Origin: Lophium mytilinum
Lineage: Eukaryota; Ascomycota; Dothideomycetes; Mytilinidiales; Mytilinidiaceae
Reading direction: 5' to 3'
Length of the DNA: 64,000 nucleotides
NCBI GenBank assembly: GCA_010093605.1
Contig: MU004196.1
Span: 1,379,454 to 1,443,453, forward strand
The stretch's first letter is position 1, and every line of letters starts with the position of its first letter. The notes under the pieces were generated by a model. It had not been told where the DNA came from. It saw only the letters and a list, made by a program, of their open reading frames with translations, and searched no databases. This document shows, in pieces, positions 1-64,000 of this stretch. The translations under genes and the position numbers were made by a program.

Positions 1-1535
1 GCTCGATTGGGAAGGAGAACTAAAGAGATGTTGGCTGGTTCATGGGTGGGCTGGGAGGTGTGGAGGAGAGTCGCGATAAATTTGGGAGGGCTGAGTAGTA
101 TGTGGATAGTTTGAATAGGGGTTGACGACGCCGCCGTGTGGATGGTAATGGGAGGAAGCACAACCGGCCGGGAGGGTCTCTACATCGGTTGGGCGGTCGC
201 AGGAGACCAGCACAGCTTGTCTGGTATAGAAGCATGAACCCTTCCGATGCATGGATACGTATGCTGCTGTTCGATCGAGTGCCCGAGAGGCGTGGTCCGC
301 TTGCGACATTCGCTTTGAATTCCAAAGTCGATTCTCTCAACCTCAAACCCGTCCATGGAGGTCTGCTGCAGAATCTACCATTTGGTCAGCTCAGGCTGAG
401 AACTTCTCCGCACTCCTAGAATGCCCACGTCTTCCTCCTCGCCAGCTCTTTCTTCGCCAACTGGACTTTTCTAGATCATTGTTGGCAGAGGGCGTTGGAG
501 GCGGATGCGCTCCTGGCGCTCGAGATTGAGAATGTCAACTCTCCAAAAAGAGGACTGCGCATAAACGGCTGCATCCACGCGCTATCCATCAACAATAATC
601 ACCACGCGCGGTGCCTCTGGGCGCCGGTGCCGGGAGACGAGGTTCAGGAACGAGTGGCCTTCGCAGCCTCCGAGGGAAGAGAGTGAAGACATGCCATCCC
701 GCAGGCGCGTAGGCGGTAGTGCCTCGCACGGGAAGAGCGAGTGGCTGCTGATTGTGGTGGAAGAGGTTGGCGTCGTGGTCTACGTTTACGCCAAAGGGGA
801 GTTTGCTCAGCTAGCTAGACGTGATAGAGGTGCGACTGGCCGCTGGAGTATTCAGACGTCTTCCCTTTTGCGACGCTGGTCGTGTTTGAGACCGAGTTGC
901 CAGTTTCGAACCGATGCTGTAGACCGGCTGCTGGTCTTGGCGAGCTGCTTTTGTGGTATAGTGTTTGAATGACGTTGGGGAGCTGCGCTACATGCGATAG
1001 ACCCTTTGGTGACAGCCGGTTGCGATAGAATTTTCGTCGCGATGGAATTTCCGTCGCGGGCCAAGAAATCGATTTGCGGTTTCGAATCTAGAGTTCCTGC
1101 GTGGCTGGGGCCGTCATCCGGGATGAGCTTCCTGGTTGTTGCGTTGGAGGCTAGAAAAGGGGGGGAAGAGCTCTAGGTTTTGAGTGTGATGAACGCTGCG
1201 ACCGGTACTCTTTCATTTGCGAATTCGCAATCTGCTGCGCGGACGGTGAAGGTGATGCGCTGCCGTTAAGAGCCTTTCACGGCTCGAGCTCGATGAAAAA
1301 CGCGATGTAAAGGGTTTGGCATCTTAGATTGCGCTTCAGCGGAGACAACTTTGTATGATGGTGCAAATACCCCGAGGAGCGCGGACGCGTGCAGCGAGTG
1401 TGCATGTTGATGCGCCTGGCTGCGCGATGTAGGAAATGGCCGCGCGGGTTTTGTTTCCGGCCCAGTTCTCTGCTTCATCTTACCCAGCCTCAAGCTGTAA
1501 TTTTCAGATTAAGGCTGATCTTCCATTGCCTCCGT

Positions 1536-1870
1536 CCCCAGTCACCGCCCCCTGGTCGAGTTGGTTATGCGTCCTGCTCTTTCCTTAAGCATTGAACCGC
1601 CGCTGAGATTGATTACCCATGATACCCGACCCCAGTCATCGGCCCCGGCCCGAGCTGACTGTGCTTTCCTCCTCAATCCCAATCCCCAAGACTTATCCAA
1701 CAAGGGAGCTTGATTGTATGATATATCCAGCCCCAGTCATCGCCCCGTGGGCGAAGCCGATTATGCTTCCTTCGGTATCCCAAGACTCTATCTTCAGACA
1801 GAGCTTGATTGTGCGTCCTACCCATTCCCCAAGCTGCAACCCGCCGCTGAGCTTGATTATGTCTCCTTCA
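1536..1870. repeat. Degenerate tandem repeat, about 95-100 bp unit
   Basis: The core CCCCAGTCAYCGSCCC starts at 1536, 1630 and 1731, spaced 94 and 101 bp. It is followed in each unit by a second recurring word, GAGCTTGATTRTG, near 1708, 1806 and 1853. Units are diverged and partly scrambled. Confidence 0.5.
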
Positions 1871-1904
1871 AGTGATACTTCGGTTGGGACCGCTCGAGCG
1901 CCTT

Positions 1905-2125
1905 GCGCTGGGGAAGGAAAGGGGGGTTGGCGGAAAAGTGGACGGGGAGGAGGAAAGGGAGGCGGGGGAGGAAAGGAGGATACGTAGGGCGTCGAGGATT
2001 TGGTATAGGATCGGAGGGCAGGGGGACGGGAGAAGGATGAGGTCGTAGGGAGGAGGAGGAGGCGGTGGTAAAGATAGAAGGCAGGAGGAGGAGGAGGAGG
2101 AGGAGAAAGTGGAGGAAGGGGCCGC
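1905..2125 (+). repeat. Purine-rich (GGA/GAG) tract
   Basis: About 220 bases consist almost wholly of G and A on the + strand, with runs of GGGGG and repeated GGAGGA. Such tracts can form G-quadruplex or triplex structures in vitro; no function is implied. Confidence 0.7.
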
Positions 2126-3525
2126 AGGGGGGGAGGTCTAAATGCTAGACACTTAGAAGTAATTAGTGGTTTCGTTGACTTAAGGTTGCTGCGCGACCAA
2201 GAGGCAGGTTGGATGATTAGAATAACAAAAGGCTTGCGCAGGGTCTGTGTAGACCCTGCTAGTGTTCTAGCTGTGTAGGGGAGTAGACGCGGGACGATCG
2301 GTTTTGGAGGCGGAGTTTGCTATATTCCAATTTTTGCCCTGGTGATGAGTTTGGCGTTGGATATCGCGGTCGAGCAAGAAAATTCGGTGGGCTTTGCTGT
2401 TCTTGGCAGCTCTCCTAGGCTCAAGGAAGGTATCGTCTTCGCCGAGAGCGTTGCGTTGCGTGACGACAGTGAAGGATGTCTGGATGTAGTGGGGAGCAGA
2501 TGGGACCACAACTTGCGAGCGCCATACCTATGCGCTCTCCATGGTATCAACACCAAGAACAGACCTGGAAGAAACGAGCACACAGAGGGCGAACCTACGG
2601 CGGACGAGTCGCGCAGCTCCAAGAGAATTCCTCTGTTGGGATTGAACACGGTTTGCCTTGCGACCCGGTGGTCAGGTTGAATCAAGCGGGGCCCCGAAGT
2701 GGCCGCAAAGGTGTAGGAGCTTTTGGGAAGTTCAGAGTCGAAACTACAAGAGACTTTGCTATAGGTTGGAACATGTGGACACCTAGTTGATGGTCATACC
2801 TAGCGGGTTTGCGCGATTTGGACGCCGTGGTGATAGGCCGCTGAGGCGCTAGGAGCGCGTCGAGGCTCGGCGAGGAAAGGACGGCAATTGAGTGGAGTAT
2901 CTGCAGTACTCGCAAGGTGATGTGGGGCGAATCCTGAGATAATGAGGATGGGTGATGGTTGGTGTTGAGGTTGGTGTTGCGTTTAGAGAATGGCCGTGTT
3001 GTGGGAGGCCGTTTGCCCGCGCATCGCCATCGACGGACTGGGGAAAAGCGCAGAGCACGACAATAAGACCACAAGAAAGTAGACGGCCTTCAATTGGATT
3101 AAAGTTATCATTGGGTAACAATTTTGGGGGTTTTGTCTATCGCAGGTGAGTTAGTCAGGGGGGAGCTTCTCGGAGGCATTCAGTGCAGCACGACTGACAC
3201 GCGTTTTTGAGTATGGCGAGGGACGGCGACACAGCGCATCGGCTCATCACTGCAGAGAGACATCCGATAGTATAGGCATAAGATGCAAAAGAGTTGAGCT
3301 GCCTACGACACGTCCCTAAGACCTTTTCAGCCTTTCCCATAGGCTCGACAGAGAGGGTCCAACCAGCCCCACAATTCGGCAAGCCTTGCCGTGGACCGGG
3401 CCGTACACTCGAGTTTTGATGTTCTTCACTTGTCCGTCTTTCCCCTTCCACCGTCCTTCCTCCACCGTTCTTCCTCCACTCAATACATCTTCCAGCCACG
3501 GATCTCCACCGCCTGAGCCAGCTCG

Positions 3526-3993
3526 ATGTCCCCTCCATGGGCTCAGATGCTAGAAACATTCGCGACATTCAACAAGAAGAGCAAGCACATCCTGTTAGAC
3601 AAGCACCTCGTTGATTTCGCCAATACCACCATCAACCGACCAGACATGAAGGGTGAGCTTGACGTTTTCAACCGGGTAATGCCTCGAGATGATATCGCCG
3701 TTAAAATATTCTTGGAAAGCTGCGCGACTGGAGCACGCCTGATCGTCAGCAAGGCACACATTTTCTGGAACGAAAATTTCGTAGACGTCAAACTGGTACG
3801 GGTGGCCATTCTCATGGAGCAAATCACGAAGGACACAATTGAACAGCTACGTTCGAACGGCTTTCTAACGGCCTTTGACGAGAACCTGATATTTGGACGT
3901 ACAGTTCTTCACGGGACTCTTGATTACTGCTTACGGCACTTCCGATTGGTGTTTCACAACAGCACCTTCGAAACCTTTTCACGGCGACACTGA
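3526..3993 (+). CDS. Unrecognised 155-aa protein
   Basis: An uninterrupted ATG-to-stop frame of 155 codons. Composition is protein-like: alternating hydrophobic and charged residues (MPRDDIAVKIFLES near residue 52, VDVKLVRVAILMEQITKD near 87) suggest a folded alpha/beta domain. I do not recognise the family, and it does not show the intron or motifs of families A or B. No signal peptide or membrane segment is evident. The ATG at 3526 is the first in frame. Downstream sequence carries a thrice-repeated motif, so the 3' end may be altered by repeat expansion or a missed splice. Real but unidentified gene, or the remnant of one. Confidence 0.45.
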   Translation: MSPPWAQMLETFATFNKKSKHILLDKHLVDFANTTINRPDMKGELDVFNRVMPRDDIAVKIFLESCATGARLIVSKAHIFWNENFVDVKLVRVAILMEQITKDTIEQLRSNGFLTAFDENLIFGRTVLHGTLDYCLRHFRLVFHNSTFETFSRRH

Positions 3994-4071
3994 TCACCTT
4001 TTGCGGCCAATTCGATCGCCTTGTTACGCAGCTACTCCTCGTGTCGTCTCATCGGCTATGATGGGTACCGC

Positions 4072-4380
4072 GTACTCGCGAGAGTTCCATGGCGAAGATT
4101 GCTTGCGCAAGCGGTTCGAACTGATTGGCAAGAAGCTAAAGGGAGTGCCGATCATTGCCCAGCAGACCGGAGCGGAAAGAATGTCGAATCGCGCCGGTAC
4201 TCGCGTGAGTTCCATGGAGCCTGCAGCCCCTGGATCCAGTTCAAAAGCTTCTGTGGATCAACCAGCAGACGCGGAAAGAGGTGTCCAATGAGGTCTTCAA
4301 ACACGTCGAATGGATCTCCTTTTCTAATCATTGTTTCTGCGCCCGTTGCGCCGGTATTCGAGTGAGTTGCATGGGGGAAG
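4072..4380 (+). repeat. Three-copy degenerate repeat downstream of the 155-aa frame
   Basis: Related words beginning GTACTCGCGAGAGTTCCATG recur at 4072, 4197 and 4354 (spacing 125 and 157 bp). Translated, the first two give a YSREFHG motif, but in different frames, so the copies are not one continuous coding repeat. Confidence 0.4.
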
Positions 4381-7100
4381 CGCCTCTTGTGGTTTAGATC
4401 TCGTCTGTCTGCAGCTTGTAGGTACACCTTCACCTTCTCTTCTTGCTCCCATCGCTAATATTGGCACGAACAGATGATGATTTGGGGAAAAACTTACGTC
4501 AACCAGCGCGAGCACTATTCTAAGTTCGAAAACCAAAAGCAAGGCAATGTGAGCTGATTCTACTACTGCTGGCACCCAGTGAGGGCCGGAGCTTCCGGAG
4601 TATTCCACGTCCGGCGCAAGAACCTGATGCGAACATCTGCTCCTTCCCGAGAAAGAGAGCACGCACGGGGTCGCCTCAACAGCAGTCTATGCCTCCCCCT
4701 ACGCATGAAGACTACCCTCTAGCACCCGCAGGTCTGGTCCGCTCTGGTCATAAGGCATGGTAGAAGGCGACGGATGGCGGACCAGGTCAGGGAAGAAGTC
4801 AGTGACGGCTCGATTGTTGATTGGCAAGACGAGGGTATTCGGGTGTTTTTAGGTCAAGGGACCTGAAGAACGGACCAGAGCATGGAGAGTTCTGGTTCCG
4901 AGAGAGCCAAGAAGAGGCGTCCTACCCTTATAAAGACGATATCAGACGTCGCGAAATCAATTCGCTCACACAGGAACAGATCCTCAGACGACGACCCATT
5001 ACCCTACGATCACTCACCGACATGTGTTTTGCTGGCTGGGTCTTCTCGGGATTTGTTTTAAGTAGGAGGTTGGAGAAGCGGAGGAGGAATCTTCGGCATG
5101 AGATCATGTTGCAAAAAGTTATACTCTCATTAATTCGAATACTTGGTTAGCTCTCGAGTTCACTTTCTATAATTGCAAGACGCTATAGCTAATGTCTGTC
5201 TCGATTGTGATATCTAAGACATACCTCTTTACCTTACCATCGTGTGGGCGAGTGAATGCAGAGAAAGCTACGTTTCGCAGTTTTAACCAAATTAACCCAC
5301 TAATGCACCATATCCTACTCCAGAAGCTAAAGTCCCTCTTCCACAATTTTCGGTCATGGTTAGGGAGCCTAAAGGCCGCCCATTCACACCAGCGGTGACG
5401 GAATGCTCCCCCCAACGTCCGCACTACCTAAGAACGTCCCATGATGATGCCGCCCACCCCAGTTTTGGCTAAAACTCCTGTCGGAGAAGGCTGGTTTTTG
5501 GCTAGCCCATTCACCTCAATGGCCCCTCAACATGCCGACGTAGATACTGCATGCCTGCGTATGACCCCCGAGCTGTGCGATATGCCATAGAAAATCCGCG
5601 CGCCCGATGGCTGCTCAGTGCGGCAAGGGCCAGGGGGCCAGGTGGGCAGCGAGGCCATTTTCGGCGCGATTGCTCGGCCTGGCGGCTTCGGAAGTGGATG
5701 CTGGAAGTTCGCAATGTGTCCTGATAGTATTGAGATAGCTTGGATGAGGTTGTGAATGCAGGAAGTGCGGCGGCGACTCAGTGAGGGATTCATCGTAGAT
5801 GCTGGGCTGGCGACTGTCTAGGCCGCATTCACCCCACCACGGCCGCGCGAAGAGGCGCTGGAGGTTCCGCCAACTCAAAGAGTGTCGTTGGGCTCCTTAG
5901 TCTCTTTTGGGAATTCGGCGACGGCTGCGGCTGCTCACTGGGGGACGCCGTGGCCGTGGCGGAGGCGGCTATCACGGCCGTTTCATCGTGGTTTTCCAAC
6001 ATGACGGCCGCGTAAAGACGTGCTGGAGGTGCCAGACACCAGAGAAATGCCTCTGAGGTCATTAACATCCAATAGGAATTCACTCACGACGAGACCTGCT
6101 CACTGAGGAACGACCGCGGCTGAGGCCGACAGGTGGAGTCACAGCCATCTCAGCTCGATTTCGCTAACGCCCCGGCCCCTGAGTAGCACGCTGTCATTGC
6201 GCCTTGAGATTTAGGGGCTTCGAGCCTCCGGGTATCATTATGAAGGGGCACGAAGCGTCTTGCCTCCTTCGTGAGGGCCGGCGGCGGCACGGTGTGGGTT
6301 CGACAGCCGCTGGCAGGGGGAGAACTCAACGCCACGGCCCCCAAGAGAGTTGTTAGGAATGGGGGAGGTTCATAGGCTTCTTTTAGCTGCCCTGAGCTGC
6401 TATGCAGACGTAGGAAGAATTCAAGCTTCTCAGTGGCAAACGACGCTGCTCGTCGCTGACGCGACCGTCGCCGGCCCGGGGCGCGCCAGGGCTCCGCGCC
6501 ACGGCCACGGAGGAAGATGCTGAGGGTGGCGGACGTATATAGATCTCTGTCAAGTGTCCTAAGCCGCTCTAACATTGCAGGATGGTTCCCGGGATCTCAG
6601 TGACGGACGTCGCTACTCGACGCGGGCGCCACGGTCGCTAGCTGAGGGCGTGAGAGCGCACATCGCCATGAGTTTGTGGAGGCAGGGCAAAACACGGCAA
6701 TAAATGGGGAGTACCCTAGTGCATCTACGTAGCCTTTCTGTCTCATCAGGAATCGGGAAAAGGCGTGGACATGATGCCGCTGAGGGCGGGCGAGGCAACG
6801 AAGGCGGCACCGTTCCATCACGGCGACCAGCGAGCGAGCTGCTGCCATTGTGAAGCTCGGCAGGGGGACAAACTAGACTGAACATTCTCTAGTGACATGC
6901 GGAAGAGGGTCAGGCTTCAGCATAACCCAGCGGCGTTGGGTGGCCGCTCAACACCAGGCCGTCAAGGCCAGAATTGTGGCGGCGCGGCCACGCAGCCTGG
7001 TGGAGAATTACGGGTCTCATCAACTCAGAGCTCTACAGGCAGCATGGAATGTATCCTTGGAATAGGTTGACAACGTGCCGCAAGGCTGAGCGACGGCAGG
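4381..7100. other. Gene-poor stretch with local duplications
   Basis: No gene is supported. A GC-rich segment at 5.5-6.2 kb contains a diverged duplication: the word CGGCCGCG followed by AAGASGYGCTGGAGGT occurs at about 5840 and 6005, spaced 165 bp. Long open frames on the minus strand here look like by-products of high GC content. Confidence 0.4.
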
Positions 7101-7192
7101 CGGCCGGTCAACACCATCCGCGTCGGCCGGTCAACACCATCAGCGTCGGCCGGTCAACACCATCAGTGTCGGCCGCTCAACACCATCAGCGT
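7101..7192 (+). repeat. 23-bp minisatellite, four units
   Basis: Four consecutive 23-bp units begin CGGCCGGTCAACACCATC. They differ at only a few positions (the fourth has GCTC for GGTC). The unit length is not a multiple of three, so this is not a coding repeat. A related word also occurs upstream near 6940. Confidence 0.85.
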
Positions 7193-7342
7193 CGCGTCGC
7201 TACAGTATCGCGACATCAAGTCATGTCACAAGCAGCACAACACCCAAGGCGAGGACTGGTACAGACAGCAAGGCACGTCAATCACAGGCAAAGCACATCA
7301 ACCGCAAGCAAGGCCTCAACCACAACCAAAAAAATCTGAAGC

Positions 7343-7769
7343 ATTTCTTCTTCAAGCACCCGCACAAGGCGAGCCACTCAATGAAAAAAGTAAGTAGGGC
7401 TGTATCCGACCCGGCGGATTCAGCAGACCATCAAGAGGGTCTGCCACAACTCCTAACCGGGTACCATACACCACAGAGCTTGTTGAAAGCCCTGGGCGGT
7501 ACCACCTACAACGTGTATTAGCGAGTCGAATTGCCAAAGAGGGAGGAGAAGGGACTTATCTTTTTTCATTAGTGTTCCACGCTTTGTCGTTGAGACCGGC
7601 AAGTCTCCCTAGAGGAGACGAGTAGTTAGCCATTCTGTTTCAAAGACGAGCACGACCACGACTGACGATGCTGAAAAAAAGATTGTAGGTTCGAGGACTG
7701 GACCTGCTTATGTAGGAGAAATTCCGCCAAGACTTCTGGATGACTCATCAACGCTACGTAGTTTAATCG
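7343..7769 (+). repeat. Dispersed repeat, copy a (SMKK element)
   Basis: The left end carries a roughly 48-bp block (7343-7390) that reads FFFKHPHKASHSMKK in one frame. The right end carries a block at 7741-7769 starting TGACTCATCARCGCTA. The same two blocks in the same order and strand bound segments at 33632-33943 and 38516-38866, so this is one copy of a dispersed element. The middle is diverged. No terminal inverted repeat or target duplication was found. It may be a duplicated gene fragment, since the left block stays readable in all copies. Confidence 0.5.
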
Positions 7770-8017
7770 GCTCCGTTCTGGACGTTTTAGATGAGGGGAC
7801 AGGGTGCCAGGAACCAGTGAAGTTGGCGGGGTACCACTGGGTGGTAACCAGGTGCCTGTCACATGATCACTGAAGCTTCGGCCACCCAAGACGTGCACAG
7901 CATTACCGAGAAATTAGAGACCTGTCCCATTAAGCCAGCCACCTCGCTTTCAGCATTACCAAGAAGATACAATCCTGTTCTCCCAAGCCAGTCATCTCGT
8001 CCTCAGCATCCGGCACC

Positions 8018-8547
8018 ATGATCATCATCAAGTACGGCTACGACGAGCGCAGCCGGCGAAGAATTGGCCGTCGAATTGACGAGATCATGGCCACTGAGTC
8101 TGCCGAGCCGCGATTCCTGTACGTCTAGCTTCCTTTTCGTACCATACCAAGTGCAGTTTGCTAACAGAAACGAAGCAGAGAGGCGAGTTTGATGCGCAGC
8201 GAGCACACCAAAGAAGAAGTCGAGATCCGTCGCCAGTGGAGGGCGGCCAAGACGTACGGTAGATCCTGCAAGCCATAGTCTTATCACTCAACTAACGCAT
8301 TTCCAGTGCGGAGCAGTGCCAGAACCGACTAGACACCAACATCAAGGAAGAGGAGAGCGGCGAAGGCCTTGCTGCTGCCATTGCAATGAAAGATCTCGGC
8401 GAATGGATTACCCCGCCTCCTCCATCACCACCTGCACGCTCAGCCGCCGAGTTGCTTTTGGCTCCGAGAGATGAGAGGTACGGGGGCGGAGAATGGTGTG
8501 TCGACGAAGCGGTGGAAAATGAGAATCCCTGGGAGGTCGTAGAATAG
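8018..8547 (+). CDS. Unrecognised 138-aa protein, three exons
   Basis: Exons 8018-8118, 8179-8253 and 8307-8547 join to 139 codons. Both introns (60 and 53 nt) start GTACG and end AG; intron 2 has an ACTAAC branch site, and both junctions are phase 2, which keeps the frame. The protein starts MIIIKYGYDERSRRRIGRR, has a charged middle (SEHTKEEVEIRRQWRAAKT) and a proline cluster (TPPPPSPP), and ends with an acidic tail ENENPWEVVE. There is no signal peptide or membrane segment; it is probably cytosolic or nuclear. I do not recognise the family. The consistent splice structure is the main reason to think it is real. Confidence 0.65.
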
Positions 8548-9087
8548 AGCGTAGCGTTCTAGTGACAAGGCGTCGTACCATTCTGTAAGCAAGGGAATAA
8601 GTGTAGAGAAAGTAGGCTGGCGGAGACGATAGTGTGATTTGAAGCTTGGAACTGCCCGCGGCATCTGGAGCCTTTAGAATGTATGATTCTCGCAATCTTT
8701 TTGTGTGCCGCCCAAGCCTATTCTTTGACTACTCGCGGCTGCATTTTGGTGGGCGACGGAGACTCTGCAGGTGCTGAATTGTGATGCCTGAGATATCTAT
8801 TGTGACTCTTTGACTGACGTTGAACCCCTCATTGTGGTCGAAGAAATTTCAACCCCAAGGAAAATGAATCAGTCCATGTTTATTTGCGGTCATTAGGCCA
8901 CTACAGACGGTTGCATCGTATTCACAGAGAGATGGTTCTATTCACAGGATCTGAAGTGTTGAGACGACTCGTATCTGGAAAAGAGTGGAATTGTGGTATC
9001 ATTTTTCCAACGCCCGGACCCCATCTCAATTGAAGCAAAGTCTGAACCAATAGTGACGCCTTCCTATACTTTTCGACATGCCCCCCG

Positions 9088-9300
9088 ATGGTATCACCCT
9101 TCTCCAAAGAGGTCTATCTGCTGGTCCAGAATGAAGATCTAGCGCTGAAGCGTCTAAGCTATATACTAGCTAGCAGCCGCGAAACCGAGCCCAAGAATCT
9201 GGCTGAGAAAGCGGCCATCGGAGAGGCAGACAACGACAGGCTGGAAGAATTGGTCCAGGAGGGCCAGACGACTCCATCTACAGCGTCAGCACTTGAGTAG
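9088..9300 (+). CDS. Possible small protein, 70 aa
   Basis: A single open frame with ATG and stop, rich in charged residues and predicted amphipathic helix (NEDLALKRLSYILASSRE, then DNDRLEELVQEG). It ends 40 bp from the 3' end of the convergent gene A1. No homologue is recognised, and so short a frame could arise by chance. It could also be the last exon of a larger gene. Confidence 0.3.
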   Translation: MVSPFSKEVYLLVQNEDLALKRLSYILASSRETEPKNLAEKAAIGEADNDRLEELVQEGQTTPSTASALE

Positions 9301-9339
9301 CACAATGGTGATCTGGAGGCGACTACTCATCCCTTACGC

Positions 9340-9936
9340 TCAATGCCTAAACAAGCCACGGGTACGTCCAGTCGTGGAGGGCACCTCCGGTTCCGCGAGG
9401 TAGAACTCATAATGCATAGGCGTCAGTCCCGCACCTCCGAAGTCTACGACAAGCTCCGAAAGCGCTGGGAGGCACCACTCGCGGTACCGATCAACGACGG
9501 GCTGCTCCAGAGAATACGCCACCGCGTCCACGAAGCCTTGGGCAGCGCGCTGGGAAATGGGCGTTAGCTTAAGTCGAGGGCTGATGAGAGGGAAGATACG
9601 TACTTCTTGAACTACCTCGGGGCTTAGCTCAACTACCATCTCCAGCCGCTTGAGGTGGTGCAGCCGGCTGGCCTTGAAAGGCTCAAGGTAGGAGGGTGAC
9701 AGGTGCTGCCAATTGTCCTCGCCAGGGCCAAGAGTGACTCGCAGCAGTAGAGTGGTTCTGTCCGCTAGAGCGCCGCTTGCGATGTAAGAACGGAGTTCGC
9801 CCAGGATGACTTGTTGGAGGGTCTTGATCCGTTTTTCGACTGACAGAAGCCAGGATTCTCGATTCATGGCCGTGGGCGGGGGCATTGAGACGGGCGAAGG
9901 AGAGGGAGTGACGTAAAGTTGGGCGGGCATCATCAT
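9340..9936 (-). CDS. Family A paralogue A1 (unknown function)
   Basis: Exon 1 is 9604-9936 and exon 2 is 9340-9549. The 54-nt intron has a GTACGT donor, GCTAAC branch site and CCCAG acceptor. The product is 180 aa from the ATG at 9936; the frame is open further upstream to about 10040 with no ATG, so an upstream exon is possible. Exon 1 ends after an HHLKRLEMVVELS strand; exon 2 contains LPALSELVVDFGGAGLTP then MHYEFYLAEP, matching the second-half pattern of the other family A members. The N-terminus is Pro/Ser/Met-rich. The intron is a multiple of three without a stop, so retention would add 18 residues. Function unknown. Confidence 0.65.
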   Translation of the reverse strand: MMMPAQLYVTPSPSPVSMPPPTAMNRESWLLSVEKRIKTLQQVILGELRSYIASGALADRTTLLLRVTLGPGEDNWQHLSPSYLEPFKASRLHHLKRLEMVVELSPEVVQEVRIFPLISPRLKLTPISQRAAQGFVDAVAYSLEQPVVDRYREWCLPALSELVVDFGGAGLTPMHYEFYLAEPEVPSTTGRTRGLFRH

Positions 9937-10433
9937 GGTTTCGGTAGGTGGCTTCTTGAGTGGAGAATCTCGAGGTGGTGGTTGTGGTGTAGCTGGAGAC
10001 TTTGGTGAGAGTTCGTCTTCCGGAGAAGACACGTTTTCTTATTCAAGTTCATTGTGAAGTGGTCATCAATTCAGCTGTGACACAAAGAATTTTCCTGAGG
10101 TCGACATCGCATACATCTTCCACGCTTGTAGATTCACCGTCGCGAATTGAATCCTGCAGAGCTTGGATCAGAGAAGGCCTACCTTCATGAGCCTATCATA
10201 CGGTTAAGAGATCTCCAGTTCTGGTTCAGGGGGTTTTGCTTTTGACATTCTGATGCCAAATTACTCAGTATGTTCGGGGTCGTCTCACGAGCATTAGTTG
10301 AAGCGCAAATTCATGTGTTGTAGAACCAGATATTTGACGTCATGGTTGGACAAAACTTGAGAGAGCCCCAAAGCAAAGAAAACCAGGAAGAAGCACCAGA
10401 CGCTGTCCAAATCCGGCGAAGCCACCCATCATC

Positions 10434-11041
10434 TCACACTGTAGAAACTTGCAAACCTTCTCTCCGGGCAGTATACTCCTGGGCGGCGGGGCTGACAGGG
10501 AGTGAAGACACTAGTGAAACAATTAGTATATGGTAATACAATTAACGGGGGGTATTTCTTACGCTTCTGGCTACCTGGCAACTTTTCCCAGGAGCCATCG
10601 TCGAGACGCTCGTAGACGGCGCACGCGATGTCATTGCGATCGCCCACATACGCGACAAGCGTCACATTGAGGCGCCGTAAGTTGGTGCTTATCTGCTGGC
10701 AACGGGCGGCGATGTTGGCTGCTTGCGGAAGTAGATAGACAGCAGACTGGACATCAAAGGCCATAGTCAGTGGAGTGCGCTGCAAAGAGTAATGTGGTAT
10801 GCCTTACCAGACGGTCACTCGGTCTGTATGATACACGGATGGCCACCTCATAGGTGCGCGTGCTGCCCAGTTCTGCAAGCAAAGCCAAGTAGTCGTCCGC
10901 AGTTTGAGGGTCATTGGCCATGAACCCCACGTCGATGGCATCGCATTCCTTGGCTTCAGGAGTGGCCAACAACACGGCTAGCTGCTGTTCAGACAGGGCT
11001 TGGCCGTCGGGGGTGGCAAGCAGACCTGGATAGTTCGACAT
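10434..11041 (-). CDS. Family A paralogue A2 (unknown function), three exons
   Basis: Exons 10808-11041, 10563-10746 and 10434-10510 encode 164 aa. Intron 1 (61 nt) is phase 0 at the family position; intron 2 (52 nt) is phase 1 with a TACTAAT branch site. Family features are YEVAIRVSYRPSDRL just before intron 1, and NLRRLNVTLVAYVGDRND followed by AVYERLDDGSWEKL after it. The third exon encodes a short tail (SSLPVSPAAQEY) unlike other members except that A4 also has a third exon at the same place. Start chosen at 11041 because the frame upstream lacks ATG. It lies head-to-head with A3, 350 bp apart. Function not recognised. Confidence 0.65.
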
Positions 11042-11391
11042 TTCGTCTGCTGTGGGCGTGGTTGAAGAGTTGGTGGAGTTGGCTTTCGTGGGCGGAGGAG
11101 GCGAGCGAGAGTTGTTGAAGACTGGTGCAGGCAGCTTCGAAATGTGTCCACGGTAGCAGAATAACAGCAGAACGCCATTGACGTGACGCACAATGTTTCG
11201 ATATGATCTGTTAGCCGCGAGTAGGCGTCTCGGGTCTTCGGAAGCCGTAACTCTTTTCGCTAGACAGTCAAACTCTCCACCGCTCTACACGAACCTCCTC
11301 TCCAGCCTCCACAGCCAATTTTCATCCCACACAACCAACCAACGTACACAACTCCTTCAAACCCACATAACCACACTCCATCACTCTCACA

Positions 11392-11937
11392 ATGGCTACC
11401 GACCGCGAGACTTGGGCCGTCGTCGACCGCGTCGAAGCCGGAACGATCCTCGACCGCCCCGACCTCGAGAGGTTCCTCGACAGCGTGTACGCGAAGACCA
11501 TCCGCACCGTGAAAGTCGCGTTCGAGCCCCTCTTCGAGGACGATGGCACCAGCATCCTCGACATCTTTCGTCGACTGAAGAGCGTTTCTGCCCGGCGTGT
11601 GGAGGCCACAGTCCACATGTTCGAGGCCCAGGACAAGGTATGCAGTTCGAATGTCTCGCCTGTCTACCGATGCTGACCTGTCTGTTCCTAGTTCCTGACC
11701 GTGTACCTTCCCTATAGCGCCGACTATGTCGAGGATGTCGCGAGAGAGATGGGCCCCAACCTGGCATCGTTGAGACTGACCCTGGTTAGAGAGGTCCCCG
11801 ACGGGTATCGCTATGAGGCCTGGGCAGAGTATGAGCGCCGAGACGCGGGGTGGATGCAGATTAGGAATCTCGACGGCTCTCCATGGCATATGGTTGGCAT
11901 GGGACCCGAGCGTGCTGCGGTAGATCTTTTGAGATAG
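11392..11937 (+). CDS. Family A paralogue A3 (unknown function)
   Basis: Exon 1 is 11392-11637 and exon 2 is 11692-11937; 163 aa. The 54-nt phase-0 intron starts GTATGC, has GCTGACC as branch site and ends CCTAG. Exon 1 contains IRTVKVAFEPLFEDD and ARRVEATVHMFEAQDK; exon 2 contains MGPNLASLRLTLVREV and YEAWAEYERRDAGWMQIR. This is the clearest example of the family: two halves, each with a helix then a beta strand, the second ending in an aromatic/charged strand and a W. It is the only member on the + strand. The interval to A2 may be a shared promoter (inference). Confidence 0.7.
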
Positions 11938-12900
11938 AGCGACTATGGCAAGGGTGGAGGGAAAGAAGCAGTGAAGATAGACAATGAGGCAGCACGATGT
12001 TCAGGGCGGGGTGCAGTGTGTGGAGTTGGCCCGAAGAGTGCGTGCAGCGATTGTTCCAAATACCAGATTCTCTTCTCCTTACACCACTTGAATGTGTCCT
12101 AACATGCAGCTGAAGTAGTGAACATGTATGCTCACGACCAGATGCTGTAGATTCGCACTATTGTTGTTTTTTGTCTAATTTAGAGACACATACTCGGCGA
12201 TCTGCTCACCACCCGCCTATTCTACTGTGCAAGCCGAAGGATTTGCTCGATTGTTACCGCTGTTGGAGTGCCTCCAATATGCCCAGAACCCTCCAGACAG
12301 ACGCTACTGACGCCAGTCCCTGGATAAGGGGATGGGCTACTTGAATTGTGCCTTCAAAAGATTTTGCAATCATCTTACATGGCCCCTGGAATGCAGTCTT
12401 CTGCCAGATGTTTTTGCTCGCCATTAGACACCGTTAGAGTTACCCCAGCCCATCGTCAAAATGACAAAAAATGCAGATATTCAGACATTTTGAATCAGAA
12501 GAGCTTACAGGCCCGAAGTTCTGGACTAAGATAGCCACTCGTGACCCTTCAGGACATTATCTAAATAAATGGAAGGGATGTCAAAGACCGGCGGCTGAAT
12601 CTTGAGTGCTAACGCCAGCCTGGAGAAATCATGTTGGAAAACAGGGCTGTAGTCATTCGCTGGGTCAAGATTTCTATTAGAGAGGTCTTTACGCCTTCAA
12701 TCTTTCTGTCTGCCTATTTCAAGTGGTCACGTTCGTGACTTCGAGAAGTGTTCATCTCGATATGTCCAGGGGTGTCACACGAGGATTTGGATACGCGCAG
12801 GAAGTCCATTTGAGTCTGATGATTTGTGAATCCCTTCTATGGCGACGATGTATTGGAGCAAAAGAAGCAAACAATGGCTTGTGTTCCTGCAACCAACTCT
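11938..12900. other. Intergenic, nothing recognised
   Basis: AT-richer sequence between A3 and A4. No open frame with protein-like composition, no RNA gene and no clear repeat was seen. Confidence 0.5.
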
Positions 12901-13509
12901 CTAGGCGGAGCTTGTGGAGGGAAGCAATGGATCTTCCGTCGCCGTTAGTGAAGTACAGAGATGAATTGTAGAAACTACTCACGTTTGAGTGTCTTAGTAT
13001 CCAGCTCCCAGGCGCCTTCCCCAATTCGCTCATAATCCGCGAAGGTGGTCTGGACAATGCCAATTTTGAAGCCCACGAGGGTTATGGTGAGTCGTCTCAG
13101 ATTCGGACCTATTGTGGCGAGAAGCTGAGTCATTGGGCCCTTTGGTTCTCTGAAGGGGAGTAGGTCCAAAGTCATCTGTGTGCATCAGTCGCTGGTCTAG
13201 CATGTAGATAAGAGGTGGGTTGCGTACGATGTCCCTGTCGGCTGGGTATTCGATTTGAATGACCAACTCCCAGATATACTTGCTATTCATGCTTTCGAAG
13301 AGACGCAAGTAGTCCCTGGCGCACGTAAGGTCGTCTATCAAAATTTTGACCTTGACGGTTTGTAAACCTTTTGCCAATGGAGTTGCCAGGTACACTGCGG
13401 CCTGCTGCTGGGTGAGAAGATTGCGATTGGATGCGGCTAGCAATACAGCTTCTACGGAGAGGGGGTCGCCTCTGGTTAAGGGAGCGGAGGGGTTCGCTGA
13501 GCTGGCCAT
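12901..13509 (-). CDS. Family A paralogue A4 (unknown function), three exons
   Basis: Exons 13228-13509, 12983-13175 and 12901-12932 encode 168 aa. Introns are 52 nt (phase 0, GTACGC donor) and 50 nt (phase 1, CACTAAC branch). Exon 1 holds LLTQQQAAVYLATPLAKG, then LQTVKVKILIDDL and YIWELVIQIEYPADRDI. Exon 2 holds IGPNLRRLTITLVGFKIG and FADYERIGEGAWELD. The third exon gives a short tail, HPLLPSTSSA. The splice pattern and both introns match A2, so A2 and A4 are probably sister copies. No function recognised. Confidence 0.68.
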
Positions 13510-14290
13510 CGTGCTTTGAAAGTTTTGGTTTGGCTTGCAAGGGGTGAGACCTTGATGGGAGATGTGATGCTGGAAGACCAGGTTGTACCCTCTGGAAGAG
13601 AGCGAAGGCGAACATTTTGTACATACGTGCGTAACCTGATTGCTAGCAGCTTGCTAGCATCGTTGCTTGCTGTAAGTGATTGCTCTAGTCCAACGTAGTC
13701 ACGGCCACGAGGTCTCATGACCGCGTAAAAGCAGCAAGTCCGCGATGATTACCGTCAATAGGGGGGTTGCACGTAGATCCAGACTTCGAGAATCAAAGCG
13801 TAGGAACCAAACTATCGTCATAGCTACTTTGACTACGTTTTACCGCTGTTTGTGGGGTCTCAAGGCACTCTCACGAATCTGAGGTGGGGGGGCATCTGCC
13901 GGCTTGAATGCTAGGGTGTGGATCTCCAGAATACGGACACGAGCTCGGGGCCGCCGATTCGATTCAGCACCTTAAGCTCTTTACATCATAGATCCCCTGG
14001 ATTTAGTAGGTTCGGAGGTGCTTAAAGGGTATAACAAGAACGCCAAAGCGCCTGCCTCAATATAGAACATGTTGCTCTTTACATTATAGGATGTTTATAT
14101 GAATATGTGCGGGGGTATTTTAGAATGATGAACACCCCGCCAGATTTATGTAGAAATACAGTAAAGTTCCAAACTAAAGATATAACAACATAGACTATTA
14201 CCGGACGGAGCGTTGCTCTCGAGCATTACAGCTAGGCCACAACAAAACATTGAGAAGAGGAGACTTTGTGCTATTCGGACACTATAATTA
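13510..14290. other. Intergenic, nothing recognised
   Basis: No supported gene. The composition becomes AT-richer toward 14.1 kb, where low-complexity repeats begin. Confidence 0.45.
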
Positions 14291-14293
14291 CAA

Positions 14294-14510
14294 GTACAAA
14301 TACAAACAAAGTTACAAAAGCAACGCAAAAACGCCCCCAACGCCCACACAAAACCCACAAAAGTACAAATACAGACGGAATTACAAAAGCAGAAAGGACT
14401 AACGCCCCAACGCCAGCAAAAAACCCCACAAAAGTACAAATACAAACAAAAATACAAGAAAAGACAGAAGCTCCCCCAACACCCACGCAAACCCACAAAA
14501 AGACCACACC
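14294..14510 (+). repeat. Tandem repeat, about 70 bp, three units
   Basis: The word GTACAAATACARAC starts at 14294, 14363 and 14434 (spacing 69 and 71 bp), each followed by a C/A-rich block around CCCCCAACGCCMACRCAAA. The third unit is partial. A related single block (CACCCCCAACGCCCGCACG) occurs 15 kb away near 29815. Confidence 0.6.
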
Positions 14511-14730
14511 ACGCAGAGTCTGACGAGCAAGTCGTAACAATCCCGAGTCTAAAAGCAACAATGTTAGTATTTAAACCACCAAAACAAGCATCATTGGAGC
14601 ATTTACGAGTAAATCAGCAGATCCAACCCCGTGCAGTCATGACGAGCAAGTCGTAACAACCCCAAGCCTAGAAGCAACAATGTTAATATATATAAAGCCA
14701 AAACATGTAACATTGGGGCATTTACCATTG
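14511..14730 (+). repeat. Direct repeat pair, about 88 bp
   Basis: Two copies start at about 14522 and 14641, both with GACGAGCAAGTCGTAACAA and ending near GCATTTAC. They are about 80-85 percent alike by eye. The spacing of 119 bp leaves a short unique spacer. They directly follow the 70-bp repeat. Confidence 0.6.
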
Positions 14731-14851
14731 AACCCATCGTTAGCCCTCGAGTCGGAGAATCGGATGACAAGAAAATCGGCAGATCCACTAGTGCTCACAA
14801 TGTTAACATAATGCCGTCACAAATGATACAATTGCTTCATGATACGGTACC

Positions 14852-15349
14852 TCAGAGCTCCTCGTCTAAGACAGGGTAGCCGGCCTCCGGCAGGCCACCC
14901 ACTGCGCACGCACGGCGGTGCATCAAGCCGCAGTGCGCGCACACCCACGCCCTCTCACCCCAGGGGTCGTCCCGGGATAAGAGCCCCATCAACTTCCATT
15001 TGGAACGAGATCGGGAGGGGAACCAGAGACGGCTCCGCCTAGCGTGGGGGTCGTCACCTCCCAGGACCTCCCCCAAGGCCTGGTGGTTGGTGACGGCCAA
15101 GGTGGCCTGCGCGGTCGGGGGGAGGTGGTCGCGGATCATCCTCCAAATCTCGGAGGGCATGCCTTCGAGGGTGGCGGCGGCGCGACCGGAAGGGGGGAGG
15201 TCGGCCTTGAGCTCGGCCATGGCGGCGCTGGCGTCGGCGGAGGCGGGAGTGGAGGAGAAGGAGCTGACGGCGGGAGCAGACGCGGAGGCAGAGGCGGCGG
15301 CAGACGCGGAGGCAGAGGCAGAGACGACGGCAGAGGGAGAGGCAGTCAT
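14852..15349 (-). CDS. F-box-like protein, 165 aa, short form
   Basis: Residues 1-45 are a low-complexity Ala/Ser run. An F-box-like segment follows near residues 58-95 (LEGMPSEIWRMIRDHLPP, then LAVTNHQALGEVLG), then W..L..L.RDDPW and a CAHCGLMHRR motif. That order (F-box, W-rich linker, CxxC...H) is common in ascomycete F-box proteins that act as substrate receptors of SCF ubiquitin ligases; those are usually 300-450 aa, so this copy is short. It may be truncated or continue through an unseen intron. ATG at 15349. It sits inside the family A cluster. The function is inferred from fold only. Confidence 0.55.
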   Translation of the reverse strand: MTASPSAVVSASASASAAASASASAPAVSSFSSTPASADASAAMAELKADLPPSGRAAATLEGMPSEIWRMIRDHLPPTAQATLAVTNHQALGEVLGGDDPHARRSRLWFPSRSRSKWKLMGLLSRDDPWGERAWVCAHCGLMHRRACAVGGLPEAGYPVLDEEL

Positions 15350-15995
15350 TTTGAGTGAGTTTGGTGGTTTATTGGGTGATTAATCAGGGTCTGATGTGGC
15401 CGTTGTGCGCTGGTGTTGTCCTGATGGAGCAAGTGTCACAACATCGGTCTAATCACTTCACGCGCACTGACCATACGTTAGACCCACACACATCTTGACC
15501 CACCAAATATTCGCTCGATAGTATCTAGATCCCGAATGACCAACATCATGTACCACTTGCTGGACCCAGATCAGCTCTGTCCCTTTAAGCTGACCTCCAG
15601 AACGAGGCTATTTGCGAGGTCAATGACCCGGAGGATCATGCTTTAGGAAGCCATATGTATGCGCCCGTTTGCCAACGTTTGAGGTGGATTAGCATGCTTT
15701 TAGCACCGTCAATATGGCAGGCATGTGTTCTTCTCACTAGTCTGAAGCACTTCAAACGGTGGCAGGATGGTGTCAACGAGTTCACGGCCAGGTAATGCAT
15801 TCAGGAAGGGGGCAGATTGATAGCTAAAACTCGCTCCGTGTAAGCACAATCATCTACTTGATAGCTCCATATTCGCCGGATAACTCGAATCAGTTGAGCA
15901 GTCACCTGGCTACCCAGAAGGCGCTTCCTTCCTCTAGGTTCAAGGACAAGATCTGACTTAGAAGGCAGCAGAATGCAGTGACCGCGTTACCCCAG
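15350..15995. other. Intergenic, nothing recognised
   Basis: Upstream region of the F-box-like gene and downstream region of A5. No gene, RNA or repeat seen. Confidence 0.5.
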
Positions 15996-16638
15996 CTACT
16001 CAGGGTGAGAAAACTTCTCCGAAAGATTGTTCATGATGGCGAGTTTGGCACCGCGGGCCCGGGAGAGGTTGCGCTCGAGGAAAGACGTCGGGTTTCGTAC
16101 GACAATCCACTTGTCCGAGAAAACACGGCGACGCATGGCGCGGGTTTTCGAGTCATGGTCGACGCCTTCGCCGCCGCTCATGTGAACAGTGATCTCATAG
16201 AGGCGCTTGCAACTTCTGCTCTTGATGAGTCGTTCGACGTCGTCCGGCGCGGGCAGAAGGGAGCGGAAGTGGATTCGATTGTGGCCTTGTTGGCGACGAA
16301 TCTATCGCTTCTGTTAGTAGGTTGTTTCTCTGCAGGCAGGGCTGTGGACTCTAATGTACTTGCTGCTCGCCCTGCTGGTCGAGGACGTAGTGCAACTCTG
16401 CCTTACCGAGGCGGCAGCAGTGTCTGAGGGGCAGGAGGCGGGTGTAGGGGCGCGGATCGTGGTCGACGTAGACTTTGACGAACGCGGAAAGCTGCTCTCG
16501 ATGGACGCCGGTGGCTCGCAAGTAACCGCTGAGGGTGCAGACTTGGACAGGCACGTTGGTCTCAATGCAGCGTTCGATGAAGTCGAGGTTGTCCTCCGCA
16601 TTGCTTGGTGGCGGGCCAGACGGGAAGGGGGCGGACAT
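15996..16638 (-). CDS. Family A paralogue A5 (unknown function)
   Basis: Exon 1 is 16360-16638 and exon 2 is 15996-16301; 194 aa. The 58-nt intron begins GTACAT, has a CTACTAAC branch site and ends GATAG; the earlier AG would put a stop in frame, so the later acceptor was chosen. Exon 1 ends LGKAELHYVLDQQGEQQ; exon 2 contains LLPAPDDVERLIKSRSC, then KRLYEITVHMSGGEG and RRRVFSDKWIVVRN, matching the second-half pattern of family A. The C-terminus is about 40 residues longer than in A3 and is basic. The region upstream (16639-17187) holds no gene I can support. Confidence 0.62.
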
Positions 16639-17187
16639 TGTAGAGGTATGGGCCAAGGGAAGTGACACTTGGAAGGGCAGCTAAAGAGCGGTTCGGAAAC
16701 GCTTCCTGTGGGTGGGCGGCGAAGGGAGACGTCTGCGCGCAAAATCGAGAGGGCTTTCACGTGCCAAACTTGCACCAAAACGAAACTCCTAGAACATGGA
16801 TTACACCACCGTAACTCTAGAGAGTACGAACTCCAAAGATTCTTCAACATCATGCATCACCAACAAGCTGGGTTGGGTTGGAGTTCCATGTAGAATTTCA
16901 AGGTATGAGAAACCCCATAGCGCGCCCCTGCCAGCGCCATCACCTCAGCCAAAACCCCACAATAGCCAGCTGATTGAAAGCCCCATATATCTATATACCG
17001 TTTCCGATCCTAGATCTGCCGCAAAACCCGCCATCTTTGCCGAGATGTGAAAAGATCTTGAAGACAGCTCGCAGGGAGGAGGCCGGAGTCAGAACGTTGG
17101 CGAATCCCTAGAGATATAGCTATTACCCCTGGCTTTGATATCAAGCAATCCACAACATACCTTCACCGTCAATCTGAGAAAGATCAG

Positions 17188-17808
17188 CTATCGCCTCCCA
17201 AACCTAACCTGTCGCACCGACTTCTTGACCGCCTTGACCAACCTCGCGAAGCCCTTCTTCGGCTTCAGGTACCGCACCTGGACCCACTCGCCGTCGTCCT
17301 GATGTCGACGGAACGATGCCCGAGCTGTGACCCCACGACTTTCGCGGATGAGGATGGAGAGTGTGGCTAGATTGGGCGCACACTGGCGCACCATTCCCTC
17401 GACTTCTGCAAGGGTGGGAAGGAGGTAGCGAGCCGGTTCACGCAGCAAGATCCGGTCACGGAAGGTCTAATATATGCGGTCAGTTTGATGCGTATTGAAG
17501 AAGCTCTCAAGTCGGCTCACCTTTAGATCTTTGGAGGTGTAGAGCCATAGTTTTAGGTGCTCGAGATCTCTACAGCTCAGATTGGCACCCAGATCTTCCA
17601 GGTAGTCCCTAGCGCTTAGAATGCCGTCGGCAGAGATCTTGAGCTCGATTCGGCGCAGGAACGAGATGGCCGTCGCCTTGCGGCAAAGCTGGCGAAATTC
17701 TCCTCGACTGAAGATGCACTCGGCGTTTGTGAGGATGAGGGCGGGGCCGTCGTGGGGGATGTCGTTTAGGCCTTCGATAAGGTTCAGTTCGAAGGATGCA
17801 TAGGCCAT
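17188..17808 (-). CDS. Family A paralogue A6 (unknown function)
   Basis: Exon 1 is 17521-17808 and exon 2 is 17188-17466; 188 aa. The 54-nt phase-0 intron (GTGAGC donor, ACTGAC branch, ATTAG acceptor) lies at the family position and contains a stop, so it must be removed. Exon 1 contains ISFLRRIELKISADG and LEHLKLWLYTSKDLK; exon 2 contains YLLPTLAEVEGMVRQCAP, NLATLSILIRESRGV and ASFRRHQDDGEWVQVRYL. The C-terminus is strongly basic (KKGFARLVKAVKKSVRQ). Function not recognised. Confidence 0.68.
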
Positions 17809-18299
17809 GGTGTTGGGGGTGGTGTAGGATTGAGTTTGTCACGGATGAGGTTTGACAAAGTTCAATGCGAGTTGAAGTAGGCCAGACGGCGATGTTAGGG
17901 AAGGAGTGAAGTGGAAGAGTGAAGGTGGGCCTGCTTGGATCTCTATCGGAATTCAAGGAGGACAGGGGCTAGAAACGGCTGAAGCACGTTACCCCATCCA
18001 AAATCGAATAGTTATGATACCGATTTTGTAATTAAATTGCCTTGAGGGTAAGGAAAGTCACTACTCTTGGACAGGCATACGGAGTAAAAGCTTGAGGTAA
18101 TTCAATGGCTTTGGCGTGTAAGGTTCAAATTCGCGCCCTCAATCGTAAACTCATAATATATCTCTATCTCTCCTCTTACCCTTATCTGTGGTCCCTTGAG
18201 ATGCATCTACAGATTTGGTTTATAGAAAAAGTCTTCGTGCTAATTGTTGCTAGATTCTGTGTACTATATATGACTGTTTGTTTTAATATTGAAATCTAG

Positions 18300-19220
18300 T
18301 ACGAGATATCGCAATTCCAATTCGGACTCTCCAAACATAGTTTCGAAGTTCATGTATGTATGAAGGCAGAGGACACCTCAAACACCAGGAAGTACCGAGA
18401 AAAGGATGCCAAAAAGACATGCCTATTCAGAACAGGATGTAACATAGCTCCGTTTCCGACTCCGCACACATGTCTTGACGTTGGATTTCGCGTGACGGAT
18501 AGGGCACCTCAAACAGCAGGATGTAGCCGGAAAAAGAAGTGGATAGGTCATGCTGGATTAGATTTAGAGGTAGAAAGAAGGCGTATATCACTGAAAGGTC
18601 GCATGTTTCCCATTTAGACTGTCCCAAACCTGTATTCGATATCAGATTTTTGTTGGAGGGTCTGAGCCATCTCAAACAGCAGGATATACCTGGGAAAGGC
18701 AGCGATCGAACAGTGCTCTTTGGAAGGCAGTAAGAAAGAAGCGTTGTAATGCGATGAAATCACCTATTTCCAATTCGGACTCTCCCAAAAAAGTCTCACA
18801 CGTCAAATCCCACCGGAGGGCTGGAGCCACTTCAAACGACAGGATAGGCTTGGAAAAGGAACCGATGAAGTCGTGCTCATTGAGAGTCATGAAAAAAACA
18901 TTCTTATATCTCTACCCATATTGCTAACAGGCGACATGGCCCAAATTCAGGCTGTCCAAGGATAAGTCTCCGACCTCATGTGTCGCCTGGAGGATGAGGG
19001 CACCTTAAACAGCAGGATATAGTTGGAAAACGAAGTGCAAAGGTCATGTAAACTGAGAACGAGGCCGAATAAAGTCTTATATGCATACCCATATTGCTTA
19101 AGAGCAATACGACTCTAATCCAAACCCTTTAACGCATGTCTTCCATGTCAAATTCGGCCTGAGGACTGAGGGCCCCTCAAACGGCAGGATACACATCGCA
19201 AAGGAATCGGACGAGTCAAG
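18300..19220 (+). repeat. Tandem repeat array, unit about 130-175 bp, six units
   Basis: A core close to GCACCTCAAACAGCAGGAT occurs at 18373, 18504, 18666, 18826, 19000 and 19172. Between cores a second shared word, TTCCAATTCGGACTCTCC, recurs in diverged form (18313, 18767 and others). Unit length drifts, so the array is old. The region between A6 and this array (17.8-18.3 kb) holds no gene. The core resembles those of the arrays at 20.2 and 28.6 kb. Confidence 0.7.
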
Positions 19221-19375
19221 CATATCAGGAGGTAGAGGGAGAGAAGTATAATATCATAGCCCATTCAGGCGCCTGACTCCGGCTCTAAATCTAGTGATTC
19301 CCGCAAAGGCTTCCTAGAACAACCGCCGCCCACCGTCCAATCTACTCCCCTACTCCGCTGCAGCGTCTACAGCAG

Positions 19376-19824
19376 TCACTGAATCACCCACTCCCTGTAG
19401 TCCGCGAGTACGAAGGTGCACATTATCGGACCGCGCGTGCCCTCCACATCCTGAACCGTGACTTGAAGCTGGCGGAGTGCGGGAAAGCTTCTGTCCTTCA
19501 TCTTCTGTACGTCTCGGACCATCGGGATGAAGTGCTGGCAGTCAAACGATTAGCTACTGTTGCAAAAAGTTGTGTGCTGCTGGGCTCACTTACGCCGCTT
19601 AACGCCGAGCTCTCTGTCTTGATGTTGAGAGACGCGGTCTCGACGGACTCGTCGCGCACGAGCGCGAACTGGTCCATATAGTCGCCATACCAGACCGCAT
19701 GCTTGAGGCGGAGATTGTAGAAGATGTTGGGGTGTCTGAGAGGTTTGAGTTGGGTGAGGTGCGCAGCAAGCGGGATGCGCAAGAGGACTTCGACGAAGGC
19801 CTGAGGACGGTTTGCGCTGACCAT
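19376..19824 (-). CDS. Family A paralogue A7 (unknown function), shortest member
   Basis: Exon 1 is 19594-19824 and exon 2 is 19376-19534; 129 aa. The 59-nt phase-0 intron starts GTAAGT, contains a GCTAATC branch-like word and ends TGCCAG. Exon 1 has VSANRPQAFVEVLLRIPL and VETASLNIKTESSALSG; exon 2 has LRQLQVTVQDVEGTRG and MCTFVLADYREWVIQ. It has the usual second-half strand pattern but stops directly after the W-containing strand, lacking the tail of other members. The ATG at 19824 gives a compact N-terminus. Confidence 0.63.
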
Positions 19825-20199
19825 CGTGGCGTGATTTAGTTGACGATATGGCGGTGTTTGAGAGGTTTGGATATTGGTGCGGGTGTGGAGTCGTGAAGCT
19901 CTTAGTCGTCGAGCGTTGGCTGTGTGTTGGTTGTGAGGTGTTGGTGCAGTGACCGAGCGTTGCTCCAACTTTATTCTCTCTTTAGGTTTAAGTGAAGCGA
20001 GAAGGCAGGGGTCGCAAGCCTCGCTGCCACCCGCTCCATCAGAGCGGCGAAGCGGAAATAGTCGGCAGGTGCCTCAGACGGCGTCATCCAGCCGGCAACT
20101 AGCGCCAATGTGCATACTTCTGATTCAGGTGCTCTGATATCGCATATAGCTGACAGCATCAATAGGAGGAGTTGGAGTATATGTTGAGGTACTTTGCGC

Positions 20200-20700
20200 T
20201 GGGAGAATCCATAGCTGTAATTTGAAGAGACTGATCATCGCAACATCAATCGAATCTTCTTGTATGTTTAGAGCACCCCTAACGCCGGTGTCAAGCGTGG
20301 AAAGCAACAGCTTCAATACGTACAGCTTAGTATATGTCATGACCTCCAGATCAATTCCGTTATTGAGGGCACCTCTGAGGGTGACATTGAATAATGACAT
20401 AGCAGGTTTGCAATCTATAGACCTAAGAACGTGACATCGACTTCAAATAAAATCAACTGCACAGGGCACTCCTGACGGTGTTGTGAATCCACGACATACC
20501 ACAGTCTCATTTCAAAGACTATGCTTTATAACATAGCTCTTGGATTGTTTTTGACGGCTGAGAGCACCTCTGACGACATCGTCAATGCAGGAAACCCCTT
20601 CGTTCAATCTGAACTGCTATGAGTAAGCCGTAGCTCCTGATTTTGCTTCGTCTACTAGGACACCTCAGACAGCGGCATGTGGCTTGCAAAAGGGAGTCTA
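20200..20700 (+). repeat. Tandem repeat array, unit about 97 bp, five units
   Basis: Cores of the form GCACCTCTGACGGTGTC occur at 20273, 20369, 20466, 20564 and 20660, spaced 96, 97, 98 and 96 bp. The core is clearly related to that of the 18.3-19.2 kb array and of the 107-bp satellite at 28.6 kb, though the rest of the unit is different. It occupies the interval between A7 and A8. Confidence 0.7.
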
Positions 20701-20858
20701 GACTCATCTAATTAGCACTCCGCTTTCAATGGTCACATATGTCACATAGATATTGAAGGATGTGTTGTGAAAGCCACCAAAACAGGATCTTCTCTTCTCG
20801 CCAGGCACAGGGGCCACTACCGGCAGTTCTACCTCATCTTCTCCACCCTCTACCTCCC

Positions 20859-21495
20859 CTATTCCCGCCCAAACAACCGAGGTCTTCCCCAGAGCGTCTC
20901 ATCCCGTCGCTGCTTCTTCGGCACATGCTCGAATGACTCCAACAAGCACCAAACATCCGGGCTCTCCGGGTCTCCAGGGTCCCGCACAAACGGCTCATAC
21001 TCGTAATAAGCGGTCCGTCGACCCGCGGCGTAGCTTGCATCACCGCCGACGTCTCGGACGGTGATGATGATCCTGCAGACGTTCACGCCCGCGCCGTTGG
21101 CCAGGGCGGCGATGGCTGCTGGCGCCGCGTCGGGGTTGGACTTGACCCAACGCGTCCACTACAAGAGGAGTTAGCTAGACGATTCGTGCGTTTTGGGTTG
21201 AGTTGGAGCTTACCTCCTGCCAGACGTTGCTGCTCGTGTACAGCGTGAGGTCTAGCTCATCCACCGCGGGGCTGTCGAGGGCTTCGAAGGGCGCGAGGGC
21301 GGCGGCGACGGACTCCCAATCTCGGACAGAGTAGGCGACCTTCACGGTCGTCTGGGCCTTGGTGGCCGGGGCAGCGACGAAGACGGCGAGCTGGTCGAGG
21401 GAGAGGGTGCGTTTCTCGGCGGCGAGCTGCAGGACGCGGGGCTCGGCCAGCTCGAGGAGAGGAAGGGGTGGCGGTGGTGGCAGCATGGTCGACAT
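20859..21495 (-). CDS. Family A paralogue A8 (unknown function)
   Basis: Exon 1 is 21214-21495 and exon 2 is 20859-21158; 193 aa. The 55-nt phase-0 intron starts GTAAGC, has GCTAACTC as branch site, ends TTGTAG and contains stops. After a Pro/Leu-rich start, exon 1 has LSLDQLAVFVAAPATKAQ, TTVKVAYSVRDWES and VDELDLTLYTSSNVWQE; exon 2 has GVNVCRIIITVRDVGG and AAGRRTAYYEYEPF. The TTVKVAY strand matches A3 (RTVKVAF) and A4 (QTVKVKI). The C-terminal 45 residues are charged and not shared. An ATG three codons downstream is an alternative start. Confidence 0.67.
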
Positions 21496-22047
21496 TTTGA
21501 AGATGGGTGGAGACGGCGTGCGGAGGTTTGTGTGATGTGGTGCCTGGAGCGAGGAAGATCTGGCTGTGTGGACTTTTGAAGGAAAGGCAAGGTGCACGGT
21601 TGCCCTAGGCTTGCACCTTCACCCAGACAGAATGTTGGACGAGTGAAGCGACTTCTATCCTTCTTATTGCCGCCATTCAGAATAGCTGGCTAGCCAGTCG
21701 GTTGGCCCCTGAAACCCAACTGATGGGACATTCTTTGGCAGTAGCGCTGGCGAACACAGCGCCTCCTGGCGGCATTGGAGCGTATATGAACATTTGGATG
21801 CTTATGCTTAATTTAATATAGCTTTTGACGGGCATTTATCACAGTAAAGAGATCAGGCCGCCATGAATCGTGTCTAGCCAGTATATCTGCTACTCGTACT
21901 TCACACACCCGACTCATTCGCCCCTCGAACAGCTACGAGAGCGCATGCCCTAGAGCTCCACGAGAGGGCGTCGTTCAGCATTCGCAACCGTCGCCTCCTC
22001 CTGCACAAGCTCCGCTCATTGCCATTATACCCACCCGTCTCGCCGTT
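21496..22047. other. Intergenic, nothing recognised
   Basis: Upstream region of A8. No gene, RNA or repeat seen. Confidence 0.45.
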
Positions 22048-23363
22048 TTATTTCTCTTCAAGATCAAACCCATGCTTCTCATCCACCTCCGGCGATCCCC
22101 CCTGCCACAGGGACGTCTTATGCTTCTCTCGCCTTCTTCGCGCCCCGAACTCAATCCAGATATACCAGATCGCGTCCTCAATACCAGGCTCCACTCACAA
22201 TCGCGCGCCACCAGTCCCGAATGGTGCTCCAAGCCCACAGGACTAGTATGGTCCGGCCGCGCCGCAATCCGCATAGACCGCGTCAACAACTTCGTCTCCC
22301 CCTCCGCCTGCGTTCAAGCCTGCGTCCCCCAATCCGTGCACACGCGCCCCTTCATCCCCGGTACCTCTCCCCCATCTCGCGGCATGTAACCCAAGACGGG
22401 TCATTCGTAAAGTTAGCCGCTCCCGGGGAGGCTGCGACGAGTAGCGATGCGAGCGCAGCGGCGGCGGAGGCTGCGCCAGGGGTTTGTCCAACTCTACCTG
22501 GGCCGGGGGGAAGTTCATCGTTCGCGGGTATGTAGTGTGAAAGTTGCGTCCGTCGAGGGTCGGCGGGTTTGCTAACCATATATTTGCGTCTTGCTACTCC
22601 GCGCGTCGGGGAGACGCGGGTAGGGGGTTGTTGGCAAGGGGGAGGCGACGGAGGTGTGTTTCTCGTGTGACGGTTGCGGGAGCAGAGCGCTCTCGAACTC
22701 AGCTGTATTCCCTACGGATGCGCGCTTGAAGGCGTCAATTGGATGATAGAACGGGAGAGACAGGACCCAATCCCTGGCGGTTTCGTCAGCGTTGGCGTTG
22801 ACGTTGGCGTTGGCGCTGCTGCCGCCGCTGCCATTGGCGTTGAAGTTGTGACCTAGTCGCATTAATGCAGAGCGGTAATATTGTAGAGGCCTAGAGATAT
22901 TAGATGGAGGAGATGGGAGCGGAGGAGGAGGCCGGCGGAAGCGTAGGCCGGATTCGTTTGCTACTCGCCCGCGGTGATCAGGTTCCTGTCATTGACAAAG
23001 TAGAAGGGGTAGGCGTCTCCGGAGAGGCGGGAGAGAACTAAATGCTCATACTTTCCGTGGTCTTGCGAAGATTGGCGTGAGGATAGACGTGATGCAACAC
23101 AGGCAGACGCGAGCTCGCGGCTGGAAATGGACGGGAGACCTGCGGCAACCCCTTGCGTGATGCCTGGTGGAGGAGTTTCGGAGCCTCGAGCATGCGGAGG
23201 CAAAAATAGATCTCGGGACGAATGTAGAAGCCTGTAAGATGTTGAGAGTATGTCGTTTGTGACGCATCCTATTGCTGAAGAACTGACCCTGTGTGTCGCC
23301 GGCAGGCCCACGGTCGGCAGTCGCCGTGACGACTTCAATGTTGCAGAGGTTGAGAGAAGGCAA
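22048..23363 (-). pseudogene. Unresolved multi-exon or decayed host gene(s)
   Basis: Several minus-strand segments look protein-coding but do not join into one clean model. A segment near 23.3 kb (LCNIEVVTATADRGPAGDT) could splice through a GTCAGT..TTACAG intron to one encoding FYIRPEIYFCLRMLEAPK. A segment ending at 22961 reads YEHLVLSRLSGDAYPFYF. A segment at 22572-22972 includes MRLGHNFNANGSGG and ARDWVLSLPFYHPIDAFKR. A final segment ends at 22048 with IWYIWIEFGARRRREKHK. Stops and shifts in frame separate them (for example a TGA near 22.29 kb that could come from CGA). It may be one decayed gene or two genes whose splice sites I misjudge. Family unknown. Confidence 0.3.
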
Positions 23364-25006
23364 ATGACGAGAAGGTGGAAGCCGAGTCTGTCAGAGTAAT
23401 GCGCATGCGGTAATCTCATCACTGCAAGATGGTGCTGGTGGCCGTGGTGTTGAGGTCCGCCCGCGCACAACCGCCTCGTGCACTTGCGGGTGGAGAACAC
23501 TCCTGGCGATTGACAGAGGGCTTTGCAATCAAAAGCACCCATCGGCTGGGGATACTGATGTTTGTATCTAAAAGGAAATGGTCGGTCAAGACCCTAGGGA
23601 GGGCTTGCGGCTCTATGGTGTTGAAGTGGCAGACGCCCACCCCCCGGCTCGCCACACCACCCGCAAGCCCCTGAGCGCCAGCTTCATCACCACCACAACT
23701 CCACAGCTTCAAAAAAGAATAGCACAACAACGCAACGTCTACAGATAGAGCTACATACATAGAATCAAAAGCAAAAAAAGGTTTTCCTCATTAGGACTCA
23801 AAGCGCCATCGCCTTAGCGGGACTCGAACCCGGCATGTTACTATGATAGACGTTAGCACTGTTTCAATCCCACCCTCACCACGGTGGTGAGGGCGGAGGA
23901 CGGTCGAAAATATATCAAATATATACCTAGGAAACAAGTCTGTGCGGGGTGTAAGCTACTGGGACGGGAGTCGGGATCCCGGAGCTCGCGGCTGGTCAGT
24001 GACCGACGCGTCCCGAACCCCCACCACGGCAGCTTCGTCGCTACGGGAGGTGTTATCGGGTGCGAGCTTGCACCACCCTTGCCGTGCCGGCGCGAGTTGT
24101 GCCACTCGCTATGCATGCATCCACGCAGCCCACCGATACACAGATACAGAGTGCAATGCCTCAACGCCTCCGGCTCGAACGCTCAGTTTTGATCAACGGA
24201 ACTACTAGCAGCGCTCCTACATCAGTCTCTTTATCAACTCGCACAGCTCACAGGGGAATCACGGGCGCAACGTCTCGCCGATGCTAGGCCTGCGACACGC
24301 AGGCAACCGCCCACCACCAACATGCGGCACGCTACGGGCAGAACAAGCTGAGTACATACCACACCTCCTTTTGGTACAGAACACGCCCGAAATGACTCAT
24401 GGCGTGTGCTTCCAGGAGCCTTTTCGCCACGGGACTTGACCATCGCTGACCTTGTCCGCCTGGCTCTAGGACTCCTGATGGCCATTCTCCCTAGAACTCT
24501 TCGACAGACTCCTACTTTGTGACGGTTTTGGGCAGGCTACACATTTCGGCGTACTCGGGCTCCATTGCTACTTGTGGCCCCATTGCGCTACAAGTCGCCG
24601 CACAACAACTCGCCTTCACATAAACACTCGCCGCAACACAATCAAGAGCACAGCAATACCACAACCACTACGCTCTTCCGCATACCCAGGCCAAAGCCCA
24701 CGCGCAGTATCAATCCATACACAAGGCAAACTCAGCTGCCGCTGGAGTGAACGTCTTTCGGCAACGAAACTGCTCCTACCTATGGTGCTCGGTCTTAAAA
24801 AATGGTGTTTCTGGTCTCACATTTACGACCCAGCAATTTAGTACTCTAGATACTTTCTCCTTAAATTCATTAACCTATCTTCACGTTTACTCCCGTTCTA
24901 AGTCACTTTAGATGCATTTCGCCGAGGTCCAAGAATACCTGCACCTCCACAATGAGAGCGGTTTCTTACCAATCGGCATGAAGACCACAGTCAAGCACTT
25001 TCAATT
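23364..25006. other. Intergenic, nothing firm
   Basis: Open frames on both strands are short or look like shadows. Near 23.82 kb there is a tRNA T-arm-like word without the rest of a tRNA, and beside it (23.87-23.90 kb) a near-perfect hairpin CCTCACCACGGTGGTGAGG. No gene supported. Confidence 0.4.
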
Positions 25007-25678
25007 CTATGAAGCCGCAGTGTCATAAAGTAGTAGGACCTTTTCGATGGAAAGAAAACCCCAGGGTGGGGGAGTAGCTATTGTAGAGCGGGGATGGGAT
25101 TTGCGGTACTCGAAATGCATGCATATATTGATTCCGCGTATCTTCAACACTTCATTTCCAAAGTTCACCGCGCTCTCCCAGTCGCTTTCCATGCTGTGCG
25201 CTAGTTCTATAGCCCGTGTGCCGTCTTAAGAACCCCCCTGAGTAGCGTGAAGGCTGATATCCCAGAGAATTCACTATTATAAAATCGCCTTCTTGACTAA
25301 TTCGTGAAATTAAAATATACTGACCTTCACGTTGACAGTAGCATTGCATCGAACACCTCGATGAAGACATGTCGTCCGAACAAGCATTGACGCTGACTCG
25401 GAACCATGTCGGCGCCGAGTCATGTCGAGCCGGATGTCGCTTCCGTCTGAACTTCGCAACGTCAACCCTCGAACCTGACACCATCATCCCCATCTTCCCC
25501 ATCTTTCATCCATCAACAACGTCAATTGCATCAAGACACTGCGCATGAGAGCACCGGAGCGATAGCGAGTATATTGGTCAACGAAAACGTCGTGCAGCGC
25601 GATGAACGCGACACCGAGACCCCCGGGAGCGGTAGGACACGGAGGAGCCTGAAAGCCCTCGACATGTCTCTTGCTCAT
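25007..25678 (-). pseudogene. Possible decayed family A member (A9)
   Basis: A minus-strand segment at 25.01-25.19 kb reads ESDWESAVNFGNEVLKIRG then INICMHFEYRKSH, which resembles the second half of family A (helix, hydrophobic strand, aromatic/charged strand). About 150 bp upstream, two overlapping frames read CNATVNVKV and LTLLMDERWG, reminiscent of exon 1. Frames are interrupted, including a TGA near 25.48 kb, and no single splice model restores the family arrangement. Spacing and orientation match A5-A8. The assignment rests on weak similarity judged by eye. Confidence 0.3.
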
Positions 25679-27290
25679 CGAAAACCATCACTCTTTTAAA
25701 CACAGCACTTCTCCGTAGTTGATAGTCGTAGCTGGGTGGCCCTGGTAGCGTCAGGTAGGTCTTTCTCTATGTCTTTTCCGAAGCTCCGAGTCCTATGCCA
25801 TCGTCAGCGCCAATTCCCCCAATCTGATTAGTGCTGTCGGTGCACCTTAGACCGGTGCATCACGCTCCTACTTCGCTGTCTTCATCGCTTCGATTCTGCC
25901 TTGTGAGGTAAATAGGCGTTGTATATCTCTCTCGAAGCTTGTCGTATTATCGTAGTCAGTACGGAAGACCAGGACCTCTTCCATAGCGGACATTTGTGCT
26001 TCTTACATTCTTTCCAAGCTTCGAGTCTCCTGTCTTCCGCCGTTGTCATGGGAATCAGTTTAAATCCATCCCTGGATCCACTCCTGACGTTGGCAACACG
26101 GTCCTATCCAGCGATGCTCATCAGCCTAATTCAGAATTGCGCGGTGGAGGGTCGTCGTGATTCTAGTTCGGCCCATGCCTTCTTCAACGAAGCGTGTAAT
26201 GTTAGTGTCTTCTCCATCATTATCTCATCAAACCTGCTTTTTCCATCCATCTCAACTCTTGATTCTTCGGTCATAAACCCTCCCATTCCATCTAATTTCA
26301 AACCACGTCATTTTCCACCCCTGGCGGTGCCAACATCTCCATACTCGGTCTAGCTTGCAGCACCCTGAATCTGCTTCTCTGTCAAACTACGGCGGAAACG
26401 CGGTTTTGTCGGCGAATGCGAGTGCCCTTCAGTCGAATCCTCGAGCCGTCCCGTCAGGCTTCTTGGTATCCGCAGCTTGACCGACCACATGTTCGTAGCA
26501 ATTCGGGAGAAAGGCTATGAGGTTCTTCAAACCCTTGAAATCCGCCGACGGACCAGCAATCTAATTCCCGGCGATACAACGATGGCCTCGTAATGCAGTA
26601 CCAAACTCCACAGCGATCCACCCCGGACGGCGGTAAGCACTCCTGGCTCAGGTCGCTATCATGTCTTCAATTCATGCTCCTTGGCCGGACACACATCAGT
26701 GAGTGCTTGGAACATACTGCGAAGGGGCCTTTGAACTTTCCGATGCGTTCATTTAGCACTAGGCTAGTTCGGGGCGTGTAAGGTATAACTTTGTGGGCTC
26801 GTTTCGTTTTCTCTCCTGCTCCACCTCTGACGCCGTTATCTTTCTGCTTGTCAACCTTCTGTCGTTTCTCTGAATTGGCCTTCTTTGCTTGTTACATGCG
26901 TGTCTATTTCCCCGAATAAGACGGAGAGTTCCTTGAGCCTTCCAGATCTATTCCTCGAGCAAGATCCCAAGTCCCGGCGTGCTGAGCTTGACATGGTAGG
27001 CGAATTTCATTCCTTGAGCTGGGCCACCTCCGACAGCGCTATCGGTGTCCGTGCTAGCCCACGTCAATGCTCTCAATTCGTTATGATCAGCCTCTCACGT
27101 CGTCAACGCTGCTCGTTGAGTACCCCGTAAGTCCCTTCGAGTCTCTCAGAGTCACCGTTTCGTAGGTAGCTCGATATCCATCGGTGTGGCCTTTACATCA
27201 TGTCCTAAACTGTGGTTTGCCAGATTTCCGCTCCAGACGGTGCCATCTTCCTCCAAGCTAGTGCCTCGGGAGTCAGTGTGGACAACAGAC
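25679..27290. other. Intergenic with scattered repeat cores
   Basis: No gene supported; a 144-codon + strand frame at 25.9-26.35 kb lacks protein-like character. Diverged copies of the shared repeat core (CACCYCNGACGGCGNTAT type) occur near 26610, 26815, 27020 and 27232, so this is probably old satellite. Confidence 0.4.
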
Positions 27291-28110
27291 TTCTTTTTGA
27301 CTAATTAGCTACCTGCTAGCTGGAGTAATCCATACAGCGGTATTGACCGACCAAGAGCGAAGCCAGAGCGACGAGAGAACGAGGCTGGAGTAGCGCGATA
27401 TCCGTTCGTTCATCTTTCTCATCGGGCAGTGGAATCAAGCTACCTTTTGACTCGTCGGCGACCTGCTCGCTGGGGCAACTCCTACAGTGCTACCGAGCAA
27501 GCAAGACCAGAGCACGACGAGTGGTATATCGATTGCGCAACACCCTCGACTTGATCGTGAAGGTTGGTTTCTCTTCGTCTCAAAGGTAGTGCGATTTCTG
27601 AGCTCCGGATCTTGACATCACAGGGGAGAACTTTGGATGAGCTATTGCTCTCCTGCCACCGCTGTCTTGCTGCCCATAAGTTGTTGGCCTGGCTTCGTCG
27701 TCGTCGTCGTCGTCTAGGGTTCATTGAGGTCCTCCAGGGTAATCCATAACAAGGGATCCACTAACCGCATCCCACCCCAAGTCCCGTTCCACAACCGTTG
27801 TCCTTAGGAATGTTCGAGGAGGCGTTGGGGAGGGTACGGGACCGAGTAGAAGACTGGACATTTCAAAAAGATATTGAAACCCAAGAAGAATCTCAACATG
27901 AATCCGATTACCTTTTGGCGGGTTAGCTACCTGCTAGCGGGGCTGCTCCCCACAGTGGCGTTATGCAAGCAGGAATGAAGCTTGTGGGGTAGAATATCGG
28001 TAGGTGAGATGACAGGCTGATGTAATCAAATTTAGCCTACCTTTTGACGAGCTGACTACCTGTTTGCTGAGCTACTCCTCACAGCGGCATCAAGGAAGCA
28101 GAAATAAAGC
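27291..28110 (+). repeat. Degenerate array of a 65-bp module
   Basis: A module beginning TACCTTTTGACGAG, continuing CTACCTGCTAGCTGRGG and ending with CTCCTACAGYGGCAT occurs at 27291, 27441, 27909 and 28038. The same module appears alone at 58397. The tail of the module is the core shared with other arrays in this window. A short (GTC)n run lies inside, near 27.69 kb. Confidence 0.6.
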
Positions 28111-28147
28111 CTTTTTGATGGGATTCATGCAATCAAGTAGTATGCAA

Positions 28148-28444
28148 TTACGCGACAGCGGCGGGAGCGGACTGGTGTTTCTTGTCGTCCTTAACGGCCG
28201 TTTCCCGGACGAATTTTAAAAAGCCGGGGATTTCGAAAAGCAGTCCGCCGACGATGAGGAGGACGAGCATGGTGCCGTATCGGCGCCATTTTCTTCTTAG
28301 TAGACACCCTCTCGGCCCAAGACCGTCGTCCGCTCGCTCCAATCCTGGTGAGGCTGGCACCGTAGCGCCCACCAATGCTTCTTCGTCTGTCGGGATGTAT
28401 CTTACCATCTCGAGGACTTCCGCGAACTGGACAGTTTGGGCCAT
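28148..28444 (-). CDS. Small single-pass membrane protein, 98 aa
   Basis: ATG at 28444, uninterrupted to the stop. Residues 1-47 are soluble (FAEVLEMVRYIPTDEEALVG), a basic stretch LLRRKWRR follows at 49-55, then one hydrophobic segment at about 57-73 (GTMLVLLIVGGLLFEI) and a charged tail. By the positive-inside rule the N-terminus faces the cytosol. I do not recognise a family. It sits between two repeat arrays. Alone among frames in this area it has a plausible domain layout, but it could be a fragment. Confidence 0.45.
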   Translation of the reverse strand: MAQTVQFAEVLEMVRYIPTDEEALVGATVPASPGLERADDGLGPRGCLLRRKWRRYGTMLVLLIVGGLLFEIPGFLKFVRETAVKDDKKHQSAPAAVA

Positions 28445-28559
28445 GCTTGCGGGTTGTTCGGGATGTGGTGGGCTTTGGGTTGGGATAATAAAATGGAAGG
28501 TGGAGGCGGTAGAGGCGAGCGCTTTGGAAGTTGCATGTCTATTGGCGTTTCCCGATTCT

Positions 28560-29660
28560 ACTGCAGGGCCACTCCTGACGGCGGCAAAACGGTGCTACCA
28601 CCCCATTCCAGGCCAAAGTCAGATATCCGGGGTAGCAAATGCGACGTTGTTTGATTCTCCGATTCTTCTACCAAGCCACCCCTATCATCACCATCACCAC
28701 GGTCCTAAGCTCTTCTCTGGGTACTACAATGTCCGAGCTACCGAACCTGACTTCGGCTCAGGTTCACAGTCTACTGCTGGGCCGCTCCCGACGGTATTGA
28801 AAAGGTACGCCTGCCCACTTTCAAATTATCTTCAGATACCCGAGGTAGGATCTCTGACATTGCTGCATTTATTAATCCTATCGCTGAGCCACCCCTGCCA
28901 TTGTCATTAGCACGTTCGCAGCCTATCTTCTAGGATGGTTCAATTTCCAAAGTAGCAAACCTAGCATTGGTTCCTTGCCCCAGTCTCCTGCTGAGCCACC
29001 CTTGTCACTGCCATCAACATACTCCTGAGCTCTTTTCTGGGGTCGTCCAATTGCCGGGGCAGCGGACCTGACATTGTTTCTTTTTTCAATTCGACAGCTG
29101 GGCCACCCCTGCCACTGTCATCACCATACTTCCAAGCTTCTTTCCGGTATAATCCAATTTCCGTGGCAGCGAACCTGACATCGCTCATTTTCTCCGTTCT
29201 CCCATTGAGCCGCCTCTGCCGCTGTCATCACCACCTCTCCAAGCTCTCGTTTGGGGTTGTTCAATATCCAAGGTAGCGAGCCTGACATCGTTCCTTTTTC
29301 CAATCCTACAGCTGGGCCACCCCTGCCACTGTCATCACCGTGGTCCGAAGCTTCTTTCTGATACGGTCCAATATCCGCGGTACCAAACCTGACATCGCCC
29401 ATTTTCTCCACTCTCCCGCTGAGCCGCCTCTGCCATTGTCATCACCGTGTTTCCAAGCTCTTTTCCGGGGTTGTTCAATATCCGAGGTTCCGAACCTGAC
29501 ATCGACCGTTTCTCTGATCACACTGCTAGGCCACTCCAGCCACCGTCGTCTTGATGTTCCTAGGCTCTTTTCGAGGTAGTCCAATATCGGCCGCGACGGT
29601 CTTGACATCGTATGCCTCTCGCGAGTCGTAAGTTGAGCCACCTCAAACGTTATCAACCAC
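28560..29660 (+). repeat. 107-bp satellite, about ten units
   Basis: The core GCCACCCCTGCCACTGTCAT (variants with GACGG) starts at 28568, 28675, 28781, 28888, 28995, 29102, 29209, 29316, 29423, 29530 and 29637. Ten successive spacings are 107 bp except one of 106. Each unit also carries CAATATCCGNGGTNNCGAAC then CTGACATCG. Despite base divergence there is almost no length drift. The core joins this array to those at 18.3, 20.2 and 27.3 kb. Open frames inside it are by-products of the repeat. Confidence 0.9.
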
Positions 29661-30004
29661 TCCGCAACCAGCTTCCTTCGATATCCTAATTCTCACTCAT
29701 CAGTAGTCAAGCATCAAGTTCACGTCTCACATCAGCCTCTGATCAAACGCAGACAGAAACAAGCTTCATTCCAGCCCCGCAGGGCGCACCGTCTACTCCG
29801 CACCCATCCCCGCAAAGACACCCCCAACGCCCGCACGAAACCCACAAAAACACAAAACTGCATCACCGATTAGCACGCATCCTCCCTCTCACACCTTCTC
29901 CAAGAAAGACTTACAAAAACCCGCAAAACTCCACGCCTCGGCACGCCAGCCACCAAGGAATCCAGAAAGTCGGGTCGCTCCGAGCGCCTTACAGACCCCC
30001 CTAC
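29661..30004. other. Intergenic, one isolated repeat block
   Basis: Contains one block near 29815 related to the 70-bp repeat at 14.3 kb (CACCCCCAACGCCCGCACG then AAACCCACAAAAACACAAA). Otherwise nothing recognised. Confidence 0.45.
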
Positions 30005-31088
30005 CTACCCTACCTCCCACCACCCCCAGCCACTCTTGTAACCAGCGCCCGCACCCGACAGCGTGCCCCCTTCGGGCACAAAGGCCACCCGGACTCGCAC
30101 GCCGCGGGATTGAAGCGCTGGCCACGAAGAGCTGCGGCTAGGAGCAGTAGGAGGAGGGGAGGTTGGAGGGCCATGCGCGGTGTCCGGGGGCGCGGTCACC
30201 TTGCCCAGTAGATGGGCGCCGGGCTGTGTTGTGAGGTTAGTCAAAGGTGTTCCGATGAGGGGCTGGATTGGGGGGGACGTACATGACGGCCGGCAGGGCG
30301 GGCACCGGGGGGATTGGAGAGGAAGAGCTGCCTCAATGTCAATGGTTGTTCTGTGCTCGAAAGGGTTTGTGGAAGGGCGTACCGCGCCGGTGGTGGAGGT
30401 GAGCGAAGCCTCCTACGAGGCGCTCGCTCCGGCGCTGAGGGCGGAGAGGTCGGGGCCCGAGGGAGGGGAGGAGCCGGCCTAATTTGGTCAGTTGTTGCTC
30501 TTTTGTCTCAAATGGGGGGGGAGTTGACTTACGCCGGGCGCGTCGGCATTGGCGGCGCTGGAGGCGCAGGCCTGGATATGTCAGTCGTTGCTCTTCTTCT
30601 CGTATTAGTGGTGGAGTGCACTTACGCAGGCCGGGTCGGCATTGGCGGCACGGGCCGCGCAGGTCTGCGTTATGTCAGTTATTGCTCTTCATCTCTCCAT
30701 TATGGGTGACTTACGCCGGGCGGGTCGGTGCAGGCGGGGCAGCCAGGACCAGCCTGAATATGTCAGTTACTGCTCTTCTTCTCTCGGTTGTGCTATAGTC
30801 TTACGCAACGCGGGAGGGAGCTAGCGGCTCGTTGGCCCTCATGGCCCGGAAGAGGTCCACCTCAACGGCGGTGTCCTCGAGGACGTCACCCCTCGAGGAC
30901 CCGCGAGCCATATGCCCAGCGAGGGCGCGCAGCTCGGCCTCGGGCAGATCCTGTGAGTTTTGTTAACAGTTGTCCTTGAAGCGGCTGCAGACTGCTGGTT
31001 TGCTCGTCCCAATCGGGACGCAGTGACCGCAAAGAGAGGAAGATCTTACAGGATAGATAGATCGGGACGGGGCGCGGCCGTCGGACAT
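30005..31088 (-). CDS. Proline-rich 221-aa protein encoded by mini-exon array
   Basis: Eight exons: 31050-31088, 30805-30950, 30715-30753, 30626-30664, 30533-30571, 30383-30478, 30283-30331 and 30005-30223 (666 nt). Exons 3-5 are each exactly 39 nt, begin and end in phase 2, and encode successive 13-residue repeats of the type APAPPAPPMPTRP; exon 6 begins with a fourth, diverged copy. Introns 2-5 (51, 50, 54, 54 nt) are alike, each with GTAAG and most with GAAGAGCARYRACTGACATA before the AG. The N-terminal part is acidic (DLPEAELRALAGHM, VLEDTAVEVDLFRAMRANEP); the C-terminus is Ser/Pro/Gly-rich. No family recognised. Proline repeats could bind SH3/WW-type domains (inference). Strong frame and phase consistency supports the model. 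Confidence 0.7.
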
Positions 31089-33631
31089 TGTGGCAGCAAT
31101 TGTGTTTATTTGGGGGTTATGGAGGTTTTGTGGCTGTCGGACGGAGGAGGAAAGCTATCACGAGGCGGGCGGATATAGATGAAGGATATCTCTTGGCACT
31201 GTCACGCGCTAACTTGCCACACTAGGCCTATTTAGGCAGACGACGGGATAGTGAGGGTGCTACACCGTTCTTCGCGTGACCTGTTGCCTCAGGGGCCTGC
31301 AAATCAGCAGGTAGAATTAATGCTAGAGCAGTGGTGGGCGGAATTGGCTGTACAGGATGAACGCACTGCGAGGTATTTATGCACGTTGGAGGATCTCAGG
31401 CCAACGCCAAAAGCTTCAAAAGCGAAGCTTTGCATGCATCTAGATTAAAGGCATGTGAATTGACCCCAAGAACAGGTTCACTATTGTGCTGGATCACTGT
31501 TACAGCTTGCTAGGAAATTGAATTTACCCACACCACGATGAAGAACTGTCATGAACGTTCGATTCCCTGAAGGTCTTCAGTCTTTTGTCGAAGATGACAG
31601 TCAAAGCTGGCCTACATATCGCTTCCTGCGCGACAGGCGATGTTACACTTCTCCTACCACTCTCCCTTGACGTCCCTGCCGGGTGCAGCGTCCTAGATCC
31701 CTGTGGTTTCCCCTCTCTTATGGCTGCTTTCCTCCCGAGCCTCGCACTTCCCTTCGGTGTCTTGTTCCTCGGCTGCGGTTCGCATTTCTTCCTGTCGCTC
31801 TAGCCCCGATTGTGTGGCCCCGTTCTCGAGAGTTTCTTCGACGGGTGGAGTGCTTGCGGAGTCGTTGTGGGCAAAGTCCTCGATGACCTGAGGCGTCGAA
31901 GGAAGTAACCGGAGTTGGAGAGCCGTAGCTAACGCGTCGGGCGCACTACACATTCTTCTCCTGTTGAATTGCTGGCCGTAGCATCTGAAGTATAGCAGAA
32001 CGCAACGTTGGGTGCATGAGTGATTCTGTGCGCTACGGGCAGTGATTGGAGGAGGTGATTGCTATGATCTGGTAGCCCTGTCTGAGCACATTAGCGAGGC
32101 ATGATGGTGGTGAATCGTATGAAAGTACCGCGGTGCTGAGGATGATAATGGCTGAGTGTTGATGGTGGATCAGAAGAACACTCGTTGGTGGTGGAGCAGA
32201 GAAGCATTCGTTGATGATGCAGGAGACAAGAATCCTTCGATGATGGAGTAGGGAGTAGCCGTCGATGATGGACGGAAGAATCAGCCGTTGGTGAATATGA
32301 GTGTCGTGAGCGTGGTGATGAATGACATCCCGATTATAGCGTGGATGAGAAAAGAAGCCGTTGGTGGTGGCTGAGAGCATCATCGACTCCAGCGCGAATG
32401 AGCATCAACATGGCGTCGATGAAAGTATCTCCATTGAGGATGAGTAGGATGAGCAGCCCTGGAAAATGACAGGAAGATCTGCCGTGCACACCACGCAGAA
32501 ATGGGCCTGAGGCTAGAGGAATGAGGAGAATCGCCATGTCCATGAGGGAATCCTGGCTGTCCATATCACACCGGAAATGCTTCCGAGATTTTCCAAGCCT
32601 GTCGAGCCTCCTATGGTTGTTCCCGCGAGCATTCAGTAGCCTCTGAGAGATTAGATTCCTGCTCGAAGGGTCAGCCCAATGTTCATGATGTTCCGGACGC
32701 CCATTTGCTACTCACCGCGCAACAAAAGTGTAGCCCTGTGAGCATCTCTCACCCGGACTCGTCCCAACGGATCCTCTCCCGCTACGCTATCCCTGGGTAC
32801 GGCGCTGTCGAGTTTGGAGTTTGCGTAGAAGTTCGGTGTGATCACCAAGCCCTTTAGACTCTTCCACTTCGTCAATCTTCTCGCGCACAATGCAGGGGCT
32901 GGTTGTGAAGGCCTTGGAGTCCCAAAGAACCGATCAGGATAGTCGTAGCTTCACCGCTTCGTCCCGACAATGCTAGTCTCGAGTCGAACGCTCATCTTGC
33001 CAGCTTTTTCCAACTGGTTGAACGATTTGGTAGAAATCATATCGATTTTCCCCGGCGTCGGCCTCGAGCACAGTCTTCCAGTCTGCAGTTTTGGATCCAC
33101 CGCGTCCTCTTCCCCTCAGATTCCGGCTTGTGTGGGTTTCGCAATGGCTGGAGAGCGTCAAGACATGCCTGTTTCCACCTCATTCGGGGCGAGCCATCTT
33201 TAGGCGCGTCTTGAGCTTCGCAGAAACTGGGGGACGCGGCGGCAGTGTGACGTCAGGCACTGCAGACTGAGCACAACACTACACGACTGCAGCGGCTCGC
33301 GAGGAGGGACGACGCTGATGACGCGACGAGCAGCAGCGGCGCTATTCTGACGAGGACGTGAGAAGAAACAAATGTAGGCAGGCTTGCCCTAGCCTCCATA
33401 GAAGCAGATGATGGAGAGTTAGGTTGACGGTAAGGTCCTGCAAGCTGGCTACATACCTCCGTGGGAGATGCCTCTCGCCGCTCTGAACAGTGGCCTGTTA
33501 CCATCAGAGCGCCCTACATGCACGCGTACCGCAAGCTCATCGACGCCTATCCATCATCATCAAGCTTGAACAACTCCTAAATCTACCCAGCTTCGAGCAG
33601 CAAACGGAGACTCAAGCAGATGCACCAAGCA
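31089..33631. other. Intergenic, weak ORFs only
   Basis: No firm gene. One acidic minus-strand frame at 31693-31953 (86 aa, ATG start, containing PPVEETLENGATQSGLERQE) has protein-like composition and may be an exon. Other frames look like chance. A GATGATG-rich tandem repeat at 32.16-32.40 kb is listed separately. Confidence 0.4.
32160..32400 (+). repeat. Degenerate tandem repeat, about 36-38 bp
   Basis: Units built around a CGTTGATGAT/CGATGATGG core followed by an AGNAGGAAGAAYC-type block recur six or more times with length drift. Confidence 0.5.
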
Positions 33632-33943
33632 GTTTCTTCTTCGACCACCCGGACAAGCCGAGCCAATCAATGAAAAAAAGTGTTGTCCTCCCGCCAGGTG
33701 GTGGTCAAGGCCGCCTGACAAGAGGGAGTTTCCAAAATTTCCCGTAAGACCCGAAGGCCTCACGAAGTTCCCCAAGGCCGAAGCCAAGGGGAGTGTGAGT
33801 AGTTCAAAATTTTAAGCAAATAAAATTAGCACCCCCTGCACTGGAGAAAAAAGAAGAGGGTTCAAGGAGAGAGCTCGCGGTCTTGTACTCGGCGGAAATC
33901 GCGCGGCGAGGTGCTGACTCATCAGCGCTAGACCGTTTAACCG
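33632..33943 (+). repeat. Dispersed repeat, copy b (SMKK element)
   Basis: The left block at 33632-33680 reads FFFDHPDKPSQSMKK. The right block at 33915-33943 begins TGACTCATCAGCGCTAG and continues CCGTTTAA. Total 312 bp, against 427 bp for copy a and 351 bp for copy d. In this copy the left block belongs to an 85-codon frame (33490-33747), but no gene can be claimed. Confidence 0.55.
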
Positions 33944-34947
33944 AGCGATTTACATAGGTGGAGCTTGGGTAGTAGGTCTGCTTAAATCGTGTAGAGATGC
34001 GGCCGGAGTGCCGCGGCTTGCGGGAGATTGACGCAAGTGACGTAGCTGGGCGTAGCTTCGTAAATTAGTGAGCCAGAGCACAGCAGCTCCGCAACTGGCA
34101 TTGAGTTTTCGGCACCCCTTCAGTAGAGCGGTGGCTGCGACGTCTTTGGATTTTTCGGGCCAAGACTTCATATACTTTTTCAAGGGGCAATTACGCATTG
34201 AATGCATAAGATGAGGATTTTACCATCGACACAGATGCAGCTATAAGTGTCTGAGACGGCAGCAGATGAACATAGTACAAGGAGCTCCTAAGATTCCACA
34301 ACTTGAAACGGCATTCAAAAGGCCCAAGAACAAGCATATCCGAACGATCTAACCCATAAAGCCCACTCAAGCAGCAGCAACTTTGCGTCCTTGACCTCGA
34401 ATGCCAGCCCCTTGCCACCAACTCCCTTGGTCTTCTCTTCTCCATCTCTGTGTAGCCCCAGCGCCTCAAGGTAACGCAGGCAGAGTATATTCCGGACTTT
34501 CAGTGATCTAATCCAATCGCAATGATCTGGTAGGAGCAACAGTCTACCGTGACACGGTTCAACGGTGCCACCATCACGAGCGCGACGCCTGCGATCACCC
34601 TGCTATTTTAGACCGGCGTGTAGCGTTGTGGGTCCAGGCTTTGTAGTCGAGGGTTTTGCAAGAAGAAGTAGGGCTCGCTCTGAGCGTCTAGGTGGCGGAC
34701 AGATCATCTTGATGCCTCTTGCGATAAATGACAGCCTGCGGAGATGTTTTGCGCTTCATAAACGCAAGACTACTACCCTCGTTCAGTACTTCTCCGCCAA
34801 GTGGCATCTGTCCTACCTAGTCATTGGCTGTATGAAGCCATGCAGGTTAGGACCGGCTATCGGGTCAGTAGGAGGCGGGTGAGCCTCGATTCGGGCTCCG
34901 TTGGTCGCGAAATGACGCCTCTTCGCGTCGCGTTTCCTAGCGCTAGT

Positions 34948-35557
34948 GCGGTGTTTTTTGACTCAGGTCCTTCCAATTCCTCGTCCTTCTCATTGTGATG
35001 GGATCCAAGCCGTGCGAAAGGTCGTTTTTGTGCGCGCTATCGCTGCGAGAAGCGTCGCCGTGGACGTTGGGGCCGAGAGGAAACGTGTCGCCGGAAGATT
35101 TGTCCTTGCCGAGAAGTTTAGGTTGTTGAGAAGCTTGGGCGTGAGCGTCAATTCCACGAATGTCGCGGAGAGTGCCATCTGCAAGAGCATCGTGGTCGTG
35201 TCGGAGAGCGCCTTCGCCGTTGTTGTATTCTTGAGAGTCATCCGTGCTTTCCTGCTAACTTCAACTTCGTGAGTAAGGTTGGACTGGGGCCTTCGTTAGG
35301 CGCCTCCTCTTGGGCTTTGAGGAAATTCTCGCATACTTACCACATATGGCACTCATCGAAGCTTCTGCCAGGATCCAGGCAAGTGTATTCCACCAACCAG
35401 AAAAGAAGCCAATAGTACGGCCATACCTCCTCCCCGGAGTCATTGATGCCCAGAGATATGGTCCGGCGGACGATGGCACTGAGTTCGTTGGCATGTCTGC
35501 AACAGAGATGAGACGGGCTGCAGCGGCTTTCTTGCGGTATAGGCCGAGGTGGTGCAC
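34948..35557 (-). pseudogene. Amino-acid permease fragment (APC family relic)
   Basis: The minus-strand segment at 35.31-35.56 kb reads ISVADMPTNSVPSSAGPYLW then ASMTPGRRYGRTIGFFSGWW and NTLAWILAEASMSAI. This is the pattern of fungal APC-superfamily amino-acid permeases around the third membrane segment (ELxSxxPSSAGxYxWASxTPG followed by GFFxGxWNxLxW). Nothing like the other 9-11 membrane segments was found. A GTAAGT donor follows. Downstream, 34948-35257, lies a 107-codon hydrophilic open frame (LRDIRGIDAHAQASQQPKLL) without ATG, which does not join in phase. A host gene remnant is the simplest reading. Confidence 0.45.
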
Positions 35558-35789
35558 CAGGACGGCGAAATGGAAACGTTTGTTGAGAATGCTACCGATT
35601 GCTTCTTGGGTTTTCCGGTTCGCAGTACGGCATATCCCCAGCGATGGAAGAGGCCGCAGTTCCGGAGGGTGCTATGCGTTGGCCCAGCTGTTTTTGTGTT
35701 TGGGATTTCCACTGGAATACAACAGCCAGGTTGACCTCAGCAACTTTCCCCCAGCGAGTAGGCAGGCGTGTAGGCCCAAGACGCCAGAT

Positions 35790-36270
35790 TTAGATCACTA
35801 CGTCGAACGTATCAGTTCCTTCCGTGTCATCATTCTCGGAGAGGGAGTCCTCCGTGCCAAATAGTTATTAGGATGGACTTTCTAGTGAAGATATGTACGC
35901 ACCGGAGTTACCGTCAGTGCAAAGGTGTTGTTGGGGGACGTCGGGCTGGCGCTGCTGGCGGTGGTGGTGCCGAGCTCGGGTTTTGGCGGTACGGCGGCGG
36001 CGGCGGCTGCTGCTGTCGTGAGGATGGGGACGGGGTCCTGGGGAGGAGCAGCTGTCGCCGGCGATGGTGGTGGTGTAGCTAGAACTGGAGCTGGAGGATG
36101 TTGGAAGAGGACGGGGGCCGTCGAGACGGCCGCCGCTGAGGCCTTTGCCAATTCGGCCTGCTTCGCCTCTTGCTTCGCCTTTGCCCTCGACCTACCTGGG
36201 CTGCTTGGTCGACAGTGCGCCAGGCACTCTAGGGATGACGAGGGTACTAACAAATGCGGTCGGTAACCAA
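35790..36270 (-). CDS. Ala/Pro-rich protein, partial model (5' exons not found)
   Basis: An exon ending at 35903 encodes a charged helix (AKAKQEAKQAELAKASAAAV), then a Pro/Ala-rich stretch (PPAPVLATPPPSPATAAPP). A 53-nt intron (GTGCGT donor, CCTAATAAC branch, CGGAG acceptor) joins it in phase 0 to exon 35790-35849, which ends in an acidic tail DSLSENDDTEGTDTFDVVI. The frame upstream is open to about 36274 but contains no ATG, so the first exon must lie further upstream or the gene is damaged. Composition recalls the proline-rich gene at 30-31 kb. Function unknown. Confidence 0.4.
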
Positions 36271-36274
36271 TCAC

Positions 36275-38249
36275 GCGCTTCTAACTGAAACGAGTGGAGC
36301 ACAGGTTTCCTTGGGACTTTCGCTCCTCCAAGTAGGGCTCTAAAAGCTCCCGGATTGAGCAAGACCGTTGTGGCGGCGCCCGTAATAGACTAATAAGCTA
36401 CTGTGTCGGTGGGCTTTGCTGTTGCCGGTTGACGCAAGGGCCAACATCCTGGTGGTGTCTTTGAGGAGCGGACGTTGGTCCTTTTCCAACGCGTGACCCG
36501 TTCTGTGGCGACGAGGAAGCCGGCCGAATGCTTGAATAGGTACGAGGGCGCTGTCCTTCAATCAGACACAACGGGGCGGGCAATCTCTGCAGAGTAGACA
36601 GAGCTCAGAGTGATCATAACTCAACAGACCTCGCGCCCTTCTTTCCATACCAGCATGAGTAACCTGCAGCCCCCACAAACGCGCTGTCCACGTCAAGAAG
36701 GTCGCGGCTGACGACGCGGCGTTGGCGGATAGAGCGGCGGTCGTGGCAGGATTCGCTGCCGGAGAGTTTTGAAGTACTCAGCCAAACCTAGACGGCTCCC
36801 AAGGAATCAGGCGTGTTTCCTACTTACGCTCATTGGACGATGATTGAGGTTAGTATGAGGGCGCGGCCGAAAGCAAAGTCCTTGAGGGAAATCTTGATGA
36901 AGGCTCCTGCGGAGGGCAAAGCTCTCCGGATATCCGTGTCGGGGGTCTCGGTCGCTCGAAGAGTGGCTTGTAATTTCCCCAAGTTGAAAGCATCGAGAAA
37001 GGGGGAAAGAGGGGATATGGGTGCTCTTCCGCTTGATGCTGTCGATCTCGGTCGACAGGACGGAATCTACGGCTGTCAGTGCTGCTGTTGGATACCGAGA
37101 GACGTAAAGGGGGCTGTAGATGTTTGCGTACTCCGACTCATCTGTAGGACGATAGTTGGACACCAGGTATGAGATCAGCAAGCCTGCCACATTCCAAGAA
37201 GCTCCACATCACCCGAAGCCGTGGTCGGCCTGGCTCTCCCGCCGGGAAGGTATCCCGACCAGACAAGCCTGTGAAAATCCGCACCATTTGCCCGTAGACA
37301 TGATCAGCCTGGCTCTCTTGTGGGGAAGACGCAGGAGATGATCGTTCCCCCGACACCCGCCTCTGGTGACAGGTTGTTGATTATAGGTGTTTCGTTGGAG
37401 CGACATCCGGTGGCTTTCGAGCGAGTTGTATCCTCTTCCTAATGCATCATCGTTTCCATCTTCCTTCACGGCTTCGCCGTGCAGAGTGACTCGTTTTCGC
37501 AGGCCGGAGAGTGGCGATGTAGGAGGAGGCCAAGTCGGAGGATAAGCAATGTCGCTGGGGTGGCTTTATCAGGTGATGGTGGGGCCTATTCGATTATTGA
37601 CATGTCGGCGTGAGACTAGTATGAGCAGCGCCGGTCGCGAGGGCGTGTGTTTGATGAGATGAAGCAGTTCTGCTCCATCTGAGATGGTTTTCGAGTTTGA
37701 GGTGGCTAGAATTTCGAGATTCAAGCCCCCGAGTCTGTGGGGAGGCGACCGGCCTCACTTCACATAATCTGTGGCCAGGAGAGAGCGCAGGCAGGCATAG
37801 CCGCTGCGTACCCACAGCCGATCATATGAATCCTCTGCATGTATATATAGTGCATCTATGCAGCTGTTTGAGCGCCTTGTGAGGCCTCGCCGGTGGCGCT
37901 CCACGCTGGGCTTCCGGGGCTTCAAAATCCCTGGGTGGGCGACCTCGGCCACCTTGGAGCTGCCGCGCTGCTTTCTAAACGCGTTTTTCCCAATGATAAA
38001 GAGGGACACCCAGATATGCAGGTAGATTCATCATGTTACGATTGCGCTGCTGAAGGAGAGACGCGGTCGCGTTGTGGTCGCAGAGACTTCGCAGTCGCCT
38101 TCGACCAGCTCAAAACACCACAACAAAAGGCATCAGATCGATGAGAACGCCGCTAAGAAGTATAAGACCATGCAAATAACGAGAAAGGTCTACATGTCCA
38201 GTTTCAATCAAACTCTTCTCGCCAAAGCTCAAGCACAACACCACCAGGT
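36275..38249. other. Intergenic, possible coding remnants
   Basis: A minus-strand frame at 36.81-37.19 kb (VAGLLISYLVSNYRPTDE, IYSPLYVSRYPTAAL) looks like part of a membrane or secreted protein but has no ATG or clear neighbours. A word around GGCCTGGCTCTC is repeated near 37.23 and 37.31 kb. Nothing else supported. Confidence 0.35.
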
Positions 38250-38866
38250 CTCTTCTTCAATCTCCCGCACAAGGCGAGACAATCAATGAAAAGAAGTGCT
38301 CAAAGACCGGACCAGCAGAAACTATGCCTGTTAGGCCCTGGTATGATAGCAGAGGTCCTCAAGCGTTGTGCAATACAACGGAACACGATACATGAGGTTG
38401 GCCACCCCAACAAGGTACCTAAGCAGGGCGTGTTGTGGACGCGTCACGTCATAGGTACAACAACAAGGCGGGTCCAACCACCAAAGCGTAGGCAGAGATG
38501 CCAAAGGCAGAGAAGCTTCTTCTTCGAAGACCCAGACAAGCTGAGCAGTTCAATGAAAAAGAGGTTGAAGAGATATCTCATTCGAGTTTTGGTTCCAAAA
38601 ATTCCCTGCCGATCCGAAGACCAGCAGGAGCAGGTCAGCTGTAGTTTTCAGCTAGCAAATACACAGGCTCGGACGGATCCTCACTGCCTTGCGTTATGCC
38701 CTGAGAAGATGTTAGTGATGAGGAACTGTGGAAAGGATGGGGTGGAGTGGACTTACCATGCACTAGGATGAGGAAAAAGATTGGAGCCAGAGGGGGACTG
38801 GGCTTATATAGGGAAAATCAGACTCGCCAAGCTAGGATGACTCATCAGCGCTAGTCCGTTTAATCG
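38250..38866 (+). repeat. Dispersed repeat, copies c and d (SMKK element)
   Basis: Copy c is a left block only (38250-38298, reading through CAATCAATGAAAAGAAGTG). Copy d has a left block at 38516-38565 (FFFEDPDKLSSSMKK) and a right block at 38838-38866 (TGACTCATCAGCGCTAG). Block d lies inside a 161-codon + strand frame (38286-38771) that starts at the ATG inside block c. That frame is the longest open one in any copy, so the possibility that the element derives from a gene should be kept open. Confidence 0.5.
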
Positions 38867-39590
38867 TGCCTCTCTCCGTGGAATCTGGCGGAATCTGGCG
38901 GAAGGTAGCCTTAGGGGTGAAGCCGCTTCCACTGTGGCCTGCTGTCCAGCGACCGGCGGCGTGTCTCGGCTCCGAGTGTTCCCCAGGTGTGCCTCACAGC
39001 TCTGGCTCCTACTGCCTGGGTTGGTCCGAAGCCACTGGAAGGCGCACCTACACGACGTGTCCTCCAGAGACTACAGCGGTCTGAGATAGCTCCACCCATT
39101 CATCGAGCTCGGAGACATGAGAATTTCCAGTAACCGCGTTTGGTGTTCTACTTCTTTCGAACGCTTCAGAGCGTAACGTTACACCTTCATCTTCCTCAGG
39201 GTTGAGCACCCAGTCTCTTCTCAGTCCAAAGGTTTGAGTTTGGAAGGCCTTGCCTCAGTGTCGAGACCAGCCATTGTTCGATACACAAGATATCAGTCGG
39301 TGGGCAGGAGCGGGATAGTCTCTGTTTATAATTCCTAAGTGGCGAGCGGGAGATCGGGTGGGCCTGGAAAAGGGTTTTTGTCCACGTGTGCATGATAGCT
39401 AGCATGAGCGTAGTGAAAGCAACATCTTCGTTTGAGGCATGGAGACGGCGCGAGGCTCACACCACTAGAAGAGCAGCGTTTCTTCTCTTTTTTGGAGTTC
39501 TCATTCCACATCCGGAGATCGATCGTCTCTCCAACCGTGACTCTTGGAAGTATACAAATCTGATTCCAGTTCGCAAAACATGGATACCTT
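38867..39590. other. Intergenic, nothing recognised
   Basis: Downstream region of the DUF3433 gene. A short direct repeat (GGAATCTGGC twice in a row near 38.88 kb) is the only structure seen. Confidence 0.45.
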
Positions 39591-42500
39591 CTATACCTCC
39601 CTTGCAAAAAAGACCTGCTCCTCTATCGACACTGGCGAGGTTCTCTGACCAACCACGTCTATGTCAAGGACGACTTCACCCACCGGCCCCTGGCTCCCTG
39701 TCCTCTGATTCGATGTTCCCTCGTCTACACTCCCATCCTTTATTGTCCTCCAATATTCTGTTAACAGATCCAACTGCTCCTCCATGGAAATCAACGAAGT
39801 CCTATGACTCACGACGCTCTCCCCCTCTTTACTATCTTCACTGCCCACATCCTCATCTGGCATCCCTTCGTGTCTGACATCCTCATTCAACCCTCGCTCA
39901 TGCTCTCCCGCAATGAACGCGTCCTCCTCCGCCGAAACCAGCGAAGCTCTCTGCGTCTCAGCAGCGTCCCTCTCCGGATTACCCCCATCCTCCGCCTCAA
40001 CAGCATCAATGGCAAACCGCCTCACAATCCTCTCGCGGTGCTCCGCATTCCCCTCCTCCGCCCCCACCAACGACCCACTTGAAGTCTCCATGCGTTCGAA
40101 CCATCCCATCCTCCACCTCCGCTCGAGCGGGGTACTCCGCTCCCTTTTCTTGTCTTGCCAGAACCACTTGCCTCCCCAAATCCGCCTAAACACGCCATTC
40201 TTCTCCACCTCTTCGTCTTCCATTTCATGCATGGCCGCATCCATCTCGGATAGCATCTCCGAGTCCGCCAAGAGACTAGCTACTGCCGCAATGCTGCAAG
40301 GGTTCTTGGGCACAACGTGCCTAGGGTTCACCAGGAACGTTGCTAAAGCGCCGAGGAGGAGCATCGTTGCTAGCATGGCTTCCAGGACGCGAGTAGATAT
40401 GGGGTCTTGCACTAGGCGAAGGCGATTCGGATTCGTTACGTTGGCGGGAACGAGTGAGCCCACCGTGGATGCGTTGGTGGGGATGCGGTCGAAGGCGCCG
40501 ATTAGCTGCGTGCAGATAATATTATGCATCCGCTCGATTGCTGTCATGACAGATTCGTAGGTACTTGGAGTACCTAGGTCCGTTATTGGAATACCGTATT
40601 TCCCATAGACAACGCCTGAGAAAAACGAATCGGGCTGATCCGGGGGGTTGGATATTACAGGGAGGTAACCATAGTCCAAAAACGAATCATTGTAGACAGA
40701 GGAAGGAGTCCTGGTTGGTTCCTGGGGGACTGGAGGGCGGGAAAGATCGATCTGAAAGCCCGGATAGGAGAAAGTAGCTTTGACTTGAATCTGGTCTACG
40801 CTCTCCTTGCAGGCGAGCATGGCGACGTGTTTTATCCCTTCAGCGAGGGAGCCAGTCTCGCCCCACATGTAGTATTGTAGGCAGCCGCTTTCGGTGTATG
40901 CCGCACCAAAGAAGGCATCAGGAGAGGCGTAAGTGGTTAGGGGGGTGCCGCCCTCTGTACTATTATAAACAGCGCACAACCCATCAGGTATGTGTACTGT
41001 TACTGAAGTTTCATACCCCCCCGGGTCCGTGCTATTTGAAAATGTCGCGTTAAGTTGAGCTGCTTTGACAAGAGCGCATGAAAGTCTTGATTGTATTGCT
41101 GGGATGATGGCGGTCAGACTTATGCTATCGTATGAGCCAATGTCGCTGCTGAAGAGTTTCTCCGGGGCAGCGCTGTTCTGAGGGCTGGAGACTGCCAACT
41201 TAGGAATCGTCAGATCACCATAGGTCCAGGCGGGATCGGAAAGATTGGCATGGATGATCAAGCCAGCATTATAAATCCCCAAGTCTATATAATCTTGAGC
41301 TAGGTCGGCGGTGCTGTCGAAAATCCAGGGGTCCATGCGGAGCTGAACTTCCTGAATATGTGGCACAGTCTGGGGACTGTACATTCCACTGGCTATGATG
41401 GTGAGCGCAGATCCTAGCAGTGTGGCGATAGTGGTTGCAAGAACAGCCCATTTTTTGGACCGTATAGACTGTACAATAGTAGTTGCGGCTGTCTGATCTA
41501 AAAAATTCGACGCAATGGATTGTCGGAGACTTGCACCAGTAGCAAGCCGCAGCTTCGAGTACGGGGCAAGGCAGCGGATGGTGAAGTCGAGTGACGCAAA
41601 TGTTAATCCCACGCTGACCATGACCAGGGCGGGAATATAAACCCACACATAGTGGACATGTTCATCTGTGTTGACATCTCCAAGGCCGTTGTGCTTTTGC
41701 GAAATTTGCAAAGATACTTCCAAACCGACGATGACGGCGATAATGACGAAAAAGATGCTGCTTTGAACCCATGGCTTAATGGGAAGAGGCTGCCATGAAT
41801 AGCTGAAATCGTCTACGGCGTCCGCTTGACTTCGACCCCTTCGGCACCCCACGCACATGCCTCCAAGTAATCGCAAAAACCTGCTGGTACACCCTAGTCT
41901 TGTAGAAATTGCGGAGCCATACTGGTCATCGCCATCCGCTTGGATCCTAAGACCTGTTCTTTTTGCGGAAGTTGTGACCTGTGAATAGAAGAAATGGCCT
42001 AACAACCGCTGTTTGACGACCTTGAGTTCCGTGGCGCCGGTGCCTCGGAGCATCGAAATGAGACCAGGACTCGTTGCTATGATTGCCGCCAAAGCGGCGA
42101 TCGTTTTGAGCTCTCCCAGCGCAATGCCTTCACGAGGCACCAGCGTTACCAGACACCCTGTCAAAAGGATGATGGCTCCCATGCAGCCTTCCATGGCCCT
42201 GAGGGGTCCTGATTGGACGAGGAGTCTCCCTTCAGGTGTAGTAGTGGATCCGTTCTTGATCGATTGAACTGTGCTCCTCAGGCTGCGGTGGGCGATCTGC
42301 GCGCCAATGGCTTGGTAGTAACTGTTGGCGATGTCGCGTAACACTGCACCATCGAAAAGCTTATCAATATCTGGCCTAGTCTCTTTCTGCATCATGACAC
42401 CCATAAGCATTTGCGTGTCAATTTCCACGTTTAAGTCGGCATAGGCTTTTATCTCGTTTTCGAGGGGATCCGTTCCTAAAGCAATAAAATTGAACTGTGC

Positions 42501-43879
42501 AGCAGCCAGATCCCAAAGCTCTAGCCCCTCTAAGTGATACGGTTCGGCCGCGTTCCCGACGACTTGGGTGATTTCCGTTTTGAATGGCAAGCTGCTGGTG
42601 TTGACCTTGATCATCAACGCAGTCTTCTCAAATGATGGCTTGCAGCTCAAGCTTTTTGACCGAGAGACCGTGAAGTTGGCATATACCGTTTTGTTCATCC
42701 TTGACAGGTTCGTCCAGTCTATGTTCAAATTCTCTGGCTGCCTCGTGAACTCTACTACCGACACGACGATTCGCTGCTGCTCCACCGCGGTCGACTTGTT
42801 ACACGCGGCCCCAAGAAACCTAACCCAATAAGGCCGTGGCCCTCGGAGTATAATATTACCATCACCGAACTCGGAAGATTCGTGATAGACGCTCCCTCCG
42901 AGATCAGGCATCACGCACTGTGGTGCAACGAATTGTGTTTGCGCATGTGGCCCGTAGGACACATTGTTGATACTGTAATAAAAGTATGTCATATCGAACT
43001 CAATAGGATCACAATCGAGGCCAGCAATGACAGCGTCGACTGTTGTCGTCAGGACAGAGTTCTGAGAGAGGTCCGGCGCGTTGAATCTCTGAAATGCGTA
43101 TTGCGCATTTGTCCCTGCGGGATATGTCAAATTTTGGGCTAAGATGCCTTGCAGGATATAGAATGGCATGTCGTCTGTGGAGTTCAAGCGAGCGAGCGGG
43201 TCTTCGGATGTGAAGGAGTCCAACATGGTCAACGGGTAGGATGGTCGATGGTATTCGATCCTGCTTAGCGATAACAAACTAGTCGAAAATATTATCAGAA
43301 CTTTGAATAAAATAGAGCCGATGGAAGCTAGGCCCACGATGAAGTCGCCGTTCTTTAGCGCTTTGTATACTGAAGTCAACTGTAACGGGGAAATGTAATC
43401 TAACAGCACGGTTCTGGAAGCCGGCATCGGTTTCTTCCGCAGGGTGATCCACGGTGCACTCTGTTTTGCTTGGAACTCAACGCGGGACCAGAACGCCGCG
43501 ATAATAGTCAGAACTGCACACCACTTGTCAGTTTAAATTGAAAATCCCAGTTTGTGGAGAAATGCCACTTACCAGCTGTGGGTCCATATGTCCACGAATA
43601 CCGGCGACTTTCGACCGGAGACGCAAGGCCCTGCCTTCTCTCCGAGAGCTGATTGAGCCCCTCGAGCGCGGCGAGCAAAGCACAGAATAGGGTCAGGAAC
43701 GCTAACAGGACACGCCGCCGAAGATAGGGAGGTCGCCATGTCAATGCATCGCCTTTTTGCATCTCTTCCTCTTCGTCAATCGGCACCTCTGCATACCCAT
43801 GACTCTGCTGGGTCACGGTAGATCGCACGCTCTGAGTTTCGGGCTCTTCAAAAGTGCTGGATTCAACGTCTGCTGTCAT
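39591..43879 (-). CDS. DUF3433-domain membrane protein, 1409 aa
   Basis: Exon 1 (43573-43879) and exon 2 (39591-43513) flank a 59-nt phase-1 intron (GTAAGT..TGCAG). The join creates YGPTAVLTIIAAFWSRVEF, the typical start of a DUF3433 domain, which continues with QSAPWITL and LLDYISPLQLTSVYKALKNG (about residues 95-190). A second DUF3433-like block lies at about 755-865 (WVYIPALVMVSVGLTFASLD, then CLAPYSKLR). There are roughly eight to ten membrane segments, large extracellular loops with many NxS/T sites, a last membrane segment near residue 1180 and an acidic, Ser-rich cytosolic tail with two SxISMEEQ-like repeats. Fungal DUF3433 proteins are predicted plasma-membrane proteins of unknown function. 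The gene looks complete; its 1409 aa is at the long end for the family. Confidence 0.92.
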
Positions 43880-46800
43880 ATTATGCGATGAGGTAGTTTG
43901 GTCGAGTAAGGTAATTACTAGTTGTGGGCAAAAGCATTGTACATACATATTTATCACGAACGGACAGGGCTGCGATCGCTGAGGAAGCCTAGCCTCTGAA
44001 AGTAACATAGATCTACCTCCACCCCAATTCGTACAACCCGTGGATACCGTGGTCATCATATCCTGTATGACAGAGACCTTGGAATACTATCACATTTGGA
44101 ATAAATTGCTACCATGAATATCTTGAATGGCTTCACGAAATGTAGGAAGGGGGCTGTACTTACATGCGAATTCTTTTTATAGGCACCACTACTAGCATGG
44201 CTGAAGGTATAAATATCTCACGCTGCAGATTCTAAGGTCGCCAAGCTGAATAACGATACTTCCTCGCACAAAGCCGAGATATTTAGAGCCTAGCCCTAGC
44301 ACCCACCCCTGGGGGTGGGACGGGACCGGCGCCACGGATTGGTTCTTTGGGGGCCATCGCAAGAACCTAACACATTTATGGTGCACACTACAGCTCAACG
44401 TAGTACGTGTGAACCGTGTTGGGTGCAGCCACATAAGCCCGAAGTCGTTGGTAGGCTGAGGAAGCAAGGACAAATCTCACGTGTGCTTGGTGGCACCCGA
44501 CACCACGTAACGCAGAACCGAAGAAACGGATTCGTACTCTCGACTAGTGAAGCCATAGCCACTCTGTATGCTCCCCTTACAGGATATCCGTCGCGGGGTT
44601 TTCGCCGAGATGCGTGACAATGCCTCCGCACGGGATGGCAAGATTGCCAGAATCAGGAAATGTATGACTGAAAGGGGATTCAAGGACGGGGTGACTCGTA
44701 AGCACGGAGGAATCCGATCACTTCCCGGCGCGTGGTGCCGTGCAACGTAGCACAAGGGCTGGCTCGTTCTTCTCGGCTCGCGGATCGAAGCCCATACTTA
44801 CTAGACGTGACCGGATAAACTCGTTCTGTCAGTACGCATCTGCACGGAAGCCTTGCAGCGGACTTAGCTAAACAACACCAAAGCAGCACACATAATGACC
44901 TTGTTGGGCAGTATTGTTATGTAGTAGATGAGGTTTTGTCAAATTGAAGGAAAAGGGTGCCTGGGTTGGTTGAAGAAGTGGTGACATTCGAACAACGGGT
45001 AGGATGCAGCCGAAACGCTAGCATAAAATGGAGAGACGACGATCCCAGCAAGCTGAAGGGTTGGGTACCTTTGTTAGAGCACCAGACACCAGACAAGGCA
45101 GTGGGTCTTGAAGAGTGTGTCGCGCTTTCGCTCCACGACTATCTGACTTCAACGTTGACTCGTTATGAAGCTGCCTTTAATGGCCATACTGGAGTCAGTA
45201 GCAGGTATATCGAAGTAGTGAGTTGCAAGGGTGGTTGTTATAGGCACCAATCCTTCCGTGGGCCGTAGAGGCTAACCCATAATTAGCGTAGCTGAAGGAG
45301 TGTTGGCAGGACATGTTGCACAACGTAAGCCTCATTCTGGATACCAGTACTCGCTCGAAAATGCTGCGTGCTCCTCAGCAGAATACTCCCGATCATGGAT
45401 GCCGGATAGGGTACATTTCGCCTTCAATTCAGTGACAGGCTGCGAATTGCGATTCGGCAGGGCGAGCCTGACGGTTCATTCGCAGTTCTCATCTGTCTTG
45501 ATGAGGTGCAGAGTGCGCCACGCTGTGGCTTTAGCGGCCTGCCGTCTCGGGACTCTCGTCTTCCAGTATGATTATGTCCGGGTTCCTTGACTTTCCCCAG
45601 GTGAATACAGAACTACTCCGGAATCTAGGGTTGCACACCGCTTCCTATTGTCCCTCGCGTTGGCAATCGAAATATCCGTGTACGTCTCAAGTTCATTCAG
45701 ATACCGTGGGTCCTGCACTCGCTCATGCCTGGTGTTGTAATAGGGTGGTCAATGGAGAAGCAGGTCTGGTGGAATACCGCTAATTCCCGCTTGTTATGCC
45801 GCGATTTGCAGTTTCGTGCTCTTGTATCCCAGGGCCCGGACTCTGGCAGGCTTAACAAGGTCGCTTGGGTAGACACTCGAACTTCGTAAATTTTGGTGGG
45901 CGTCCTCGCGTAGGATTGTTACGAGCAATTTCCCGGTATGCGGTGCCTCGGGGGAAGGCTTTTTCGAGATCCGGCCTGTGTAAGTCCCGTCCAGGTCCTG
46001 TCCGGGACAGCTTCGGGGGTGTCGCTTCTGCACGGTATGTATGCACTCTCTGCTGTCTCCTCGGGGGTTCGAGTGGCTATTATGGTGGAAGGTCAAAGGC
46101 GTATGCCCGACGCAGTTTGGGTGTGGGACAGAAGTTATTAGCGTGCGGCTGAGTTTGCAGGTTGACGTGAGTTCTTGCCCAAACACTAATGGCGCTTCCA
46201 CCTGTAGTAGACGTGACAAGCGGCGCCTAGCGGGAAAATATTCATTTAGGCCATGCTGCTCCTAGAGTTCCCTTTTCCCCTTAGCTGGTTATCTTTCGTA
46301 GGCTTAACATCTCCTCCCGTCGCTATCTGCAGTGTCCCAGACACCTCTTGAACGCTCCCGCTAAGCAATCTGACTCATCTGACTGGATAGAATTCTGGTC
46401 TCATGTCGAACTAGCTATTACGACTACGATACCCGGTTACCCGACCCGCTGCTCAGTACGAACACAACGCTCGCCCTGCCTCCCTATCTTTACCTATCCA
46501 TAAAGCTTCGCTGCCATCGCGCCTATGGACAGAGAAAAAGGGCGGCTGGTAGTTCTTCGCCTTCGGTTTCGGCAGGAAATCTTCAACTTGAACGTAGCAT
46601 CCCAGCAGGACTTCTGCGCACCAGCGTGATACGTTTACAGGAGTGACGCACGTACGGGTGGAAGCATGAGCACCAAAGAGTAAGTGCTACTTTGGATGTG
46701 GCATACATCTTCCTGACTACATGGAAAAGTATCAATGGCGCCAGAAGCGTCGCCCGCAAATACCGACGTCTACCTTCATGGCAGCTTCTATTCTTTGTTG

Positions 46801-47409
46801 GCTTCAATGGCGCATATGATAACTCGGCGGAGAAGACTGATTCGAGAGAGGGCGGTTCGGTTCTGAGTCTTATTCTTCACATTTACTCAAATGATGGTAA
46901 GAAGACATTTTTCCGGGCAAACTTGAGAAATCTGGCTTATTTAGTCGCAGACTGCGATCGACTCTGTATCATTTCGTTATTTACATGTCATTATACTATC
47001 AGGATTATCTCGAAGACGCAAATACTGTCAACTTCAAGGTCACGAGTCATTGCAAAGCATATTTGATCTGAGGTCAAGACAGGTGCTCAATTATAGGAAG
47101 TCTTCTCGCAATTTACTCCAGTTCCAGTCTCTGTAGTTTATATCCTTGGATAATAGAACTGAAGAGGGCCAGGATACCATGATCCGAACCACAGCGTAGC
47201 TGTTCGATAGCTTTATCTAACCTCAAACCAGAGAGGAGATGGGAAGAAAAGAATGCCATACTTCATAGGACACCCCGGGAGAGGGGACCCGGAAAAATTA
47301 AAGCTAGGAAGAGAGCCTCGAAGGTGCCGGAAAGATGAAAGGCCAACCACAATAGCCGACGCAAATATGACAATTTGAAGCTGGAGGCGCCACACCGTGT
47401 CATGTAGTT
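43880..47409. other. Long gene desert
   Basis: About 3.5 kb without a supportable gene on either strand. Frames of up to 140 codons exist but have chance-like composition. A perfect palindrome-like word CACCCACCCCTGGGGGTGGG lies near 44.30 kb. No array of the window's repeat cores was seen here. It contains the upstream region of the DUF3433 gene. Confidence 0.45.
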
Positions 47410-48273
47410 TCAACAGTTCTTGAAAACGAAATTGAACTTCTCGCAGGCCACCTTCAAGGCATTCATGTTCTTTCGTGCGCGCTTGCCACCCGTCACTTCG
47501 ACTGTCCACTGGGTGACCTCATCCGTCCGCATCAGCTTGAATATGGCCATGATCTTTTCGAACAAACCCTTCTCCTCTTCGCGCTTTGGACTGGGCTTTG
47601 GTTCTTTCTGTAACGGAGGAACAATGATGTGACCGAGTGCCACAGTCGCGTAGCGCTTTGCGCCTTTCCACTTCACAGCCGACGCCGCAACGAAGATCTC
47701 GACGTGGCGCCTCTGGTGCGTAAGCTGCTGCTCGGTTTCATCATCAGTATGCATTCCTTCGGGCCATAAATCCATGAACATTTATACCCGGGCAAAGTTT
47801 TCGAGGGCGTTACGCTGTGTGGCATGGAATGCCACACCAGATTGACCGTCGGGGTAGTAATTTCCTAGGCGGGCATCCACAAAAGCCTCCACCTCTGACG
47901 ACCCTCCAAGAAACCCTAGAGCCTCTTCGTGGATCTGTTTATTCACACCGAGAATCGCCTGATAGGGCACCTTCTGGCCATACTCGGGGTCTTCGCCAGT
48001 GTATGCCATGACCAAGCCTCCCTCTTCAATGCCGTTGTCGCTAATGTGGTCGGCCTCGCCGGGCGGTCGAACCAGAACAAGCTTGTAGATCATGTTCCTA
48101 ATCTCTCCTGGAAGGCGTAGGAAGCTCGCAGCCTCGGTGGATGCATCTGATTGTGGGCCTCTGGATTGAGCGGCGTCGCTCGACGCTTCACACATGGCTT
48201 GGGCACGGATCCGGTCGGTGTTGCTGGCTCCAAGAGAATCAGCGCCTTCGGTCTTACGAGGGCTCGAATCCAT
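47410..48273 (-). CDS. Family B paralogue B1 (F-box-like), interrupted by an in-frame stop
   Basis: The ATG at 48273 opens a frame with the family B start FLRLPGEIRNMIYKLVL (residues 52-68), the NKQIHEEALGFL motif, and NALENFARV. A TAA at 47782-47784 follows; the same frame then continues with HQRRHVEIFVAASAVKWKG, KRYATVAL, VTQWTVEVTGG and a KVACEKFNFVFKNC end, all of which align with B2. Either the gene is a recent nonsense pseudogene (CAA to TAA would be a RIP-type change) or a 60-nt in-frame intron (GTATAA donor, TACTGATG branch, GAGCAG acceptor) removes the stop and 19 conserved codons. Intact length would be 267-287 aa. Confidence 0.6.
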
Positions 48274-49066
48274 ATTAGAAGCTTACTTGGAGCAAGTTGA
48301 TTGAAGCTGCAGTAAAAGATGAGGTGTTGGTCGGTTGTTATTGGATAGGGTGGGTGTGGTAGGTGTTGTGCGTGGAGACAGTGTGTGGTGTGTCTGTGTT
48401 CAAGGAGACGAGGAGGTTTCTTTATGTGCCTTCGGCAGAAAATTACGGTGGTGAATCGCCCTCGAGACCCGGAGATGGAACCGGCCCCTTTCACTCGCAG
48501 GCCTAGTCGCTCCTACAGCTCCTTGTCCCGTGACAGACCCATCGATCAGTTTTCTTCACAACACCCACTCAAATTGAGGTAAGATCAAGTTTTGTAGGAA
48601 AATCTTCGGAGATTCGGCTTGTTTCGTCGTAGAGTCACTCATCTACTGCTAGGAGTATTGTTAGATTGCAACCCGCGTATCCCCTGAAGAAGCATTGATT
48701 ACTTCTAATATAGCTTGCAAGTGCTTGCTCCGCCCTTTCACCAAGGTTTGTTTCACAGCTTGTTCCAACTGATTGCAATGGATGTTGAAATCGATCAAAC
48801 ATTTCTACTTGTAGTAGAATCACGATCTTGACAGACTTTTGCTCACTCAAGCACATTTATTATAACTTATTATAGGGAAAGAATCGTCAATTTAGCTCAT
48901 CAACCCTGAGCTCGCTATCTTAGCCTAGCTCATACACCCCAGGAGCTTCTGGTAATCCGTCCACAAAGGACGCAAAGTATAGCTTAGTCTACTTCTTTAC
49001 CACTACATGCCACGCTTTGCTGGCAACTTATAGTGTATAAGCAGTATGCTCTCTTCACCCCTCGAA
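48274..49066. other. Intergenic, nothing recognised
   Basis: Upstream region of B1 and downstream region of B2. No gene or repeat seen. Confidence 0.5.
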
Positions 49067-49927
49067 TCAAATATCGCAATCCCGAACATTGAACTTAAAG
49101 CCATGTGCTTCGCACTTGGTCTTAAAGGCATTCACGCTGAGCTGCAGCTCCGTGGACTGATGCGCCAGATTCCCAAAAAAGTCGACCACAATTGTCCACT
49201 GGGTAATCTTGTCAGATTTCATCACATTCAGGACGTCCTCCAGGTGATCCTCGGCCTCTTTTCTCCCCACCACCTCCTCGATGGAAAGGTTACCCTTCTC
49301 GAAGATTTTCTGGTGGAAGATCAAGGCAAGGTAGACCGTGACCCAGCGCTTCTTGCCAATCCACTTCTCCTGGGCTGAGCCCGACACAAAGGTCTCGAGA
49401 TGGCGCCTAAGGAGAGACAGAACCCAGCAGGTGCCCCCACGCTCATCACGCCGTTCGGCATCCTTCTTCCAGACAATTTCGCGCTCGATGTTGACATGGG
49501 CATAATTGAGCAGGCCATTCTGCACGGTCTCATCGATATGTTCGGGCATATCGGGCAGATCGTCGCCCCATGCTTCCAAGTTGACCGCAGCCGTCCGTTC
49601 GAGGGCTGCCGACGCCTCTTGAGAAACCTGCTTGTTGACCTGAAGAAGAGCCAGGCCGGCGACTTTGTCGTCTTCATCTTCGCGGGGCCTCATAGGCTGA
49701 TGATGCGACATGGGAATTGCATGCTCGTACACCATATCACGCAGCTCCTGCGGGAGCTGTAGGAATGGATGGAAGGTGATCAACGGACCTGCGTTTGCCT
49801 TGCGGGCAATCCTACCGGACATCCGAGTAGGTCGAGTCCAGGCTTTGTACTGCTTCTTTACAACCCGTCCGGAAGAGGTCTTGCTGAGGCTCGAAGCCTC
49901 CTTCATGTTGTTCTCACCGCGAGGCAT
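49067..49927 (-). CDS. Family B paralogue B2 (F-box-like), 286 aa
   Basis: ATG at 49927 (upstream the frame is open but lacks ATG). Intronless. A basic N-terminus (KKQYKAWTRPTRMSGRIARK) precedes FLQLPQELRDMVYEHAIP, then VNKQVSQEASAAL, LLNYAHVNIEREIVW, RRHLETFVSG, KRWVTVYLALIF, ITQWTIVVDFFG and a C-terminal KCEAHGFKFNVRDCDI. This order defines family B in the window. The LPxELRxxVY segment is the F-box-like/2EXR-type start common in Dothideomycete multigene families whose function is mostly unknown. It looks complete. Confidence 0.75.
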   Translation of the reverse strand: MPRGENNMKEASSLSKTSSGRVVKKQYKAWTRPTRMSGRIARKANAGPLITFHPFLQLPQELRDMVYEHAIPMSHHQPMRPREDEDDKVAGLALLQVNKQVSQEASAALERTAAVNLEAWGDDLPDMPEHIDETVQNGLLNYAHVNIEREIVWKKDAERRDERGGTCWVLSLLRRHLETFVSGSAQEKWIGKKRWVTVYLALIFHQKIFEKGNLSIEEVVGRKEAEDHLEDVLNVMKSDKITQWTIVVDFFGNLAHQSTELQLSVNAFKTKCEAHGFKFNVRDCDI

Positions 49928-51073
49928 CGTAGTCTTACTGAACTTTTCGGAGACTGTGATCGTGTTGAGCACTTCCGTTGCAGCGGTGCAGTGTTTGCGA
50001 GTTGCTTGTGGTGTTGGGGTGGGGGCAATGTTTTGATCTTTGATGATGTTGATCGAGAGAGGGAGCACGCGGCGTATTTATGGACCTCCCATGTTAGCAC
50101 CGGAGTGAATTACTGGAGGCAACGTCTGCTCACAGAGTCGACATTCTGCGCACTCGGTGCGCAGGTCTTCCTACGCTGGTGAATCATTACAAGCCCCGGT
50201 CCGCTCATATGTTCGACATTGTCAGCCTTCAATGCGAGGGTGTACGAGTAATGCCAGTTATGACATATGTTACCTTATCATCCAACAATACTACAACCCT
50301 GAACTCTTTACGCTTTCACCCCAGCACCTTGACAGAAGTATATGCACCCTCGCTTACCGCCGTTCGAGGTGCCTTAGCCTTCTCAAAAAGTTTCATTAAA
50401 ACGCTGGCTCCTTGTGAGTTCAAATCAGAAGATTTCCACATGCTGAGCATCAGAGTACTTGCCGCCGTCTGTGGGGCCATACACACCATTAACTGTTACG
50501 AGATAAGAAACATAGCCTACACAATTTGCGTCCCAGTACTATATGTGTCTAAACATTGCGCCGTGGCACAGCAGCTGGACATTGACCTCACAATGCTGAT
50601 AAGCTGATATCTACTACTAAGAGGCTGTGGATCGCCAGCAAATTTTGCTTACTCACACTTTCAGACATTGTCACATTACGAGATTAAGACTCTAGGAATG
50701 AGCATGTATAGAATGGACACCAAAGGCCTACGCTTCCTGGAATTCCATAATTGATAAGTCCAGGGGAGGCCCGGGAGTATAATTCTGACCCTAAAACGTT
50801 AGTCTCGATTCGAGTCCTGTAACTCCTTACGTCAAAATATTTGTGAAAAAGTAGGTCCAGGGGCATCCAGAGAAGCAATTCGTTCTCGAAGCCCTAGTCT
50901 CAGATTAGAGCCCGTAGCTCATGGCATGTAAGAAATCCGAAAAGAATGAGTGCAGGGGCATCCCAAGAGCCCAGCTTCACCTCAAAATCACATTGCTTTA
51001 CGGCAGATTCATGCCCTCGAGATGTTACAGCACGTGCTGCCGTGCTCTACACCTACATTCATGCTTCCCCCCT
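49928..51073. other. Intergenic with short tandem repeat
   Basis: No gene supported. Three units with CAGGGG(C/A) cores start at 50761, 50858 and 50954 (spacing 97 and 96 bp), each followed by an AGAGCCC/CCTAGTCTC-type block. The remainder is AT-richer non-coding sequence. Confidence 0.5.
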
Positions 51074-51895
51074 CTAGATCACACATGCATACGGCGCCAC
51101 GACGTACCCAAATCCGTCCTTCTCGCATCCTTCCTTGATCCACCTCACCAGAGAGCTTGGCACGATGCCAGGAGCCGGCACCTTGAGGATCCACCGGATG
51201 GTGGTGTTGGTTTCCATCATGAGCTGGAAGCACCGCTTCCATCCCGCGACAGCCTTCCAATTCACCCGCACAAAACCCCCCCGTCCGAACATATACTCCA
51301 GTTTGTACCAATGCCACGTACAGAAGTCCAGCGTCACCTCACGCTCAAGGGCGTTGTAGGTGGTAGTAGAAACGGCAACAATACTACCAAGCGTCTCCTC
51401 TACTGGCGTTATGCTGTCCATCCAACTGAATATTGATTCCGGACAAAGAACGGAAATCTCAATCTTTCTGAAATTCTCGATAGCCTCTTTCGTCATAGCC
51501 AGCTGTCCCCTATTAGGCCGTGCTACATCGTCCCTTTCGACGCAAACGGGGAGCCGGCACGTCGCTCTTCGTGCCAGCATAGCTGCGGTTTCGTCGTGGA
51601 TTTGACGGTTGACAGCCAGGAGGGCAAACCGCTCAGGCTGCTTGGAATTGACTAGTTCGTGCGCGGTGGCAGGGGTGAAGGTCGCGTTGGGTTCGAGTAC
51701 CAGTTCGTAGACGGCGTTGCGAAGTTCTCCCGGGAGCTCGAGGAACTTCGTGAATGATTCGGTTGGGTTTCGTGTGCGGAGTCGCTCGGCGGCTGCGGCT
51801 TTGCGTGCTTTGTTTGCTCGTTTTGCTTTGCGGGCTTTCGCGGCGCGGGCCATTCCGATTTTTCTATCGCGCTTACGCTTTGTCTGGGACGGCAT
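51074..51895 (-). CDS. Family B paralogue B3 (F-box-like), 273 aa
   Basis: The start at 51895 (MPSQTKRKRDRKIG) is preferred; an in-frame ATG at 52036 would add 47 residues of Pro-rich sequence. A lysine/arginine/alanine-rich N-terminus (KARKAKRANKARKAAAAERL) could be a nuclear localisation signal. Then FLELPGELRNAVYELVL, LLAVNRQIHDETAAML, EAIENFRKIEISV, a beta-rich middle, and TIRWILKVPAPG in place of the usual QWTIxV. Intronless. It is the most diverged of the tandem members in the middle third. Function unknown beyond the F-box-like start. Confidence 0.75.
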   Translation of the reverse strand: MPSQTKRKRDRKIGMARAAKARKAKRANKARKAAAAERLRTRNPTESFTKFLELPGELRNAVYELVLEPNATFTPATAHELVNSKQPERFALLAVNRQIHDETAAMLARRATCRLPVCVERDDVARPNRGQLAMTKEAIENFRKIEISVLCPESIFSWMDSITPVEETLGSIVAVSTTTYNALEREVTLDFCTWHWYKLEYMFGRGGFVRVNWKAVAGWKRCFQLMMETNTTIRWILKVPAPGIVPSSLVRWIKEGCEKDGFGYVVAPYACVI

Positions 51896-52337
51896 CTTTG
51901 GGGTGGAGGAAGAGCAAAGCTGCGGAAAGATCTTGTAATTGATGCAAGAAGCGCGTTGGATGATGGCACGACTTATGGGTAGTGGTGGAGGTATGGGGGG
52001 AGGCTTAGGCAGAGTGCAGGTAAACGGTAGCTTCATTGGATCTGTAGCTTTATTCGTAGAACAGTAGGTATGTGCTAGGAGTGAAAGGTCGTGTGAATGC
52101 GCATCTCGCACTACTGAATGGTGAATTAGTGACTCCCGAAGTGCCTTCGGTTCGAAGAAAGGACGGTATCTTGGAAGTTCTTAACTTCCTGCGTTATTCG
52201 ATGTCAGGCAAGTTCCGAAAAGTACATGCTTGAGAAGATCTCTGGACTTTAGACAAGGTCGTCTTCCAATTCGGGCTGTTTGTCGTCTATGGTGGCTCCT
52301 TACGCCGTCAAGGTATATGCACCGAGGACATCGTCCT

Positions 52338-52921
52338 CAGGGCTCGGAATCAACCGATCGATCGATCAGGCCTCTCAATATCAATCGAATCGACTGCTTA
52401 ATCAGCAGAGGCCCAGATCAATCAAATCAATCGAATCAATTGATTCATCATCGAAGAATCGACATGGTTAAAGGTATTTAAAGGCTTAGCGCAGCGCGTA
52501 GGTAGTATCAAGGTATTTACTTAGAAATAATATTTTTTTAGTTAATATCTAAATCCCTATAAGAGGCTCCTTTAAACTCTTTCTAATTATTAGTAGTAGT
52601 TAATAATAATGCGGCGGTATAGTACTACTCTATTAGAAAGACACGTAATAGGAGAGGCACCTCTATAGTCACGTAAGGCAGAGTCACGTGATATAGTACT
52701 TACATAATATTATATCCCGGCGAAGCACGGCCAATAAACCGCGTCTTAAGCAGCTAAAGTGCTATTATATTTACACCTTCAACCATGTTGCTTTCAATTG
52801 ATTAGGCCTCCTGAAATCAATCAATTGAACCTTTTCCAGACGGCTGATCAATTAATCGAATTGCCAAGACTTCGATTGATTTCGATCAACCGTTCGATTG
52901 GTTAATTGATTCCGAGCCCTG
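52338..52921. mobile_element. Non-autonomous hAT-type MITE, 584 bp
   Basis: Both ends carry a perfect 16-bp terminal inverted repeat CAGGGCTCGGAATCAA. The element is flanked by a perfect 8-bp target duplication ATCGTCCT (52330-52337 and 52922-52929). An 8-bp duplication and a CAGGG start are typical of the hAT superfamily. The subterminal 120 bp on each side are full of AATCGA/TCGATT words in opposite orientation and end at CATGGTT/AACCATG. The centre (52.50-52.75 kb) is very AT-rich with TA-rich words, resembling RIP-affected DNA. It encodes no transposase. The intact ends and duplication suggest a fairly recent insertion. Confidence 0.88.
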
Positions 52922-52929
52922 ATCGTCCT

Positions 52930-53394
52930 CCATGAGTCGATCGAAGGCATTCGCATTTACGTCTGTTTGTGGTTTGGCCATAGTTTCGTGCGTCACGTGG
53001 GGTCCGTAACCATGGGTTGAGCGTTCGAGGCGTGGTTGATCCTCGGTTAGAAGTGGTCGTTTGGTCGAGGTAACGTAAACAATAGCCGTATCGCGATAAG
53101 ATGAGTGGAAAGAGGAAGTAGTGAAATTTTCGGTGTAGAAAATATTTCTGGTGCGTCATTGGAAAAGAGCGTACGAAAGGAGGAAAGAAGTTTCAGCCTG
53201 TAGGCATAATATCATGGTCTAGGCAGTGAGATTAGAAGTCTGTATAGGACCGAGATAAAAGCTGGGCATACCTTGCAACTGCTTGCGGTACACCGATAGG
53301 CTTCAAAACACAACAAGAAATGTAAGGGCTGACGCAGGAGAGATTATTTGACCTAACAAATACTTGCTAGCTAGGGAGCTCCTTACACTGGTGT
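52930..53394. other. Intergenic, nothing recognised
   Basis: Between the MITE and the 3' end of the 586-aa F-box gene. No gene seen. Confidence 0.5.
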
Positions 53395-55155
53395 CTAACG
53401 AGCAGCCGGAGCAAGCCTGGAGCCGGAGCAGTATACCGGTGTGCCCTCGAACGGCGCCACCAACTCCTCCAACCTCTTCTCCAACCCCTCTTCCCCCTTC
53501 TCATACGTGAAGACCGTCTTCGGAGGCCCCTGATTATTGATACACTCATTCCACCGTACATCCTCATCCCAACCCCACCGCATCTCCTCCGACTCCCCCT
53601 TATACGGGACATCACCCGCCGTACTTATCAACGTCACCTGCACCCCGTACCCATCCGCCAGCCGCATGAACGCGACAATATCCACCCCCCACTTCTCCAG
53701 CACCGCGATCTTACCTTCGAGCTTCAGCCTCGTTAGACCGGGAAAACAACGCGCTTTCATCACCAGAACCTCTTCAAGCGCGGTGAAAAGGTGCCGCGTC
53801 ACGAACCCCGTGATCTGCTCCCCATAGCCCAGCGCCCCAAGATCCCGTACATGCGTAATCCACAGCTCCTCCAGCGCGGGCGGCAGCGCGCGCCACAGCT
53901 TTGCGCGGTAGTCCGTGACTGCGGCACCCTGCGTCCCCTCCGGCGGCGGCGAGAACAGCCCATCATGGCCCCACACGAACACGGGCGCGAACTTGAGCTG
54001 CCGGAGCGCGGTAAAGTGCGTGAATTGCAGCGCACACGGCGTCTCCTCGTCGTGGTCTTGCGTGTCCTGGTACGGGTAGTAGTCCTCGTGGGAGAGGGCG
54101 AGCGCGGTCAGGTGCGGCGCGTGCGGGCCAAGCGCAGCGAGGATCTTCTCGTGTTGGACGGGAGTCCAGGCCCAGGAGCAGCCGATCTCGTACATGAAAG
54201 TTTTCAGGGAGCCGGGGGTGGCGATGCGGAGGACACGAAGGAGGTCGGGGGAGTAGATCTTGCTGGCGCGCACCTCGATGAATTCGACAGGTGACGATTC
54301 GGGCGGGATGGCGGCGAGGATGTCGTGAACGGCGTCTTGGCCTTCTACTCCGACGCGGTAGGTGTAGAGATGGCGTAGCGCCGGGAGGGCGAGGGCGCCG
54401 AAGAAAAAATCGGGTTGGTTGGGATACTTGTCGTCTTCGCCGGCCATGAAAACGTCGGTGAGGGATGCGAAGGGGGTGGGGCAGTTGGGATGGTCGCTGC
54501 CTGGTGACGTGTGTAATCGATTCTTGTGTAGGCTGAGGCGCTGGAATATACGGAGCATGTAGCTGTTTGGGTCAGAGTAATCTGGGCTTAGGTCTAATTT
54601 ACGGAGTTTGGGAAGCCCGGCCAGGAGTAATGCTAGCACGGCGCCTTCGTCACGTCCATTCTTGACGTCCTCGAACCAAGCGGTGGCTTCCTCGTCGTCC
54701 TTTGCATACTCGGCGACCCTGGCTCTGATAATGCTGTGGAGATCACCATGCTCCGGCCAATTGATTCTGTGGTCTTTATATTCAGGTTTGTCACGGTCGA
54801 GGAAGGGTGCAGGAGCAGCGGCCTTCTCATCCCAAGAGCCTCGAATGGAGAATGACCGGACCAGGGCTGCGTGAGAGGGAGATTGCCACATGTGGAGAGT
54901 GAGCGGGAGAAGATGTCTCAGCCCTACTCCGAATTCGATGTATTCAAGGAAGATATCGGAGTAGAGGTGCGGCGTTGCAATCCTACTGATCTTTTTGTTG
55001 GTCAAGCAAAGTGCGGCTAGGCCTGAAAACTTAGGGGACTCTGGCTTCGGGCTCCTTGGTTCGTAGCGGAGCCATGGTTCTGGACGCAGAGGGACGAATT
55101 GGACTATGCGGTCGATAAGCTCCTCAGATAGAGAGCCATCGAGGGAGAAGGGCAT
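53395..55155 (-). CDS. F-box/leucine-rich-type protein, 586 aa
   Basis: Intronless, ATG at 55155. The N-terminus has an F-box-like domain (about residues 8-65: LSEELIDRIVQFVPL, then LAALCLTNKKISRIATPHLY SDI), the usual layout of ascomycete F-box proteins that recruit substrates to SCF ubiquitin ligases. The rest contains irregular leucine-rich segments (LLAGLPKLRKLDLSPDY, ALPALRHLYTYRV, FTALRQLKFAPVF, ALEELWITHVRDL) consistent with a degenerate LRR solenoid. No membrane segment. It appears complete. Substrate unknown. Divergent from the zinc protein gene, 661 bp apart. Confidence 0.85.
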   Translation of the reverse strand: MPFSLDGSLSEELIDRIVQFVPLRPEPWLRYEPRSPKPESPKFSGLAALCLTNKKISRIATPHLYSDIFLEYIEFGVGLRHLLPLTLHMWQSPSHAALVRSFSIRGSWDEKAAAPAPFLDRDKPEYKDHRINWPEHGDLHSIIRARVAEYAKDDEEATAWFEDVKNGRDEGAVLALLLAGLPKLRKLDLSPDYSDPNSYMLRIFQRLSLHKNRLHTSPGSDHPNCPTPFASLTDVFMAGEDDKYPNQPDFFFGALALPALRHLYTYRVGVEGQDAVHDILAAIPPESSPVEFIEVRASKIYSPDLLRVLRIATPGSLKTFMYEIGCSWAWTPVQHEKILAALGPHAPHLTALALSHEDYYPYQDTQDHDEETPCALQFTHFTALRQLKFAPVFVWGHDGLFSPPPEGTQGAAVTDYRAKLWRALPPALEELWITHVRDLGALGYGEQITGFVTRHLFTALEEVLVMKARCFPGLTRLKLEGKIAVLEKWGVDIVAFMRLADGYGVQVTLISTAGDVPYKGESEEMRWGWDEDVRWNECINNQGPPKTVFTYEKGEEGLEKRLEELVAPFEGTPVYCSGSRLAPAAR

Positions 55156-55816
55156 TGCGGGTAGAAGAGATGAAAGGGTAGAAGAGAATGGAAAGAATTG
55201 ACTATGGAAGCCGTGTGTGGAATGGAAAATGAAGCTCTGGGCTGGTTGATATAGGTGACTTGGGAAAAGAGTGGCAATGGAGGATGTGCGGGAGCTGAAG
55301 GCAACGGTGGGTCCGGCGCGATCGACGGGGATGCTGCCTGCTTCTTAGCAGCGTTGCGACTGGGCATCTCACAAAGATTACGGCAGATATTCTGGCCATC
55401 ATCATCTAGCCCTGATGCCGGCAGGATGGCGATTCGGAGAGTAGCTCTGCCTAACATCTTACCATCGATAGGAGGAGAATTTGGGGGCCGATCGTCTCGC
55501 CGAGCGAGCTGATATTCTAAAGCAAGATCCTGACAAGGGGAGGATGAACTGCAAGCGGCCTCTACAGAATGTTGCTTCAGTATCAGATGCAATGCGGATG
55601 ATGCATCGTTATAGACGAGGGATGGTGTTGAGGTCCTAACGCTATTGGTTGCGGGTGTGCTTGCTGCATAAATCTGCGAAGGTTGTGCAGTGCAGGTGCC
55701 AAGGCTCGTAAAAAACGCAGGCAGGCAGCCCAACTTCAACCTCATCTCGCCGCTCTTCACTCCACCAACAACCACAACCTCCTCCAGACAACACCCACAA
55801 CCCACAACCCGCAACC
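55156..55816. promoter_or_regulatory. Divergent intergenic region (F-box gene / zinc protein)
   Basis: A 661-bp interval between two ATGs pointing away from each other, so it must hold both promoters. A CA-rich stretch (CACAACCACAACC type) lies just 5' of the zinc protein start, as is common for leaders of highly expressed fungal genes. No specific factor site is claimed. A 236-codon minus-strand frame here is probably spurious. Confidence 0.45.
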
Positions 55817-56235
55817 ATGCCTATCTCAAAGAAAGACCGCGTACGGTGCCCTCTTCTTTCCTCTCACTCTCTCACTAACATCTCCCAGCGCACCCGCGAG
55901 CACAAGAAGGGCGACGCAGCAGGCACCCGCGCCGCCGTCCGCCCCAACGGCACACCAGTCAAGGCCCCGAAGCCCACGAGCATCGTACGTCCTCTTTATA
56001 TATTCAAACATCATACCTATTTTCTAAACTTCGTCTTCCTCTTTTCGCCGTGATTATCAGATTAGGCTACAGGTTGGGCTCTGCTGACCGCTAACTATTC
56101 TAGTGCCAAAACTGCCGCAAAGAAATTGTCAGCACCATGCGCGTCCAGCTCGAAGACCACGCCTCCACCCACTCCGGCGAGTGGACCAAGGAGAAGTGCT
56201 GGCCGAACGACTTCCCGACCGAAGCCACCACCTGA
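55817..56235 (+). CDS. Small At2g23090-like zinc-binding protein, 83 aa
   Basis: Exons 55817-55840, 55889-55984 and 56104-56235, with phase-0 introns of 48 and 119 nt. The product starts MPISKKDRRTREHKKGDA, a basic 4F5/SERF-like N-terminus, and ends with a zinc motif CQNCRKEI, then QLEDHASTHSGEW (C-x2-C...H-x3-H). This pairing is the conserved eukaryotic At2g23090/ZNF706-like small protein; fungal copies are about 80-85 aa, so it looks complete. A role in translation or nucleolar function has been suggested for relatives, not established here. All splice sites are canonical (GTACG donors, CAG/TAG acceptors). Confidence 0.88.
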
Positions 56236-57021
56236 ACAATGCCTGCGTTGCAGTCTGAAGGGACTTTTCGAGGGACTGGCGAGACACATACATGGTCATT
56301 TCGAGCGGATATGACATGATGAATGAGACGAGATTGGCGTTTGCTGACGATTGTTATCGGGAATACAGATGAGGCGATACCAGCAGAAATGAGAATGGCT
56401 TAGACGATACCAGTGGAGATATGGAGCATACGGCGTTAGTAGTACCCGCTACGGCGTTTATCAACTACTCTATATCATGGCATTCGCAGTATGTGAACGG
56501 TTTGAATACGCGTCTGAGTAACATCTACACTGTGAGTCAGGAGCACAAAGGTGAGTGGCGTGGCTTTGTTCTATATCTGAATTTAGATTGTGAGACTTTT
56601 TCTCTCTCTCTATCGCCCTCTAACAGCTACTAATCTTAGGTGAATAAGTTAGGTGCATTCCGTCCTTACTTTCTATTCAATGTTTCTTCTAGAATGTTTT
56701 CTTCAATGCCCAGATGCGTATAGTATACGAGCCCTCCCCCTTGAGAATCTCTATAAATCGACTTCAATTTCCCCACCCCCCTCAAGAATTTCTAGGATCA
56801 ACTTCAATCTTCTCTTCCATGACCTGAACTCATTCTCTAGACTACAGTCGTGTCAAAAGTTCCATTTCTAGTCCGCGTCACGTGATATAACCATGATTTA
56901 TAAGCCTCTACCCCGTGCCGTGTGTACGCCCTATGTGTACTCCCACGGTAAAATTATCCATAAAGTCTCGCCCAACTTTCGAACACTCGCCCACATCCTC
57001 AGATCACACGTTCTTCATACA
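56236..57021. other. Intergenic, nothing recognised
   Basis: 3' region of the zinc protein and 5' region of the epoxide hydrolase. Contains a CT-rich run near 56.60 kb; no gene seen. Confidence 0.5.
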
Positions 57022-58356
57022 ATGTCCTCCTTCGCAACCCCTCCCCCCGGCGCCTCCGCCTCTCTCAAACCTTTCACAGTCAACATCGCCGACTCCCGCG
57101 TGTCGGAACTCCATCAGCTCGTCAAGCTTTCCAAGATCGACATCCCAACCTACGAGAACCAGCAAACCGACGGCCGCTTCGGCATCTCCCGCTCCTGGCT
57201 CATCGACGCGAAAGCCGCCTGGGAGAAATTCGACTGGCGCGAAAGCGAGAAATACATCAACTCCTTTCCGCACTTCAGCATGCCCGTGCCCGACGCGAAG
57301 AGCGGGAACGCGGAAGGGGTGTTCAACCTCCACTTCGTGGCTTTGTTCTCGAAACGAGCGGATGCGATCCCGATCGTGTTCTTGCACGGGTGGCCGGGGT
57401 CGTTCCTCGAGTTTCTGCCGATGTTAGAGCTTGTAAGGGGGAAGTACTCAGAGGAGACGCTGCCGTTTCATGTTATCGTGCCGAGTTTGCCGGGGTTCGT
57501 GTTCTCGGATGCGCCGCCGGTAGATCGGGAGTTTGGTGCGGAGGATGTGGCGAGGATTGTGAACGCGGGCGTGAAGATGCTGGGGGTTGGGGAGTATGTC
57601 GTTCAGGGTGGTGACATTGGGAGTCGGATCGCGCGGATTTTGGCGGTGAGGTATCCAGAGGTCAAAGGTAGGAGCTCCCTCATCTTCCCTTCCCACCATA
57701 CTAGCACTCCCACTCCCTCAATTCCCCTGCCGACGTGCCCGCAAAGACTACTAGCGCTACCAACCCCATCAAGCCTCGCGCAGAACAGCAAAGCTAACCA
57801 CCTCCGCACAAAAGCCGCTCATCTAAACTTCTGCATGATGTCCCCTCCCGCCGACCTCCCCCCATCTTCCGTCACCTCGCCGGCCGAGCAAACCGGCCTC
57901 ACCCGCCTCGCCGCCTTCACATCCACCGGCTCCGCCTACATGCAAGAGCACAAAACCCGCCCCGCGACCATCGGCCTCGCACTCTCCTCCTCTCCCTTGG
58001 CCCTGCTCGCGTGGATCGGCGAGAAGTTCCTCGCCTGGACAGATATCCCCCCGGCCCTCCCTGTAATCCTAGAAGCCGTGTCCCTCTACTACCTTACCGA
58101 CACCTTCCCTAGGAGTATCTTCACGTATAGGGAGGCGGGCATCGCCGATGATCCGGCGTGGTTCATCGACAAGCCGGTGGGATTCAGCTGGTTTCCAAAG
58201 GAGGTCGCGCCGGTGCCAAGAGGATGGGTGGAAAGGACGGGGCGGGTGGTGTGGTGGAGGGAGCATGGGCGCGGGGGGCATTTCGCGGCGTTGGAGAGGC
58301 CCGAGGTGGTGTGGGTGGATGTGGAGAGGTTTGTTGGGAGTGTTTGGGGGAAGTGA
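57022..58356 (+). CDS. Epoxide hydrolase (EHN + alpha/beta hydrolase), 395 aa
   Basis: Exons 57022-57667 and 57815-58356, joined in phase 1 (VKAAHLNFC). The 147-nt intron has a GTAGGA donor, GCTAACC branch and AAAAG acceptor. Residues 15-125 are the EHN cap (FTVNIADSRVSELHQLVK, DWRESEKYINSFPHF). Oxyanion motif HGWPG at 122-126; nucleophile Asp198 in GGDIGS; the proton-donating Tyr257 in AYMQEHKTRP; catalytic His371 in GGHFAALE. It should open epoxides to diols through a covalent ester, as for microsomal-type fungal hydrolases used in detoxification. An in-frame upstream ATG at 56893 exists but would add 43 unlike residues. The intron is a multiple of three with no stop. Confidence 0.92.
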   Translation: MSSFATPPPGASASLKPFTVNIADSRVSELHQLVKLSKIDIPTYENQQTDGRFGISRSWLIDAKAAWEKFDWRESEKYINSFPHFSMPVPDAKSGNAEGVFNLHFVALFSKRADAIPIVFLHGWPGSFLEFLPMLELVRGKYSEETLPFHVIVPSLPGFVFSDAPPVDREFGAEDVARIVNAGVKMLGVGEYVVQGGDIGSRIARILAVRYPEVKGRSSLIFPSHHTSTPTPSIPLPTCPQRLLALPTPSSLAQNSKANHLRTKAAHLNFCMMSPPADLPPSSVTSPAEQTGLTRLAAFTSTGSAYMQEHKTRPATIGLALSSSPLALLAWIGEKFLAWTDIPPALPVILEAVSLYYLTDTFPRSIFTYREAGIADDPAWFIDKPVGFSWFPKEVAPVPRGWVERTGRVVWWREHGRGGHFAALERPEVVWVDVERFVGSVWGK

Positions 58357-58396
58357 GAGGTGGAGGCGCCGAGGGTGCGGTATGCGGAAACCAGGC

Positions 58397-58462
58397 TACC
58401 TTTTGATCGAGGGACTACCTGCTAACTGAGGTTCCCCTGACAGTGGCATGTGGCTTCCAAAG
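58397..58462 (+). repeat. Isolated copy of the 65-bp repeat module
   Basis: Begins TACCTTTTGATCGAG, continues CTACCTGCTAACTGAGG and ends CCCTGACAGTGGCATG, matching the modules at 27.3-28.1 kb, about 30 kb away. It lies 40 bp after the epoxide hydrolase stop. Confidence 0.6.
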
Positions 58463-58590
58463 GAGCGATCAAGTGTTCGTATATTGCTACATCGTCTACA
58501 AGCGTACTTGTGTCCTAGCACTATGACACAATTATTCAAATCCAATGGATCACGTGGCGAATGAATGATGCTCCAACTAGGTGTGCGTGA

Positions 58591-59370
58591 CTACACAGCC
58601 TCAACCGTAAAGCCCCACGCCTCGTACATCTCCTCTACCTTGTCCCACCCCTCCACCCCTTCCCACCTCTTCGCATCCACCCCGCCATCCACAACAATCG
58701 TCCACTCCGTATGCTCATCCCCCCTCATCGTCCACAAACACCCCAACCACTCCTCCACCGCCCGCTTCCGTATCTTGATAATCCTCTCAATCTTCTCCAA
58801 ACCGCCTTCGTCCGAAATCACAAGTTCCATCACCCAAAACAACTCCCGCACATCCACCACCGCGTACCGCTTCTTCCCCTGTTCCAACCCCACCGAGCCG
58901 CCGACAAACTCCACCAGCCGCGTGTTCAGCTGGCGAAGCATACGCCCGAGTTGAAGGCTGGTGCTCGAGGCCGAGTGCTTGCTGGGGAGGTCGCGTGGGC
59001 CGAAGCAGATGTTGCGGAACCGGACGTGCTGGAAATGCGAGATCGCGTTGCGCTCCGTGGCGGCGAGCGCAGCATTGTCGTACATCTTGATAGCGATGGT
59101 GGCGACGGCGGTTGCGGCAAGGACCGCGTGAGCTTCGTCGTGGAGTTGTTTGTCAGTCTGGAGGATCGCGAGGCCGGGGAGGGGGGTGTGCCAGGTTTCC
59201 GACGGCTTGATTTTGTGGTGGGTTGAAAGTAGGGACTTGTAGACCATGTTGCGGAGCTCTGCGGGTAGCTTTTTGAAGTTGGGGAAGGTGGTGGAGAGTT
59301 TCGCGGTCCTGGGGGGCGTTTCTTTGCGTGGAAGTGGCTCGGGTGGGCTGGAGGTTGCCGTTGTGGTCAT
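58591..59370 (-). CDS. Family B paralogue B4 (F-box-like), 259 aa
   Basis: Intronless, ATG at 59370. A Thr/Pro-rich N-terminus is followed by FKKLPAELRNMVYKSLL (about residue 36), LAILQTDKQLHDEAHAVL, NAISHFQHVRFRNICF, LNTRLVEFVGGS, KKRYAVVDVRELFWVMEL, HTEWTIVVDGGV and YEAWGFTVEAV. The block order is the same as in B2 and B5. Convergent with the epoxide hydrolase, 234 bp apart. It looks complete. Function unknown beyond the F-box-like start. Confidence 0.75.
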   Translation of the reverse strand: MTTTATSSPPEPLPRKETPPRTAKLSTTFPNFKKLPAELRNMVYKSLLSTHHKIKPSETWHTPLPGLAILQTDKQLHDEAHAVLAATAVATIAIKMYDNAALAATERNAISHFQHVRFRNICFGPRDLPSKHSASSTSLQLGRMLRQLNTRLVEFVGGSVGLEQGKKRYAVVDVRELFWVMELVISDEGGLEKIERIIKIRKRAVEEWLGCLWTMRGDEHTEWTIVVDGGVDAKRWEGVEGWDKVEEMYEAWGFTVEAV

Positions 59371-61640
59371 GGCAGCGGTTGAGGAGGTTTTATTGCACAA
59401 TGAGGAATTGTTTGTTATGTGGACTTTGATGTTGTGGGGGGTACGTGGTTCGTGAGGAAGGGTTACGAACCAGGTGTTTATTCGTAGGCGTGATACTTAG
59501 AAGCGCAGACCCGATGCCAGGGGGGTTGACCAGCAGTGAATTATATTGTGGCGATTTCTTGCGGCCAGGTATTGACGCAGGTTCCTAGGGAAATTGCCAA
59601 AGCTGGAGCTCAATGGGGTTGTTTTCCACTGATGTATTTAATCTTCCTCGCATTTTTGCACTCTGGATGATTCACCACTGCAAGTCTTTCAAATTGAGCA
59701 TATCACTTGCTCACATTACCGAGACAGATATATAGCGCTCCTAGAGTCTGCACTATGATCATTGATCATCCTTGCTTGCTTTGCTATCGTGCGGCTGGTT
59801 TCTCGATACGAAATCTCGATGCTTCATGGATGGCCTCTATGAAAGCATTGGAAGGAAACAAAACAAAAACAGAATGTGTGCCACGCGGAAGTCAAACAAA
59901 AAGTATCGCCCCTAGACCCCGGACCGTCTCGCTGCCAGAGCGGAGGACTTCGTGGGTGAATGATGGTTTGGGCTCTTATTGCAGCAGGTGGGGCAGAACC
60001 CACCCACACTGCGCCCAGGGTAGGAAGAAGCAATGCAATTATTGGTGCAGCGGATGAGACAGAACCCACCTACACTACAAATTGGGAGCTGACAAATTTA
60101 GAGCACATATGTAGATGTCAAAGAAAATAGTTTGAGGTTTACATTTTAGAGGTTCACGTATCTAGACTATCTATCTAAGACTGTAGCATGAACTATAGCG
60201 GGCTTAAGACCTGCGCGACTGAATACATGCCATTGTCTTCGTTTGTAGTGTATTGAATCGAACACAACTATGACGGCGTAGCCGACGGCCTCATTGGTCA
60301 AGGCTACCTAGGGTCGACGGTGAATATACGCGTGGATCAGTCAAGTATTACGCGCACTGCCTTTTACACCGTAAACAACCTTTCGTTTCCGCCTACAGCT
60401 TTAGCATGCCTTATCTTAAAATCCGTCCGCCAACATAGCATCTGCCATACCTTCTCTGACCCCCAAATCCATTCGCAAGCTCCATCAATTGCGAATTATG
60501 TTGGGCACTCCGAGGCCTAGAGCTACCTGGCTAAAGAGCGCCGACTTGATGAGGATCATAAGATCAAGCAGTGTAAATACTCGTGTTCTGCTTCCTACTC
60601 TACACATCCACTGAGAATTACTAAGACATCTGGATCTATCTGCCCGACTACGACAGCCGATCATCCCCGGGATGATTACTGTTATACTTGGCCCATCCCT
60701 TTGGCCATTTCATGGCGGGTATCGGCCAAATCGCTACTGGTATACTCCACCCAATCACGACTGCGCATTGCTACGAGCGAGTCCGCGTTTGATTTAGGCT
60801 GACACAAGTAGGCCGAGAGCAAGCAGCCCGTAACGAGGCTACGCGCTTGCTACTTTGCAGCTTAGTTTGCGTGCTATTCTTATTATATAGTGCGCTTCTG
60901 CGCTGGGGACCTCCTAGGGTTTGCACAATGCCGGCAACCTTGTAATTATGAAAAGGTATCAAAACACAATCTTGAGCACTCCTTAAGTCTTTTTGGCGGA
61001 TCCACATTGGCTTGAAAAATCCACAGTTTAACATATAATTCCTCATCCACCTAGCAAAATATACACAAACATGGTCTAATTCACGATATCCCTAAGATTT
61101 ACACGAACTTAAACTTAAGGAGACGTAGTGTCTAATTCGCGCGTGGCGGTTTATGATATTGCTGTTCAGATTTTCTCGGCCTGCTGGAGGACTTCAGATG
61201 GCGGCGGGGTGTTAGAAAAGGCTTGTTGTTTCGCAGCATCTGATTCACATGCTGTAGTCTATCACATCGCTCCTAAGTTTTCTTGCCTACTTCAGGGACT
61301 TCAGACGGTAGCAGCCAGATATCAAAACACACGCGGATATTGTTCGAGTTGCGACATAGCAATTAGGGTTACCATGGGCATAGCCAAAGATATGCTAACT
61401 AACTTACTCCCTGCAGTGGTGTCAACGAAGCAAAGATTAAACTGCAATCACTTGCAGATTTTCATTAAGCGTTCTCCTATCCTTATCCCGTGTGAACATT
61501 CTGTAACACCTGAGAGATCAGATGATTAGGCCTGGCTGCTGATGCGCAATACTAGCACCCTCTTAAATGGCGCCATGTCAGGCCTTGCCGACGACTTCTC
61601 TACAGCCTCACTACTCCGCCGCCCCCTCCCCTTCCTCCTC
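59371..61640. other. Intergenic with minor repeats
   Basis: About 2.3 kb without a supported gene. A word CAGAACCCACCYACACT is duplicated near 60.00 and 60.06 kb, and two diverged repeat cores (GGACTTCAGAYGG type) lie near 61.19 and 61.29 kb. Confidence 0.45.
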
Positions 61641-62474
61641 CTAGTCGTCCTCCTCGTCCTGATCCTCGTCCTCATTCTCATCCTCTTCGTCGTCGTCGTC
61701 GTCGTCGCCGTTGTCCTCGTTTCCGTCCTCATCGTCATCATCCTCATCGCCCTCAACCACAACCTTGAACTGCTTCTCCATCTGGGCAGCCGTGATACCA
61801 CTCCAGCTCACCAACCTAGCCCAATCTCCGTTCTCCTTCGCCGCTTCCGCCACCTCAATGGTCCACATTGTATGGGAGTCTGAAGACATCAACTGGAGAC
61901 ACCAAGCAAACTGATCCAAAGCTTCGCGAAAGTGATCTTCCCCTTCATATGGAGGTATCGTCCAAAACAAGTTCCCAACACAGACCGACGCGGTCCGCTT
62001 CTCATGGCCTTGCATCTCCTCTGAGCCAGCCACGAACGTCTCTAGTTTCTCTCTCAGCTCTGTGAGGTCTGCAAGCCGCTTCCCGCTGCATTTTGACCAG
62101 CGCACGTCGAAGTAGTGGCCCAGCATCCTCTTGAACCAAGTGCCGTGGCTGCCGAAGTCCATCTCTTCGAACACGACATGACGGAAGTTGCGGAGAGCGT
62201 TCTTTTTTGTTTTCTTGAACATGTCCTTGTCATTATTTGGGGTAGTCCGCTGGGTGTACGGCGTGGCCTTCGGTTCGACGTGGGCGGTGCATTGTTTAGC
62301 CAAGACATCTGAAGATTCGCTGTAGAGTTGTTTGGACACAAAGAGGATGTTCCGGGCGTGGGCAGAGTCCTCGTATTCTTTGCCAATCCACGCATCGTCA
62401 AGAGGCTCGAGAATATAGCCGTAGATCTTGTTGCGGATCTCGGCTGGTAGGTCGAGGAAGTTGGTACCAGCCAT
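61641..62474 (-). CDS. Family B paralogue B5 (F-box-like) with acidic tail, 277 aa
   Basis: Intronless, ATG at 62474. It has almost no N-terminal extension: FLDLPAEIRNKIYGYIL begins at residue 6. Then ILFVSKQLYSESSDVL, NALRNFRHVVFEEMDF, REKLETFVAGSEEM, ASVCVGNLFWTIPP, HTMWTIEVAEAA and a KQFKVVVEG segment. The last 35 residues are nearly all Asp/Glu with few Asn/Gly, encoded by a GAC/GAA repeat that may vary in length. Such tails occur in histone-binding and nucleic-acid-mimicking proteins, but no such role is shown here. Complete gene. Confidence 0.78.
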   Translation of the reverse strand: MAGTNFLDLPAEIRNKIYGYILEPLDDAWIGKEYEDSAHARNILFVSKQLYSESSDVLAKQCTAHVEPKATPYTQRTTPNNDKDMFKKTKKNALRNFRHVVFEEMDFGSHGTWFKRMLGHYFDVRWSKCSGKRLADLTELREKLETFVAGSEEMQGHEKRTASVCVGNLFWTIPPYEGEDHFREALDQFAWCLQLMSSDSHTMWTIEVAEAAKENGDWARLVSWSGITAAQMEKQFKVVVEGDEDDDDEDGNEDNGDDDDDDEEDENEDEDQDEEDD

Positions 62475-63068
62475 CTCGAAGTTGATTGAAGAAGAGTTGT
62501 ATTGATTTCTGGTGTGGAATAGAGTGAGAGTGTCTTGGGTACTGATGGGGTGCTAGGTGGTGCGGTGTCCTTGGGCAGGTGGTAGGGAACTGATGCAAGG
62601 GGTCGTTTTTATAGGGACCTTAAAAGGCTAGAATATACCTTAAGCAGTGAATCGAAGGCGCAATGGATACCCGCCCACGGCGCCGCTTTACCTACTCGTC
62701 TTCTTTGAATTCACTGCAATGCCTTGCACTGACTGCTTACAACGTCTTGCAGTGAACGCTCATAAAATTCCGCCCATCCGATAAATCGGAGGTTCAACAG
62801 CATCGTATCACTCAGTTCCTATAACACTCTCCTTGACACCCACCACACCCCCGCAGTAGGCTTAGTCGACTTCTTCAATTGATAAAGGAGACCTTCGGTG
62901 CTTCCAATTCACCGGTACCAAGCGTTCTCAGAGGCTACAAGTATACTTCTAGGGAGCAGGTTCGCACTCCTTTACAGCATCACATCTTCCCCCACCCCAC
63001 CACACAGCCCACCCACTCTTCGCTCCAATCACAACTCGTTCACAAGTCTTCGTTTAAGGGCATTCGCA
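62475..63068. promoter_or_regulatory. Divergent intergenic region of B5 and B6
   Basis: 594 bp between the opposed ATGs of B5 and B6, so it should carry both promoters. CA/CCAC-rich sequence precedes each start. A word around CTTGCAGTGAACG/CTTGCACTGACTG near 62.73-62.76 kb is repeated. No factor site is claimed. Confidence 0.4.
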
Positions 63069-64000
63069 ATGGCCCCTACGAGGCGCAGCAAGGCTGCCTC
63101 CAAGAAGGCTACATCCAGCAAGAAGGCACCCCCTGGACGCGTCTTGAAGACAGAACGAGTCACTCGAAGCCAGGCTCGCATACCACAACAAGCCCAGAAG
63201 CTTCAACAAGCGCTTCAGCAAGAGCAAGCCCTCCTCCAACAACGAGCGCTTCTCCTGGAACGGAACCTTCTACAGCAGCAGGGCTTTCAGCAGGATCAAG
63301 ACTTTCTTCAGCGACAGGGTCTTCAACATCAAGACGCCCTCGATCAACACTCGGAAGCAAAAGCAGCTAGAACGCCGACGACCTTCTTCAGCCTGCCGCG
63401 AGAACTTCGCGACATGGTCTACAACGAAGTCCTGGAAGACGTCCAATTCGTGAGGCCGTGGGATGCCATTGGTTGCGGTTGGAAGAAGATAACCCCAGCT
63501 ACTTTACTCATGAACAAGCAAGCGCACGACGAGACTAAGGAAGCCCAGAAGTGGCGGACCATCAGCTGCGAGTGGGAAATTGAGCGGGAGATCCAGCCTG
63601 CTCCTGAGCCTAAAGATGAGGACGCCGATATGGACAGCGATGAGGAGCCGGATCACGAGCAGTCACGCCCTCATCGAGGTGGCCTCTGCCTCCCAGGCTA
63701 CACTGTCATGGACCACCAGCTCACCCCCACCGAGCGCCATGCCCTCACGCATCTCGCTAAGATGAACATCGTTGTCGATCCCCGAGGTCCATTTGGAGAG
63801 ACTCGTTCAAAGCTCTTCACAAGTGTCAAGACATGCGTGGAGGTTTGGACCAAAGCTTCCGCCGAATATCAGTGGGACGGCCGCAAACGCCAATTCACGC
63901 TTGAATTGAACGATTGCCTCGGTTATATCAACAAAACCCGGCGAGTGCAGTTGTGGGCACAACCCCGCATCAATCGAACCTTTGAAGCGGAGGAGGACCT
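63069..64000 (+). CDS. Family B paralogue B6 (F-box-like), partial at window end
   Basis: ATG at 63069; the frame is open for 310 codons to the last base, so the 3' end is missing. The N-terminus is basic (MAPTRRSKAASKKATSSKKA), then comes a Gln/Leu-rich segment at about residues 45-95 (QQAQKLQQALQQEQALLQQ) likely to form a coiled coil. The family motif FFSLPRELRDMVYNEVL starts near residue 104, then LLMNKQAHDETKEAQ, an acidic insert (EPKDEDADMDSDEEPDHE), ALTHLAKMNIVVDP and LELNDCLGYIN. The only member on the + strand. The coiled coil could allow dimerisation (inference). Confidence 0.75.
   Translation, partial: MAPTRRSKAASKKATSSKKAPPGRVLKTERVTRSQARIPQQAQKLQQALQQEQALLQQRALLLERNLLQQQGFQQDQDFLQRQGLQHQDALDQHSEAKAARTPTTFFSLPRELRDMVYNEVLEDVQFVRPWDAIGCGWKKITPATLLMNKQAHDETKEAQKWRTISCEWEIEREIQPAPEPKDEDADMDSDEEPDHEQSRPHRGGLCLPGYTVMDHQLTPTERHALTHLAKMNIVVDPRGPFGETRSKLFTSVKTCVEVWTKASAEYQWDGRKRQFTLELNDCLGYINKTRRVQLWAQPRINRTFEAEED

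What the first reader, a model, noticed from the sequence alone, without database searches (positions are those of the whole stretch)
30005..31088. Mini-exon array: three 39-nt exons, each encoding one 13-residue proline repeat, with related introns
Exons 3, 4 and 5 are each exactly 39 nt, all phase 2, and the introns around them share a GAAGAGCARYRACTGACATA-like 3' half. The natural reading is tandem duplication of an intron-plus-exon unit of about 90 bp, so protein repeat number can change by unequal exchange or exon skipping without a frame shift. An exon of 39 nt also starts the gene. This is an unusual clear case of exon-unit duplication creating a proline-rich repeat domain in a fungus.
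Basis: partly seen in the sequence, partly recalled or inferred. Interest (0 to 1): 0.85.

Follow-up and report, generated by a model that had tools for sequence, protein, structure and literature searches.

The report
Duplicated mini-exons building a proline repeat
A small, apparently fungal gene carries three back-to-back copies of a 39-base exon with its intron, each adding one 13-residue proline-rich repeat to the predicted protein; it is a neat example of a known way in which genes grow.

Summary
On the minus strand, 30804-30479, four short introns with canonical signals (51, 50, 54, 54 nt) separate three exons of exactly 39 nt, all phase 2. The four introns are homologous even without donor, branch site and 3' end; introns 1, 6 and 7 do not clearly belong. 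Their 20-nt block was found nowhere else in the 43-Mb genome at up to 2 mismatches, so they are not a dispersed introner family. Differences among exons 3-5 pile up at third codon positions (11 of 18 variable columns, P = 0.0009); those between introns 4 and 5 do not (6/7/6). Coding constraint thus stops at the predicted splice sites. Best reading: tandem duplication of an intron-plus-exon unit of 89-93 bp, copying a repeat that carries PxxPxR (SH3-ligand-like). The array also includes the start of exon 6 and perhaps the end of exon 2; the 39-nt first exon is probably unrelated. The stated 3' end (30005) needs a GAG acceptor; a CAG acceptor 4 nt on gives a 156-aa protein ending at 30196. Splicing, skipping and copy-number change are untested. 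A new member of a known kind.

The parts
31050..31088 (-). exon 1, 39 nt, ATG start, ends in phase 0
   Evidence: splicing predicted, not observed
30951..31049 (-). intron 1, 99 nt, not clearly related to the array introns
30805..30950 (-). exon 2, 146 nt; its last residues (EPLAPSRVA) may be a founder repeat
   Evidence: DNA likeness weak
30754..30804 (-). intron 2, 51 nt, with GAAGAGCAGTAACTGACATA
30715..30753 (-). exon 3, 39 nt, phase 2-2, LVLAAPPAPTRPA
30665..30714 (-). intron 3, 50 nt, with GAAGAGCAATAACTGACATA
30626..30664 (-). exon 4, 39 nt, phase 2-2, PARPVPPMPTRPA
30572..30625 (-). intron 4, 54 nt, with GAAGAGCAACGACTGACATA
30533..30571 (-). exon 5, 39 nt, phase 2-2, PAPPAPPMPTRPA
30479..30532 (-). 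intron 5, 54 nt, diverged block AAAGAGCAACAACTGACCAA
30383..30478 (-). exon 6, 96 nt, begins with a further diverged repeat PAPPLPRAPTSPP
30283..30327 (-). exon 7, 45 nt, phase 2-2, if the GGCAG acceptor is used (49 nt from 30331 if TTGAG)
   Evidence: choice is inference
30196..30223 (-). exon 8, 28 nt with stop (156-aa protein); in the other reading it runs to 30005 (221 aa)
   Evidence: choice is inference

Best explanation
A gene on the minus strand gained introns and protein repeats together. A segment of about 90 bp, holding one complete short spliceosomal intron and one 39-nt phase-2 exon, was copied head to tail about three times, so that each copy brought its own donor (GTAAG), branch site (CTGAC) and acceptor and added exactly 13 residues in frame. 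Shown by sequence: the array, the homology of its introns and of its exons, the canonical signals, and coding constraint confined to the exons. Inferred: that the introns are spliced and a protein is made. Function (inference, about 0.3): the basic proline-rich tail offers one PxxPxR motif, like class II SH3 ligands (recalled consensus), at 13-residue spacing, so copy number would set valency for an SH3-domain partner. A retained array intron gives Ala then stop at once, so such messages would end after 0, 1, 2 or 3 of the duplicated repeats, or be degraded. The confidence below is for the origin and the spliced coding gene, not for the SH3 function.
For: Exons of 39 nt and introns of 51, 50, 54 and 54 nt with GTAAG, CTGAC and CAG or TAG. 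Introns 2-5 alike in 6 of 6 pairs with donor and everything from the branch site on removed (p <= 0.0095). Exons 3-5 alike (p <= 0.0014) and varying mainly at third positions, 11 of 18 columns, P = 0.0009. Introns 4 and 5 differ 6/7/6 by the extended frame. The block is confined to this gene in the genome. PxxPx[RK] occurs 6 times in residues 51-135 against 1.75 in shuffles, P = 0.0027.
Against: No cDNA and no relative from another species was available. The third-position test rests on 18 columns of three related exons. Control introns are not fully clean: intron 7 resembles intron 3 (p = 0.0035 and 0.0055) and intron 6 resembles introns 4 and 5 (p 0.0045-0.0125), uncorrected. A plus-strand ORF crosses most of the array (30314-30709). 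Exon 6 has lost PxxPxR in its first repeat, and duplication alone multiplies any motif; class I SH3 motifs are not significantly enriched (P = 0.065). No Pfam family at E <= 1.
Confidence: 0.85

Rival explanations
1. A non-coding minisatellite of about 90 bp whose unit happens to contain splice-like signals; there is no spliced coding gene.
For: TRF reports an ordinary tandem repeat, other tandem arrays lie nearby (28990-29504), and no relative or protein family supports the gene.
Against: Third-position excess confined to the exons; exon length constant while intron length varies; donor, branch site and acceptor present in all four introns.
Confidence: 0.07
2. A plus-strand protein (ORF 30314-30709) reads straight through the repeat.
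For: The ORF is open for 131 aa, and third positions of its frame coincide with those of the minus strand in exons 4 and 5, so the exon test alone does not separate the strands.
Against: Differences in the intron part are spread 6/7/6 over its codon positions, and units of 90 and 89 bp against 93 break its frame between copies.
Confidence: 0.03
3. The related introns are introner-like elements inserted one after another.
For: The introns resemble each other; [quoted passage not shown]
Against: The 20-nt block was found only here in the genome at up to 2 mismatches and the array DNA has no second match. The four introns share phase and place in the repeat, and the exons between them are homologous.
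Confidence: 0.03

Closest known systems
Intron gain by tandem genomic duplication (PMC3443670, passages; PMC4457414, passage)
   Same: Intron number rises by local tandem copying inside a gene; the review counts 188 events, in species that include the fungus Cryptococcus.
   Different: The usual case copies an exon segment with AGGT and makes a new intron; here the unit already holds a whole intron, and the exon copies add protein repeats.
Schistosome micro-exon genes (PMC8293314, passages)
   Same: Runs of short symmetric exons that can be left out without a frame shift.
   Different: Those exons are described as 36 bp or less and the genes as schistosome-only; here 39 nt, one gene, no shown alternative splicing.
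Aphid bicycle genes (PMC9168663, passages)
   Same: Small internal exons, nearly all phase 2.
   Different: Insect effector family with about 17 exons on average; no sequence link tested, and no signal peptide is apparent here by eye.
Repeat genes with one exon per repeat, such as collagen and titin PEVK (recalled)
   Same: Tandem symmetric exons that encode whole repeats.
   Different: Animal genes with far longer arrays and other sequences.
Fungal microexon of Xlr2 in Trichoderma (PMC11121469, abstract and section list)
   Same: A very small exon in a filamentous fungus.
   Different: A single switch exon in a transcription factor, not a duplicated array.

Membership tests
Tandem intron-plus-exon duplication | adjacent exons homologous | tested here: met
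   exons 3-5 identity 23-31 of 39, p <= 0.0014
Tandem intron-plus-exon duplication | adjacent introns homologous outside splice signals | tested here: met
   6 of 6 pairs p <= 0.0095
Tandem intron-plus-exon duplication | introns removed from the message | not testable with these tools
   no RNA data; signals canonical
Tandem intron-plus-exon duplication | fewer copies in relatives | not testable with these tools
   no fungal relatives among the collections; own genome has no second copy
Introner-like elements | near-identical introns in many unrelated genes | tested here: not met
   block found only in this gene at up to 2 mismatches
Micro-exon genes | symmetric exons | tested here: met
   exons 3-5 39 nt, exon 6 96 nt, phase 2-2
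Micro-exon genes | exons of 36 bp or less | tested here: not met
   39 nt against the definition seen
Micro-exon genes | alternative splicing of the small exons | not testable with these tools
   no RNA data
SH3 class II ligand (recalled consensus) | PxxPx[RK] core motif | tested here: met
   6 in residues 51-135 against 1.75 in shuffles, P = 0.0027
SH3 class II ligand (recalled consensus) | binding to an SH3 domain | not testable with these tools
   needs an assay

The most novel reading that the evidence does not exclude
The array is a regulated repeat counter in a fungus. The GAAGAGCA block kept in introns 2-4 (slightly changed in intron 5) is a splicing control element, perhaps pairing with the complement GCTCTTC that straddles the intron 6/exon 7 junction (5' base 30328), as a docking site does for selector sequences, so that retention or skipping sets how many SH3-like repeats the protein carries.
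Probability: 0.05. Interest if true: 0.75.

Novelty: new member of a known kind. Interest (0 to 1): 0.4.

Why it matters
Tandem duplication within a gene is reported as part of a class making up less than 1% of recent single intron gains in one well-studied fungus (PMC4457414, passage), so a clean case in which introns and protein repeats multiplied together is a useful natural example. The copies have diverged, with coding constraint visible on the exons and much drift in the first half of each intron, so the minimum kept for splicing can be read. Copy number between strains could be compared directly.

Tried and rejected
Introner hypothesis: rejected by the genome search of the block. A search for GTAAGT with ACTGACATA at intron spacing gave 2 matches, intron 4 and one on contig C10 that I did not follow up; its control gave 1.

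Other arrays in the genome: GTRAGT three times at this spacing gave 33 matches, 23 in the reversed-pattern control. Of the 30 loci held, 29 were tested for an intron of at least 40 nt with a branch site in both units (L010 was too short for the position filter). 3 of 29 passed: this array (L034) and two AT-rich loci, L030 and L035, with branch motifs CTAAT and TTAAC; only this array has CTRAC in both units (GC 0.33 and 0.31). Several of the 29 are overlapping matches to one array. Of the 3 matches without a locus, two lie in a 78-bp array on C23 whose intron-like stretch is 27 nt by eye, which I take as too short; the one on C24 was not examined. Searches looked at minus-strand loci in the wrong orientation and are replaced; one search failed on a file name.

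Docking site: downstream of the array GCTCTTC occurs twice (5' base 30328 and 30132) against 0.06 expected (P = 0.003). Duplex energies of introns 2, 3 and 4 with the first site beat shuffles (P = 0.01, 0.007, 0.04), that of intron 5 does not (0.19), and none of the four does with the second site (0.12-0.53). For introns 4 and 5 other places in the pre-mRNA pair better. The pre-mRNA as a whole is not clearly more structured than shuffles (z -1.61, 2 of 20 shuffles as good). Kept only as the bold reading.

Extra conservation of the intron block: 3 of 20 columns vary in introns 2-4 against 11 of 13 third positions (P = 0.0002) and 11 of 18 columns just upstream (P = 0.006); for the first ten columns of the block the counts are 2 of 10, P = 0.003 and 0.055. 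The block was chosen because it looked conserved, so these values flatter it.

Relatives: searches of the own genome found only the gene itself; in bacterial and archaeal genomes 216 stretches matched a peptide pattern and none was confirmed; no Pfam family at E <= 1; 3 PDB chains at E 0.85-0.97, which I take as composition. No fungal protein or genome collection was available. Literature searches on mini-exons, repeats and intron gain in fungi (listings, not all papers opened) showed no case like this one, which is no proof of absence. SP7-like effectors were considered, but the section read (PMC11333574, section 6) describes one conserved intron before the first repeat. Gao and Lynch 2009 is not held; I know it here only as a citation.

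Full report
What is there. Reading the minus strand from the ATG at 31088 gives exon 1 (39 nt), intron 1 (99 nt), exon 2 (146 nt), then exons of 39, 39, 39 and 96 nt; introns of 51, 50, 54 and 54 nt lie before these four. The four array introns begin GTAAG, carry CTGAC with 8 or 9 nt after it, and finish in CAG or TAG. Exons 3, 4 and 5 start and end in phase 2 and each encodes 13 residues: LVLAAPPAPTRPA, PARPVPPMPTRPA, PAPPAPPMPTRPA. That the host is a fungus is inference: a neighbour carries the 2EXR domain and another DUF3433, both recalled as fungal, and the genome is 43 Mb with short introns.

Is it more than chance. Two general programs find the repeat without a gene model. The shared 20-nt block occurs 4 times in the window at up to 3 mismatches against 0.03 expected, and in the genome only in introns 2, 3 and 4 at up to 2 mismatches, with 1 match for the reversed control. 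Introns 2-5 resemble each other beyond composition even when the donor and everything from the branch site on is removed: 6 of 6 pairs p <= 0.0095. The other introns of the gene served as controls and are not fully clean. Intron 1: p = 0.016 against intron 5 and 0.08-0.20 against the other three in the first test, 0 of 4 below 0.05 in the second. Intron 6: p = 0.0045 and 0.006 against introns 4 and 5 (0.0075 and 0.0125 in the second test), 0.15 and 0.053 against 2 and 3 (0.17 and 0.12); it may be an older copy. Intron 7: p = 0.0035 and 0.0055 against intron 3, 0.058 and 0.035 against intron 4, not below 0.05 against 2 or 5. All are uncorrected, 21 pairs per test.

Is it coding. Among exons 3-5, 18 columns vary: 2 at first, 5 at second, 11 at third codon positions (P = 0.0009). 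Between units 93 bp apart, exons 4 and 5 differ at 8 places, 6 of them third positions; the adjoining introns differ at 19 places, 6/7/6 by the extended frame. Constraint of the protein kind thus ends at the predicted splice sites. Third positions of the plus-strand ORF 30314-30709 coincide with those of the minus strand in these exons, so only the intron part tells the strands apart, and it favours the spliced minus-strand gene. Lengths of exons 3-5 do not differ; intron lengths do.

Extent. Exon 6 begins with a further, more diverged repeat (PAPPLPRAPTSPP; p = 0.008-0.016 against exons 3-5). The end of exon 2 (EPLAPSRVA) may be a founder: the likeness is weak in DNA (p = 0.03-0.08 against exons 3-5, 0.6 against exon 6), but PxxPxR lies in register, 13 residues before that of exon 3. 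The length of exon 1 looks like coincidence.

The 3' end. After exon 6 there are two acceptors 4 nt apart. GGCAG gives an exon of 45 nt, again phase 2 to 2, and a stop at 30196 (156 aa). Because fungal acceptors prefer CAG or TAG over GAG (recalled), and because the first choice keeps the phase pattern, I prefer 156 aa, without proof.

What the protein may do. Searches found no paralogue in the genome and no Pfam family. The tail is rich in proline and arginine: 37 P and 12 R among the last 94 residues of the 156-aa model, pI 11.6 for the whole. PxxPx[RK], recalled as the class II SH3-ligand core, occurs 6 times in residues 51-135 against 1.75 in shuffles (P = 0.0027): at 55, 68, 81 and 94, exactly 13 apart, then 114 and 128. 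Since duplication multiplies any motif, this excess is not independent evidence. The class I motif is not significantly enriched (4 against 1.72, P = 0.065). I infer a multivalent ligand for an SH3 protein, at about 0.3.

Splicing consequences. Each array intron follows GC and starts GTAAG, so a retained intron reads GCG TAA, alanine then stop. This follows from phase 2 and the donor sequence and needs no special purpose.

Comparison. Tandem genomic duplication is an accepted route of intron gain (PMC3443670, passages), and belongs to a class that gave less than 1% of recent single intron gains in Zymoseptoria tritici (PMC4457414, passage). Short symmetric exons mark schistosome micro-exon genes (PMC8293314, passages), small phase-2 exons the aphid bicycle genes (PMC9168663, passages). 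A functional microexon in Trichoderma Xlr2 is called the first described in filamentous fungi (PMC11121469, abstract and section list); it is a single switch exon. This locus resembles these in architecture; the introner definition and the 36-bp limit of micro-exon genes were tested and not met. Within this genome only this array passed the strict two-unit intron test (CTRAC in both) among 29 loci tested, from 33 pattern matches.

Verdict. A real exon-unit duplication that looks spliced and coding; origin well supported, function and variation open. A new member of a known kind, of moderate interest because it is clean and apparently fungal.

Noticed in passing
window 28990-29504: A 107-bp tandem array (4.8 copies, 70% matches) lies just downstream of the gene; on the + strand its units repeat CTGACAT, a pyrimidine run and AG, like a branch site and acceptor, but donors do not look conserved by eye.
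   Followed up: no
window 14292-14500 and about 29820-29850: A 69-bp tandem array has a unit containing CCCCCAACGCCC...AAACCCACAA, which by eye resembles a stretch downstream of the mini-exon gene.
   Followed up: no
window 47413-62552, minus strand: Six ORFs that match one another (47413, 47785, 49070, 51077, 58594, 61644) form a cluster of 2EXR-like genes; of the two scanned, one passes the Pfam 2EXR cut-off and one does not.
   Followed up: partly
window 10757-11284, 13033-13653, 21178-21618, minus strand: Three small ORFs related in a chain (35% over 102 aa and 34% over 61 aa); the first has no Pfam match.
   Followed up: partly
window 30328 and 30132, minus strand: GCTCTTC, the complement of GAAGAGC in introns 2-4, occurs twice downstream, once across the intron 6/exon 7 junction.
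   Followed up: partly
L038 1432-1751 (genome contig C23): A 78-bp tandem array (4.1 copies, 92%) whose units hold GTAAGT and, 27 nt on, TTTCAG.
   Followed up: partly
L022-L024 (contig C9) and L011 (contig C6): AT-rich tandem arrays of 85-bp units starting GTAAGTATAAG, GC 0.26-0.29, on two contigs.
   Followed up: no
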